Source of the DNA: Limnomonas spitsbergensis
Lineage: Eukaryota > Chlorophyta > Chlorophyceae > Chlamydomonadales
Length of the DNA stretch: 64,000 nucleotides
Direction: 5' to 3'
NCBI GenBank assembly: GCA_037349105.1
Contig: JAYJMM010000121.1
Location: 134,001-198,000 of the forward strand
Part shown: positions 1-64,000 of the stretch, piece after piece
Numbering within the stretch: the first letter of the stretch is position 1
Layout of the letters: each line of letters opens with the position of its first letter
Made by a program: the position numbers and the translations under genes
Notes under the pieces: generated by a model
What the model was told of the DNA's origin: nothing
Databases searched by the model: none
What the model saw: the letters and a program-made list of their open reading frames with translations, nothing else

Positions 1-876
1 CAGAGAAAGAAAGAAAACGCCTGAGCATGGCTTGAGGAATACGGGATTTTAAACGCCGTACACCGGAGAACCCTTTTGGCAGCCTTTTAGCTTCCCCAAG
101 TGCTTCACACGGTTTCGGAGGCAACGCGCTCTCATAGCCCACGAAGAAGCCCACGCACGCGCACGGGGCTCAAATTCAAATTTACGAAACAATGTGGCAT
201 AACGGAGATTCAGACCAGACGGAGCCCTCTATAACGCTCTAGTTGATGGCGTCGCCCGGAGGTTCCTGTGCAGATCGGCTTCGGGCGCTCAGTCTGGCCG
301 TTATGTCGTCGGGTACTCCCTCCCGAGACTCGGGCACGGAACAAACATGCTCCCTTGTGCAGGCTTCAATACAGGTAGGAAGATGAAGCATGTGGTCCCT
401 ACTACTCACGTCATGCCACTCCAAGTCACGAAGCATGAATACCTCCATGGCTGATGGCTCCATGCCAGACCCCATGCATGGATTGCCTGTGGCATGTGCT
501 ACCATTCAAGCAATGACCACATCGACTTATTCAGGCTTGGTTGAGCAAGCTGGGGAATGGATGCCATAATGAAGGGCATCGCCCCATTAAGATATATCGA
601 AATCGATAATCAAAGATGAAATTTTGTTTTGCCTCATCCTACTATCGGTCCCAATACGTGATATGTCATGGGTGAACCGAAACAGCCATCCTGGTCCCTG
701 CCCTAAACAACCACTCAACAGGTGACACGAGTTTCAAACCTTATCTCTCACCCAGTTCATAACGGTTTGGATGTGGCTCCGGCCCTGAGCTGCGCTGTTC
801 CCTTCACCCAGACGCCTCCAAGGGGGCGTAGGTTTCCGGGTAGTTTTTTTTCTCTCTCTCACCCAGTGTCCTGCTC
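1..876. other. 5' flank, no gene resolved
   Basis: No ORF with convincing coding character lies here; an 88-codon minus-strand ORF at 239-505 has no recognisable motif. The stretch ends in a divergent copy of the dispersed 90-bp element (761-860). The promoter and any 5' untranslated exon of the AAA ATPase gene probably lie here or in the next exon, but no TATA-like element could be singled out. Confidence 0.4.
761..860 (+). mobile_element. 90-bp dispersed element, divergent copy 1
   Basis: It begins AACGGTTTGGATGTGGCTCC, continues with the conserved AGCTGCGCTGTTCCCTT core, an imperfect hairpin around GACGCC/GGGCGT, and ends in a T- and CT-rich tail. It is more diverged than the copies at 47-58 kb, with extra bases in the hairpin loop. 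Confidence 0.6.
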
Positions 877-3800
877 ATGCTCGTGATCTTCCACCAGATG
901 AAGGGGCATATAATAGCAAAGCAAGCATCCGTTCAGACTGAGACAGACGGTGAGAGGACCACTAGCGGCCCACACTTCCTGCACTCCAGCCGTATCCTGG
1001 CAGCGTGCAACAGCCGGATCTCTCAAGGCATGGACCAGGCAGCCATGAAGCTCCTGGTGCATAGGAGCATGGCCGAGCTGGAGTCTGATCTCACGCCAAA
1101 GTTCATGCCTAATCAAGTGAAGGTACGTCTGAACATCAGGGGTCCAGTCATATGTCTCTTGAGGGCTGTATTCCAATCCTGAATGCACGATTTTTGCTTT
1201 TGGAACATGAAGGTCACTTGACAACGTATCCTCTGATGCTGTTGTGGTAATTATATAAGTCGATACAGCCACAGACATGCCTCATCAAGGGGACTAGTCG
1301 ATACAAGAATAATGCAAGATCTTGATGCCTTATAATATGCTTCGTCATGCATGCCACTGATCCTGTTTATTACTCAAATTGCCTCTGGAATTCAAAATAT
1401 GCCCGAAGGGGGCTTCGGAGGTGAAACTGGTATCAGCAGCAACCTGGCATGAGACTCACTCTGTGGAAGTTGTCCCTAATTGATTATTCCTCCCCATCCA
1501 CCTTCAGACCTTCCATTTAGCTGCAGCGCTTTCGGCGGATGCAGGAACAAAGGTGCTGCTGCATCACGCAGAAGAATCAAAACGTGCTTGGATTCAGGTA
1601 AGCGCACAAATGTCTACACGTGCTTGGATTCAGGTAAGCGCACAAATGTCTACACGTGCTTGGATTCAGGTAAGCGCACAAATGTCTACACATGCTTGGA
1701 TTCAGGTAAGCGCACAAATGTCTACACATGCTTGGATTCAGGTAAGCGCACAAATGTCTACACGTGCTTGGATTCAGGTAAGCGCACAAATGTCTACACA
1801 TGCTTGGATTCAGGTAAGCGCACAAATGTCTACACATGCTTGGATTCAGGTAAGCGCACAAATGTCTACACATGCTTGGATTCAGGTAAGCGCACAAATG
1901 TCTACACGTGCTTGGATTCAGGTAAGCGCACAAATGTCTACACATGCTTGGATTCAGGTAAGCGCACAAATGTCTACACGTGCTTGGATTCAGGTAAGCG
2001 CACAAATGTCTACACATGCTTGGATTCAGGTAAGCGCACAAATGTCTACACGTGCTTGGATTCAGGTAAGCGCACAAATGTCTACACATGCTTGGATTCA
2101 GGTAAGCGCACAAATGTCTACACATGCTTGGATTCAGGTAAGCGCACAAATGTCTACACGTGCTTGGATTCAGGTAAGCGCACAAATGTCTACACATGCT
2201 TGGATTCAGGTAAGCGCACAAATGTCTACACGTGCTTGGATTCAGGTAAGCGCACAAATGTCTACACATGCTTGGATTCAGGTAAGCGCACAAATGTCAA
2301 CACATGCTTGGATTCAGGTAAGCGCACAAATGTCTACACATGCTTGGATTCAGGTAAGCGCACAAATGTCTACACATGCTTGGATTCAGGTAAGCGCACA
2401 AATGTCTACACATGCTTGGATTCAGGTAAGCGCACAAATGTCTACACATGCTTGGATTCAGGTAAGCGCACAAATGTCTACACATGCTTGGATTCAGGTA
2501 AGCGCACAAATGTCAACACATGCTTGGATTCAGGTAAGCGCACAAATGTCTACACATGCTTGGATTCAGGTAAGCGCACAAATGTCTACACGTGCTTGGA
2601 TTCAGGTAAGCGCACAAATGTCTACACATGCTTGGATTCAGGTAAGCGCACAAATGTCTACACGTGCTTGGATTCAGGTAAGCGCACAAATGTCTACACA
2701 TGCTTGGATTCAGGTAAGCGCACAAATGTCTACACATGCTTGGATTCAGGTAAGCGCACAAATGTCAACACATGCTTGGATTCAGGTAAGCGCACAAATG
2801 TCTACACGTGCTTGGATTCAGGTAAGCGCACAAATGTCAACACATGCTTGGATTCAGGTAAGCGCACAAATGTCAACACATGCTTGGATTCAGGTAAGCG
2901 CACAAATGTCTACACGTGCTTGGATTCAGGTAAGCGCACAAATGTCTACACATGCTTGGATTCAGGTAAGCGCACAAATGTCTACACATGCTTGGATTCA
3001 GGTAAGCGCACAAATGTCAACACATGCTTGGATTCAGGTAAGCGCACAAATGTCTACACATGCTTGGATTCAGGTAAGCGCACAAATGTCTACACATGCT
3101 TGGATTCAGGTAAGCGCACAAATGTCTACACATGCTTGGATTCAGGTAAGCGCACAAATGTCTACACATGCTTGGATTCAGGTAAGCGCACAAATGTCAA
3201 CACATGCTTGGATTCAGGTAAGCGCACAAATGTCAACACATGCTTGGATTCAGGTAAGCGCACAAATGTCTACACGTGCTTGGATTCAGGTAAGCGCACA
3301 AATGTCTACACATGCTTGGATTCAGGTAAGCGCACAAATGTCTACACGTGCTTGGATTCAGGTAAGCGCACAAATGTCTACACATGCTTGGATTCAGGTA
3401 AGCGCACAAATGTCAACACATGCTTGGATTCAGGTAAGCGCACAAATGTCTACACATGCTTGGATTCAGGTAAGCGCACAAATGTCAACACATGCTTGGA
3501 TTCAGGTAAGCGCACAAATGTCTACACATGCTTGGATTCAGGTAAGCGCACAAATGTCTACACGTGCTTGGATTCAGGTAAGCGCACAAATGTCTACACA
3601 TGCTTGGATTCAGGTAAGCGCACAAATGTCTACACGTGCTTGGATTCAGGTAAGCGCACAAATGTCTACACATGCTTGGATTCAGGTAAGCGCACAAATG
3701 TCTACACATGCTTGGATTCAGGTAAGCGCACAAATGTCTACACATGCTTGGATTCAGGTAAGCGCACAAATGTCTACACATGCTTGGATTCAGGTAAGCG

Positions 3801-6800
3801 CACAAATGTCAACACATGCTTGGATTCAGGTAAGCGCACAAATGTCTACACGTGCTTGGATTCAGGTAAGCGCACAAATGTCTACACATGCTTGGATTCA
3901 GGTAAGCGCACAAATGTCAACACATGCTTGGATTCAGGTAAGCGCACAAATGTCTACACATGCTTGGATTCAGGTAAGCGCACAAATGTCTACACGTGCT
4001 TGGATTCAGGTAAGCGCACAAATGTCAACACATGCTTGGATTCAGGTAAGCGCACAAATGTCTACACGTGCTTGGATTCAGGTAAGCGCACAAATGTCTA
4101 CACATGCTTGGATTCAGGTAAGCGCACAAATGTCTACACATGCTTGGATTCAGGTAAGCGCACAAATGTCTACACGTGCTTGGATTCAGGTAAGCGCACA
4201 AATGTCAACACATGCTTGGATTCAGGTAAGCGCACAAATGTCTACACATGCTTGGATTCAGGTAAGCGCACAAATGTCTACACATGCTTGGATTCAGGTA
4301 AGCGCACAAATGTCTACACGTGCTTGGATTCAGGTAAGCGCACAAATGTCTACACATGCTTGGATTCAGGTAAGCGCACAAATGTCTACACATGCTTGGA
4401 TTCAGGTAAGCGCACAAATGTCAACACGTGCTTGGATTCAGGTAAGCGCACAAATGTCTACACATGCTTGGATTCAGGTAAGCGCACAAATGTCTACACA
4501 TGCTTGGATTCAGGTAAGCGCACAAATGTCTACACGTGCTTGGATTCAGGTAAGCGCACAAATGTCTACACATGCTTGGATTCAGGTAAGCGCACAAATG
4601 TCTACACGTGCTTGGATTCAGGTAAGCGCACAAATGTCTACACATGCTTGGATTCAGGTAAGCGCACAAATGTCTACACATGCTTGGATTCAGGTAAGCG
4701 CACAAATGTCAACACATGCTTGGATTCAGGTAAGCGCACAAATGTCTACACATGCTTGGATTCAGGTAAGCTCACAAATGTCTACACGTGCTTGGATTCA
4801 GGTAAGCGCACAAATGTCTACACGTGCTTGGATTCAGGTAAGCGCACAAATGTCTACACATGCTTGGATTCAGGTAAGCGCACAAATGTCTACACATGCT
4901 TGGATTCAGGTAAGCGCACAAATGTCTACACGTGCTTGGATTCAGGTAAGCGCACAAATGTCTACACATGCTTGGATTCAGGTAAGCGCACAAATGTCTA
5001 CACGTGCTTGGATTCAGGTAAGCGCACAAATGTCTACACGTGCTTGGATTCAGGTAAGCGCACAAATGTCTACACATGCTTGGATTCAGGTAAGCGCACA
5101 AATGTCAACACATGCTTGGATTCAGGTAAGCGCACAAATGTCTACACATGCTTGGATTCAGGTAAGCGCACAAATGTCTACACATGCTTGGATTCAGGTA
5201 AGCGCACAAATGTCTACACATGCTTGGATTCAGGTAAGCGCACAAATGTCTACACATGCTTGGATTCAGGTAAGCGCACAAATGTCTACACATGCTTGGA
5301 TTCAGGTAAGCGCACAAATGTCTACACATGCTTGGATTCAGGTAAGCGCACAAATGTCTACACATGCTTGGATTCAGGTAAGCGCACAAATGTCTACACA
5401 TGCTTGGATTCAGGTAAGCGCACAAATGTCTACACGTGCTTGGATTCAGGTAAGCGCACAAATGTCTACACATGCTTGGATTCAGGTAAGCGCACAAATG
5501 TCAACACATGCTTGGATTCAGGTAAGCGCACAAATGTCTACACATGCTTGGATTCAGGTAAGCGCACAAATGTCTACACGTGCTTGGATTCAGGTAAGCG
5601 CACAAATGTCTACACGTGCTTGGATTCAGGTAAGCGCACAAATGTCTACACATGCTTGGATTCAGGTAAGCGCACAAATGTCTACACATGCTTGGATTCA
5701 GGTAAGCGCACAAATGTCTACACGTGCTTGGATTCAGGTAAGCGCACAAATGTCTACACATGCTTGGATTCAGGTAAGCGCACAAATGTCTACACATGCT
5801 TGGATTCAGGTAAGCGCACAAATGTCTACACATGCTTGGATTCAGGTAAGCGCACAAATGTCTACACATGCTTGGATTCAGGTAAGCGCACAAATGTCAA
5901 CACATGCTTGGATTCAGGTAAGCGCACAAATGTCTACACGTGCTTGGATTCAGGTAAGCGCACAAATGTCTACACGTGCTTGGATTCAGGTAAGCGCACA
6001 AATGTCTACACATGCTTGGATTCAGGTAAGCGCACAAATGTCTACACATGCTTGGATTCAGGTAAGCGCACAAATGTCTACACATGCTTGGATTCAGGTA
6101 AGCGCACAAATGTCTACACATGCTTGGATTCAGGTAAGCGCACAAATGTCTACACGTGCTTGGATTCAGGTAAGCGCACAAATGTCTACACGTGCTTGGA
6201 TTCAGGTAAGCGCACAAATGTCTACACATGCTTGGATTCAGGTAAGCGCACAAATGTCTACACATGCTTGGATTCAGGTAAGCGCACAAATGTCTACACG
6301 TGCTTGGATTCAGGTAAGCGCACAAATGTCTACACGTGCTTGGATTCAGGTAAGCGCACAAATGTCTACACATGCTTGGATTCAGGTAAGCGCACAAATG
6401 TCTACACATGCTTGGATTCAGGTAAGCGCACAAATGTCTACACGTGCTTGGATTCAGGTAAGCGCACAAATGTCTACACGTGCTTGGATTCAGGTAAGCG
6501 CACAAATGTCTACACATGCTTGGATTCAGGTAAGCGCACAAATGTCTACACGTGCTTGGATTCAGGTAAGCGCACAAATGTCTACACATGCTTGGATTCA
6601 GGTAAGCGCACAAATGTCTACACATGCTTGGATTCAGGTAAGCGCACAAATGTCTACACATGCTTGGATTCAGGTAAGCGCACAAATGTCAACACATGCT
6701 TGGATTCAGGTAAGCGCACAAATGTCTACACGTGCTTGGATTCAGGTAAGCGCACAAATGTCTACACGTGCTTGGATTCAGGTAAGCGCACAAATGTCTA

Positions 6801-9800
6801 CACGTGCTTGGATTCAGGTAAGCGCACAAATGTCTACACGTGCTTGGATTCAGGTAAGCGCACAAATGTCTACACGTGCTTGGATTCAGGTAAGCGCACA
6901 AATGTCTACACGTGCTTGGATACAGGTCAAGGCAGGAGGATGCTTTGCTGGATCCTGCCAGGTTAGCACAGAATAATATAACACAATGTCTGGATTCAGG
7001 CAGGATCCACGTCAACGCAGAATATTAAGAAACATGCTGAGATCCAGGTATACGAGAGATACGAGATTGTTCCAGATCATTCCATGTTATCTGAGACAGA
7101 TGATGCAGGTCCCCATCAATAACAGAGACAGCAATCTAGTGGTCAAAGAAAGAATGAAATAAAGGAAACAGCTCCCTTTATGTCCAGCATGAGCAAGGAT
7201 GTCAAGAATGTGCTGTGCATAAGACCCAGGCTGTGATCATGCCATTTCGACTTGGCCCTGCAGCCCAGAAGACACTACATGCCAGGTAGGGGCATGAGGG
7301 TCAAGAATAACTCACACAACCAATGGGCCGATTAGCACATGCTGTGTCCACACCGGTATGAAAGTGTCCTGAAGCTCCGGATAATTGAACAGACTTTTTG
7401 TTTAATTTGCCTTTGTCCTCTCAGCCTGCCTCTACCTGATCCAACACAGCCCAGGTTGGCAGTCCTGCAGCAGCTTCAGGCAGCAAAGCAGAGGAAGGAA
7501 GCTAGAAACCCAGATCATTGAACATATGGTGCTTGCTGCTCAAATTGCTCTATTCCTCTCTGCCTGTCTCCACCTGCCCTATGCCTCCTCCACCACTGGC
7601 CAGGTCTGCGGTCTTACAGCAGATTCAGGCAGTGAAGCAGAGGAAGGAAGCTCAAAACCTGATACAACAGACGATGCTTGTCGCTGAAATTGCTTTGATC
7701 CTCTTTGCCTGTCTCCATTAGCTCCATCACAGACCAGGCTTGCAGCCATTAGGCCGAGGCTGTGTCTGCGCCTTTTTAAAGTTTCTAAAAATGATCTGCA
7801 GCTCCCGATCGCTCAACAGACGATGCTTGCTGCTCAAATTGCGTTTCACCTCTCCACCTGTCTCCTTCTGCTGATCTACCTCAGGCCAGGTCTGCAGTCC
7901 TGCAGCAGCTTCAGGCAGCTAAGCAGAGGAAGGAAGCTCAAAACCCCAATCAACAGGTAAGCACTTCGAAGAAATGATTAAGAATCAATTAATCAATACA
8001 TGCGCATGTCCTCAAACTTGAGACCTGACCACCCCAGACATGATTACAAATTGACTGTGGGTACTGGTTCGTGTGATGAAGTGTGAGATGCTCCTTGTCA
8101 CGATGAGTGCCAATGTTAAGAATCCGGACAGCATTTCAAACGCTCAATCAGACGCCTGCTCGTCTGCTTCATTGGCCTTCTCAGGATGTCATTTCATTAT
8201 TTAAGTCTGTTTCACTGACCTCATTGCGGGTATTGGCCTAGCAGGCACCTCGAGTGGTAAGCCACCGCCAACCAGACACAGATCAACCCAGGCACCTTGC
8301 ACATGGTAGCAAAGTCAGCCACTCCAGCATGCCAAGGGGAGCAGCTACCGGCAGTGGGCCAGATACGAACTTCGGCAGCGCCGGAGGGAGTAGCCGCGGC
8401 AAGAGACCAGCAGCTGCAGAGGCTCCTTGGGCCGGCACGGGCAGTGAGGGGAGGAGAGAGCTGCCAACGAAGACTGCTGGTGTCAGCTGCGTGCCTGCAA
8501 CGGGTCGGGAGGAGGCGATGTACGTGTCATCCGGAGAGGAGGATGGCCATGCTGGGGAGGGGAGTCGGCAAGTGGACGTCGAATGGCAGAAAGGCATTGA
8601 CAGGAGAGGCCCTCCACCTGGGATGCCACCGCCACATCAGGCACATCAGCTGCCACCGCAACAGCCGTATCATCAGCAGCAGCAGGGGCAGACTGGGGCA
8701 GGGGGGTGGCAGCGTCCGCAACATCAGCAGCAGGGTCAGCTGGCAGGAGAGGGCGCTTGGAAACAGCCTCGGAATGCTGGTGGGGGTGGTGCCCAGCCGG
8801 CGCACCACCTGCAGCCGAGTTCCGCTGATGCTGCAGCTGCTGCTGCTGCTGGCCCTGCTCCTGGCGCTGGGTTTGTCAGCGCAAGAACACAGCTGGCCAT
8901 GGAGATGGCTAAGAAGGGACAAACGTATCAACCAGGGAGCAGCGGGCAGCAGCAGGTAAAATATCGTTCGTTATAAATTTGAAAGAAATACTCAAATCTG
9001 CTGTTGGGTGAGGACAAAGGAACTTGTTTGAGATTAGGAATGGTCCAACCACGGAGCAGCGGCCAGCAGCAGGTAATATGTTATAATTTATTAAAGAATT
9101 AAACGATTGAAACGTTGGGCAGCGATAAAGGAAGAAACCTGTCTCAGCTTGGCAATCAGCCAATCAAAGGAGCGGTCGGCAGTAGGCGATATTCATAAAT
9201 GACACACCCTGGGGGCTAGGTTTATGAAGCAACCTGTGCAAGGTTAGAAATTGGCCTAGCAGAGGTGCAGCAACCAGCAGCAGGTGAGATCAATAAAGGA
9301 CACACCCTGGGATGTGGATTCATGGATCTACCTGTCTAAGGTTTGAAATCTATTAAGCAGAGGGGCAGGGGCCAGCATCAGGTGAGATCAGTAAATGACA
9401 CACCTGGGGGGCATTTATTCATGAAGCTACCTGTCCAAGGTTTTAAATCGGCTAGGCAAATATGCTGTGACCAGCAGCAGGTGAGATAAAAAACGACACC
9501 CTGGGGCATTTATTCACGAGCCTACCTGTCCAAGGTTTTAAATCAGCCTAGCAGCGAGACAGTAACCAGCAACCGGTCAGATCCATAAATGATACACCCT
9601 GGGACGCAGATTCATGAAGCGACCTGTCCCATGTTTGAAATATATTAAGCATTGGGGTAGCGGCCAGCAGCAGGTAGAATCAATTAATGACACACCCTGG
9701 GGTGTAGATTCACGAGCCGGAGTAGCAGAGAGACAGCAGTCAGCAGCAGGTGAGGTCGGTAAAAGACAGTCTCTGGTAAAGGACACACCCTGGGGGAATT

Positions 9801-12800
9801 TATTCATGAAGCTACCTGTCCAAGGTTTGAAATCGGCCAGGCATGGAAACTGCGGCCAACAGCATGTGAGATCAAGTCCTGTCATGATATACCCCTATAG
9901 GCCCTATAGCCCTAGGGCCTATGGCTATACCTATAGGGCCTATATAGGGCTTAAATCAGCATATTCTGACTTCGCAATCGGCAAAGCAAGGGAGCAGCGG
10001 CCAGCTTTTGGAGAATGCTCCCATGTTTAGGCTTCCACACCTCCTCACGTCAGATGTCAGAAGTTTTCCAATGCAAATTGCCATGGGTCACATGATCATA
10101 ATAGGACGCACAATATGCCCTTCCTGTCATGGTGCAGGAATGACACTAAGTGCATATTGTGCTTTTTCCAATATGCACTTCCTGTCATGGTGCAGGAATG
10201 ACACTAAGTGCATATTGTGCTTTTTCCAATATGCACTTCCCGTCATGGTGCTGGAATGACACTAAGTGCATATTGTGCTTTTTCCAATATGCACTTCCCG
10301 TCATGGTGCAGGAATGACACTAAGTGCATATTGTGCGTTTTCCAATATGCACTTCCTGTCATGGTGCAGGAATGACACTAAGTGCATATTGTGCGTTTTC
10401 CAATATGCACTTCCTGTCATGGTGCAGGAATGACACTAAGTGCATATTGTGCGTTTTCCAATATGCACTTCCTGTCATGGTGCAGGAATGACACTAAGTG
10501 CATATTGTGCGTTTTCCAATATGCACTTCCTGTCATATTGGAAGGGATAATATGAAAGGAAGTGCATATTGGATGATCAGCATCGATCTGCTCGTGCTGA
10601 TCATGCTGATCAGCAGCGTGCCTATGCGCCTGTGTTCAGGGCGGCAATTACTCCGCCCTCCTTTATTCATATGCATGTTGTGATTTCATGTGTCCGCAGG
10701 GTGGCGGTGGGTACCAACGCTCTCTAAAGAAACAGGTGACAGCAGGTGGCAGCTGCGGCTTAAGCCTGCCTTTTTCAATTCATACGTGTGTTATGACTTG
10801 ATGTGTCTGCAGGGTGGCGGTGGGTACCAGCGCCCTCTCAAGAGGCAGGTGCCAGCAGGTGGTAGTCGCGGCTTTACTCCACCATCCTTTATTCAGAAGG
10901 CGCTCAACGGCCCTCAGGCGTCATCAGGGGTCCGGAAGGGGGCAGGCGGCGCGGGAGCTGGCGGGGGACAAGCAGGAGGGGCCGGAGGAGGAGGAGGAGA
11001 GGGGGCTGAGTTCTCTGACCGAGTGATGGAACTACTGGCAGGTGAGCATGGCGTGTGCGCAGGCGTAAGATGTGAGTATTGCAACATCCATGTTTCAAAT
11101 ATTCAGGAGAAGCTGAAGTTCCTATCGACTTATAATTTGGCCCCACCCTAAACTCTAAGAAACTTGAATCATAATCTGAGGCTCTTTTTGGATTTTATTC
11201 TTTGCGTGTCAGCAGCAATTGAATCTGACTGGGGGCAGAACAGGGAATGATCCTAGTGGCACGCTGCATGGCCCAAAGAAACAGGGTTATTGGTAGACCT
11301 AAATCGGGTGGAAACGCCAGTCCACACTCAAAGAAACAGGGTTATTGGTAGACCTGTATCGGGTGGAAACGCCAGTCCACACTCAAAGAAACAGGGTTAT
11401 TGGTAGACCTGTATCGGGTGGAAACGCCAGTCCACACTCAAAGAAACAGGGTTATTGGTAGACCTATATCGGGTGGAATCGCCAGTCCACACTCAAAGAA
11501 ACAGGGTTATTGGTAGACCTGTATCGGGTGGAAACGCCAGTCCACACTCAAAGAAACAGGGTTATTGGTAGACCTATATCGGGTGGAATCGCCAGTCCAC
11601 ACTCAAAGAAACAGGGTTATTGGTAGACCTATATCGGGTGGAATCGCCAGTCCACACTCAAAGAAACAGGGTTATTGGTAGACCTATATCGGGTGGAATC
11701 GCCAGTCCACACTCAAAGAAACAGGGTTATTGGTAGACCTATATCGGGTGGAATCGCCAGTCCACACTCAAAGAAACAGGGTTATTGGTAGACCTATATC
11801 GGGTGGAAACACCAGTCCACACTCAAAGAAACAGGGTTATTGGTAGACCTGTATCGGGTGGAATCGCCAGTCCACACTCAAAGAAACAGGGTTATTGGTA
11901 GACCTATATCGGGTGGAATCGCCAGTCCACACTCAAAGAAACAGGGTTATTGGTAGACCTATATCGGGTGGAATCGCCAGTCCACACTCAAAGAAACAGG
12001 GTTATTGGTAGACCTATATCGGGTGGAATCGCCAGTCCACACTCAAAGAAACAGGGTTATTGGTAGACCTATATCGGGTGGAATCGCCAGTCCACACTCA
12101 AAGAAACAGGGTTATTGGTAGACCTATATCGGGTGGAATCGCCAGTCCACACTCAAAGAAACAGGGTTATTGGTAGACCTATATCGGGTGGAATCGCCAG
12201 TCCACACTCAAAGAAACAGGGTTATTGGTAGACCTATATCGGGTGGAATCGCCAGTCCACACTCAAAGAAACAGGGTTATTGGTAGACCTATATCGGGTG
12301 GAATCGCCAGTCCACACTCAAAGAAACAGGGTTATTGGTAGACCTATATCGGGTGGAAACACCAGTCCACACTCAAAGAAACAGGGTTATTGGTAGACCT
12401 GTATCGGGTGGAAACGCCAGTCCACACTCAAAGAAACAGGGTTATTGGTAGACCTATATCGGGTGGAATCGCCAGTCCACACTCAAAGAAACAGGGTTAT
12501 TGGTAGACCTATATCGGGTGGAATCGCCAGTCCACACTCAAAGAAACAGGGTTATTGGTAGACCTATATCGGGTGGAATCGCCAGTCCACACTCAAAGAA
12601 ACAGGGTTATTGGTAGACCTATATCGGGTGGAATCGCCAGTCCACACTCAAAGAAACAGGGTTATTGGTAGACCTATATCGGGTGGAATCGCCAGTCCAC
12701 ACTCAAAGAAACAGGGTTATTGGTAGACCTATATCGGGTGGAATCGCCAGTCCACACTCAAAGAAACAGGGTTATTGGTAGACCTGTATCGGGTGGAAAC

Positions 12801-15800
12801 GCCAGTCCACACTCAAAGAAACAGGGTTATTGGTAGACCTGTATCGGGTGGAAACGCCAGTCCACACTCAAAGAAACAGGGTTATTGGTAGACCTATATC
12901 GGGTGGAATCGCCAGTCCACACTCAAAGAAACAGGGTTATTGGTAGACCTGTATCGGGTGGAAACGCCAGTCCACACTCAAAGAAACAGGGTTATTGGTA
13001 GACCTATATCGGGTGGAATCGCCAGTCCACACTCAAAGAAACAGGGTTATTGGTAGACCTATATCGGGTGGAAACGCCAGTCCACACTCAAAGAAACAGG
13101 GTTATTGGTAGACCTATATCGGGTGGAATCGCCAGTCCACACTCAAAGAAACAGGGTTATTGGTAGACCTATATCGGGTGGAATCGCCAGTCCACACTCA
13201 AAGAAACAGGGTTATTGGTAGACCTATATCGGGTGGAAACACCAGTCCACACTCAAAGAAACAGGGTTATTGGTAGACCTGTATCGGGTGGAATCGCCAG
13301 TCCACACTCAAAGAAACAGGGTTATTGGTAGACCTATATCGGGTGGAATCGCCAGTCCACACTCAAAGAAACAGGGTTATTGGTAGACCTATATCGGGTG
13401 GAATCGCCAGTCCACACTCAAAGAAACAGGGTTATTGGTAGACCTATATCGGGTGGAATCGCCAGTCCACACTCAAAGAAACAGGGTTATTGGTAGACCT
13501 ATATCGGGTGGAATCGCCAGTCCACACTCAAAGAAACAGGGTTATTGGTAGACCTATATCGGGTGGAAACACCAGTCCACACTCAAAGAAACAGGGTTAT
13601 TGGTAGACCTGTATCGGGTGGAATCGCCAGTCCACACTCAAAGAAACAGGGTTATTGGTAGACCTATATCGGGTGGAATCGCCAGTCCACACTCAAAGAA
13701 ACAGGGTTATTGGTAGACCTATATCGGGTGGAATCGCCAGTCCACACTCAAAGAAACAGGGTTATTGGTAGACCTATATCGGGTGGAATCGCCAGTCCAC
13801 ACTCAAAGAAACAGGGTTATTGGTAGACCTGTATCGGGTGGAAACGCCAGTCCACACTCAAAGAAACAGGGTTATTGGTAGACCTGTATCGGGTGGGAAC
13901 GCCAGTCCACTCTCAAAGAAACTACACCAACGCACTGCAAATGTGTCATCCAATAAATGCTAACCCAAATGCTATAGACTGTTCCCCTTCGCCGGTGTAT
14001 TGTTGTATTTGCCACCAGGTCCAGATGGCCAAGTGCCCGAGGAGGTTCAGAAGCTGGACCCAAAGATTGTGGAACAGGTGAGACCACTCACTCTCACTTG
14101 ATCTTTCCAGATCCATACCAGATTCCCCTTGATCTCCCCAGATTCCTGCCATATTTCCCTCGGTGTCTAGCTGATCCCTGTTGATTCCCCTGCCTACTCG
14201 CTGCATCCAGATGGTGAGTTGGACCCCCCTCCCCAACTCCCGTTTCCTCACCTCGCTGTATTCAGGGATAAAATAAATTTTGCACAGTTCCTAGATTTCT
14301 TCACAACCTCCTATATTTTGATTATTTCCAATTATAGAGCCCCTAAGATCCTCTTCACCCCCATCTGTGCTCTTCTGACGCCTCCCCCCCCCCTCCTCTG
14401 CTTGGCATTCAGGTGGTGAATGAGATCCTAGACAACTCTGCTGGTGATGTGAGCTGGGAGGACATTGCTGGCCAGGAGCATGCCAAGCGGCTGGTGCAGG
14501 AGATTGTGGTCTGGCCCATGCTCAACCCACAACTATTCACGGTGAGCATCCAACACAGGCCGCCCTTAACGTACATAGACAGTGTAGCCATTATGGAGCG
14601 CCGCTGCTTACCCGGAGGCATTATCCCAGTCCTGACCCTCTCATGTGTGAATGCCAAGCGGCTGGTGCAGGAGATTGTGGATTGACCTATGCTCAGCCAA
14701 ATTTATTCACAGTGAGGGGGGCAGCCACTCCTTGCCCTCTGCCCACCTGCCTCCACCTCTACTTTCCCCTGTTCCTTCCATTTCAGGGTGAATAACTAAA
14801 GCACAGTTCCCGGTCCCCACCTTTTGGTCTCCTCTACCTTAGACATCCAGGCTACATCGCCCCCCCCCCCCCTGCCCTCAGCTTACCTGACACTGACCTC
14901 TTATTTCCTCTCTTCCCTCCAATCAGTTCTCACCCCTCATATTTTCCCTTTCCTTGTTGGGTGGTTGTTTCAGGGTGCTCGGGCCCCACCGCGTGGCCTC
15001 CTCCTGTTCGGACCTCCAGGCACAGGCAAGACCCTCATCGGCAAGGCCATCGCTTGCAACATCAAGGTAAAGGACTGTGTTCCAGGTGTAAGCGGGGTAA
15101 ACGTCTGGCGCTTCGTTGAAAGTGCCCCGCAGAATGTCGTGAGCGGCTATCCTATTAAGGATAAAACTGCTGTGGGTCGAGCGGTACCTCACGCCTCCGG
15201 CTTCGGAGGAGGAGGAGTTTTTTCCCGGGCGGGGATGGGTGAAGCGGTTCAAATAGGGGTGTGGAGAGGTCGGGGATGGGATGGAGGGGTGAATCGGGTT
15301 AGATAGAGGTGTGGAGAGGTCGGGGGTGGGATGGAGGGGTGAAGTGGTGACGCGGGCTAAATAGAGGTGTGGAGAGGTCGGGGGTGGGATGAAGGGGTGA
15401 AGCGGTTAGATTGGGGTGCGGAGAAGTTGGGGATGGATTGGAGGGATGAAGCGGTTAGATAGGGGTGTGGAGAGGTTGGGGATGGGTTGGAGGGGTGAAG
15501 CGGGATAGATAGAGGTGTGGAGAGGTCGGGGGTGGGATGGAGGGGTGAAGCGGGTTAGATAGAGGTATGGAGAGGTCGGGGATAGGATGGAGGGGTGAAT
15601 CGGGTTAGATAGGGGTGTGGAGAGGTCGGGGGTGGGATGGAGGGGTGAAGTGGTGACGCGGGCTAAATAGAGGTGTGGAGAGGTCGGGGGTGGGATGGAG
15701 GGGTGAAAGGTGATGAGCAGCAAGACAGGGGGAGGAGGACAAGTAGCGCGACACAGCATGATACAGTGCAGGTGTAGCTGCATTACTGTAGGGCAGTATA

Positions 15801-18800
15801 TAGCCAAGTTTGCATGACACTGCACAATACTGCTCGATACGGCACGATACGGCACAACACGGCACAATGTGGCACAACACGGCACAATGTGGCACAACAC
15901 GGCACAATGTGGCACAACACGGCACAATGTGGCATATGTTTCCCTGGATCGCACTACCAAGGCAGCACGATACAGCGCAATTGGCAATTATTTAGCCGGT
16001 TTTTACTACCAAGGTAGCACGATACGGCACAACTGGGCACTTGTTTAACCGCATGGTACTGTCAGAGGACTGCCAGAGGGCTGGCAATGCACGCATGGGG
16101 CAGAAATATCCACTGGATGATAGATTGAGGGTAGGTTGCATCTGACGGCGGCCAGAGGGCTGGCAATGCACGCATGGGGCAGAAACATCCACTGAGTGAT
16201 TTAGTGAGGGTAGGTTGCATCTGACGGCGGCCAGAGGGCTGGCAATGCACGCATGGGGTAGAAACATCCACTGAGTGATTGATTGAGGGTAGGTTGCATC
16301 TGACGGCGGCCAGAGGGCTGGCAATGCACGCATGGGGCAGAAACATCCACTGAGTGATTGATTGAGGGTAGGTTGCATCTGACGGCAGCCAGAGGGCTGG
16401 CAATGCACGCATGGGGCAGAAACATCCACTGAGTGATTGATTGAGGGTAGGTTGCATCTGACGGCAGCCAGAAGGCTGGTAATGCACGCATGGGGCAGAA
16501 TTTCCACTGAGTGATAGATTGAGGGTAGGTTGCATCTGACGGCAGCCAGAGGGCTGGCAATGCACGCATGGGGCAGAAACATCCACTGAGTGATTGATTG
16601 AGGGAGGTTGCATCTGACGGCAGCCAGAGGGCTGGCAATGCACGCATGGGTTAGAAACATCCACTGAGTGATTAATTGAGGGTAGGTTGCATCTGACGGC
16701 GGCCAGAGGGCTGGTAATGCACTCATGGGGTAGAAACATCCACTGGATGATTGATTGAGGGTAGGTTGCATCTGACGGCAGCCAGAGGGCTGGCAATGCA
16801 CTCATGGGGCAGAAACATCCACAGAGTGATAGATCGAGATGTCTACCCTGTGCACTGCTAGTGCCAAGTTAAGAACAGTGCATACACACTGGGCCCCATT
16901 GTAAACTTTGAAAAACCAAGAGAAGTGTCGCATGGTTTTGAGATGCTATCTTGAGGTTATGTATACAAATCATCCCTTCGTCAGGAGGGGGGGTGTGTGT
17001 GCGTGTATTAGTATCTCGATTCAGTGCGTGCCAGGGCACCTGTGGGGGCCGCTGGGTTGCCCCCTTTTGGCCATTGACAACCAAACCTTCACTGGCCTAG
17101 GACCCGTGGCCCAATTGAGCAGCAGGGCTTCCTGCTGCAGCCCTTAATGGCCGAAAGCATGGTGTAGCTGAATTGTAGCTGACACACGCTAGATTAAACT
17201 CTGATATGCACAGCTTGGGAGACGCATGGCTTCCATCGTTCAGCACATGAACGTTTGATTGGTTGCCTTAGCCCTTGCTTCGCCCAAAATGGGAGGCCCC
17301 CTAAGCCCACGTTCCACCTTTGTGTATTGATTTGAAATACACCTGGACGATACTGAGAGGCAGCAGCTGCGTTATTTGGTCGGCTGGTCTTCCCCTTTCC
17401 GAATCCACCCGTTTGGTCATGCACTCACTGATGTGCCCGTGCTAGGCGCGTGGCAGTCTATTCTCCTGACCGCCCCCACCCCCCTCTTTGCTTGACGTGT
17501 GGATGCCTTGTGATCCTTATGAGCAGCCCCTCCCCTGCTGCCTTCTCCCCCTGCACATTCAGGCCACATTCTTCTCCATCAGCAGTAGCAGCCTGACATC
17601 CAAGTGGATCGGGGAGGGAGAGAAAATGGTGCGTAGCAGGGGGGCAGCCAGCCTAGGGGCCGTCCGACTTCAGCTTTGGTGCCGCATGATGCAATTACAC
17701 AAAAAGTGCAACCAGCACAAATACAAAGGCGTTTTCTTTTATGCAGAGGAATCTTGCGAGGTGGGCATTAAGGTCGGGAGGCTCTGACCCTTCCTCAGCA
17801 TGGCAGACGTCCGCCTTTTGCTTTGCCATGCATGATTAAATACAATAATATGCATCTGGCAAAAGAACGAATAAGGGGAGCCTTTTTTGCACCGAGGACT
17901 CTTGCACAGCGGACAACCAGGCTGGGATGTCCTTACCCTGCCTCCAGCTGACTGCCGTCCATTTGGGCTTTGCACCACAGGATAACACTAAAAAAATGGC
18001 GTCTCTGGCAAAACAAAACAGTTTTGTTTCAGCAGAGGAATCTTGCCTAGCGGTCAGGAGGGCAGGGCATTCCCACTCTTCCTCAGCTTGACAACCATCC
18101 ACGCGCTCTGCGACGCATAATTACAATTAAAAAGGCCTCCACACAAAACAAAAAGGCAGCTGCTTGCTCAGAGGAATCTTGCGAAGTGCACATCAAGGCT
18201 GGGATATTCTCACTCTTCCTCAGCCCAACTGTATTCATCGCGCCTTGGTGGAAACCAAGTGGGTCCCAGCCTTGCTGACTGTTATGCAAGATTTTAGTTT
18301 TTAATCCTGCAGCGCAAAGCGCAACGTTCTCAGGTCAACACAGTTTTCACCCTAGCCCCCTGTTGACCTGATGCATCTCTTCACCCATGCTCAGGTCAAG
18401 GCTCTGTTCACCATCGCGCGATGTTTGCAGCCGAGCGTAATTTTCATTGACGAGATCGATTCCATCCTCTCAGCCCGGAAAGCGGAGGTGCGCGTATGGG
18501 GCGGGGGGGCTTGGGTGCCAAGATGAAATACTATGCTACTGGCCCATGCGGAAATTATAAATGAAGAGTGGAAGCCTTGCCTTATATAGAGGTATGGTTG
18601 GGGCAGCAAGGTGTATGACCCTTCAGCTCATAAAGCAGAGGACGTTATATTTGAGACGGGGGAGATCGGATGCCAGGATGATCATTCATACACGCCCAAG
18701 TACATAATTGTAGAATGGAAGCGTAATCCTGTAGGGATGTAGGGTTGAGGAAGCAGGTGTACTACCTCCTGTCCGCTGGTTAAACAGAGATTGTCAATTG

Positions 18801-21800
18801 AGACGGGGGAGATCGGATGCCTGGATGGTCAGGAACGAAGAGAGAGTGCTTCTCCCAGTGGGGGCGTGAGAGTTGAAGAAGGCGCCTGAAGATAGACCTG
18901 CATGCTCTGTTCCTTTTCCATTGATTTCCCTTTGTACAAGGTGCTCGTTGCATGGCGCATGGTGCATGGCGCATGGTGCATGGTGCATGGTACACCAAGC
19001 ATGGTGCATGGTGCATGGTGCATGGTGCATGGTGCATGGTGCATGGTGCATGGTACACGGTGCATGGTGCATGGTGCACGGGGCATGGGGCATGGGGCAT
19101 GGGGCATGGGGCATGTTCTAAATCACAAACCCTCCCATCCTTGCCACAGGGCAAACACGAGTCTACTCGCCTCATGACCGAGATGCTCACTCATTTAATT
19201 CAAATCCGAACACGCCCTTCTTTGCTACAGGGTGAGCACGAATCGAGTCGCCGTCTCAAGACGGAGATGCTGGTTCAAATGGAGGGTTGTGATCCTAAGA
19301 GCAGCGGCTGCAGGGTGCTGCTCATAGGAGCCACCAACAGGCCGGAGGTGAGTAGATACTAAATAATTGGCATGGACTGACACGCAAATGAGAAGGGGGG
19401 GGGTCGATTCATATAGAGGGTGGTGGTCCCCAGAGCAGCGGCTGCAGGGTGCTGCTCATAGGAGCCACCAACAGGCTGGAGGTGAGGAGGAACCTCGTAA
19501 TAGACACGGGAGACACTTTATAAGGGCACATACTGATATGTGCATGAGAAGTGGGCTGGGACAGGGGTGACCACAATTCTCCAGGGTTTGCTTTGCTGCA
19601 GTCCCTTTGGGGGACCGTGGGGTGGCGACCACTGGGCCAATTGGGACCAAACCTTGCCTAGCCTGCGTCTAGTGGCCCGAGCTACTGGGCATGCTGCACC
19701 AGGTTCCCCGTGGCTGCAGGCCATGATGTATATGATGTTAAGCTGGAGCACGTGGGATTGGAAAAAACAACGCCAGCCTCATGACCACTGCCGGGTGACC
19801 ACCACTAGTCTGATTGGGAACCAACCTTGGCCAGCCTGAGGTACCCGGGCTACTGGGCACGCACGCTCCGGGTTACCTGGTACGAAAGTACGGTACGATC
19901 AAACGGTACGGTCAAAGGGTACGGTACGGCTATGGATACGGTACGGCCAAAATGGCCGGACTGGTCAGGAAATGGCCGATAGGGTGTTTTGACACGGTAC
20001 GGTACGGGTGGACTGTGCGGTACCGCACGGGATTTGGACCCAGACGGGTGTACTGGGTTACCCTGGGCACACTGCGTCCCTGGGCACACATCCTGGGCAC
20101 ACACCCTGGGCACGCACCCTGGGCACGCTGTGTCAGGTCCCCTTGGCCGCAGGCAATGATGAGCCTGATTTTCAGCTGGGTCAGAAGGAAATGAAAAAAT
20201 CACTGCAAGCACCCTGACCTCCTTAACCCTGAAGACAAATGAACGAATACAGCTAAGGCTGTTTCAATGCCAGAGGTCACGGCGCGGATGTGGCTTTAGC
20301 CCAGGCTGCGCTGATTCCTTAACTCTCACACCCCCCACGGGGCGTAGCTTTCTTTCTTACTTCAATTCGAGAGTGATTCCTCCCTTCTCTCTCACAGGAG
20401 CTTGATGATGCAGCCCGTCGCCGCCTACCCAAGCAGCTATACGTGTCCCTCCCTTGTGCGGTGGCCAGGCAGCAGATGGTGAGGTTCATGTGTGCATGCC
20501 TGCATGGTTATCCTGTAGCTTTAAAATGCATGTGTGATCAAATACCTAGTGCGGTGGCCAGGTAGAAGATGGTGAGGTTGATGTATATATTGCCATTATA
20601 TAGGTTTCAAAGTTGCCTACTGATTAGCTCTAGGTTACCTACCGGTTAGCTCTAGGTTACCTACCGATTAGCTCTAGGTTACCTACTGATTAGCTCTAGG
20701 TTACCTACTGATTAGCTCTAGGTTACCTACTGATTAGCTCTAGGTTACCTACTGATTAGCTCTAGGATGCCTACTGATTAGCTCTAGGTTACCTACTGAT
20801 TAGCTCTAGGTTACCTACTGATTAGCTCTGGGTTACCTACTGATTAGCTCTAGGTTACCTACTGATTAGCTCTAGGTTACCTACTGATTAGCTCTAGGTT
20901 ACCTACTGATTAGCTCTAGGTTACCTACTGATTAGCTCTAGGTTACCTACTGATTAGCTCTAGGTTACCTACTGATTAGCTCTAGGTTACCTACTGATTA
21001 GCTCTAGGATGCCTACTGATTAGCTCTAGGTTACCTACTGATTAGCTCTAGGTTACCTACTCATTAGCTCTAGGTTACCTACTCATTAGCTCTAGGTTAC
21101 CTACTGATTAGCTCTAGGTTACCTACTGATTAGCTCTAGGTTACCTACTCATTAGCTCTAGGTTACCTACTGATTAGCTCTAGGTTACCTACTGATTAGC
21201 TCTAGGTTACCTACTGATTAGCTCTAGGTTACCTACTGATTAGCTCTAGGTTACCTACTGATTAGCTCTAGGTTACCTACTCATTAGCTCTAGGTTACCT
21301 ACTCATTAGCTCTAGGTTACCTACTGATTAGCTCTAGGTTACCTACTGATTAGCTCTAGGTTACCTACTGATTAGCTCTGGGTTACCTACTGATTAGCTC
21401 TAGGTTACCTACTCATTAGCTCTAGGTTACCTACTCATTAGCTCTAGGTTACCTACTGATTAGCTCTAGGTTACCTACTCATTAGCTCTAGGTTACCTAC
21501 TGATTAGCTCTAGGTTACCTACTGATTAGCTCTAGGTTACCTACTGATTAGCTCTAGGTTACCTACTGATTAGCTCTAGGTTACCTACTGATTAGCTCTA
21601 GGTTACCTACTGATTAGCTCTAGGTTACCTACTGATTAGCTCTAGGTTACCTACTCATTAGCTCTAGGTTACCTACTCATTAGCTCTAGGTTACCTACTG
21701 ATTAGCTCTAGGTTACCTACTGATTAGCTCTGGGTTACCTACTGATTAGCTCTAGGTTACCTACTGATTAGCTCTAGGTTACCTACTCATTAGCTCTAGG

Positions 21801-24800
21801 TTACCTACTGATTAGCTCTAGGTTACCTACTGATTAGCTCTAGGTTACCTACTGATTAGCTCTAGGTTACCTACTCATTAGCTCTAGGTTACCTACTGAT
21901 TAGCTCTAGGTTACCTACTGATTAGCTCTAGGTTACCTACTGATTAGCTCTAGGTTACCTACTCATTAGCTCTAGGTTACCTACTCATTAGCTCTAGGTT
22001 ACCTACTGATTAGCTCTAGGTTACCTACTGATTAGCTCTAGGTTACCTACTGATTAGCTCTGGGTTACCTACTGGTTAGCTCTAGGTTACCTACTGATTA
22101 GCTCTAGGTTACCTACTCATTAGCTCTAGGTTACCTACTCATTAGCTCTAGGTTACCTACTGATTAGCTCTGGGTTACCTACTGGTTAGCTCTAGGTTAC
22201 CTACTGATTAGCTCTAGGTTACCTACTGATTAGCTCTAGGTTACCTACTGATTAGCTCTGGGTTACCTACTGATTAGCTCTGGGTTACCTACTGATTAGC
22301 TCTGGGTTACCTACTGATTAGCTCTAGGTTACCTACTGATTAGCTCTAGGTTACCTACTCATTAGCTCTAGGTTACCTACTCATTAGCTCTAGGTTACCT
22401 ACTCATTAGCTCTAGGTTACCTACTGATTAGCTCTAGGTTACCTACTCATTAGCTCTAGGTTACCTACTGATTAGCTCTAGGTTACCTACTGATTAGCTC
22501 TAGGTTACCTACTGATTAGCTCTGGGTTACCTACTGATTAGCTCTGGGTTACCTACTGATTAGCTCTGGGTTACCTACTGATTAGCTCTGGGTTACCTAC
22601 TGATTAGCTCTAGGTTGCCTACTGATTAGCTCTGGGTTACCTACTGATTAGCTCTGGGTTACCTACTGATTAGCTCTAGGTTACCTACTGATTAGCTCTA
22701 GGTTACCTACCACCTTGCTCGTCCTGTCCGTTTTGAAAAAGTACTGTGGGATAGAAGTGCAAGTAAATGCACTGTGCAATACAAAGTAAACATACTGCTC
22801 TCCCTAGGTTTTATGGCAACGGCGTGGGTGCTGCCATGGCCCATGCCACACTGTTCCTTAACCTTCACGCCCCTGCGGGGCGTAGACTTTTTTTTCCCTA
22901 GGTTTTCTACCAATTTGCTTTTCCTGGCCGTTTTGGAACAAATACTGTGGGACAGAAGTAAAAGCACTGTGCAATAAGAGGGGGGAAATATGAGTCAAAA
23001 TACTGTGTCAAATGACTGAAGGGAAATTGGGGGAAATCCAACATGACAGAAGATGGTAGCATGCACCGACAGCTGCTCTCGGAGCGATAATGATCCCCTG
23101 CCCCCTCCCTCCGTTCTGCCTGATACATGTTACTAGGTGGCGCGCATGATGCTGGGGGTGCCTCCCTCATTCCTCCCCGATGCATGTTTCACACTTAGTC
23201 ACACCTAGGTGGCGCGTTTCCTGCTGGGGATGCCTCCCTCATATCTCCCCGATGCACGTTTCACACTTCTTCACACCTAGGTGGCGTGTATGCTGCTGGG
23301 AGTGCGTCACTCATTCCTCCCTGTTGCATGCTTCACACGTATTCACACCTAGGTGGCGCGCATGCTGCTGGGGGTGCGTCACTGCCTAGGGGTTGTGGAG
23401 CTGGCGAAGGTGGTATCACGCACCGACGGCTACTCGGGGAGTGACATGCGTAACTTCATCCAGGAAGCGTGTCAGGTGGGCTGTTAACCCTAAACCCTAA
23501 ACCTTGAACCCTAGTCACTTCAACCATAAACTACAATCCCTAAACCCAAATCCATGAACCCCAATCCATGAACCCTAAACCCCAAACCTGTATCCCTTAT
23601 GCCTAACTGTCACATTATAAGAGCTTGTAGAAGTTAGTAGTGCACACGGACAGCAACTCGCGGAGTGGCATGCGCAATCTCATCCAGGAGGCCTGTCACG
23701 TGGGGGATGGGCATAAAAGAGGCAAAGGGTAAATCACCTCAAGCAGACAGGCGGCATGTCGCTGGTGCTGGCCACGATTATGCATTTCATCCAGTTGGTG
23801 TCTCAGGGGTGGGATGTACATTAGGGAGGCCCCCCCATCAGGAGGCCTCCACATCACTCACTTTGCACACATGGTATTGGCGCGGACGCGGCCCAGGCCC
23901 ATGCCGCGCTTTCCTTAACCCTCACGCCCCTGCGGGGCGTACTTTTACTTTCCTTCCTTCCTGCACTTATGGGATGTGCATTAAGGAGGCCCCCACAACG
24001 TGGGATGTGCATTAAGGAGGCCCCCCTCCACATCACTCACTTTGCACTTATGAGCTCCCTAAACCCCTTCACCTTCTACCCCCCCCCCCCCCCAGCCTCC
24101 CCCTTTTTCTCTCTCGCTCCCTCCTCATGCGCTTAAGGGTTCTCCTACTTGCTTCCTGCTTCTGCCCACCCTCTGTCCCTCCCATCCCCTCTCTCCTCCC
24201 CCATCCCTCCAGCTATCACCCACTCCACGCTCTCTCCCCCACCCATGCGCCTCGTTCCTTAAGGGTCCTATTTGAGACCCCCAGCTCTCTCCCACCCCTA
24301 CGCAGCCCCCCCCACTCCTGCTCTCCCATGCCCCCCACTCTCCACCCTCGTGCTTTGCTCCATCAGATTCCTTTGCGAGATGCTCAGCATAGCGGTCAGG
24401 ACGTCGGGGGCTTTTAGGAAGACATCCTGAGGCCGGTCGTTCACACACACACACACACGTCTTGCTCACCCCTCTGCCTCTTTCACCCATCCATGTCCAT
24501 CCCACCACCCCGCTTCCTTCAGGGTCCTATTCGAGATGCCCAACGTGGCGGTCAGGACGTCAGGGGCTTGCAAGAAGATGATCTGAGGCCGGTCGGGCTG
24601 AGAGACTTCCAGGTGGGCGCTGCTTACTTGGATTGGTGATGAGACGCCATAACTCATCACTCACCAGTGATATAAGCAACTCATTATGGAAGATGACCTG
24701 AGGCCGGTTGGGCTAAGAGACTGAGAGACTACGCCCCGTGGGGCATGAGAGTTAAGAAAACAGCGCAGCCTGGGCCGAGACCACATCCGTCCCGTTACCA

Positions 24801-25924
24801 TGATCCCCATTTACTGAATTTGACGATGCAGTTTACTCACCTGCCGTCTGCAGGCTGAGCTGTTGCTGAAGTGATGTAGAAGCATTGCAAAATAGGCATA
24901 GGCATAGGCATAGGCATAGGCATAGGCATAGGCATAGGCATAGGCATAGGCATAGGCATAGGCATAGGCATAGGCATAGGCATAGGCATAGGCATAGGCA
25001 TAGGCATAGGCATAGGCATAGGCATAGGCATAGGCATAGGCATAGGCATAGGCATAGGCACAGGCACAGGAACAGGAACAGGAACAGGAACAGGAATAGG
25101 AACAGGAATAGGAGTAGGAATAGGAATAGGAATAGGAATAGGCTTTTGCCGCACTCCAACTCCTTTAATTGCCTCTTTCACCTAACTTGACGATGCTTGC
25201 CGTGCCTGTTTGGCTCCTTGTCTATCCCCTCAAAAAAACTTGCTCAACGCGCCCACTGAGCCCTTTTGTCTTTCCCAGCCCTTTCCTCTCGCTCTCTCTC
25301 GCCAGCTGAGCGCCCCTTGTCTCGCCCGCCCGCCCGCCCACTGGCCCGCGCGCCCGCCCAGCGCCCCTTGTCACTCTCCTTCCTTCAAAAAAGCTGCTTG
25401 CTCAACGCGCCACTCAGCCCTTTGTCTCTCTCAGCCCTTCCTCTCTCTCGTGCGCGCCCGCTCAGCCCTTAGAATGTCTCTCCCCATGCATCCCCGGTGG
25501 GCTCAGTGGTACTGCACTGATTGGCAGCCCACCTTGAGGTTTGTCGCGAGCGAGCTATCCTAATTTGGGATATAACTGCTGTGGGTCGATCGGTACTTGA
25601 CGCCTCATGCTTCGGCGGAGTGCGTAGTATTTCTTTCTTTCTCTCCCCATGCTTCACAAAAACCTTAACCCTATACCCTTAACCGTAAACTCTAAGTTGC
25701 CTAAACCCTTAACTCTCAACCTTAAATCCTTGAATGCCTCTCCCTTAAAGCCTTAACCCAAAACCCTGAACCCATGCTCCACCAAACAGCTTGCTCAGCG
25801 CGCCCAGAAGAAATCTGTGGATGACGGCGAGGTCCTTCGATACGAGCAGTACAACGTGAAACATGGAGCGAAGTACGCTGAGGTGGATGGTAACGGAGCG
25901 GAAGAGCTACTCGAAGAGTGGTAG
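877..25924 (+). CDS. FIGNL1: Fidgetin-like AAA ATPase (FIGNL1 family), 14 exons
   Basis: AAA ATPase of the fidgetin/FIGNL1 meiotic clade; FIGNL1 proteins remodel RAD51 filaments and limit crossovers in the nucleus (family knowledge). Exons: 1030-1122 (start tentative; open back to 877), 1508-1597, 7885-7956, 8245-8955, 10813-11041, 14019-14077, 14413-14541, 14974-15066, 17563-17628, 18395-18487, 19231-19347, 20398-20478, 23353-23475, 24523-24612, 25790-25924. All junctions keep frame; if 1030-1122 is included this is 15 segments and about 726 residues. Visible motifs: FVSA (FxxA-type RAD51-binding motif) near the end of exon 8245-8955; VSWEDIAG and EIVVWPML; Walker A GPPGTGKT (14974-15066); [14 protein letters not shown]; Walker B IFIDEID (18395-18487); sensor GATNRPE (19231-19347); arginine-finger region [11 protein letters not shown]; Vps4-like end YSGSDMRNF and a C terminus ending [13 protein letters not shown] and TLIGK favour fidgetin/FIGNL1 over spastin or katanin. 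The first two or three exons are the least certain because the N terminus is poorly conserved. A TGTAA, the green-algal polyadenylation signal, lies at 25927. Confidence 0.85.
1583..6925 (+). repeat. 36-bp tandem array, 148 copies, each with a splice donor
   Basis: The unit runs CGTGCTTGGATTCAG then GTAAGCGCACAAATGTCTACA. The first unit is the last 15 bases of exon 1508-1597 plus the start of its intron, so every unit repeats the exon edge and a CAG|GTAAGC donor. Spacing is exactly 36 bp from 1583 to 6911, with a final degenerate partial copy. Units differ mainly at two sites: CG/CA in the second codon base (Arg/His) and TCT/TCA (synonymous Ser). One unit near 4771 has GCTCAC instead of GCGCAC. 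Because 36 is a multiple of three, the exon frame stays open through the whole array to 6976. Confidence 0.95.
7440..7956 (+). repeat. Tandem copies of exon 7885-7956 with flanks (about 150 bp)
   Basis: Three decayed copies precede the functional exon, near 7450, 7605 and 7735. The first two retain CTGCAGCAGCTTCAGGCAG-like and AAGCAGAGGAAGGAAGCT segments. The third is mostly destroyed except for its 3' part. The pyrimidine-rich segment around CTGCTCAAATTG also repeats. None of the three keeps the CAACAG|GTAAGC donor, so only the last copy can be spliced normally on both sides. Confidence 0.8.
8937..9885 (+). repeat. Donor echoes of exon 8245-8955 (about 95-117 bp units)
   Basis: The exon ends GGGCAGCAGCAG|GTAAAA. 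About nine further GGCCAGCAGCAG|GT-like segments follow, near 9072, 9185 (donor lost), 9283, 9381, 9480, 9573, 9673, 9749 and 9866. They are separated by variants of GACACACCCTGGGG, TTTATTCATGAAGCTACC and TGTCCAAGGTTTGAAATC. Several carry GTGAGAT, a better donor than the GTAAAA at the exon itself. Confidence 0.8.
9887..9955. repeat. Cluster of overlapping short palindromes (CCTATAGG / CCCTAGGG)
   Basis: Several CCTATAGG, CCCTAGGG and GGCCTATAGG-type words follow each other and can pair in alternative hairpins. The cluster lies in the intron between exons 8245-8955 and 10813-11041. Confidence 0.6.
10123..10540 (+). repeat. 58-bp tandem array, seven copies plus a partial one
   Basis: CCTGTCATGG recurs at 10123, 10181, 10239 and so on to 10529, always 58 bp apart. 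Each unit contains AAGTGCATATTG followed after a T-rich loop by CAATATGCACTT, a perfect inverted repeat that would form a hairpin in DNA or in the pre-mRNA. Confidence 0.9.
10700..10812 (+). pseudogene. Decayed upstream copy of the start of exon 10813-11041
   Basis: It starts CCGCAG|GGTGGCGGTGGGTACC, the same acceptor and first codons as the real exon 113 bp downstream. The copy then decays (CTCTCTAAAGAAACAGGTGA against CCTCTCAAGAGGCAGGTGC) and soon reads into stop codons. Confidence 0.8.
11276..13920 (+). repeat. 55-bp tandem array, 48 copies
   Basis: ACAGGGTTATTGGTAGACCT recurs every 55 bp from 11281 to 13866. Units differ mainly at GTATC/ATATC and at GGAAACGCC/GGAATCGCC, GGAAACACC. It fills most of the intron between exons 10813-11041 and 14019-14077. 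55 is not a multiple of three, and no obvious exon edge is contained in the unit. Confidence 0.95.
14200..14225 (+). pseudogene. Possible acceptor echo before exon 14413-14541
   Basis: CATCCAGATGGTGAGTT resembles the true acceptor CATTCAGGTGGTGAATG 200 bp downstream. Weaker TTCAGGG-containing echoes lie near 14262 and 14785. It could also be read as a 3-nt exon, which is unlikely. Confidence 0.4.
14645..14725 (+). pseudogene. Decayed copy of part of exon 14413-14541
   Basis: The segment GCCAAGCGGCTGGTGCAGGA is identical to the exon and continues GATTGTGGATTGACC, where the exon has GATTGTGGTCTGGCC; the change creates a stop codon. A remnant of the exon end (ATTTATTCACAGTGAGG) follows. Confidence 0.8.
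15137..15230 (+). mobile_element. Second dispersed element family, copy A
   Basis: AACTGCTGTGGGTCGAGCGG followed by TACCTCACGCC, a small hairpin and a T-rich end matches a second copy at 25549-25645. The overall plan (ACGCC hairpin, then a pyrimidine tail) resembles the more abundant 90-bp family. Confidence 0.6.
15226..15715 (+). repeat. G-rich imperfect tandem array, about 50-60 bp units
   Basis: GTGTGGAGAGGTCGGGG and GGGATGGAGGGGTGAA recur about nine times with variation. The array lies within the intron after the Walker A exon. Confidence 0.85.
15845..15940 (+). repeat. 20-bp tandem repeat
   Basis: The unit CACAATGTGGCACAACACGG is repeated about four times and is flanked by related ACGGCACGATAC words. 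Confidence 0.85.
16060..16835 (+). repeat. 79-bp tandem array, nearly ten copies
   Basis: TCTGACGGCGGCCAGAGGGC recurs at 79-bp spacing (for example 16141 and 16220). Long minus-strand ORFs across it are repeat artefacts. The unit holds no recognisable exon edge. Confidence 0.9.
17655..18290 (+). repeat. Imperfect repeats of about 145 bp, four to five copies
   Basis: Repeated landmarks are GCAGAGGAATCTTGCG, CTCTTCCTCAGC and a GCCGTCC segment followed by CATGATTA-like sequence. The first copy begins about 30 bp after the donor of exon 17563-17628. Confidence 0.75.
18325..18360 (+). pseudogene. Acceptor echo of exon 18395-18487
   Basis: GTTCTCAGGTCAACACAGTT then TTCACC is a decayed copy of the true acceptor region ATGCTCAGGTCAAGGCTCTG then TTCACC about 65 bp downstream. 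Confidence 0.7.
18950..19115 (+). repeat. 7-bp microsatellite (GCATGGT)n
   Basis: Variants of GCATGGT/GCATGGC and then GCATGGG repeat across about 165 bp. Confidence 0.95.
19148..19200 (+). pseudogene. Upstream decayed copy of exon 19231-19347
   Basis: It reads CCACAG|GGCAAACACGAGTCTAC and would encode [13 protein letters not shown], parallel to [14 protein letters not shown] of the real exon. It ends after about 50 bp without a donor. Confidence 0.75.
19419..19485 (+). pseudogene. Downstream copy of the 3' part of exon 19231-19347
   Basis: It contains AGCAGCGGCTGCAGGGTGCT and GCCACCAACAGGCTGGAG|GTGAGG, so the donor is retained but no acceptor is visible. It differs from the exon at few positions, so the duplication looks recent. 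Confidence 0.85.
20050..20140 (+). repeat. Short CTGGGCACA-type repeat
   Basis: CCTGGGCACACA-like words repeat about five times. The 150 bp before it is rich in ACGGTACGG words. Confidence 0.6.
20278..20365 (+). mobile_element. 90-bp dispersed element, copy 2
   Basis: ACGGCGCGGATGTGGCTTTA, GGCTGCGCTGATTCCTTAAC and CCCCACGGGGCGTAGC are followed by TTTCTTTCTTAC. It lies immediately upstream of the acceptor at 20397, so its pyrimidine tail adds to that acceptor's polypyrimidine tract. Confidence 0.8.
20540..20580 (+). pseudogene. Donor-side echo of exon 20398-20478
   Basis: GTGCGGTGGCCAGGTAGAAG then ATGGTGAGGTTGATG repeats the end of the exon and its ATG|GTGAGG donor about 80 bp downstream, with a premature TAG in the exon frame. 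Confidence 0.8.
20613..22713 (+). repeat. 22-bp tandem array, 95 copies
   Basis: The unit starts GTTACCTACTGATTAG and ends CTCTAG. The period is exactly 22 bp from 20613 to 22703. Variation is mostly GATTAG/CATTAG/GGTTAG and TAGGTT/TGGGTT. It fills most of the intron between exons 20398-20478 and 23353-23475. Confidence 0.95.
22813..22905 (+). mobile_element. 90-bp dispersed element, copy 3
   Basis: GGCAACGGCGTGGGTGCTGC, ACTGTTCCTTAACC and ACGCCCCTGCGGGGCGTAG, then a run of T. It sits between two copies of an intronic segment containing ATACTGTGGGA.AGAAG (22740 and 22935). Confidence 0.8.
23137..23352 (+). repeat. 72-bp tandem acceptor echoes of exon 23353-23475
   Basis: Exon-start sequence CTAG|GTGGCGCG begins at 23137, 23209, 23281 and finally 23353 (the functional exon), exactly 72 bp apart. 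Each unit includes TCACACCTAG, the GTGGCG..ATGCTGCTGGGGGTG exon start, and CTCCC..GATGCATGTTTCACAC. The three upstream units lack the rest of the exon. Confidence 0.9.
23480..23600 (+). repeat. Degenerate telomere-like tract (AACCCTAA)
   Basis: CCCTAAACCCTAAACC and related words occur within the intron after exon 23353-23475. Similar short tracts occur at 25660-25770, 28015-28220, 50470-50590, 52310-52375, 54845-54905 and 55205-55260. Confidence 0.7.
23636..23705 (+). pseudogene. Decayed copy of the body of exon 23353-23475
   Basis: CACACGGACAGCAACTCGCG and GAGTGGCATGCGCAATCTCA and TCCAGGAGGCCTGTCAC parallel the exon's [19 protein letters not shown] stretch. The donor has become CACGTGGGGG. 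Confidence 0.8.
23874..23965 (+). mobile_element. 90-bp dispersed element, copy 4
   Basis: GGCGCGGACGCGGCCC, ATGCCGCGCTTTCCTTAACC and CTCACGCCCCTGCGGGGCGT are followed by TTTCCTTCCTTCC. Confidence 0.8.
24245..24420 (+). pseudogene. Decayed upstream echoes of exon 24523-24612
   Basis: One echo near 24250 (TTCCTTAAGGGTCCTATTTG) preserves the acceptor side. A longer one at 24365-24445 (TTGCGAGATGCTCAGCATAG then CGGTCAGGACGTCGGGGGC) preserves most of the exon with stops. Confidence 0.75.
24680..24727 (+). pseudogene. Downstream echo of the end of exon 24523-24612
   Basis: AAGATGACCTGAGGCCGGTT then GGGCTAAGAGAC repeats the final codons of the exon about 90 bp downstream, without a donor. Confidence 0.75.
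24728..24805 (-). mobile_element. 90-bp dispersed element, copy 5
   Basis: Reverse orientation: CTACGCCCCGTGGGGCATGA, GTTAAGAAAACAGCGCAGCC and CATCCGTCCCGTTACCATG. Confidence 0.75.
24896..25145 (+). repeat. 6-bp microsatellite (AGGCAT)n grading into (AGGAAC)n
   Basis: About 28 copies of GGCATA run to about 25060, followed by GGCACA, GGAACA and GGAATA variants. It produces long open frames on both strands (HRHR, MPMP, CLCL) that are artefacts. Confidence 0.95.
25235..25420 (+). pseudogene. Two upstream acceptor echoes of the last AAA ATPase exon
   Basis: CTTGCTCAACGCGCCCA near 25240 and CTTGCTCAACGCGCCA near 25398 repeat the first 17 bases of exon 25790-25924 (CTTGCTCAGCGCGCCCA). Both are preceded by A-rich sequence and followed by CTCAGCCC..TTTGTCT. 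Confidence 0.8.
25549..25650 (+). mobile_element. Second dispersed element family, copy B
   Basis: AACTGCTGTGGGTCGATCGG then TACTTGACGCC, a TGCTTCGGCGGAG hairpin arm, GTGCGTAG and TTTCTTTCTTTCTC. It matches the copy at 15137-15230. Confidence 0.65.
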
Positions 25925-26443
25925 TATGTAACAGTGTGAATTGTAGGCAGCGCCCGGCCATATTGGGGAGCTGTCAGGCAAGTCGCATCCAGGCCAAATG
26001 GGAATATAAATGAGCCGGCATGCGGCCGGTGGCCCAAACAGCAGGGCTTGCTTAACACAAACCTGCTGGTTCTAGGCTGGATGTTAGCTGAAGTGTAGCT
26101 GAACTGCTTAAGTGCAGCTGAAGTGTAGATGCAGTGCAAATTCACCACTGGTATAATGGACCTTTGGAATGCACATTACTTGCAAATAGTAGTTTTCAGC
26201 TTTCTTACAGAAGATCAAAGTGTCACAGTCTAATGGGCACAAAAACTAAGGCGTGAGGGTCTTAAAAGGGCCTACACCATATCAAAACTTCTTATTACTG
26301 ACATCACTCACACATTGCTAGTAGATGGAAGCTGGTAGAACACGTGACGATTCTTCTACAGCCCTGGGGATTTATATTGCTGCGCTTGGATGCTGAAGTC
26401 TCATTAACACAGAGGTTCTCTCAACAGCCCGGCACCACCTCAG
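25925..26443. other. Gap after the AAA ATPase gene
   Basis: This holds the probable 3' UTR (TGTAA at 25927) and then AT-richer sequence. No feature beyond that was recognised. Confidence 0.4.
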
Positions 26444-26620
26444 TCCCAAAGTATGATGATCATCCAGCACAAAAGCAGTTACATTGTACCATACGACGCA
26501 CACAGATTTCAACAATGGTATACAAGGATGCCAGCGTGCCTGGAGATATCCGTTTTCAAAGGAACTCTTAAGACCGAACTAGGACTTGATGATACCCTCG
26601 CTCAATTGCGCAGACAAACG
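26444..26620 (+). CDS. Possible internal exon, unknown protein
   Basis: After the acceptor CCACCTCAG|TCCC a 59-codon open frame contains SSYIVPYDAHRFQQW and LGLDDTLAQLRRQT, with a mixed composition unlike the surrounding repeats. A weak donor ACG|GTGATT closes it. I do not recognise the protein. It could belong to the same gene as 27331-27490, but the phases only match if a different donor is used. Confidence 0.35.
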
Positions 26621-26689
26621 GTGATTGTGTTGCGGTCCAGTAGATGCAGTATTATTTAAGTATCATGGAAACGACAAAAACGCAAACTG

Positions 26690-27300
26690 ATTTAGACACT
26701 GGAAAAAGTGTTGCCGGATAAAATAGTTCCCTCCCAACTGGGCTGAAATAAAAACAACTAAGATTGCTGGAGAAAGTTTATTACATTGGGGAATAAATAA
26801 GACTGCCGGACAAACTAGACAAACAGTGCCCAGCCAGCCAGCTGGGCTGGCATGACAGCAACTAAGATTGGAAGAGACGACAAAAGCCTCTGGACTGGGC
26901 CAGTACGAAAATGCTGGTATGAAAAAGCTAAGATTGCAGGAGAAAGCAATGCCCTCCAAACTGGGCTGGTCCATATGGAAACAACCAGGATTGTCGGACA
27001 AAAAAGTGCCCTCCCAACCAGCTGGGCTGATTTGAAAACAACTAAGATTTCAGAGGAAAACAGTGCCCTCATGGGTGGGCTGTTATGAAAACAAGTAGAT
27101 TTGCAGGAGAAAGCATCGACGTTCCAGCCAGCTGGGCTGATTTGAAAACAACTAAGATTTCAGAGGAAAACAGTGCCCTCATGGGTGGGCTCTTATGAAA
27201 ACAAGTAGAACTGCAGGAGAAAGCATCGCCGTCCCAGCCAACAGGACTGGCATGAAAACAACTAGGATTGCAGAGGAAAAAAGTCCCCTCATAGGTGGGC
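26690..27300 (+). repeat. Imperfect tandem array of about 70-75 bp
   Basis: GAAAACAACTAAGATT, GCAGGAGAAAGC and GCCCTCCCAACCAGCTGGGC recur about eight times. It precedes a C-rich acceptor at 27330. Confidence 0.85.
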
Positions 27301-27330
27301 TGATATCCACCCCCCCCCCCCCCCCCTCAG

Positions 27331-27490
27331 CTGGTTGGTATGCAGCAGCATTGCCATCCAGTACACAAACACTGAACAGCGGCGTGAAAACATATCGCAA
27401 GCATACGGAGTTGATTTTGAAGAACGAAAAGCCCAACTGTCCACATACATTGACATTGCTTTTCTGCATACGAACAAAGGATGTGCTTAA
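27331..27490 (+). CDS. Putative terminal exon, unknown protein
   Basis: A run of C ending CTCAG| gives a strong acceptor. The frame then reads WLVCSSIAIQYTNTEQRREN, continues with SQAYGVDFEERKAQLSTYID and ends at TAA 27488-27490. The composition is protein-like and non-repetitive, which is why I favour it over the longer overlapping ORF in another frame. The family is not recognised. The exon needs a preceding exon ending in phase 2, which I could not place. Confidence 0.45.
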
Positions 27491-29000
27491 TAAGACCGGT
27501 AGGCATAACACATATTGTGAATAAGAACGTGACCACGAGCTGCATGTTAGCGGTGCTCAGTGATGCATCGGCATATATAAGTGGAATATTTCCAGAGTCT
27601 TATTAGTAAATACGTTCAGGTACTTACGGGCACCCTACGCCCTGCGGCTCGCCTTTGCAATAGGCATACCATATTAGTGTGAATATAAATTAAACCACAA
27701 ACTGCCGACAAACTGCCTGTTCTCGGTGCTCACGCCTAGTAGGCCATCTCAGGCCTAGTAGTAGGCCATCTCAGGCATAGTAGGAATAAACATATAAAGG
27801 ACATAGTCCCACAGTGTCGGTATCGATGTTCAACTGAGTTTGCAGCAGTGACATCCTGGCGGTACATCCTGACGGTGCTTTGAAATAGGCGTGACAAATA
27901 TTGTGAATAGGAGGTTACTTGAACATCAAAAAAGTTATAGTGCTCATCATTATTCGTGATTGCGCATTCAGCAGGTAGGCCCATGCGTGATCAGACATGC
28001 ACGACCCAGGCCAGGCAGTAGACCCTAAACCCTCAACCAGGGGCCAGACAGCAAACCCTGTATCCTAAGCAGGAGCCCAGGCAGTAAACCTTAAACCTGG
28101 GCCCAGACATTAAAACCCTAAACTCTCAACCTAGGCCCTAGCAGTAAACCCTGAACCTGGGCCCAGACATTAAACCCTAAACTCCAAACCCAGACACAGG
28201 CAGTAAACCCTACACCCTTGATTGCGATCATCATTATTCAGGCGCATTTGGCAGGTAGGCCCATGTGTCATGAGAACTACACAAACCGGGCCCAGGCAGT
28301 ACAAATTTGAAGGGTCGTGTGTTTGTAGCCTGTATGCAATGTTTACTCTTCGCCCCTATAACAGCATCAGATATTGCGACTCGACTGACGTCACACATCC
28401 TCACACATCCCAACACATCCTCACACATCCCAGCACAGCCTGACAGCGGTCTGATGCATCCTCAAACATAAACACCCACCTTCAATGTGCACGCGTAGCA
28501 TTGGAGCGTTTCCCAACATCCCCCGGCCCCCAAATAGACATCAAATCAAAAGCCAGGACGTTAATGATTTCTGATTCATAAACAGTTCCTGTGGCCACGT
28601 AAATATCTCCTTGAAATATCTCATATAATGATCTTTTTGGAACTTGTGATCGAAATGTCTTGAAAATTCACACGCTAGCCACAGTTTGGTGCACAACTAA
28701 GGCAGCGGGCAAAGATCAACTGAGAAAATAGAGCAGCAGGCTGAAATACCTCATTGGATAATCTCATTGGAATATATCATTCGAATATCTCATTGCAATA
28801 CCTTGGTACATGCTAGCCACGCATTTGGTACAATCTAGCCAGGCATTTGGTACAATCTAGCCAGGCATTTGGTACAATCTAGCCAGGCATTTGGTACAAT
28901 CTAGCCAGGCATTTGGTACAATCTAGCCAGGCATTTGGTACAATCTAGCCAGGCATTTGGTACAATCTAGCCAGGCATTTGGTGCACAACCAAGGCAGCA
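27491..29000. other. Non-coding stretch with telomere-like tracts
   Basis: It contains two similar donor-like segments, TTCAGCAG|GTAGGCCCATG (27968) and TTTGGCAG|GTAGGCCCATG (28245). Between them lies a degenerate repeat pairing CCCAGGCAGTA with AACCCTAAACC (about six copies, 28000-28220). No convincing gene. Confidence 0.5.
28815..28985 (+). repeat. 22-bp tandem repeat, about eight copies
   Basis: TAGCCAGGCATTTGGTACAA then TC repeats about eight times with few changes. Confidence 0.9.
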
Positions 29001-29299
29001 GGCAGCGATATATTTATAGAAAACTAACACTCAGCAACAGGGCAGCACCTGAGTGGTAGCCCTGGGGTCCCCTAGGAGACCTCAGGCTGCTCCCCCAGGG
29101 AGTGCTCTTGGCAGCAGGGTAGCACCTACGTGGCAGCCCTGACACACTTTCGGAACCCTCAGACGAGTACTCCTCCCCGAGGGACGGGGTTACAGGAGAA
29201 CATTCCGGCTGCAGCAGGGCGCATAGATTGCAAGGGATCGATGAAGGGGCAGCGGAGTGCATGATGGATAGGGGAGCGCTCATGCAGCCTCCTGAGATG

Positions 29300-29881
29300 T
29301 CATCGGCCATGTTGCCATCCGATAAGCTTGTTCGCGTCCGCGCCCTGGCCACCGCTGCGCAGGGCTGCCACGTTCTTGGTCATGAGGGAGCCCCAGGCCA
29401 CACTCTTGCCCCCGTGCAGGACGGCCACCCTCTCAGCCGCTAGCCGGTCCGAGACCGCGCCCTCGCCACCGGCATGCAAAGCGGCCATCCTCCCGACCAC
29501 CATCTTCCCCGAACCAACGCCCTTGCCGCCGCCGAGCAGGGTGGCTATCCTCCCGGCCGTGCACAACGGATCGCTGTTGCCATGCTGCAAAGTAGCTCCT
29601 ATCGATCGCATCGACGCGGCGGGGCGCGGGCGGGAGGATAATGCGGTCGTTCCTGCCGCCAGTGTGTGGTGCTGGTCTAGGCTGGCCCTCCCGCAGCCTT
29701 GTCGGCCGCTAAGGCGTGAAGCCGGTGCCACCCTGCCTGTGCCAGGTTGATTGAGTGTTAGCTCTGCAGCAGCGCTACCGACTGTTCGAATCATCACCGC
29801 GCCTGTTTGGCCTGCTGCTGCTCCTGCTGCTTCGGCCACCCCGTTGCGGTTGACTCCTGCTGTTGTTGCTGTCGCTGTCAC
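29300..29881 (-). CDS. Low-complexity ORF, 193 codons, uncertain
   Basis: The minus-strand frame encodes Ala/Gly-rich sequence with an imperfect repeat of roughly 24 residues around motifs like AALHAGGEGA, VAVLHGGKSV and ATLLGGGKGV. An overlapping plus-strand ORF (29328-29750) is Pro/Ala-rich. The protein-level repeat slightly favours minus. No domain is recognised and splice sites could not be settled, so it may be an exon, a complete small gene, or neither. Confidence 0.3.
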   Translation of the reverse strand: MTATATTAGVNRNGVAEAAGAAAGQTGAVMIRTVGSAAAELTLNQPGTGRVAPASRLSGRQGCGRASLDQHHTLAAGTTALSSRPRPAASMRSIGATLQHGNSDPLCTAGRIATLLGGGKGVGSGKMVVGRMAALHAGGEGAVSDRLAAERVAVLHGGKSVAWGSLMTKNVAALRSGGQGADANKLIGWQHGR

Positions 29882-30126
29882 CCTGTTGCAGTTGACTCCG
29901 GCTGCTGCCGCTGCCGGTTGACTCCTGCTTCTGCCACCTCGTCGCCGTCGACTGCTTCCTTCTCTTTCACTGTTATGTAGTATAGCTTAAGGTAGGAGTA
30001 AATCATTTCGACACCTGAGCTGCTGCAGTGCCTCGTGCGCACAATGGCCAACGGGCGGATAGATAGGATGGGGCGGCTGTTGGTATTGACGGCAGATTGC
30101 TGAAGCTGATGCTGTAGCTGCTGCTT

Positions 30127-30333
30127 TTGCTACAGCTGCTGCTCTTGGACCGGAACATTGGCGAGCCTTGCGGCGTTGTTAGCGCCAAGCATCAACTCCC
30201 GGAACCTGAATTGAGGCAGAAGACAAAGGAGTTCGGCAAGCCAAATGGACCTTTTGATTGGAAGTTTAAGCAAAGGATCCAACCAACCGTCCTTCGTGAC
30301 TGCCTGGCAGTAAAAATAGTGCACACCAAGTAA
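30127..30333 (+). CDS. Possible C-terminal exon, unknown protein
   Basis: The plus frame reads NIGEPCGVVSAKHQLPEPEL then LRQKTKEF and GPFDWKFKQRIQP, ending KIVHTK and a stop just before a partial copy of the 90-bp element. The opposite strand also has an 83-codon ORF here, so the strand is not certain. Confidence 0.25.
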   Translation: MLQLLLLDRNIGEPCGVVSAKHQLPEPELRQKTKEFGKPNGPFDWKFKQRIQPTVLRDCLAVKIVHTK

Positions 30334-30339
30334 CAGATG

Positions 30340-30380
30340 CGGCGCGGATGTGGCTATGGCCCCAGGCTGCGTCGCGTCCA
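30340..30380 (+). mobile_element. 90-bp dispersed element, truncated copy 6
   Basis: Only the 5' part GGCGCGGATGTGGCTATGGC then CCCAGGCTGCGTCG is present. Confidence 0.6.
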
Positions 30381-30637
30381 CTGTCTATCATGTTAACTTA
30401 CCTGCTCCCTGTCTAACCTTGCCCTTCCACTTGCAGGTCCTACCCGTCTGAGGGGCCACGAGTCTGCTTCTTCACCAGAAAATCACCACTTCTGGTAACC
30501 AACAATGAGTTCCAACGACCACCACTACTATCTCTGCTACCACCACTGCTCTCACTGCTACCACTCAAAGAAAATCACTGCCGCTCCCCTCCCCGCCCCG
30601 CCGCATGTCCTACCTGTCCGAGGTGCCGGAGGTCTGC

Positions 30638-30985
30638 TTAGTTCCTCACTGGGCTGAATAGTGCAACAGGATCGCTGCCGATGATAGGTGCTCCACCCAT
30701 AACAGTTTTTTCGGTTGAGAAAGCACTGCAGGCCTTAGCAACACGTATTCCACCTTTGGCTGCGCCAGTGCCGGCAACAGGGCCGTCGCTGACTGCTGGT
30801 CCTCCGCTCACGGCTGTGCCACCACTCCCGCCTGAAGATCCTCTGCTGTTCACACGTCCTCGGCCCATCGCTGTGTCGCCAATCCCGCAAGTCATCAGAG
30901 CGTCGGTGCCGGCGCTGGCATAAGTGCCGCAGCTTATATCCTCCCCCTGCTGGTCATTCCGCTGCTGCTGCTGCTGCTGCTGCAT
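30638..30985 (-). CDS. Low-complexity ORF, 115 codons, uncertain
   Basis: The minus frame begins with a poly-Gln run and continues Gly/Ser/Ala-rich, ending near a GTGAGG donor-like site. Nearby paired segments TCCTACCCGTCTGAGG (30439) and TCCTACCTGTCCGAGG (30610) look like another echo of a short exon edge. No family recognised. Confidence 0.25.
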   Translation of the reverse strand: MQQQQQQQRNDQQGEDISCGTYASAGTDALMTCGIGDTAMGRGRVNSRGSSGGSGGTAVSGGPAVSDGPVAGTGAAKGGIRVAKACSAFSTEKTVMGGAPIIGSDPVALFSPVRN

Positions 30986-31107
30986 GTCCTTCTGCGGTTG
31001 TGGTGTACTGCTGGCTTGGAGGAAAAAACAAAAGTTACTGCACTACCAGTATCCAAGAGTTTTCACATCTGTGGCATTCATGCAGGCTGGGATGGAGTTT
31101 TGGGCTG

Positions 31108-33049
31108 CAGGCAGGGTTCAGACTTTAGGGCAATCAGGTATGGAGCTATGACCTGCAGGTTTCAGAGGGCAATCAGATATGGAGCTATGACCTGCATGGT
31201 TCAGAGGGCAATCAGGTATGGAGCTATAACCTGCAGGTTTCAGAGGGCAATCAGGTATGGAGCTATGACCTGCAGGTTTCAGAGGGCAATCAGGTATGGA
31301 GCTATGACCTGCAGGTTTCAGAGAGCAATCAGGTATGGAGCTATGACTTGCATGGTTTAGAGGGCCATCAGGTATGGAGCTATGACCTGCAGGTTTCCGA
31401 GGGCAATCAGGTATGGAGCTATGGCTTGCAGGTTTCAGAGGGCAATCAGGTATGGAGCTATGACCTTCAGGTTTCAGATGGCTAGGATGGTGGTATGGCC
31501 TGCAGGGTCCAGTGACTAGGATGGAGGTATGGCCTGCATGGTTCAGATGGCTAGGATGGAGGTATGGCCTGCATGGTTCAGTGGGCTAGGATGGAGGTAT
31601 GTAAGGTATGGCCTGCAGGGTCCAGTGACTAGGATGGAGGTATGGCCTACAGGGTTCAGAGGGCTAGGATGGAGGCATGGCCTGCCGGGTCCAGTGACTA
31701 GGATAGAGGTATGGCCTGCATGGTTCAGTGGGCTAGGATGGAGGTATGGCCTCCATGGTTCAGTAGGCTAGGATGGAGGTATGGCCTGCATGGTACAGTA
31801 GGCTAGGATGGAGGTATGGCCTGCATGGTTCAGTAGGCTAGGATGGAGGTATGGCCTGCATGGTTCTGTAGGCTAGGATGGAGGTATGGCCTGCATGGTT
31901 CAGTAGGCTAGGATGGAGGTATGGCCTGCATGGTACAGTAGGCTAGGATGGAGGTATGGCCTGCATGGTACAGTAGGCTAGGATGGAGGTATGGCCTGCA
32001 GGGTTCAGTAGGCTAGGATGGAGGTATGGCCTGCAGGGTACAGTAGGCTAGGATGGAGGTATGGCCTGCATGGTTCAGTGGGCTAGGATGGAGGTATGGC
32101 CTCCATGGTTCAGTAGGCTAGGATGGAGGTATGGCCTGCATGGTACAGTAGGCTAGGATGGAGGTATAGCCTGCATGGTTCAGTAGGCTAGGATGGAGGT
32201 ATGGCCTGCAGGGTTCAGTGGGCTAGGATGGAGGTATGGCCTCCATGGTTCAGTAGGCTAGGATGGAGGTATGGCCTGCATGGTTCAGTAGGCTAGGATG
32301 GAGGTATGGCCTGCAGGGTTCAGTGGGCTAGGATGGAGGTATGGCCTCCATGGTTCAGTAGGCTAGGATGGAGGTATGGCCTGCAGGGTACAGTAGGCTA
32401 GGATGGAGGTATGGCCTGCATGGTTCTGTAGGCTAGGATGGAGGTATGGCCTGCATGGTTCAGTAGGCTAGGATGGAGGTATGGCCTGCATGGTTCAGTA
32501 GGCTAGGATGGAGGTATGGCCTGCAGGGTTCAGTAGGCTAGGATGGAGGTATGGCCTGCATGGTTCTGTAGGCTAGGATGGAGGTATGGCCTGCAGGGTT
32601 CAGTAGGCTAGGATGGAGGTATGGCCTGCAGGGTTCAGTAGGCTAGGATGGAGGTATGGCCTGCATGGTTCTGTAGGCTAGGATGGAGGTATGGCCTGCA
32701 GGGTTCAGTAGGCTAGGATGGAGGTATGGCCTGCATGGTTCAGTAGGCTAGGATAGTTGTATGGCCTGCATGGTTCAGTGGGCTAGGATGGAGGTATGGC
32801 CTGCATGGTTCAGTAGGCTAGGATGAAGGTATGGCCTGCATGGTTCAGTAGGCTAGGATGAAGGTATGGCCTGCATGGTTCAGTAGGCTAGGATGAAGGT
32901 ATGGCCTGCATGGTTCAGTAGGCTAGGATGGAGGTATGGCCTGCATGGTTCAGTGGGCTAGGATGGAGGTATGGCCTGCATGGTTCAGTGGGCTAGGATG
33001 GAGGTATGGCCTTTCAGAGGGTAATCATGTATGGAGATATGACCTGCAG
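31108..33049 (+). repeat. Nested tandem arrays: 39-bp (nine copies) interrupted by 35-bp (about 44 copies)
   Basis: The 39-bp unit contains GGTATGGAGCTATGACCTGC and GGTTTCAGAGGGCAATCA (31127-31480). The 35-bp unit contains GGCTAGGATGGAGGTATGGC and CTGCATGGTTCAGTA (31480-33010). A last 39-bp-type copy reappears at 33010-33050, directly before the CTGCAG|G acceptor, so the 35-bp array expanded inside the 39-bp array. Confidence 0.9.
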
Positions 33050-33205
33050 GTTTCACCGGGCTGGGATGGAGCATTGGACTGCATGTCGGTACACATGAAG
33101 CCCTCGAATGCAGGATTCATACCGGTACTCAACTGCACGGCACATGATTTCGTTGGTCCAAAAGATCGCGAAAATATCGTCGATGAGAACGACTTTGAGT
33201 GGTGA
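33050..33205 (+). CDS. Putative terminal exon, unknown protein
   Basis: After CCTGCAG| the frame reads VSPGWDGALDCMSVHMKPSN, then AGFIPVLNCTAHDFVGP, and ends DENDFEW and TGA. A decayed copy of its start (GCTGGGATGGAGTTTTGGGC) is at 31086. The acidic, non-repetitive ending looks real, but the acceptor lacks a good pyrimidine tract and the opposite strand has a 95-codon ORF ending in a possible donor at the same place. Strand and family remain open. Confidence 0.35.
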   Translation, partial: VSPGWDGALDCMSVHMKPSNAGFIPVLNCTAHDFVGPKDRENIVDENDFEW

Positions 33206-34476
33206 ACGAATGCTGTACATACCGTACATACCGCAGACACCGTGACATAAGCATCAGCACATGATGCCACCAGGGGATCGATGCCACTCACCACCCCTGC
33301 TGCTTGCCGCAAGACCGGGTCGCTGGGTAAGAGATTGCCACTGCGGCTTTAGTTCGTGCAGCAGAGCATCGTGCCCACGCTGTGAGAGGCGCTGTTGACA
33401 GCCACGTCAGCATCTTCGCGGGTGGGAAGTTGATTGGATAGGAGGCAGGATTAAGTGCAGTCGAGCTCTTTTTTATCCCCGCTCCTCCTGTATCGCCAAG
33501 GGGATGGTCAGTTGTCAATACTTTGCTTCTGGTCGGCCCCCTTTTCAAAGAAAAGAAAGAAAATAAGATTTCACAAGACGCGGAGCTGCATGCGACGGAA
33601 GCAAGCTGAGAAGAACATGGGTATGGCTGGCTGTGATGACACAACCCGATAGCTGCACAAGTGAGGTAGACGATTAGAAAAGCCTGCATACGATGGTATC
33701 AGCGACGATAGCAGCTTGTTTGGAGAGAGGGCACGCGTCGCGATATCGTACCTGCTTCGATGGCAATATCTCCGAGGGATACTAAAATCAAGAATGGAGA
33801 AATCGTGTGCGAACTATCCCTACGCCAAGCAACCAATTGCTTCGTGACGGGTGGATGGGTGAGGGACTGCTGGGTTGCGGGTGTCACATTACACTATATA
33901 TGTGACGACGGTTGGATAGCGGGGGGGTGGTGGATACGTGGGCAAAGTCGTGCTGTCATGAACGACATGCCAGGTGACGCAATCACTGTCATGCATCATG
34001 AGGAGGTTGTATTTATGCAGTTCATCCTTGTCACGGGTATGTGCGTAATAGCGGTGTACGCTTGTGGGGTGCATTTTGATTATGACTGCGTGAACGAATG
34101 ACTATTGTAGCAGGCAGTAAACTGTGTGCGCGATCAATGCTACGATATGTACAAAGGAATGATTAAATGCGCCATACATCTGCAGCTCGTCAGCCGGCTG
34201 ATGAACAACTGACTTATCGGGTGGGTGGCGAATATTCGCACGCCATGCACATTCCCAACATTTGATTCCATCATCGACATGCAATGGCGATTGCCAAGAA
34301 GCCAGACAATAAATTGTGATACATGCCCTCCCCATAATCTGATGTATATATGGCATACACACACGCGCCAGTCCATCCATTTGTGGTCATCAAATTTGTT
34401 AAACGTGATTAGATGTAACTCGCCCCGCCCTGGCTGTTCATTGCTCTTCATTCGTCCTCGACAATCGAATCGACAC
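33206..34476. other. Intergenic stretch, no gene resolved
   Basis: A minus-strand 133-codon ORF (33288-33689) starts with a hydrophobic, signal-like MQAFLIVYLTCAAIGLC but has no recognisable continuation. A plus ORF at 33760-34101 has no domain. Repeats are few here. Confidence 0.3.
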
Positions 34477-37400
34477 ATGTTCGGATTCGCCTGTTTCTCC
34501 TGCGGAAACGCGTCTTCGTGCCAACAGGAACCCGAGCTGATGACGCAGTGCACCAGCGGCCCCAGCAGGCAATGCAGCCATCTCCATCTCCAGTCCCTCC
34601 CAACACCACCATGCACAGCCAACCCAGCAGCAGTCGCAAGCAATCGAGCCGATCCCGCGGCTTCTGATCCTCGCTTTGCGGATATCGAACATGGAGCTGT
34701 GCACAGCAGCATCGGCGGGGTTGCCTGCAGCGAAAGCTGTCGATTAGAAGCCACATTGCAAGGAAGCCCGGGCTCGTGGAAATCAAGAGCAGGCTCGACA
34801 CCCACTGATGATGCCGCTGTCATTCCTGCGTTAACAGCGTACGGCGAGCCGTCGTCTGCTGAAATGTCAATCTTCGACGCAGCCTCGCAGAAGGCGAACA
34901 GGGTGAGCAATCATCAAGGCAGTGCTCCAGTGTGAACATTACATGATTGGCAATGCAATCAGCAGGCTGTAGATGTTCGCTATGAAACAACGTTCTGACA
35001 ACCATGTGAATTACCGGTAAATTACCGGCACCTCAATTAAATCAAATTAAGTAAATGCAGGTTGCTTCATCAGCTGCACTTCAGCTACATCACTACCTAA
35101 GAACAAACAAATGCTACTCACAATGGCATTTTGGTGAACTTTTTACCAATTTCATTGCAGATACCTGAGCTACAACAACAAGAAGCTGAGCAGAAGCTGG
35201 AGCAGCAGCTGGACCACTTGCAGCTGGAGGAGGAGCAGTGGGAAGAACGAGGCAGTGCTTTTGCTGGCAGCGGTTCTACTGTGCAGCATAATGGCCAGCA
35301 GCAACAGGGTACTGTATTACAACATCAGCAAAGGGATGAGCCCCCACTCTGTCGCTATCCTCTGGAAGAGGACCGCGACAGCGCTTTTGTTGGCAGCGGC
35401 GCTGTCATGGGCGGCGATGTCGTTAATAAGGAATGTGGCCCTGTTCAGGGGGGCGCCGTTGTTGCTGTGGGTGCTGCGAAGAAGGAGACGGCGAGCATCT
35501 CTCACGGGTGGGTGTATGGGCGGGCATATGTGACGGTGGGTGGGAGAGCGGGTGGACGGGTGGGCCGGTAGGTGGGCAGGCGGGCAGGCGGATGGGCAAG
35601 CAAGCGGATGGGCAGACAAGCGGATGGGCGCGCAAGCGGTTTGGCGGGCAGATGAACCATTGGGTGGGCGGCAGCTATGCGGGTCAATGGGTGGACGGGA
35701 GGTTGGACAGGTAGGCTGACAGATGGACGGGCTGGTGAGCGGAAATGTGGTTGGATCACTGTGCTGACGAGCGGACAGGCAGGTGGGTGGGCCACTAAAT
35801 GGATGGGTGGGTGGGCAGGCAGATGGATTACTGAGCTGGCAGGTGGACGGGCCACTGGGTGTGCTACTGGGTTGACAGTTGGGTAGGCAGGTGGGTGGAC
35901 AGGAGGGTGGACAGGTGGATGGGCAGGTGGGTGGGCATGTGGGTGGGCAGGTGGGTGGGAAGGTGGGTGGGCAGGTGGATGGGCAGGTGGATGGGCAGGT
36001 GGATGGGCAGGTGTGTAGGCAGGTGTATGGGCAGGTGGGTGTGCAGGTGGATGGGCATGTGGGTGGGCAGATGAGTGTGCAGGTGTATGGGCAGGAGGAT
36101 GGGCAGGTGGATGGGCAGGTGTGTAGGCAGGTGTATGGGCAGGTGTGTGTGCAGGTGGATGGGCATGTGGGTGGGCAGATGGGTGTGCAGGTGTATGGGC
36201 AGGTGGATGGGCATGTGGATGTGCAGGTGGGTGGGCAGGTTCATGGGAAGGTTCGTGGGAAGGTGGGCAGGCAGGTGGATGGGCAGGTGGGTGGGCAGGT
36301 GGACAGGCAGGTGGGGTATACAGGTAGATGTGCAGGTGGGTGGGCAGGTGGGTGGGTAGGTGGACAGGCAGGTGGGGTAGACAGGTAGATGGGCAGGTGG
36401 GTGGACATGTGGGTGGGTAGGTGGGCAACTAAGTGGGTGGGCATGTGGGTGGACATGTTGGTGTACAGGTGGATAGGCAGGTGGGTAGGCGGGTAAATGG
36501 GCAGGTGGATGGGCAGGTGGGTGGCTAGGTGGATAGGCAGGTGGATGGGCAGGTGGGTGGACAGGTGGGGTGGGTAGGTGGGCAGGTGGATGGGCAGGTG
36601 GGTGGGCAGGTGGGTGGGTAGGTGGGCAGGTGGATGGGCAGGGGGTGGCTAGGTGGATAGGCAGGTGGATGGACAGGTGGATATGCAGGAGGATGTGCAG
36701 GTGGATGGGCAGGTTGGTGGGTAGGTGGGCAGGTGGGTGGGAAGGTGGGTGGGAAGGTGGATGTGCATGTGGATGTGCATGTGGATGGGTATGTTGATGG
36801 GCAGGTTGATGGGTAGGTGGACAGGTGGGTGGGCAGGTTGGTAGGCAGGTGGGCAGGCAGGTGGATGGACATGTGGATGTGCAGGTGGATGGGCAGGTGG
36901 ATGTGCAGGTGGATGTGCAGGTGGATGTGCAGGTGGATGTGCAGGTGGATGTGCAGGTGGATGTGCAGGTGGATGTGCAGGTGGATGTGCGGGTGGGTGG
37001 GTATGTTGGTGGGCAGGTGGACAGGCAGGTGGATGGACATGCTGATGTGCATGTTGATATGCAGGTGGATGTACAGGTGGGTGGGCATGTGGATGTGCGT
37101 GTGGGTGGGCAGGTTGGTGGGAAGGTGGACAGGCAGGTGTATGGACGTGTGTATAGGCAGGTGGGTGGGTAGGTGGAAAGATGGGGGTGTTTGTGGGTGG
37201 GCAGATGGGTGAATATATTGATATGCAGTCGGATTTGCAGGTGGATGTGCAGGTGAGTAGGCAGGTGGAGGTGCAGGTGGATGGGCAGGTCGGTGTGCAT
37301 GTGGATGTGCAGGTGGGTGGGCTTGTGGGTGGGCAGGTGGAGGTGCAGGTGGATGGGCAGGTCGGTGTGCAGGTGGATGTGCAGGTGGGTGGGCTTGTGG

Positions 37401-38597
37401 GTGGGCAGGTGAAGGTGCAGGTGGGTGGGCGGGTGGGTGGGCAGGTGGATGTGCATATGGATGGGCAGGTGGGTGGGAAGGTGGGTGGGAAGGTGGGTAT
37501 GCAGGTAGGTGGGCAGGTGGGCGGACAGGTGGGTGAACAGGTGGGTGAACAGGTGGATGGGCAGGTGGGAGGGAAGGTGGATGGACAGGTGGGTGGGCAG
37601 GTGGATGGGCAGGTGGGTGGGAAGGTGGATGGGCAGGTGGGTGGGAAGGTGGATGGGCAGGTGGGTGGGAAGGTGGCTAGACAGGTGGGTGGGCAGGTGG
37701 GTGGACAGGTGGGTGGGCAGGTGGGTGTGCATGTGGGTAGGCGGGTAAATGGGCAAGTGGGTGGGCAGGTGGGTGGGCAGGTGGGTGGGCAGGTGGGTGA
37801 GTAGGTGGATGGTCAGGTGGATGGTCAGGTGGATGGGCAGGCGGGTGGGCAGGTGGGTGGACAGGTGGGTGGGCAGGTTGGTGGGCAGTTGGGTGGACAT
37901 GTGTGTGGGCAGGTTGGTGGGCAGGTGAATGGGCAAATGGGTGGGCAGGTGGGTGGGCAGGTGGATGGACAGGTGGGTGGGTAGGTGGGTGGGCAGGTAG
38001 ATGGAAGATTGAATGTGCTGGTTGGTTGGCAGGTGGATGGGCAGGTGGATGGGCAAATGGGTGGGCAGGTGGGTGGGAAGGTGCCAGGTAGTGCTTGATC
38101 GCTTATGTCCTCAATGGTCCTTGAATTGTACATATCAGTCCCATCATCTCTGCCCTCCTATCTGGTTATGCGTGCCAATCATTAAAGCTAATCATGCTAT
38201 GGTGAACAGGGGCGCACCAGCCATGCAGCCGCAGAATGAGCAGATGCCGCCGCTGCAGCAGCCAGCACTGCCGCCGCAGCCACCGCCGCCGTCGCCGCCG
38301 CCGCTGCTGCAGGTACTGCAACAGCAGCTATGGCAGCATCAGCGATCACGCTTATCCCCCGATTCTTCCATCGCACCGCATGGAGCTCTGCCCCCGTCAC
38401 CTGTCCTCAACTCTAGACGCAAGCGGAGCTCAGACATCGGAAACATTTCATCTTACCTGCACCTGTATGGGGCTGTGTCGGCAGAGGCAGTGAACAGTGG
38501 CTGTGTCTCAGAAGTAGCAACAGTTGTCAACAGATTTCAGGGTGCAGCAGCAGCAGCAGCAGCAGCAGCCGGAAGTGGTAGCCAGGGTCCAGAGGCA

Positions 38598-38636
<39 letters not shown>

Positions 38637-38656
38637 AGTGGATGCCAGGTTACAGA

Positions 38657-38717
<61 letters not shown>

Positions 38718-39404
38718 GGAATTGGATGTCAGGGTACAGAGGCAGGAGCAGCAGCAGTAGCAACAGCAGCCGGAAGTGGATGCCAGGGTACAGAGGCAGG
38801 AGCAGCAGTAGGAGCAGCAGCAGCCGGAAGTGGCTACCAGGGGACACAGGCAACAGGAGTCAACCACGGCTACATATCAGCCTCCGCAGCCAGGAGCGGC
38901 TGGGTAACCGAAGCAACTGCAGTCAACAACGGAGGGATTTCAGTATCAGCAGCCGGAAGTGGATGGATGACAGAGGCCCCTTCAGTCACCCGAGGCACGG
39001 TGACAGCAGGAGGAGTCAACGGACGTTCTGCTCACATATCCAGCGCAGGCAACACCGTGCCGACTGCAACCTTCAGCAGCGGCCAGGACCGCGTAAACAT
39101 CAGCATGGATGCCAAGGTCAGTCCTGATTACAGGACGGTTGCTGTGCAGCAGGCTAGCCCGCCAAAGCTGCCGCGTGCAGTCCCAGTCTTGGCCTTCGCT
39201 GGCGGCATGAGTCACTACGTTCAGAGCCGTACGACTTCATGTCGCGCGTGTGCTGCAGCCTGCTCCAACTGCTTTATCTGTACTAGAGCTTTGATCGCCT
39301 GCACAGTCCATGCCGCCGCCCGTGCCTTTTGCGCTGCCTGCACCACCGCCCGCACCATGCCGTTGCCACGTCCACGTCGCGTCTATGGAGTTACTCGACG
39401 GTAG
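34477..39404 (+). CDS. Gln/Pro/Ala-rich low-complexity protein, three exons
   Basis: Proposed exons are 34477-34902, 35161-35507 and 38210-39404, about 655 residues. Joins: AACAGG|GTGAGC to TTGCAG|ATACCT (phase 0) and CACGG|GTGGGT to AACAG|GGGC (phase 2), which restores a single open frame. Exon 2 begins with a Glu/Gln-rich heptad-like stretch (IPELQQQEAEQKLEQQLDHL). Exon 3 has a Pro run, then poly-Ala blocks separated by a repeated AAGSGxQGTEA motif. The start at 34477 is a guess; the frame is open back to 34225. A donor-like AAG|GTCAGT at 39114 leaves a further 3' exon possible. No domain or function is recognised. It may be a scaffold or transcription-associated protein, but that is speculation. 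Confidence 0.5.
35508..38090 (+). repeat. 12-bp minisatellite filling an intron
   Basis: Units are GTGGGTGGGCAG and variants (GTGGATGGGCAG, GTGGATGTGCAG, GTGGACAGGCAG) across about 2.5 kb, roughly 200 copies. The array starts within the donor region GG|GTGGGTGTATGGG, and most units contain a CAG|GTGGGT or CAG|GTGGAT donor-like junction. The 730-codon minus ORF (PTHLPIHLP repeats) is an artefact of it. Confidence 0.95.
38546..38725 (+). repeat. CAG-rich trinucleotide runs inside the coding exon
   Basis: Several CAG/GCA runs, the longest at about 38657-38717, are read as poly-Ala in the open frame. The Gln frame is interrupted by TAG, TAA and TGA further on. Confidence 0.85.
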
Positions 39405-39436
39405 AGCTCTGTCATGGAGCGCGCGCCCGGTAGGGT

Positions 39437-39612
39437 TGCCGCCAGATGGACAACTAACGCCAGGTGGACAACTCCCGCCAGATGGACAACTACCGCCTGA
39501 TGGAGAACTGCCGCCGGATGGACATCTTCCGCCAGATGGACAACTACCGCCAGATGGACAACTGCCGCCAGATAGACAACTGCCGCCAGATGGACAACTG
39601 CCGCCAGGGTGA
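39437..39612 (+). repeat. 21-bp tandem repeat, about eight copies
   Basis: CCGCCAGATGGACAACT with A/TG variation repeats and would encode LPPDGQ in one plus frame, MDNCRQ in another and GGSCPSG on the minus strand. It lies after the stop at 39404, so coding status is unknown. Confidence 0.85.
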
Positions 39613-41643
39613 CAGCCAGGGTTGCCGCCGAATAGAGAATTGGACTGCCCTCTGTGGTGCAACCGGGATACCGGCCAGTTCTCGGGTGGACGGTCGCTCT
39701 CTGTGGAAGCTAGGCTGCAGCCGTTGTGGCAGTTCGGAGGCTGCTACCTGTAACGCTCAGGCTCCCCTCTGTGGCTGCTGGGAGGCAACCAGGGTGCAGC
39801 CTAGAACGCGGGTGGGCGGCCGATCTCTGTGGCAGTTAGGTCGCCACATGGGGCGGCTCATGTTTGGCCTGGGGTGCTTTGCACTGCAGCCAGGTCGCAG
39901 CCTTCACAGCAGCTGGGGTGCCACTTGGGGTGGCGGCCAGATAGGCTGCCCTTTATGGTCACTAGATGAGGTGCAACCATGCATGGCTAGGGTGTGGCCT
40001 GGGGTCTTCTCCGTGCTTAGGGTGCTTAGGGTAGTTAGGGCAGTTAGGGTAGTTAGAGTGCATCACCTAAGGTAATTACTTGGGGTGCGGCACCTACAGT
40101 ACGGTGCATCTCGATGTGATGTTGGGAGAGTGTTGGAATATATCGCTCTCATGCCTCTGTTTAGGCCCTCAGTCCATCAAATAAGCAAGCCCCGTCTTCT
40201 GGGGAAGCAATCAATCTGAGCTAGGCTGAATCCATTGCATGATTAAACTCAAGATCACCAATGGTACATGTATCTGTGATCATAGACCCCTGAATACTAG
40301 TAGCTTACCCCTGTATTTGTATTCAGTCATGTACCCTACCCGTATCTTATTCAAAATGATGGATGGGTGTCTGCCCTTACTGCCCTCCACGACGGCTGCG
40401 GTGATGTTCAGGGCGACTTATCCTACCCCTGTATTTGTATTTTGTCCTGGTACCATACCCGGATTTTGTTCACAATTATGCCAAGATGTTCAAATGTGTG
40501 TGTGTGTGCATGTTTGCACATGGAGTGCAAGTTTATAGAGATGCAGATAACTTGTTTTATCTCACATACGACATGGTTTATTTTAGGTATGACAAGTTCG
40601 CACACTGTAAATGATGGTACATGGCATATATTGGTATACAGGTAGATCAAAGTTGATTTGGTTGATTGCAACAATATTTTCAGGTATTGATATGACGTGG
40701 TTTGGTTTGCATTCTGAAAACAGGCAATTCATAGGTTGATTGATCTGTCTCGTGATGTCTTACTGGTTTGATTATTTGACTTCTTACTCCGTCTTGGCCA
40801 TGGATATTTCCATCTGTTTCGTGCGCGTTGTTGTCAAACTGAGTGCGCTAGTCCTATCTCCTGTGCGCCCCTAGATAGCTTCCATGGGCACCACCTTCAT
40901 TAGTTTTCGTCATAGCAGGCGCGAAACATTGCCCCCTTCAACCAAAAAATACACACTCCTGATATCATCTCGACTCTTTGCATGCTTTTCATGGTATGGT
41001 AGGCGCGTTGTTCCCGTGTTGCACTAAATAGCTGTGTCGCACTGTCGCCTTAACCTAGGATACGCACGCCCCTACTTTTCTTTCCATATTCCTTCTTGCC
41101 AGGGCATTTTTTTATGCATGTTTCAGACAGTGCATATGTCTTTTACAACAAATTCTGGGCAAGAGCAGTACCGGTACATCTGTATGGAATAATTAACCAT
41201 GATTCTTCCTGGAGCTCCGGATGAAGACTCTTGTATCACACCTGCAAGTGCTGTTGGGCTTGCTGACAGTGTTATGGCTTTTATTACGCCCGGGCCTGCC
41301 CTGTGAGCACTGGCTTCCAACAGGTGTTCATGGTTCAGTTTCAATTTAAAAATGTACGTAACGGTATTGGCCTCAACTAATACGTATTACCTGGTGAGCT
41401 GTTGGGTCTACATCCCTGAGCATGTCACCATCACAGTTGAAAAAAACCTTTGTAAATATCATGTAAAATCATTAAAATAAATGGGTATACGCTGGTATGC
41501 CTGGCTGGTTAGTATGTGTGGACAAAAGAAAACAGCAGAACCTGGCTTGAAGGGAGCATTCAGCGGTGGGGTCTGAGTACCGGTGGGTCGTTGAAGGAAT
41601 GCTTTATTATTTTGTGAATACCACAGATGTGTATGGCCTGTGT
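39613..41643. other. Stretch without a resolved gene
   Basis: 39640-40000 holds two or three imperfect repeats containing TCTCTGTGG and GGTGGACGG/GGTGGGCGG words; a 203-codon plus ORF (39464-40075) covers them. 40008-40065 has short TTAGGGT repeats. A possible tiny terminal exon TTTCAG|ACAGTGCATATG... to TAA (41127-41192) is too weak to call. The rest shows no gene. Confidence 0.4.
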
Positions 41644-41715
41644 GGGGCCATAGCTCAGTGGCAGAGCGCCTGCTTTGCATGCAGGATGTCCAGGGTTCAA
41701 TCCCCTGTGGCTCCA
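41644..41715 (+). tRNA. tRNA-Ala (UGC)
   Basis: The 72-nt cloverleaf starts GGGGCCA and closes with TGGCTCC plus discriminator A. The acceptor stem has the G3-U70 wobble pair that identifies alanine tRNAs. The anticodon arm CCTGC-TTTGCAT-GCAGG gives anticodon TGC. The internal promoter boxes are intact: A box TAGCTCAGTGG and B box GGTTCAATCCC. CCA is not encoded, and a TTTT RNA polymerase III terminator follows at 41716, as expected for a nuclear gene. Confidence 0.95.
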
Positions 41716-41719
41716 TTTT
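41716..41719 (+). terminator. Pol III terminator of tRNA-Ala
   Basis: TTTT immediately follows the discriminator base. Confidence 0.8.
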
Positions 41720-42079
41720 CGTGCTGGGTCATCTGTCTGATGCGGCGGCTGAAATCACGTAATGAAACGGGCTAAAAGGCTTATGAATTATGAGCTGTGG
41801 AAGGTAATCATCTACCGGTATTACGGGCGGACCGACAGTGTCAGCTCCGATCAGTGATAAGTGGAGAACATAAACAGGTTACAAGCACAACTGAGGTGCA
41901 TGATGGGAGTTCTGAGAATAGTTGAAAGGCCACTCGGGCACGCTCCACTGGCGGTTTATTTGGACGGATGAGGCTGCAGCCACCCTAGCAGAAAAAACTG
42001 GAAAATCAATTACATTTGTATCCGGAGTATGTTTGGTTACGGCATGGACCAAATCTTAACGGGGACCAAATCTTAATCC

Positions 42080-42310
42080 GGGGCCTTCCCGTTGGGATTT
42101 GGTGGCAAACGTCCCAGCCCTCAGGGGTCGGTGACACACGTCCCGGCTGTCCTAAGGGTTGGTGGCACACGTCCCGGCCCTCGCGGGGGTCAGAGGCTAC
42201 GTCCTGGCCCTCCCGGGGTTCAGTGGCACACCTCCCGGCCCTCGCTGGGGTCGGTGGCATCCGTCCTGGCCTACCCGGATGTCAAAGGCACATCTCCCGG
42301 CCTAACATGA
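42080..42310 (+). repeat. Imperfect 35-40 bp repeat
   Basis: GGTGGCACACGTCCCGGCCC-like units with GGGGTC.GTGGCA repeat about seven times downstream of the GH79 gene. A possible TGTAA polyadenylation signal of that gene lies at 42010-42014 on the minus strand. Confidence 0.75.
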
Positions 42311-42369
42311 ATTCAAAAATCGCCGTTGACCGGCTAGTCAGTCATGGGCGAAAAGTGTGAAGATCAACA

Positions 42370-45300
42370 CTAGATGCTCCTGAGTGTGAGAATCGCGGCG
42401 CTGGCAGTGGGTAACGTCACCAGGTACTGGCTGATGGCTCGCCCACGGGCGTCAGTCCCATGCGTGGACGGCAGCGTCATTACCCTCCTGTCGCCACTCA
42501 GGCCGCCCAAGCTCGTCACCTGAGTGCATGGAAAGAAAAGACAGCAGATCGATCAAGGTGGTGTAAAATCAAAGAACTGCTTGATTATGTCTCTCCCTGA
42601 CGTCTCACTCATACATGAATGGCAGCGTCACCTACCTGTATGTCCCCAATCCGGCCACATCTGGCTACCTGCCCACATCAGCATGTCTAAGGGAACGGGC
42701 GTTGCCAACTTGTACCCCTCCGTTGACTTGCAACCCCCAAATTGTGATCCATCTACCCTGCCCCCTATTCCTACACTTAAACCCTGCATACCCCTCATCG
42801 CGCACCTGCTGTCCCTCGATAGTGATGCTGTTGACTCGTGAGAGGAAGGCAGGTGCGGTCATCATGGATACGCTGCCTTCGCCATACCGGCCTGAAATAA
42901 CACGTAAAAAGAGTGAACATGTGTAAATCAAAGAAAGAGTGAGAGGAAGGCAGGTGCGGTCATCAGGGACAAAGTGCCTTCACCTTACCGGCCTGAAATA
43001 AGGCGTAAAAGAGTGAACATGTGTAAATCAAAGAAAGAGTGAGAGGAAGGCAGGTGCGGTCATCAGGGACAAAGTGCCTTCACCATACCAGCCTGAAATA
43101 AGGCGAAAAAGAGTGAACATGTGTAAACCAGTCATAATTGGGGAAATGCACCTTCAATATGCCATTCATACTCAACATCCCTGTGTAACCACTCGGGATC
43201 GAATGTGTGACGGTGTCAGGCCCATTTACCTGCTTTTATACCGGCACATCTCCATGTTCCTTGCTGCTGTCCACCCTCCCCGGCTACCCCGGATACCTAC
43301 TGTTGCTTCCCAGTCTCTAAATATGAGTCGTGAAGTGGCACCCCTTCCCCACTTGTTCATGATGACCAACACCTACAGCTCTCACTTACTTTTCTCCTGT
43401 TTGGACTTGATTAAGTTTGATGCAGGCCGCCCAACTCTATACCCCGTGGTACACACACGAAAAAACAGCCCATGTGCCCGTGTGGCCTTCGTTGTCAGCT
43501 TATAAAAGCAAGAACAGGACCGTATGTAGTAGGGGACATTTGGCCAAGGGGACACGTGGCCAAGCAAGCTCACATGACCACCCATGCATGATAAGTTACA
43601 TGTAGGTAAATCAGGGCGTAAACCACACATTGCCCACCCTGCATATCTCCAGGTAGAGCACTGCACTCCACCAACGCCACCCCAGAAAAACGTCAGCAGT
43701 ACCCCCACCTTCAACAAGGGGTACATGCCCGGCCTATACGACCTACCTAGGACGGAGAGTGTGAAGTTGGCAGGCCCGTCTCCCCGCTTCTTCACCATCA
43801 CAACCCGTAGCTCCCTGTTGCCATCAACGCTGAGCACGTGGGCCTTGACGGTATCGCCAACGCTGCTCTGACCACAACACGGGCCTGAAATGACCGAGTC
43901 ATCCTGCGGTTTATTAAAGACATCAGGGCGCACTGATTGGAATGAGTCGAAATTTTTAGCATGCACGCAAGCCTTGACGGTATCGTCAAGGCTGCTGTCA
44001 CAATTGCAACAGAAGGAATCAGAAGAAAGAAAAGGGCAGGACGGAACATGAGGAAACACGAGGAGACAAGAGGGAACAAAAGGGAACATGGGTAAACATA
44101 ATGAAGCTAGACGAAAAAGGAGAAACCATGAGGGAAACGGAAGAAACCCGCTGGAAACAAATATAAACATGTGAAACCAGGAGATAACGAGAGCAGACGG
44201 AAGGAAACAAGAGGAAATAGGAGGGGAAAGGAGACAACAAAGGAAACAAGAGGAAATAGGAGGGAAAAGGAGACAACAAAGGAAACAAGAGGAATTAGGA
44301 GGGAAAAGGAGACAACAAAGGAAACAAGAGGAAATAGGAGGGAAAAGGAGACAACGAAGGAAACAAGAGGAAATAGGAGGGAAAAGGAGACAACGAAGGA
44401 AACAAGCGGACATAGGAGGGAAAAGGAGACAACAAAGGAAACAAGAGGAAATAGGAGGGAAAAGGTGACAACAAAGGAAACAAGAGGAAATAGGAGGGAA
44501 AAGGAGACAACGAAGGAAACAAGAGGAAATAGGAGGGAAAAGGAGACAACAAAGGAAACAAGAGGAATTAGGAGGGAAAAGGAGACAACAAAGGAAACAA
44601 GAGGAAATAGGAGGGAAAAGGAGACAACGAAGGAAACAAGAGGAAACAAAAAGGAAACATGAGGAAACAGAATGAAACTAGATTAAAAGGAGGAAACATG
44701 AGGAAAACAGAGGAAACCCGGTGGAGACAAAAGTACAGAAGTCAGACCAGGAGGAAACAAGAGGAAACAAAATGAAATGTGAGGAAATAGGACGAAATAA
44801 GAGGAAACAGGGCAGGGAAACTGAAGGAACCCTAAGGGAAGATGAAGGAACATAAGGATGAAGGAGGAAACAGAGGGAAGACGTGGCGAAACAGACGAAA
44901 TATGAGGAAACATGATGAAACAGAAGGGGACGCGACAGGAGGAAACATGAAGAAGCAAGAGGAAACAAAACGAAACATCTGAAACAAAAAGGAACATGGG
45001 TGAACAGATCATGAGGCAACATGAGGAAACAAAAGGAAACAGAAGGGAACAGGTTAGGATGGACCAAAAGGGAACAGAATAAAAAGGGGCACAACAGAAA
45101 ATAAGAGGTAATAGAAGGAAACAGAAGGAAACATGATGGATCAGGAGGAAACAGAAGAATACGGGAGGAAACGGGATGAAACATAAGGGAATATATTACA
45201 ACAGAGGACGGGAGGACACAGAAGAAAAACGGGAGGAAACAGGTGGAAAACGGAAGGAGACATACGAGAACATGAGGACACAGAAAATGGAAACGGGAGG

Positions 45301-48300
45301 AAACAGGAGGAAATGGGAGTAACATATGAGAACACGTGAGCATGCGGAAACAGAAGAAACTGGAGGAACCAGAAGGTAACCAGTGGGAACTTGTAAGAGG
45401 AAATATGAGGAAGCAAAGGGAAGCACAGGGAAACAGGAAGCAACATAAAGAAACTGGAGGAATAGAAGGAATCACATGAGAAATCACAGAAGAAAAAATC
45501 ACAGAAGAAAAAACGAGAGAATACATCAGGATAAAACATTAACAGTCGGTTAGCCCGTAACTGCAAGCTATAAAAAGTAAATCATAAACCCTACACAAAA
45601 AACAGAGCTCACATAACTCACCACAACCATATTGGGAAGTCCCTTCAGGGCCATCTGAGTCAGCAGCATGCCGTAAAATGGAGCATTGACGGTGGGGGGC
45701 TCTCCCTAAATAGGAAGAAGGGATGAGAGCATGCCGTACAAAGTACTTTGAAGAAAATGAGAGGGATGGGAGCATGCCGTACAAAGTACTTTGAAGAAAA
45801 TGAGAGGGAGGGGTGGAGGGCTACCTGATTCAACAGCATGTCGTACAAGGGAAGGCTTGCCCTAGACGGATGGGATGGCAGCATGAGGGATGAGGAGGAG
45901 AGGGATAGACGGATGGCCATATCAGTCAGCGAAATGCCGTAGCAGGGGAAGTTTGCAGTGGGATGCTCACCCCACGAGGAGGGGATGACAACACGAGGCA
46001 TAAGAATGAGTGGGATGGACGGAGGGCCAAACGAGTCAGCGAAATAATGTACAGGCATTGTTGACAGTGGGATGTTCATCATTGGGTGGGGATGGCAGCA
46101 TGAGGAATTGGAAATGGATGGGCGCAATCGGAAGGGCAAAGCATGAGGAAGTGGAAATGGATGGGCGCAATGGGAAGGGCAAAGCATGAGGAATTGGAAA
46201 TGGATGGGCGCAATGGGAAGGGCAAAGCATGAGGAATTGGAAATGGATGGGCGCAATGGGAAGGGCAAAGCATGAGAAATTGGAAATGGATGGGCGCAAT
46301 GGGAAGGGCAAAGCATGGACTGATGCATTTTTGTCACCCACAACATGCTGCAGAACCGATCTAACACCAAGACTTGTAGGATTTAAGGCCAAGGGGTGTT
46401 GGGGGTAGATAGGCTGCATGGTATAGGGTGCAGTGTGCATGGTGCAGGGTGGAGGGTGGAGGGTGTAGAGTGTAGGGTGTAGGGTGTAGGGTGTAGGGTG
46501 TAGCGTATAGGGTGTAGGGTGTAGGGTGTAGGGCGTAGGGCGTAGGGCGTAGGGTGTAGGGTGTAGGGTGTAGGGTGTAGGGTGTAGGGTGTAGGGTGTA
46601 GGGTGTAGGGTGTAGGGTGTAGGGCGTAGGGTGTAGGGTGTAGGGTGTAGGGTGTAGGGTGTAGGGTGTAGGGTGTAGGGTGTAGGGTGTAGGGTGTAGG
46701 GTGTAGGGTGTAGGGTGTAGGGTGTAGGGTGCAGGTTGTTTTGGTGTAGGGAGTAGGGTGCAGAGTGCCAGATTTAAGGTGCCTGGTGCCGGGTGTTGGG
46801 TGTATGGTGTAGGGAGCAGGGTGTGGGGTACAGGGCGTAGGGTGTAGAGAGCAGGGTGCAGAGTGCCGGATGCAAGGTGCCTGGTGCCGGGTGTTGGGTG
46901 TACGGTGTAGGGTGCAGGGTGCAGAGTGCCGGATGCAAGGTGCCTGGTGTAGGGTATAGGGTGTAGGGTGTAGGGTGTAGGGTGTAGGGTGTAGGGTGCA
47001 GAGTGCCGGATGCAAGGTGCCTGGTGCCGGGTGTTGGGTGTATGGTGTAGGGTGCAGGGTGCAGAGTGCCGGATGCAAGGTGCCTGGTGCCGGGTGTTGG
47101 GTGTATGGTGTAGGGAGCAGGGTGTGGGGTGCAGGGCGTAGGGTGTAGAGAGCAGGGTGCAGAGTGCCGGATGCAAGGTGCCTGGTGCCGGGTGTTGGGT
47201 GTACGGTGTAGGGTGCAGAGTGCCGGATGCAAGGTGCCTGGTGTAGGGTGTAGGGTGTAGGGGATTAAGGAACACCGCAGGAAGGGCTGATGACTTTTCA
47301 ACACCCCTTCCTATTAAATACCACACTTCAAAGCAACCAGTCTACCCATAAGGGTATTGGGTAAAGACACAAAACATATGCTGTTAGGGGTTGGAATGTG
47401 CAAAGGGTTTGGGCTCAGTATTTTAGCAAGAAGGGTTCAGACTCAGAAGCAGCTGTCGGGTTTTAAGTCTAGGGTTTAAGGTATAGGGTCGAAGGGTGTG
47501 ATTTTAGAGGGGGCGATGTTAAGGGTCATAGCTATGCAGATGTCATAGCTCTACTGACACTCAAAGGGGATCAACAATCGGCATTGCATGGTGGGCGCCT
47601 GTGTGGGAGGGGCAGAAATGGTAACGGCGCGGACGAGGCCTCGACCCATGCTGCTCTGTTTCCTTAACACTGACGCCCCTGCAAGGCGTAGTTTCTTTCT
47701 TTCTTTGATGAGAGGGAAAGGAACAGTGCAGCATAGGCCACGTCTACACGTTTACCAAGTAGCCAAGGGCTCCTCCTTAAATCAACGTCCGTGTGAAAAA
47801 CAAAGGGTGGTAAAGCTGAACACGCTAAAGAAATGTGTGCGCATCATTTGCTTGCAATAGGGCTTGGCCCATCTCATGTGAAACACAAAGGGTGGAAAAG
47901 CTGCTAAATACGCTAAGAACATGTGTGTGCCTTTCCTGTTTCCTGATCGCCTTTTCTCGGCTGACAACGAGGGCCACGTGCGCACTTGGGCTGTTTTTTG
48001 TGTTTGCGTCTCAGGTTTTTAGGGTTGGGCGACCGGTCTCACACCTTGTAACGTCCTAGCAAAAGCGTGCATCATTTGCTTGCGATAAGGCATGCCCCAC
48101 CTCCATGTTGCAGGTGGAAGGGCATCCGGCGTCGTTGCCGGTGGCGGTGGGACCCCACTGGCTCGGTACACAGATCTGGATCCAGTGGGGATGGAAGCAG
48201 GCACAGGTGTCTGAGTTTAGTATTTGTATTTCGGCTTGCAGATCTGGATCCAACGGGCATACACAAGGTGGACACATATCTGGATCTGTCAAGGGAGCAT

Positions 48301-49644
48301 ACACAGCTTTATTCGATCAGTTTTTAGGGTTTGGCATACAAATCTGGATACGGTGGGTATTTATAGGCTGGGCTCGCAGATCTTAATCAGGTGATTTGGG
48401 TCCCATAAGGTAGAAGCGCTTCACGTCTTTAGAGAATTGGAGGGACAAAGGAGCCCCCCTAAAGGGAGAATAAGCAGTTAGGATTTATACCTGGATCTGG
48501 TGGTGGGGCTGACACCAGTTTTTGTATAGGCTACAGGGAGTGGCATACATAAACAAATCCGGTGGGCATATACTGGGATATTCACTCCGTGGTTGGGGTT
48601 TAGGGTTCAGGGTTCAGGTTTGACGGTTTATGTTTGCCAGTAAATACCGCCTGTTGTGCTTGCCTTCCTATCGCTGTCCTCAGGACACAAAAACGACTAT
48701 TGCAAGCCTTCGCCTTTTCATGCTTCAGCCACAAGTTCGCTACATCCTGGCTTACGGCCAAGAAAGGCAGGTTGCTGCATTTATGCCATTGTGCCTGACC
48801 CACATGCTCTGCAGTTTTGACGATCAAGGTTGGGCATATTTAATGACAGGCCTGATGCATATTTAAGGGCAGGCCCGACGCCTGTTAAATGGCAGGCCGT
48901 ATGCCTCCAGATAAGGCCAGGCCGACCTCAAGAAAAGGGGGTATTAGATGTAGCAACAAGTTTGGACTGCATAAGATCAGAATGGGCGTCTTGCTTGACC
49001 CTAAAGCCCTGTAACATGTTTGTGCTGCCTAGTCCTTTCAAAAAAGGTAGTCCATGGAAGCGCAGATCATGCAGTGCCGTCACCATAACGGCGCCGATGT
49101 GGCCTTGGCCAAAGTTGCGCTGTTTCCTTAACTCTCACGCCCCCTACGGGTGTAGCTTTCTTTATGTATTTCTTGCAGTGCTGTCTTCCGTCTGGGAATG
49201 TAATGGGCGTAGCACCAACCTTAAGATAAATGTTATTTTCCACACGCCTGAGCCGTTGCCTGGCGCTTCCAATGAAAAAACAAACGTAAGGCTGCAGGTG
49301 ATGCTGTGCTGCTGAATCTCAGGGAACGAATACACATGTCCTTGGACGTGTACTTGCAATTTGGGGGCCTCACAATTTGGGTGCCTCACACTTTGGGCGA
49401 AGCACCGCTACCCTGACACTCAAATCTCAACCCGCACGCCCATTTCCATGCCGCTTTTGGCAGGCGAGCTGTTGCGAACAGGACGAAATGAAAATACGTT
49501 GACCGCTAGGGACGTGCGGTTTAAGGGAGCAGTGCAGCTTGGGGCCCGGGCCAAATCTGCAACGTCTTTATGGTAACGGCGCGGATGTGGCTACGGCCCC
49601 AAGCTGCGTTGTTTCCTTAATCTCCACGCCCAAATAGGGCGTAG

Positions 49645-49675
<31 letters not shown>

Positions 49676-52600
49676 GCGACGTCACCATCAAACAAGAGCG
49701 GCGGCTAGCTAGTTAGGCTATGTCGTTTTCCGTTTTGGGTACCTCGGGGTTTCCACCACAAAGCCTGCCACTGGGCATCATAGCAAACCCATAAGAGTTA
49801 ACCACCGTGAGGAAGTTGCTGCTTGCTTATTGCCTCATGGCAACGGCGCGGATGTGGCTACAGCCCCAAGCTGTACTGTTTCCTTGACCACCACGCCCTC
49901 ATAGGGCACAGATTTATTTATTTCTAGGCTACCCGTGGCGGCCTGCGTTTTCCGTTTTTACCTCGGGGAACATGATGGGAGAGTAGGCATAGCACACGGA
50001 CAAGAGTAACGGCTGACTAGTTAGGCTACCCATGGCCGCCTGTGTTCTCGTTTTTCCACCTCGGGGTTTCCACCACAAAGCCTGCCATTGGGCCAACGAA
50101 GCATACACATAAGAGACGGTGACGAATTTGCTGCTTGCTTATTGCCTCAAAGAAACGGCGCGGATGTGGCTACGGCCCCAGGCTGCGCTGTTTCCCTAAC
50201 CACCGTTTCTTTGACCACCACGCCCTAGTAGGGTAGGGCGTAGCTTTATTTTTTTGTTTACCTCTGGGAACATGATGGGCGAGTAGGCATAGCACACGGA
50301 GTCATGAAAGTTGAGTCCATCGACGCCCGCCTGATCAGAGGTTGGGATTGGGAGAGGGGGGAGGAGGGATAAGCAGAGGGATGGGCAGAGGGGTGGGCAG
50401 AAATATTATTGGTAGGTATTGAAGAGGTTGGTCAGGGAGGAGGAGAGGAGCTCTTTGCCCTTACCCCTACGCCCTCATCCTAAAATCCTTCACTGTTTAC
50501 CCGAAACTCTATACCCTAAATCATATACCCTAAATCAAAAAAACGAAATTGTCAATCCTTACCCCTAAATGATTAATAATTTACCCCAAATCAGGAACCG
50601 TACCTTGATCATGGTCATTGCGTAGTCGACGTAGAAGATGGCTGCTGCTAGTGTGTTGCTGGCTCCCGAAAGGCCTCCCAGGGCCAAAGTGTTGGTCTCA
50701 TCCAACCTACAGTGTGTGTTTTGGTTGGATCAGAGATTAGAAAGGATCATTTACTTCCCCGTTTTTTTAAGGGCTGCACCCACCGGTCTCCCAATACCCA
50801 GGTGCTGGTCTCATCCGGCCCATAATGGGTATTTGGGGGGGGGGAGAGTCAGTGGTTAGGCTGGTCTCATCCGGCCCATAATGGGTATTTGGGGGGGAGT
50901 CAGTGGTTAGGCTGGTCTTATCCGGCCCATAATGGGTATTTGGGGGGAGTCAGTGGTTAGGCTGGTCTTATCCGGCCCATAATGGGTATTTGGGGGGGAG
51001 TCAGTGGTTAGGCTGGTTTTCTGCATCTTAAATTCACACCATAAGATGGCTGCAACCAGAGTGTGGCTGGCCTTTTCACAGTGAAATGTTGAAGTCCCAT
51101 TAAGTCAAAATAATAAGGCAAATTTAAGACTGATTTTCGAAGGCCCAGAATATCAGTCCACCTGAAGCCTAAATTGCAAGCCAAACTTGATGGATGCAGC
51201 CCAAAGGGAAATCTTAAAGTTTGGTTTTTAAAGTAGATGCAGCCAGAAAGGCCTCCCAGCACCAAGGATTTGGTCTTATCCAGCCTGCGAGGGGTGTTTG
51301 GGGGTCTTTACTGGGATAGTGGTCATGTTCAATTCGTTCATACAACAATTCACAGATTTCTGCCTCCAGTCGATTGCTGGCAGCCACAACCAAGGAATCC
51401 AAAGACCAACATGATAGTCTTGCCCACCCTGTTAAGTTCGTATCGGTTATGTCAACGGAAGGGCTATCGAAGAAAGAAAGAAAGAATGAAAACTACGCCC
51501 CGCAGGGGCGTAAGGGTTAAGGAAACAGTGCGACATGGGCCTAGGCCGCATCCGCACCGTTACCATGTTGTTCTCACCTGAATGGCAGGCTGTACTTCTT
51601 CCCATACGCAACCCAAGGCACCACTCGCTGCTGGATGTCGATCAGCTGCAGCAGTACACATAAACGGGGACATGTGCTTAAATTGCTTGTATCGTTATAA
51701 AGGTTCAGCAAGGGAAACGGTGCGGACACGGCATCGGCCCACTAATGTCCTTACCCGTGCGGCCAGTGGCTGGCAACGAGCCACCAATGGCCCGTGGCCA
51801 GCGGCCATCAGCCAGCCACCTATGGCCAGCGGCTAGTGGCCAGCCACCTATGGCCAGTGGCCAGCAGCCAGCCACCTATGGCCAGTGGCCAGCAGCCAGC
51901 CACCTATGGCCAGCGGCCAGCAGCCAGCCACCTATGGCCAGCGGCCAGCAGCCAGCCACCTATGGCCAGTGGCCAGCAGCCAGCCACCTATGGCCAGCAG
52001 CCAGCAGCCAGCAGCCAGCAGCCAGCAGCCAGTGGCCAACTGCCAGCATCCACATTTATTGTTGTATATTCAGATAACGGTGCGGATGTGGCTTCGGCCC
52101 AGGCTGCGCTGTTTCCTTAACGCCCACGCCCCCCACAGGGCGTAGCTTTATTTCTTTGTATTTTCAGGGTCTATACCCGACAAAAGGCCGCCTTGGCTGC
52201 TGGATGTTTGCCAGCTGGATGCAACATAGGAAGTCACCCATTTTGGCCGAAGCATGAGACACTGCCACCGCACGAATGTGCTGTGCTTCCGTGGAACAGC
52301 ACAGCTAGCGCTAGGGTTTATGGTTTAGGGTCTAGGGTTTAGGGTATAAGGTTCAGGGTTTATGGTTTAGGGCTGCACTTTCTACTATGGCATGCCAGAA
52401 CACTTGGCTGCATGCCAAGACCCGCTTAGGGGACATACCAATATCAGCCCTTAACAGCGTGGATGTGCCGTTATCTGCCACAGTAGATTTTTCATGGTGC
52501 TCCCTCTCTCCCTGGTGACGATGTACAAGGCATTCGCTGCTTTCCCGGGACACTTGCTGGCAGGGTAACTTAGTACGGCCGTTTGAACCAATATCCCGTA

Positions 52601-55600
52601 CCGTTTACTGTACCGTACCGCACTGTTCAATAAAACTGTAACGTGCTAAAACACGGTATCGGCCATTTTCTTACCAGACCGTCCATTTTGGCGCTACCGT
52701 ACGGGTGTCCGTGATGTCTGACCGTAACTTACTTCCGTACTGGGTAACCCTACTTGTTCATCATTCCTCAATGGTAGGTTTTGCACCCACCTCTCCATCG
52801 GTTGGAGACCTGACTTTCTCCAACCAGCAGGGAGAGGTGGGCAGCCTCCCATAATCTGATTTGAAAATCGATTTTGCAGCATGATTGGTTGTTTTAGTTG
52901 TTTGATAACAAATAAAAGAAGCACTAAGGTTACGCTTCCCTAAGTGAAAGGGGACCTAAGGTAAATTATAAAATCAGGTAAATGGTAAAATCAGGTAAAT
53001 GGTAAAATCAGGGAGCCTTTCAACCCATGAGCGTGTTTACGCCCCCCAACTCTCTACCCCTACCCCCTGGGTTGGAGACACACACAGCCCCTTCATCCAG
53101 GGACATTGGTTTTACCGTTATAAAGGTCCAACCAGGGAAATGTGCCGTCACGGCTCCCGCCCACGCAAAACTATTTTCTCTACCCGTGTGGCCAGCAGAG
53201 AAGAAAGAAAGAAAGGTACACCCTCATTGGGCATGGACGTTAAGAAAACAACGCAGCTTCGGGCCGTAGCCAGTGACTAGTGACCAGTGGCCCGCAGCCA
53301 GCAGCCAGTGACCAGCAGCCCCTGTGTTGGAGCCACTCACCGCCCATTCATCCAGGAACACATTGATGCCCGCCCCCTTTTGCGTGGACAGACCGGTGTA
53401 GTAGTGCATCGTCAGCATGGAGGCGAATGGAGACAACAGCGACGGCGGCTCCGCGAAGCGTGCGGCAAGATCCGGTGTCCAGGTATCAGCAAGGGAGGAC
53501 CAAGATCCCCCGGGACCTGGAGCATGGAGCAAGAAACAGGCAAGCAGTTATACAATAATGAGTGATGGCTTGCAACAGCGACGATGGCTGCGTTAAGCAG
53601 GCGGCAAGAAAGCTCTGGTGTCCAGGTAGCAGCTAGGGAGGACCAAGATCCACCAGGGACCCGAGGCATGAAGCAGGAAACAGGCAACTCAAAATACAAT
53701 AATGTGACGTAGTGCATCGTCCGCATGTAGGAGAAAGGAGACAACAGCGACGGTGGGTCGACGAAGTGTACTGCAAGCTCTGGTGTCCAGGTCTCAGCGA
53801 GGAAGCACCAGGATCCCCCAGGACAGCAGGCATGAAGCAAGAAACAGGCAAGCAGGTTTGAAAGGATGTCTGACGGCTTGCAAAGGCGACGGTGGCTGCG
53901 TGAAGCTTTTAGCAAGTAAGCTCCGGTGTCCAGGTAGCAGCTAGGGGGGACCAAGATCCCCCGGGACCTGAAGTATGAAGCAAGACGCAGGCAAGCAGTT
54001 ATAAAAGAATGTGCGACAGCTTGCAAAGGTACGGTGACATGAAGCGTGTAGCTAGCTCCGGTATCCAGGTACTAGTAGCAGCTAGGGAACACCAGGAGCA
54101 ATGCCTGTGTTATGTTCTCCATGCAAATGTGAACCAGAGTCCACCCTCCCGCCACATCCGTCCACCCGTCCACTTCCTGCCACACAGCCACATTTGGCCC
54201 CCCAGCCACATTTGGCCCCCCAGCCACATTTGTCCCAGCCACCAACCGGCTACATTAGTCCCAGCTGCCACCACTCACCAGCCACGAGCTTTTCTGTGCC
54301 AAAGTGTGCCAGCAGGAGTGGTCGCAATGCTTGTGTAATGTTCTCCATGTCATAGAACCAGCCCTCAGAGAAGTAGTTGGTGGGGTAGTTGTTGAATTTG
54401 CTGCAAACGAAAACAAAAGCAGAATTATAAACGAATGTCATTACCGATACCACGCAACTTGAAGATACAGCGAATATATATTGCAAAAATATGCATGCGG
54501 GACAGTAAATAAATGATGAAATGAAATAACAAAAAAATACATCCGTACACAAAACATGCATTTACCATGGAGATGAACCCGGCAAAACCTCAAAAGCTGC
54601 ATTGAGCCGCGTTATGCCGTATCTTTCTACCATGGCATCAAGCTTTGGTACGGCGCGGATATGGCTACGGCCCCAAGCTACGTTGTTTCCTTAACCTCAA
54701 CGCCCTAATAGGGCGTAGCTTTCATTCTTTCTCTCTTACCATAAATCGAAGCCCTGCAAGTTGCGACATCCAGCGCATGCCAATCAAAGATTAATCCCTT
54801 TGGCCCATTAATGACCGCAGGGCAGCTCTGAAAAGGAGGCCGTCTAAACCCTAAACCCTAAACCCAAAACCCTAAACCATAAACCTAAAACCTTTAACCC
54901 TGAACCCTAGATTTTAAGGAGGCCTGGTGCCCACATCCAAATACACGGTGGGCACCTTATGTGTATAAGCTATTCGTTTGTTGCCGATGTTGAACGCAGG
55001 CCAATCAAATATTGCCTCCCATTGGCCCAGTGGTGACTGCAGGGCAGCCCCTGAAGAGGCTGTCTGGTATGCACATCAATCAAAACGGTGGTTGACTTTA
55101 GTGTATAAGTGTATTGGTGTATTGCCGATCTTGAACGCGGCCAATCGAATATTGCACCCCATTGGCCCAGTGGTGACTGCAGGACACCAGCTGGTATGCA
55201 CATCAACTAAACCCTCAGCCCTTAGCCCTAATCCCTCAACCCTAAGCCCTAAACCCCTAAATTGGGCACATAGATTAAAACAGTGGACAACTTACGCGTA
55301 GAAGTCAGGTTCGTTGCCGATGTTGAATGCGAGCACAGACTCTGGCGGCAAGTAGCGCAGGGCCGCCTGGGTCTGAGCCACGGCCAACTTGGCACCTCCC
55401 TGTTCACAAAGGGTGGGATGAGGGTCTAGGGTTGATGTATTGGCGTCTGGGGATCAGGGTTTATGGAACTGCTAGCAGCTGACTAGCATATTTTAGGGTT
55501 TACATCCGCCTTGGCTAAACTAGCTACCTCATCTCTTCCAGCTTGACCAGCGACCCTGGTTAGTTCCTCAGCTACACCTCACCGAAACATCAGCTACCCG

Positions 55601-58600
55601 TTAGCTGAACATGATGAGCTGAAGTTCAGCTACACCTCAGCTACCCCGCAGCTACACATCAGTCATGACCCTGCAGCTGCACCTCTGCTGCTGCAGCTAA
55701 GCTGCAGTTTGGCTGCATGTCAGCTACATCTCAGATATATCTCAGAAACTTCAGCTCACTCCAAGGTTAAGCCTGGTCAGGACATCCCCCGTGGAACACG
55801 TTCCCTATATCAATACACCCAAATGAATCCACAATCGGGGTACATCTCGGCCATGAGGTTTGCCCCAATGGTGTGCGTGGCGGCTATAGTCTGTCGGCAT
55901 CTGGAAGTACATTCTACACTTCTGGCTGTAAGCTGCGCTGTTTCCTTGACCTCCACGCCCTAATAGGGCGTGGCTGATTTTTAAATTTCATTGAAAGAAT
56001 AGGTATTTGTATAGGAATATGATTATTTTGAAACAGAAACTAAAAAAAAAGCAAAAAATAAGAGAAAAAATAAAACGGAAAAACAGCTTGTAGAATAGCT
56101 TTTTTTTTAAGCTGTCTTTCTTTCTTTCCTACACCCCCAGCACATTCCTGGTGCAGCACTGCTAGCACAGCCCTCCCTCACGTCCAGCTTGATTAGGTCC
56201 TCCGTCATGTTCAACTCTGGTTAAATTCAGCTATGCCCCACCTACACCTCAGCTACAACTCAGCTCACCCTCAGGTTCAGCCCAATCATGAGGAGGGCCC
56301 CGGTAGCGCGGTACAGATCGGCCATGGCCTTCCAGTCCGCATCCGGCAGTACGTAGGTCAGCATGTCCTGCGTACCGCCGCCCCACCTGTACAGAGGAGA
56401 TACAAGTATGTGAAGCGGTACTGGCATGCAATGTGGCCAGGAGTGCACGAGATATGAGGGGGAATCGCAAAGCACGTATAGCTTGCCAAATGGAGATACC
56501 TTAACAAAGGCTATTCCCCGCTGAGGTATAATGAGGGTTTAGAATACAACGCAGCTCGGGCCACTGGCCGCAGCTCGGGCCACTGGCCGTAGCTTCAGCT
56601 GGTCAAAGCCTTGCCCCCATCCTCTCAGTGGGAAGCACCCAGTATCCTTGGTCTCTTCCCCTGGTCTCTTCCTTACCTCAAAACTAACTTCACAAGAAGA
56701 AGAAAAATTGAGCACTCCATCTGGGAGGAAACTATCATGAGGTGCTTTGCTTTTCGCTTCTGGCTGATGGTACCAGCACAGATACAGCCCTGACCCCAAG
56801 CAAGCCTCGCTTTTTTTGTTCAGAGATAAAGAAAGAAAGCTACGCCCCATGAAGGTTGTGAGAGGTAAAGAAATAGCACAGCCTGGGCCGAAGCCCTTGT
56901 TTTCGTCTCCTACAGGCCCATGCACGGCAACTTTGTCGTTTCTGCTCTTCAATTAACATGGACTCTCCTACCCTCCATCGCGCACCGAATGATGAAGGGG
57001 CCGGTGTCAAAGGAGCTGAGCAGAGAGATGAGCGCAGGGTACTGCATGCAAAGAGGGAGGAGGGGCAGAGCAAAGGAATTAAGGGGAGAGAGATGAGGGC
57101 ACAGTACTGCAAAGAGGGAGGAGGGGGCAGAGCAAAGGAATTAAGGGGAGAGAGATGAGGGCACAGTACTGCATAGAGGGAGGGGGGGGCAGAGAAAAGG
57201 AATCAAGGGGAGAGAGATGAGGGCACAGTACTGCATAGAGGGAGGGGGGGGGCAGAGAAAAGGAATCAAGGGGAGAGAGATGAGGGCACAGTACTGCAAA
57301 GAGGGAGGAGGGGGCAGAGCAAAGGAATTAAGGGGAGAGAGATGAGGGCACAGTACTGCATAGAGGGAGGAGGGGGCAGAGAAAAGGAATCAAGGGGAGA
57401 GAGATGAGGGCACAGTACTGCAAAGAGGGAGGAGGGGGCAGAGCAAAGGAATTAAGGGGAGAGAGATGAGGGCACAGTACTGCATAGAGGGAGGAGGGGG
57501 CAGAGCAAAGGAATCAAGGGGAGAGAGATGAGGGCACAGTACTGCATAGAGGGAGGAGGGGGCAGAGCAAAGGAATCAAGGGGAGAGAGATGAGGGCACA
57601 GTACTGCATAGAGGGAGGAGGGGGCAGAGCAAAGGAATTAAGGGGAGAGAGATGAGGGCACAGTACTTCAAAGAGGGAGGGGGGGGCAGAGAAAAGGAAA
57701 TATGGGGAGAGAGATGAGCGCAGGGTATTGCATGGAGGGGAAGGGGGGCGGAGACAAGGAGAGTCAGGGGGGAGAGGGGATAGATCCATAAGGAGACGCG
57801 CGAGCAGATTGGTAACGGTGTGGATGTGGCTTCGGCCCCGAGCTGCGCTGTTCCCTTAACCCGCACGCCCCTAGCAGGACGTAATCTCCTTTATTTAGTC
57901 CGAGCGAGCAGAGACAGGTTATTTAGAAAGGAAGAAAACTACGCCCCGCAGCGTGAGGGTTGAGGAAACAGCGCGGCATGGGCCTAGGCCGCATCCGCGC
58001 CGTTAAAAGGTATTCAAGAGCGGTGGAGTGATGCAAAGAGGAAGGGGAGAGAAGAGAAACGTATGCTGGTTGCGCTGCTTTTCGATTTTGACCTGTGGAT
58101 TGGCCATCATGAGTGCTGCCGGTGAGGGGCTCGTGTGAGCGGCATGCATAACTAACCCAGCCGAGTGAGAGGCCTGTGTTAGCCTCAGCGAATAACCCCC
58201 GCCGGGAATAGCTTCCCACAGCCAGCTGGCCTACCTGTGGATTGGCCAACATGACTACTGCCGGTGAGGGGCTCGTGTGAGCGGCATGCATAACTAACCC
58301 AGCCGAGTGAGAGGCCTCTGTTAGCCTCAGTGAATAACCCCCGCCGGGAATAGCTTCCCACAGCCAGCTGGCCTACCTGTGGATTGGCCAACATGACTAC
58401 TGCCGGTGAGGGGCTCGTGTGAGCGGCATGCATAACTAACCCAGCCGAGTGAGAGACCCGTGTTAGCCTCAGCGAATAACCCCCGCCGGGAATGGCTTCC
58501 CACAGCCAGCTGGCCTACCTGTGGATTGGCCAACATGACTACTGCCGGTGAGGGGCTCGTGTGAGCGGCATGCATAACTAACCCAGCCGAGTGAGAGGCC

Positions 58601-59555
58601 TCTGTTAGCCTCAGTGAATAACCCCCGCCGGGAATAGCTTCCCACAGCCAGCTGGCCTACCTGTGGATTGGCCAACATGACTACTGCCGGTGAGGGGCTT
58701 GTGTGAGCGGCATGCATAACTAACCCAGCCGAGTGAGAGGCCTCTGTTAGCCTCAGTGAATAACCCCCGCCGGGAATGGCTTCCCACAGCCAGCTGGCCT
58801 ACCTGTGGATTGGCCAACATGACTGCTGCTGCGGTGAGGGGCTCGTGTGAGAGCCCTAGGAAGGAGGGGGGCACTGGCACTTGGCCAGCAGGGGTCGGGG
58901 GACGGGGAGGCGACGGGGATGGGCGCGGGGGCGCAGGCGGCGGGCTTGCGGGAGAGGGCGGGGGAGAAGGGGGCAGAGGGAGCGGGGGCAAGGGTGGGGA
59001 CCGGGATGGGGGTGACGGGGGATCAGGTAGGGGAGGTGCGGGTAGGGGAGTGGGGGGAGTGGGCGACGGGGAGGGAGGGGAGGGGGGCGGCGGGAATGGT
59101 GGGGGAGAGTGCCGGGCAGGGTTTGACGGGGGAAAGGGCAGGAAGGAAGGATGATGAGGGTAGGTCGGTGGAGAGGGCAGGGAGGGAGGAAGGAAGGGTG
59201 GGGATGGATACAGAGGTGGGTAGGGTGGTGACGTCGGCGGGTAGGGCGGGGCCGGGTAGGGCGGAGGGGCGGGCGGGGTGGAGGGATAAAGAGGAGGGTT
59301 GGGTGGGGCAGGCGGATATGAAGGGGGCAACATTGCCAGCTGCGAAGGCAACGCTAGTGTAGCGGTAGAGAGCATGTTCATATCCTGGGCAGCAGCAACT
59401 TCTGCAGTGATTGGACCGAGCTGAGGCTTTCTTCTCCGGGCGGAGATGCGGCCGGGGGAGGAGGAGAGCAGCAGGAGCAGCAACAATTGGGTTGCTGTGA
59501 GCAGTTTCGTTGCCGCAGGCTGGTGGCGCCGGGCTGCCGTGGCCGCCACCGCCAT
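42370..59555 (-). CDS. GH79 heparanase-like glycoside hydrolase with Pro-rich N-terminal linker, 13 exons
   Basis: Family GH79 retaining enzymes cleave glucuronic-acid-type sugars in wall or matrix polysaccharides; this one is predicted to be secreted. Exons, 5' to 3' on the minus strand: 59555-58803, 57041-56986, 56386-56269, 55399-55296, 54400-54279, 53516-53341, 51645-51578, 50706-50604, 50330-50262, 45705-45622, 43867-43747, 42664-42636 (29-nt, tentative), 42519-42370. All joins keep frame, about 650 residues. Residues 1-30 form a signal peptide (LLTATQLLLLLLLSSSPG), and 50-210 are rich in PPSPPP. The barrel follows: PFIIRWGGGTQDM (like the family's LRFGGT strand), FNIGNEPDFY with acid/base Glu near residue 339, MLTMHYYTG (family HHYYL), and LDETNTLALGG with nucleophile Glu near 469 (family LGET). 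The C-terminal part (SSVGDTVKAHVLSVDGNREL) matches the accessory beta domain. The frame is open to an ATG at 59654, but M at 59555 gives a compact signal peptide. Heparanase-like activity is inferred from family; the substrate is unknown. Confidence 0.85.
42639..42664 (-). other. Candidate microexon region of the GH79 gene
   Basis: The exon ending at 43747 leaves phase 1 and the last exon starts in phase 0, so an exon of 3n+2 nt is needed between them. GTAG|CCAGATGTGG...ACATACAG|GTAGGT (42664-42636) fits. A related donor-like segment (TAAAAGCAG|GTAAAT) occurs near 43227 as a possible echo. Other acceptors are possible. Confidence 0.3.
42839..43125 (+). repeat. 100-bp tandem repeat, three copies
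   Basis: GAGAGGAAGGCAGGTGCGGT and GCCTGAAATAA and GTGAACATGTGTAAA recur at about 42839, 42939 and 43039. Confidence 0.9.
43405..43515 (-). mobile_element. Third dispersed element family, copy A
   Basis: In reverse orientation it shares GACAACGAGGGCCAC, TTGGGCTGTTTTT, and GGGTTGGGCG/GGGCGGCC with the copy at 47948-48062. Confidence 0.55.
43945..44000 (-). pseudogene. Echo of the start of GH79 exon 43867-43747
   Basis: On the minus strand GACAGCAGCCTTGACGATAC then CGTCAAGGC parallels the exon start AGCAGCGTTGGCGATACCG then TCAAGGC, about 120 bp upstream in the intron. Confidence 0.7.
44040..45530 (+). repeat. 1.5-kb purine-rich tract with a 39-bp array
   Basis: 44195-44640 is about 11-12 copies of GGAAACAAGAGGAAATAGGA then GGGAAAAGGAGACAACAAA; the rest is degenerate AGGAAAC-type sequence. 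One strand is almost pure purine, so the GH79 pre-mRNA is pyrimidine-rich through this intron. Confidence 0.9.
45710..46090 (-). pseudogene. Several echoes of GH79 exon 45705-45622
   Basis: Plus-strand words CAGCAGCATGCCGTA.AA, CAACAGCATGTCGTACAAGG, AGCGAAATGCCGTAGCAGGG and AGCGAAATAATGTACAGGC are copies of the exon's TVNAPFYGMLLT coding region with the CTC.CC acceptor side. At least three to four are present upstream of the real exon. Confidence 0.75.
46092..46320 (+). repeat. 43-bp tandem repeat, five copies
   Basis: GAATTGGAAATGGATGGGCG then CAATGGGAAGGGCAAAGCAT repeats five times. Confidence 0.9.
46435..47268 (+). repeat. (GTAGGGT)n telomere-like 7-bp array with higher-order blocks
   Basis: TGTAGGG differs from TTTAGGG by one base. 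Long pure runs (46470-46735) are followed by blocks of about 95-155 bp containing GCAGAGTGCCGGATGCAAGG then TGCCTGGTG. It sits in the 4.6-kb intron between GH79 exons 50330-50262 and 45705-45622. Confidence 0.9.
47618..47708 (+). mobile_element. 90-bp dispersed element, copy 7
   Basis: GGTAACGGCGCGGACGAGGC, TGTTTCCTTAACACTGACGC, CCCTGCAAGGCGTAG, TTTCTTTCTTTC. Confidence 0.85.
47948..48062 (+). mobile_element. Third dispersed element family, copy B
   Basis: GGCTGACAACGAGGGCCACG, TGCGCACTTGGGCTGTTTTT and GGGTTGGGCGACCGGTCTCA then CACCTTGTAACG. The opposite-strand copy is at 43405-43515. Confidence 0.55.
49080..49172 (+). mobile_element. 90-bp dispersed element, copy 8
   Basis: ATAACGGCGCCGATGTGGCC, TTGCGCTGTTTCCTTAACTC, TCACGCCCCCTACGGGTGTA, GCTTTCTTTATG. 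Confidence 0.8.
49570..49677 (+). mobile_element. 90-bp dispersed element, copy 9
   Basis: GGTAACGGCGCGGATGTGGC, TGCGTTGTTTCCTTAATCTC, AAATAGGGCGTAG and a TTTC tail of seven units. The start GGTAACGG resembles a splice donor. Confidence 0.9.
49838..49925 (+). mobile_element. 90-bp dispersed element, copy 10
   Basis: GGCAACGGCGCGGATGTGGC, AAGCTGTACTGTTTCCTTGA, ACGCCCTCATAGGGC, TTTATTTATTTC. Confidence 0.85.
50152..50255 (+). mobile_element. 90-bp dispersed element, copy 11
   Basis: AAACGGCGCGGATGTGGCTA, GGCTGCGCTGTTTCCCTAAC, ACGCCCTAGTAGGGTAGGGC, TAGCTTTATTTTTTTG. It ends next to the donor of GH79 exon 50330-50262 and was duplicated with copy 10. Confidence 0.85.
50785..51300 (-). pseudogene. 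Acceptor-side echoes of GH79 exon 50706-50604
   Basis: The plus-strand words GGTCTCATCCGGCCCATAAT then GGGTATTTGGGGG repeat four times (50810-51015). A longer echo with GAAAGGCCTCCCAGCACCAA then GGATTTGGTCTTATCCAGCC lies at 51243-51290. All copy the exon start and its CTG(C)AG acceptor. Confidence 0.8.
51470..51567 (-). mobile_element. 90-bp dispersed element, copy 12
   Basis: GAAAGAAAGAAAG, CTACGCCCCGCAGGGGCGTA, GGTTAAGGAAACAGTGCGAC, CATCCGCACCGTTACCATG. It ends 10 bp from the donor of GH79 exon 51645-51578. Confidence 0.85.
51715..51748 (+). mobile_element. 90-bp dispersed element, truncated copy 13
   Basis: AAACGGTGCGGACACGGCAT then CGGCCCA only. Confidence 0.5.
51765..52045 (+). repeat. 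Short tandem repeat of CCAGCAGCCAGCCACCTATGG type
   Basis: About ten GGCCAG.GGCCAGCAGCC and CCACCTATGG units. A shorter related tract lies at 53265-53330. Confidence 0.9.
52072..52160 (+). mobile_element. 90-bp dispersed element, copy 14
   Basis: ATAACGGTGCGGATGTGGCT, GGCTGCGCTGTTTCCTTAAC, CACGCCCCCCACAGGGCGTA, GCTTTATTTCTTTG. Confidence 0.85.
52300..52375 (+). repeat. Degenerate TTTAGGG tract
   Basis: TTTAGGGTCTAGGGTTTAGG and similar words on the plus strand, within a GH79 intron. Confidence 0.7.
53203..53276 (-). mobile_element. 90-bp dispersed element, copy 15
   Basis: AGAAAGAAAGGTACACCCTC, GGACGTTAAGAAAACAACGC, AGCTTCGGGCCGTAGCC. The hairpin is mutated. Confidence 0.7.
53570..54000 (-). 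pseudogene. Three echoes of GH79 exon 53516-53341
   Basis: On the minus strand, acceptor-plus-exon-start copies begin near 53967, 53827 and 53665 (for example GTCCCGGGGGATCTTGGTCC and TGGTGGATCTTGGTCCTCCC), each with CCTGGACACC.GAGCTT. The middle one preserves the exon's PPSLLSPFSYM part. All three lie upstream of the functional exon in transcript order. Confidence 0.85.
54090..54130 (-). pseudogene. Partial echo of GH79 exon 54400-54279
   Basis: Minus-strand ATGGAGAACATAACACAGGC then ATTGCTCC copies the exon's MENITQAL coding stretch (ATGGAGAACATTACACAAGC). Confidence 0.8.
54180..54245 (+). repeat. 18-bp direct repeat, three copies
   Basis: CCACATTTGGCCCCCCAG repeats within a GH79 intron. 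Confidence 0.8.
54647..54745 (+). mobile_element. 90-bp dispersed element, copy 16
   Basis: GGTACGGCGCGGATATGGCT, AAGCTACGTTGTTTCCTTAA, ACGCCCTAATAGGGCGTAGC, TTTCATTCTTTCTC. Confidence 0.85.
54745..55200 (-). pseudogene. Three echoes of the NEP-coding GH79 exon 55399-55296
   Basis: Plus-strand segments near 54770, 54977 and 55118 (for example GTTGCCGATGTTGAACGCAG) copy the exon's FNIGNEP coding region (GTTGCCGATGTTGAATGCGA). They are followed by a shared CCAATCAAATATTGCCTCCC then ATTGGCCCAGTGGTGACTGC segment. They lie downstream of the real donor. Confidence 0.8.
55540..55740 (+). repeat. CAGCTACACCTCAGCT-type degenerate repeat
   Basis: TCAGCTACACCTCA words recur between 55570 and 55740 and again at 56225-56265 beside the donor of GH79 exon 56386-56269. 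Confidence 0.65.
55922..55980 (+). mobile_element. 90-bp dispersed element, 5'-truncated copy 17
   Basis: AAGCTGCGCTGTTTCCTTGA, CTCCACGCCCTAATAGGGCG, TGGCTGATTTT. Confidence 0.7.
56826..56912 (-). mobile_element. 90-bp dispersed element, copy 18
   Basis: AAAGAAAGAAAGCTACGCCC, CATGAAGGTTGTGAGAGG, AAGAAATAGCACAGCCTGGG. The hairpin is mutated. Confidence 0.7.
57042..57740 (-). repeat. 62-bp tandem array of acceptor echoes, 11 copies
   Basis: Minus-strand GCAG|TACTGTGCCCTCATCTC boundaries fall at 57106, 57168, 57230, 57293, 57355, 57417, 57479, 57541, 57603, 57665 and 57727 (the two most distal have mutated boundary bases), then at the functional exon (GCAG|TACCCTGCGCTCATC) at 57041. Each unit holds the exon's first ~25 bases plus a CCCCTCCTCCCTC pyrimidine tract. 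Confidence 0.95.
57812..57898 (+). mobile_element. 90-bp dispersed element, copy 19
   Basis: GGTAACGGTGTGGATGTGGC, GAGCTGCGCTGTTCCCTTAA, CACGCCCCTAGCAGGACGTA, TCTCCTTTATTT. Confidence 0.8.
57926..58008 (-). mobile_element. 90-bp dispersed element, copy 20
   Basis: AGAAAGGAAGAAAACTACGC, CCCGCAGCGTGAGGGTTGAG, CAGCGCGGCATGGGCC, CATCCGCGCCGTT. Together with copy 19 it forms an inverted pair about 30 bp apart. Confidence 0.85.
58085..58802 (-). repeat. 142-bp tandem array of donor echoes, five copies
   Basis: Minus-strand CCACAG|GT boundaries lie at 58803 (functional exon end) and then at 58661, 58519, 58377, 58235 and 58093, each exactly 142 bp apart. Four echoes keep GTAGGC; the last has GTCAAA. 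Each unit includes ATGTTGGCCAATCCACAG, the last codons of the first GH79 exon (MLANPQ). Confidence 0.95.
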
Positions 59556-59654
59556 TTCAACCGCAGACGGGGAGCTGCCTTGCAGTGCGGACCGCATGGG
59601 GACAGCCGCTTCATGCCGCCCGCATGACAAGGGTCTGGGCATGCTGCTGTCCAT

Positions 59655-61774
59655 GCGGGTGCTGACTGAGACCTGGATTAGCGCAACTAGCTTATTTAGT
59701 ACATGGCTGTTCTGATAAGAATGTGGCTCCTCGCCCTCGTCGCGTTCCTCGCTCGACGTCCCGCTCCCGCGTGTCCAGGTCCCGTCCCGCCAGCTGTCCG
59801 CTGGAATGGATGATCGCCGCCTGTTACACTGGCAACTGCTGCTGCTGATGAATGTGACGGTGTTCCGGTTTCGGATGCTTTGGAGTTATGCGGCTCTTAC
59901 GCAAAGGTTGGTAATCGCCGAATGAGTGGCTAGCCTTGATGTGCAACTTGCATATATCGTCCAATGCAACCCGCAAAGACGACGGGTTCGGCAAGACAGG
60001 ACCTAAATTGGCAATGAATGGTGTCCCAATAAAATTAGGAGCAACTGTCAAGACGTCGTCATCAGTGAAACTAAGTGACTGATGATGACGCAATGTGGTG
60101 TCGATGTTGCATGTCCCCCGATGTCACCCACCCTAGCGTGGCGCGTGCCCCTGATGAAGGGTGTCTGCTACAGCGTGAATGTTACTGTAGCGCAGATAAA
60201 TGCGGGCTGGTGGAATGCGGGTTCGCTGCGTTAGTTGATCGAACGCACCCGGATCGCACGTATGAAATCTAGCTGCGGTCGGTCACAAATTGCTGGTCGT
60301 GGTGGCAATGTTGCATGGTGTGGGTCGAGGGGCCGCGTGCGGTGTTGTAGGGTGCATGTTGCACGTGCCATCCATTCGGCGAAAATGGGGCAGCTTCGGA
60401 ACAACACACAATCGGGAGTCGATGTACATACACGATTAGTGCCGTACATGCGCCAGGCAACATCCCGCACATTTGGTGGTTCGCGTGCATTTTCTGTGTT
60501 CTTGGGTTGAGGCTGGAGCTTCAGCCAAAGCCACAAAACACTGTATGTTGCAAATATTAGTAGGAGTCTCGTCATTTAACCACGGCTTCCTCTTATCAGT
60601 ACAGATATTGGCGGGACGCACATCCAGTTTAGAAGTTCACGCGGTTTACCGGTATGTACCGGTATTTAGTGCTTGCATCATGCGCTATATCTATAAAAAT
60701 GAATGAAAATATTAGTACCAGACGTTTTCATTCTTACGCCATGCCATGATTACATAGGCATTGCATGGCTGAGTTGGCATGGTTAGGTGTAGAAACGCAT
60801 GGGTGCATGGCGAGATGCGACCCAGACTCTCTCCGACAATTATGGGATGAGTAACACATTGTAAATCCTAAAGTTGAAGCATGTACTTTGGCAACTTACT
60901 GGACGTAAGGTTGTGCTAGGTGTGTGTAACAAGAGGCAAGATTTGGGGGCTATCAAGCGGTGAAGGGCCATCGCCCTCAAAGACAACGTGGAAATATGCC
61001 CACCGCCCATCATGGCATTGCTCACAGCATTGCATGGACTGTCACACCCAACTTTTTGGTTGCAAAAATGGGATCAGCCATTACTTAGCAAAAATTACGT
61101 GTACCTCATGCCTTCATGCGCAATACAGGTGATATAAAAATGCAAATGTTTTTCCTAATGAATGATCCAATAGCTAGAGAGAACGAAGCAAGAAAAACGT
61201 TTAGACTAGTTCCACGGTGGAAATAGAAGCACCTTAGCCGACAACACGGGCGCCTAGGGCGCCCATTGATAAAGCATGCCTAGATACAACATGAAGTTTC
61301 TATAGTCGAGGGGAGCATACATTTCGATGCCTATGACATGCGCAAAGGTGGGCGATTTACGGTTAAAATGTAATTGTAAGGTGTAATTTCTCTGACGGCG
61401 TAATTAAGGTGCTTGTGTCGAGGGGAGGGGCAAAAAAAAGCTGGGGACCCCACCCCCCCCCAAAAATCGAGCGACTTAGCCTACCACCCACCCACCCACT
61501 CCTCACTCCGGAACCCATTGAAATTCAAATATCTCAGTCAAAATTCAAATTGCAGGGCATGCATGTAGGGGCGTTTTTATCAGCTCGGCAAGGCGCTTCT
61601 ACTGGTATATTTCAATTTGTTAGGTGATGACCATTCATGCCAACTGTCAATTTTGTTACTAGGCTCAGCCTTGCTACTGAGTACCGACTTATGTTCGCTA
61701 GCGATCACAATTCATAGCAACAATCAATTTAAGGACTAAGCTCAGCCAGGCGATTGACTATCGACTACATCTAG
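59655..61774. other. Upstream region of the GH79 gene, little recognised
   Basis: A complete 89-codon minus ORF at 60093-59824 (begins MRHHQSLSFTDDDVLTV, ends HQQQQLPV) looks protein-like but has no known motif; it could be a separate small gene or an upstream ORF. No promoter element could be singled out. A run of C at 61440-61470 is the only other landmark. Confidence 0.35.
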
Positions 61775-62221
61775 CTAGCGATCACATGTTTCAAGAAGGC
61801 AGATGGGCAGATGGCCTTGAGGCCCCTCTCCTCGAACGTGAATGAAAGGCAGCGGTGCACGCGCACTGTGTGCAGCAAATGCCCAATGCGCTGCACAAGG
61901 CTGTCCGACGGGAGGTGAATAGCCCTGGCACTTCGAGCCCTCTCGCAATGGCACAACATCAGACGAGGGAGGCGACGCCGTTGCAACGTCATTCTCAGCC
62001 GGAGTTGGAGAAGGAGAGGCTGGCGGGCTCGCGGGTGTTGGCTCAGCTGGGGTAGCTAGGGGTGGAACGGGAGCAAACCCGAGCGTTCTCTGCCGCTTCG
62101 AATCGCGTGGTATCGCGGAAGCTACCATGCACTTCCTCCCATTCTGGTGGCGTCTAATGTTCCCAGGGTCAGCGGATTTGAGGACCTTGCCACAAAAACC
62201 ACAAGTGATCTGTTCATTCAT
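61775..62221 (-). CDS. BED-like zinc-finger ORF, possibly transposon-derived
   Basis: From ATG at 62221 the frame reads MNEQITCGFCGKVLKSADPG, then NIRRHQNGRKC, giving C-x2-C-x14-H-x5-C, a zinc-binding pattern like BED-type fingers found at the N terminus of many hAT-type transposases. A Pro/Ala/Ser-rich stretch follows (TPAEPTPASPPASPSPTP), then a Cys-containing tail ending LLETCDR. The ORF is about 148 residues. No transposase core (RNase H-like) is visible downstream in the window, so it may be a truncated transposon relic or an exon of a larger gene. Confidence is limited by the absence of a second diagnostic domain. Confidence 0.45.
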   Translation of the reverse strand: MNEQITCGFCGKVLKSADPGNIRRHQNGRKCMVASAIPRDSKRQRTLGFAPVPPLATPAEPTPASPPASPSPTPAENDVATASPPSSDVVPLREGSKCQGYSPPVGQPCAAHWAFAAHSARAPLPFIHVRGEGPQGHLPICLLETCDR

Positions 62222-62245
62222 GATCCACCATGCCAACACTACCAC

Positions 62246-64000
62246 GTGCTGCGTGTAATACAGCTCTGTCTGTCTGGCTCAGCTGGTTTCGGGGTGTGTC
62301 CGATGGATCCAAAACCTCAGTGTGGGGGGGCAGAGGGTCATGTGGTAATTCAAGCAACATTTTAGGAGGTAACTGGACTCATGTTGGCAAGACGAACACA
62401 GAGGTACCGCTGCCAGCCTCAATAAACCTCCAGAAAAAAAGATACGAAGTTTGGGGGGAAAACCAAATATTGGATTTTTGAGGAGACCCCCCCCCCCAAC
62501 TTTGCCCCCCCATATCTCCCACCCCCCTGGGCCATTTTGTCTTAAAGCAGCTATGGAACGCTATGGCACATGCGGTAGGGCGCACTTAATTTGCCTCTTC
62601 GAAAACACGTTGTCGTAAGGCGCTCGGGCCGAAATCAATACTTTTGTAAGCCGCGCACCGCACTGGGCAACTGCCCCTAACCCCAATGAACGGTTCTCAG
62701 ACTTGGGTTGCACAGTACTGTTGTTACAGATATTGCGTGTGCATCTGTACGGTACCGGTGTGTGGACAAGATGTGACGCGCGTGCGCGTGCGCGCACAAG
62801 CAATCGTTTAATATTGCGTGATAAGCCGCAAATGCGTCTATGAGTCAATTGTTTAAGTATTTATTAAGCCGCGAAGTCAAATTAATATTAATTTCTTGCG
62901 GAGGCAAAGCGCTTCTACGGTATGCCCATATCATTACATGGAGATATTAGTTGTGACATACACGCATGAGCAGAAACAAGAAAGGCACTAGAACAACAAA
63001 CGCTCACATGGCCGCAATAGCTCATGCATCAAAACTTAGCCAAATCGGATGAAGGTCTGATAAAAAAAAATCTACCCTGGGCCCCCTAGACACTGTTCTA
63101 CCTAGACCACGTTTTACCACTAGAATCCCTGCCAAGATCGGTTGCAAGAGGCATCCATTAAAGCCGAGAAACGGCAAGCAAGTTGAGAAATGAGATAAAC
63201 CCCGACAGGGTACTAGAGAAGAAGCTGCTAGGGCTCCTTGGCCCTCGAAGACTTGATGAAGCATCATGCTTCAACCATGGGCTTACGAAATTGCCATGTG
63301 GCATGGTCCCTCACCCACTAAGACACAGCTCGCACACTAGCAGCCATAAGGCTTACACTAAGTCTGTATGCAGTAGTGCCGTGTGGGAGGCAAGGTCCTT
63401 GGGATTCAAAGACGCTGCGATGCGGCCTTCGTACCGTACATCTGTATACGTCATGAAACCCTGCCACCCTGTCACCCTGTCACCCCTGTCACTGGCTTGC
63501 CGTACCGATGTGTAGGCGGGACTCGGCAACCAGAGCTTGCTGCTAGCTGCTAGCTGCTAGCTGCTAGCTGCTAGCTGCTAGCTGAACAATACTCGAACAC
63601 CATGTAATCTCGCTATGTCTATGGTCACCCCCGCGTCACTATTTGGCACAACGGATGTCCAGTGGCGGACCTAGGCAGCACATGCCTGCTATCTTACTCA
63701 AGCGGCTGTGTCACTTTAAACGGGCTACTCAATCTATGTACAAATACTCACACGCGCAATACTCTCCACATCATATCCGAGACCACCGCGAAGCATCACG
63801 AGCCTCAGCAGGGTCGCAAGCAGATTTCCCTGACGCTCTCCCCGAGTGCCTCCTCACATGCATTCCTTTCACTGCCAAGGTGGCTTTCACCCCGTGCCTT
63901 TTCCACTACAGGCACATTTCAGGGGCATCATGTCGCCATGATTTTACAGGTCCCCTGCACCACACAGCCGAACACACCTCTCTTGTCAGAACCCGACAAC
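62246..64000. other. Right-hand end, no gene resolved
   Basis: Landmarks are a C-run (62485-62515), GTACCGGTGT and alternating CGCGTGCGCGTGCGCGC (62775-62795), repeated TGTCACCC words (63465-63490) and a 7-bp repeat at 63539. A 110-codon plus ORF (63183-63515) shows no known motif. Confidence 0.4.
63536..63583 (+). repeat. 7-bp repeat (GCTGCTA)n
   Basis: CTGCTAG repeats six times with the palindromic word GCTAGC at each junction. Confidence 0.9.

Follow-up and report, generated by a model that had tools for sequence, protein, structure and literature searches.

The donor edge of a predicted exon in a FIGNL1-type AAA ATPase gene of a chlorophycean alga is repeated as a 36-bp array with 148 donor copies. 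We consider neutral growth of the intron across this donor, with the first donor mainly used, to be the probable explanation. In the window, by which we mean the whole analysed stretch of 64,000 nucleotides, the gene model has 15 predicted exons over 25 kb. Matches to PF00004 (5.5e-37) and PF17862 (7.2e-07) identify the AAA domain and its lid, the best solved structure is fidgetin-like protein 1 (2.2e-103), and the C. eustigma homologue matches at 59% over 76% of the query. The gene and array comprise the following features.

1030..1122, + strand: predicted exon 1 with the start codon region and donor AAG|GTACGT (frame, phase 0; codon score 0.287)
1508..1597, + strand: predicted exon 2, whose 3' edge is proposed to have seeded the array (acceptor 11.55 bits, donor 9.53 bits, phase 0 on both sides)
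1585..6927, + strand: 36-bp minisatellite with 148 donor copies (TRF: 36 bp x 148.4, 97% match)
1598..1603, + strand: first, exon-proximal donor GTAAGC, proposed as main donor (9.53 bits; precedents of other copied donors and of ABCA7)
6890..6895, + strand: last donor GTAAGC (array match)
6962..7047, + strand: two decayed older units (6962-6999 and 7011-7047; scores 29 and 24)
7885..7956, + strand: predicted exon 3, 72 nt, with the acceptor for intron 2 (codon score -0.141, attained by 5.9% of intronic windows)
14413..25924, + strand: exons 7-15, the C-terminal ATPase region (gene model, domain and structure matches)

The GT dinucleotides of the 148 donors span 1598..6890 and all 147 spacings are exactly 36, which confirms the exact register given in the preliminary description. 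CAG|GTAAGC is intact in 148/148 units, and CAGGTAAGC has 148 matches from 1595 to 6887. The 20-mer CAGGTAAGCGCACAAATGTC is present in 147 of the 148 units, the remaining one carrying GTAAGCTCAC. Across the whole 260-Mb assembly this 20-mer has 147 occurrences on the + strand and none on the - strand, so that the array supplies the entire assembly count. Arrays of 5.3 kb can be misassembled in copy number, and the count could in principle be an assembly artefact. We regard this as highly improbable, since the unit variants are mixed along the array and form no higher-order repeat (the longest shared run is 9; shuffle mean 9.7) and the assembly is contiguous, with 260 Mb in 124 contigs.

The array spans the predicted exon 2 donor, in agreement with the earlier view that an exon edge was amplified. 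That every unit holds the last 15 exon bases is true for 47 of the 148 units only; 100 units have CA for CG and one ends in ATACAG. The exon-like CG state is found in the first two and the last six units, compared with 40 of the 140 interior units, and this presence at both array ends is what internal expansion predicts. Beyond the array lie the two decayed units, whose scores were judged against 300 shuffles (95th percentile 22, maximum 27). The first in-frame stop (6974-6976) sits inside the decayed unit 6962-6999. Upstream of it the sense frame is open through the array, and the 5382 nt from the exon start at 1508 to the last donor are divisible by three and contain no stop; the claim that every donor is frame-compatible with 7885 thus holds. 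The donor had also been described as strong. Its 9.53 bits support this, but the value is ordinary for the genes modelled: 26 of 40 donors score lower and 14, its own included, score equal or higher.

The exon itself, at 1508-1597, is plausible but weakly supported, as predicted from splice signals and frame. Its codon score of -0.458 is not coding-like, being attained by 30.5% of 996 intronic windows, whereas none of the 996 reaches the 0.287 of exon 1. Homology evidence for exons 1-3 is discordant: the best BLAST hit of this N-terminal region has an E value of 0.039, phmmer similarity is not significant (20/200 shuffles equally good), and a profile built from the N-termini of 23 green-algal FIGNL1 proteins gives 8.4 bits for exons 2-3, with 5/1000 shuffles higher and at least one tied. 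The codon score and the phmmer result would suit a gene in which exon 2 is no real exon, transcripts join exon 1 to exon 3 or begin downstream, and the array belongs to ordinary intronic or upstream sequence. The frame is also kept by joining exon 1 to exon 3, and the 72-nt length of exon 3 keeps it if exon 3 is skipped. The profile match argues against this reading, as does the combination of a strong donor with the acceptor that scores best within 1123-1600 (12.11 bits when introns 1-3 are excluded from training; runner-up 6.61), and we consider it quite unlikely.

Each unit end, GGATTCAG|GTAAGC, could alternatively act as acceptor and donor at once, as in human UBC, with stochastic splicing yielding FIGNL1 with variable 12-residue repeats. 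The unit end scores 5.52 bits as a predicted acceptor, which exceeds 14 of the 40 modelled acceptors and places it among the highest 5.5% of the 2005 intronic AGs; as donor it has 9.53 bits. Three units (108 nt) exceed the shortest modelled intron (92 nt), and with an array that is 0 mod 3 and stop-free any internal pairing stays in frame. UBC splices likewise, and VCX3A is described as analogous in the available account. Against this stand the codon score of the unit, which despite the open frame does not resemble that of coding sequence (-0.719; intronic mean -0.628), and the expectation of open in-frame units by chance. Among 45 arrays, the period is divisible by three in 15, and these average 3.4 of 6 open frames; the in-frame property was accordingly rejected as a sign of selection. 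Dual-specific use of the units is unlikely, but a variable protein keeps some probability, as each unit end scores as a fair acceptor. The full form, a ladder of 148 such sites giving FIGNL1 with 0 to 147 inserts of 12 residues made stochastically, appears improbable. If it were true, one gene would give a range of FIGNL1 proteins, in a genome with exon-edge arrays at varied stages of growth and decay.

Proximity effects exist among competing donors, and with duplicated 5' splice sites in constructs the intron-proximal site can be preferred. The last donor at 6890 might on this basis win by its closeness to the acceptor, so that all 147 repeats would be translated as a 1764-residue insert. The resulting intron of 995 nt, as opposed to 6287 nt, is closer to the median of 648 nt of the 40 modelled introns. 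In 16 further cases of donor duplication in this genome, however, choosing the intron-proximal copy adds a stop, the intron 4 copies and two arrays on C4 likewise run into stops, and the second donor of ABCA7 is used at only about 2% in the account available; we judge this outcome very unlikely. For a competing donor pair, the choice is decided by SRSF1 binding, distance and site strength, according to the part of the report seen (PMC5585400).

Further copies of splice junctions are found within the host gene, where the exon-copy comparison counted 8 of 15 exons.

7438..7670, + strand: two decayed exon 3 copies inside intron 2 (7451-7517, 89.6%; 7599-7670, 86.1%; acceptor copy from 7438)
8242..8955, + strand: predicted exon 4 with a weak real donor CAG|GTAAAA of 5.54 bits (5' end of the exon uncertain, with an acceptor score of -5.28)
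9046..9871, + strand: older donor array within intron 4, in which the exon 4 edge recurs seven times with a GT (5/7 outscore the real donor)
10688..10761, + strand: copy of the exon 5 acceptor and exon start (113 nt extension, frameshift)
14651..14716, + strand: partial exon 7 copy with donor (exon-copy comparison)
19138..19171, + strand: exon 11 acceptor copy, in frame and stop-free (exon-copy comparison)
19408..19489, + strand: duplicate of the 3' portion of exon 11, donor intact (exon-copy comparison)
20545..20583, + strand: exon 12 edge copy, donor intact (exon-copy comparison)
23133..23377, + strand: 72-bp array of 3.4 copies with the exon 13 acceptor CACCTAG|GTGGCGCGC (TRF, exon-copy comparison)

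The count for intron 4 omits the GT at 8966, since this is the true exon edge displaced along its own CAG repeat. A stop lies 18 nt past the real exon 4 donor, and the donor copies in intron 4 are therefore unproductive.

Local duplication is frequent in this genome. The share of sequence in tandem repeats is 29.7% across 13 sampled stretches of 10 kb each and 39.1% in the window. Of 80 splice junctions examined in FIGNL1 and two CDC48 genes, 27 have copies in their own intron, which shows introns expanding through duplicates of the adjoining exon edges. The junctions are copied at 14/28, 6/26 and 7/26 per gene, compared with intronic 42-mers at 80/134, 12/50 and 18/51 (together 110/235, exon-internal controls 18/122). 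The junction count used 100 shuffles, the controls and the stop and frame test 60, and the row sets differ by a few. A duplication process targeting splice junctions is ruled out, as intronic controls match at least as often in all three genes. The copies in these genes number one to about seven per site and are diverged, not 147 identical ones. At the 16 other duplicated donors, GT is intact in 15 and splicing from the copy would bring in a stop in all 16, so that productive splicing at those sites is expected from the exon-proximal donor. Six of the 15 copied donors that were scored (L022 intron 6 left out) equal or exceed the real donor in strength. The exon-proximal argument is weaker for copied acceptors, judged from the same kind of comparison: AG is intact in 9 of 11, and 4 extensions are stop-free, of which 2 are in frame (intron 10 in the window and intron 6 of L023).

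AGGTRAG is not enriched in the repeat units of the 45 arrays (1 observed, 0.63 expected). Genome-wide, three AGGTRAG motifs spaced 20-50 bases give 13,414 matches against 5,808 for the reversed pattern, from which no enrichment is drawn, as both counts may be governed by large arrays and the places listed are the first ones. Among the matches listed there are about ten distinct donor arrays, of which eight were fetched (L026, L027, L028, L030-L034). Five of them (L026, L027, L028, L031, L033) include 5' flanking sequence beyond the repeat, and in L030, L032 and L034 the stretch is still repeat. Among the five, one array is clearly located at an exon edge (C4:1649024-1650445; 29 bp, 49 periods) and a second one probably is (from C4:3120183 onward; 34 bp); both shift the frame and meet stops. 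The exon at L027 has no Pfam match and no PDB match.

The window array was initially regarded as an unusual setting that could yield a length-variable protein. That it is singular, or that such a protein is likely, is not supported. Periods divisible by three and open frames are expected by chance, judged from the 45 arrays, and copied donors are also present in intron 4 and on C4. The intron 4 copies are unproductive, the C4 arrays with periods of 29 and 34 meet stops, and retention of one ABCA7 unit is rare in the report as far as available.

Taking neutral intron growth as the favoured reading, tandem duplication across the exon 2 donor would have been the starting event of the minisatellite, and growth to 148 copies would have enlarged intron 2. 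Many of the copies could bind U1, and splicing from 1598, the sole donor adjoining the authentic exon body, to 7885 would yield most mRNA, the remaining 147 donors acting as decoys. Leaky use of later donors or splicing within the array would give minor isoforms in frame rather than lead to decay, since 36 is a multiple of three and the unit has an open frame. By analogy to the ABCA7 VNTR, which affects the next exon in this way, array growth may increase skipping of exon 3. A selected function is not needed to explain the array. The alga provides a natural series of donor copies, ranging from single ones through roughly seven in intron 4 and the 49 periods of a C4 array to the 148 described here, covering in-frame and out-of-frame as well as near-identical and decayed copies, while donor choice is usually studied in built constructs.

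In the literature searched by title and abstract opening, no report of an array of this kind from a green alga was found. Human segmental duplications contain internal tandem repeats at exon-intron boundaries that alter splicing (PMC2812944). These are likewise minisatellites at exon-intron borders, with mean 30-bp units; in the part of that report available they have about 4 units on average and vary between recent paralogues. Duplication of AG|GT segments similarly creates alternative splice sites, and the fission yeast example of 24 bp, as partly accessible, has introns across several copies; here an existing intron is enlarged and no new intron is claimed. Tandem arrays of dual-specific splice sites in human UBC can give length-variable proteins (PMC10809524). 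UBC shares AG|GT at every unit border, a length divisible by three and outcomes that are all in frame, so far as its account was available, but its units code for ubiquitin, whereas the unit described here is an intron-edge sequence that is not coding-like and its acceptor use is predicted. The closest experimentally studied case is the VNTR in intron 18 of human ABCA7, with a unit of 25 bp and about 12 to 427 units (PMC5954066). In the available part of that report, this VNTR starts at and includes the donor of the exon, with the donor GT as the opening dinucleotide of the unit; it makes the intron up to eightfold larger, and a second donor that retains one unit is used at about 2% (PMC5954066). 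Both arrays include a donor and enlarge an intron, with the exon identity of 1508-1597 being predicted in our case. A retained 25-bp unit breaks the frame in ABCA7, whereas the units here are in frame and near-identical, and exon sequence within the unit is not stated in the ABCA7 account seen, while here it amounts to about 15 bp.

In the FIGNL1-type host gene, a 36-bp minisatellite spans the 3' edge of predicted exon 2 (1508..1597) and the donor of the following intron:

Window 1585-6927 (extent by TRF), + strand: 36-bp array at the edge of predicted exon 2, each unit with a CAG|GTAAGC donor.

The preliminary description of 148 such donors in exact 36-bp register holds: all 147 spacings are 36 and 148/148 donors are intact. 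Units vary at four positions (23, 18, 7 and 33). At position 23, the CG state is found in 48/148 units; this exon-like state is present in all of the first two and last six units and in 40 of the 140 interior units. The variant at position 18 occurs in 20 units, those at positions 7 and 33 in one unit each. Two decayed units follow 3' of the array, and the first of them contains the first in-frame stop (6974). Since the unit end scores as a fair acceptor, splicing inside the array would be possible. The boldest reading, a possible one, is a UBC-like outcome in which one site serves as both acceptor and donor.

The host gene is predicted to have 15 exons (1030 to 25924), joined to a 727-residue FIGNL1-type protein with AAA and lid domains. 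Its nearest solved structures are fidgetin-like protein 1 chains, and its top-scoring protein match is from Chlamydomonas eustigma (Chlamydomonadales; 59% over 76% of the query). Judged by the solved-structure alignment, which spans 401-709, the C-terminal exons are secure. Exons 1-3 are not: their homology tests conflict, and exon 1 is coding-like in codon usage but exon 2 is not. The exon 2 acceptor is nevertheless the top of its interval, and its donor is strong. The 5' boundary of exon 4 is uncertain because its acceptor is the lowest of those scored.

In 13 sampled stretches, tandem repeats account for 29.7% of the sequence after merging (range 4.6 to 83%), and two of the stretches contain arrays exceeding 100 units. 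In window and sample together, the period is divisible by three in 15 of 45 arrays, and 14 of these 15 leave one or more of the six frames open (mean 3.4 open). The share expected to be in frame and open in one given frame is therefore one third of arrays times about 0.57. The host gene carries further large intronic arrays at 11274-13922 (55 bp x 48) and 20612-22710 (22 bp x 95); AGGTRAG is absent from the consensus of both. At 31127-33012, a 39-bp array, open in one frame (30836-31360), precedes a 35-bp array, and most 39-bp units contain CAGGTATGG and TTTCAG or a variant. A 2.2-kb array of the 12-bp unit TGGGTGGGCAGG (35868-38083) shows strong strand asymmetry, with a GC skew of 0.746 at 36001-38000. 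Interstitial telomere-like repeats (CCCTAAA and relatives) lie at 23486-23597, 28008-28218 and 54844-54909.

Eight arrays were retrieved from a search of the 260-Mb assembly (G000) for three consecutive AGGTRAG motifs. Five of the retrieved stretches (L026, L027, L028, L031 and L033) extend into the 5' flank; L030, L032 and L034 are still within the repeat. The matches listed include:

L027 1667-1823 (G000 C4:1649024-1650445): another donor array at an exon edge, the second in all, with 49 periods of a 29-bp unit that breaks the frame.
L031 from 983: probably a third such array, 34-bp unit.
G000 C4:3939791-3962830: 49-bp repeats with donors, dispersed over 23 kb; the flank (L030) is still repeat.

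The L027 unit holds 16 nt of the upstream edge and follows 83 open codons (codon score 0.40), which places this array clearly at the edge of an exon. L031 is probably at one as well, with 125 open codons upstream, a codon score of just 0.08 and a stop at the fifth codon on. In both, the frame is shifted and stops are met. No clear exon was seen at the 5' flank of L026, L028 or L033. Unit borders in L028 (from 1808, CCCCCCTGGCAG|GTGAG) and L026 (from 1775, CTGCATTACAG|GTAAG) look like acceptor plus donor, resembling recursive splice sites.

BLAST detects copies in a neighbouring intron for at least eight of the 15 FIGNL1 exons; for exon 4, the matches listed (7 of 15) are all outside the gene. 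A copy beating all other introns and 100 shuffles was found for 14 of 28 FIGNL1 junctions, and 12 of these cross the junction. Two CDC48 genes (L022 and L023), modelled with a spliced aligner and free of internal stops on frame checking, gave 6/26 and 7/26. Preferential duplication of junctions was rejected, as intronic controls had copies at least as often in each gene. The phenomenon is local duplication that extends over exon edges. The CDC48 genes have 14 exons each, nearly all of equal length. Three junctions are common to the 6 and 7; the copies lie in partly different introns, which suggests turnover after duplication.

Donor choice was judged in these three genes from which product must be productive. 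Besides the array, GT is kept in 15 of 16 duplicated donors, and use of the copy adds a stop in all 16. Six of the 15 scored equal or exceed the real donor in strength; in FIGNL1 intron 4, where the real donor has an in-frame stop 18 nt downstream, five of seven GT copies outscore it. Since these copies and both exon-edge arrays bring stops, the alga appears to tolerate donor arrays by splicing from the donor nearest the exon. The argument is weaker for copied acceptors, because 2/11 are in frame and open.

The 36-bp array is a striking case of a phenomenon already described, given its counterparts in ABCA7, UBC, human duplicated genes and algal introns. A 25-bp array of up to ~427 units takes in the exon 18 donor of ABCA7, an isoform retaining one unit amounts to ~2% independent of array length, and longer arrays give more skipping of the next exon (PMC5954066). 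The passages describing this isoform make no mention of later donors. By analogy, skipping of predicted exon 3 (72 nt, in frame) would be expected here. UBC isoforms arise by stochastic use of a tandem array of dual-specific sites (PMC10809524), human duplicated genes have minisatellites at exon-intron borders (PMC2812944), and in C. reinhardtii and Volvox carteri tandem repeats are densest in introns and more numerous close to intron-exon junctions (PMC3887541). Within this known kind, the 36-bp array is distinguished by being in frame, by its near-identical units and by the exon sequence within the unit.
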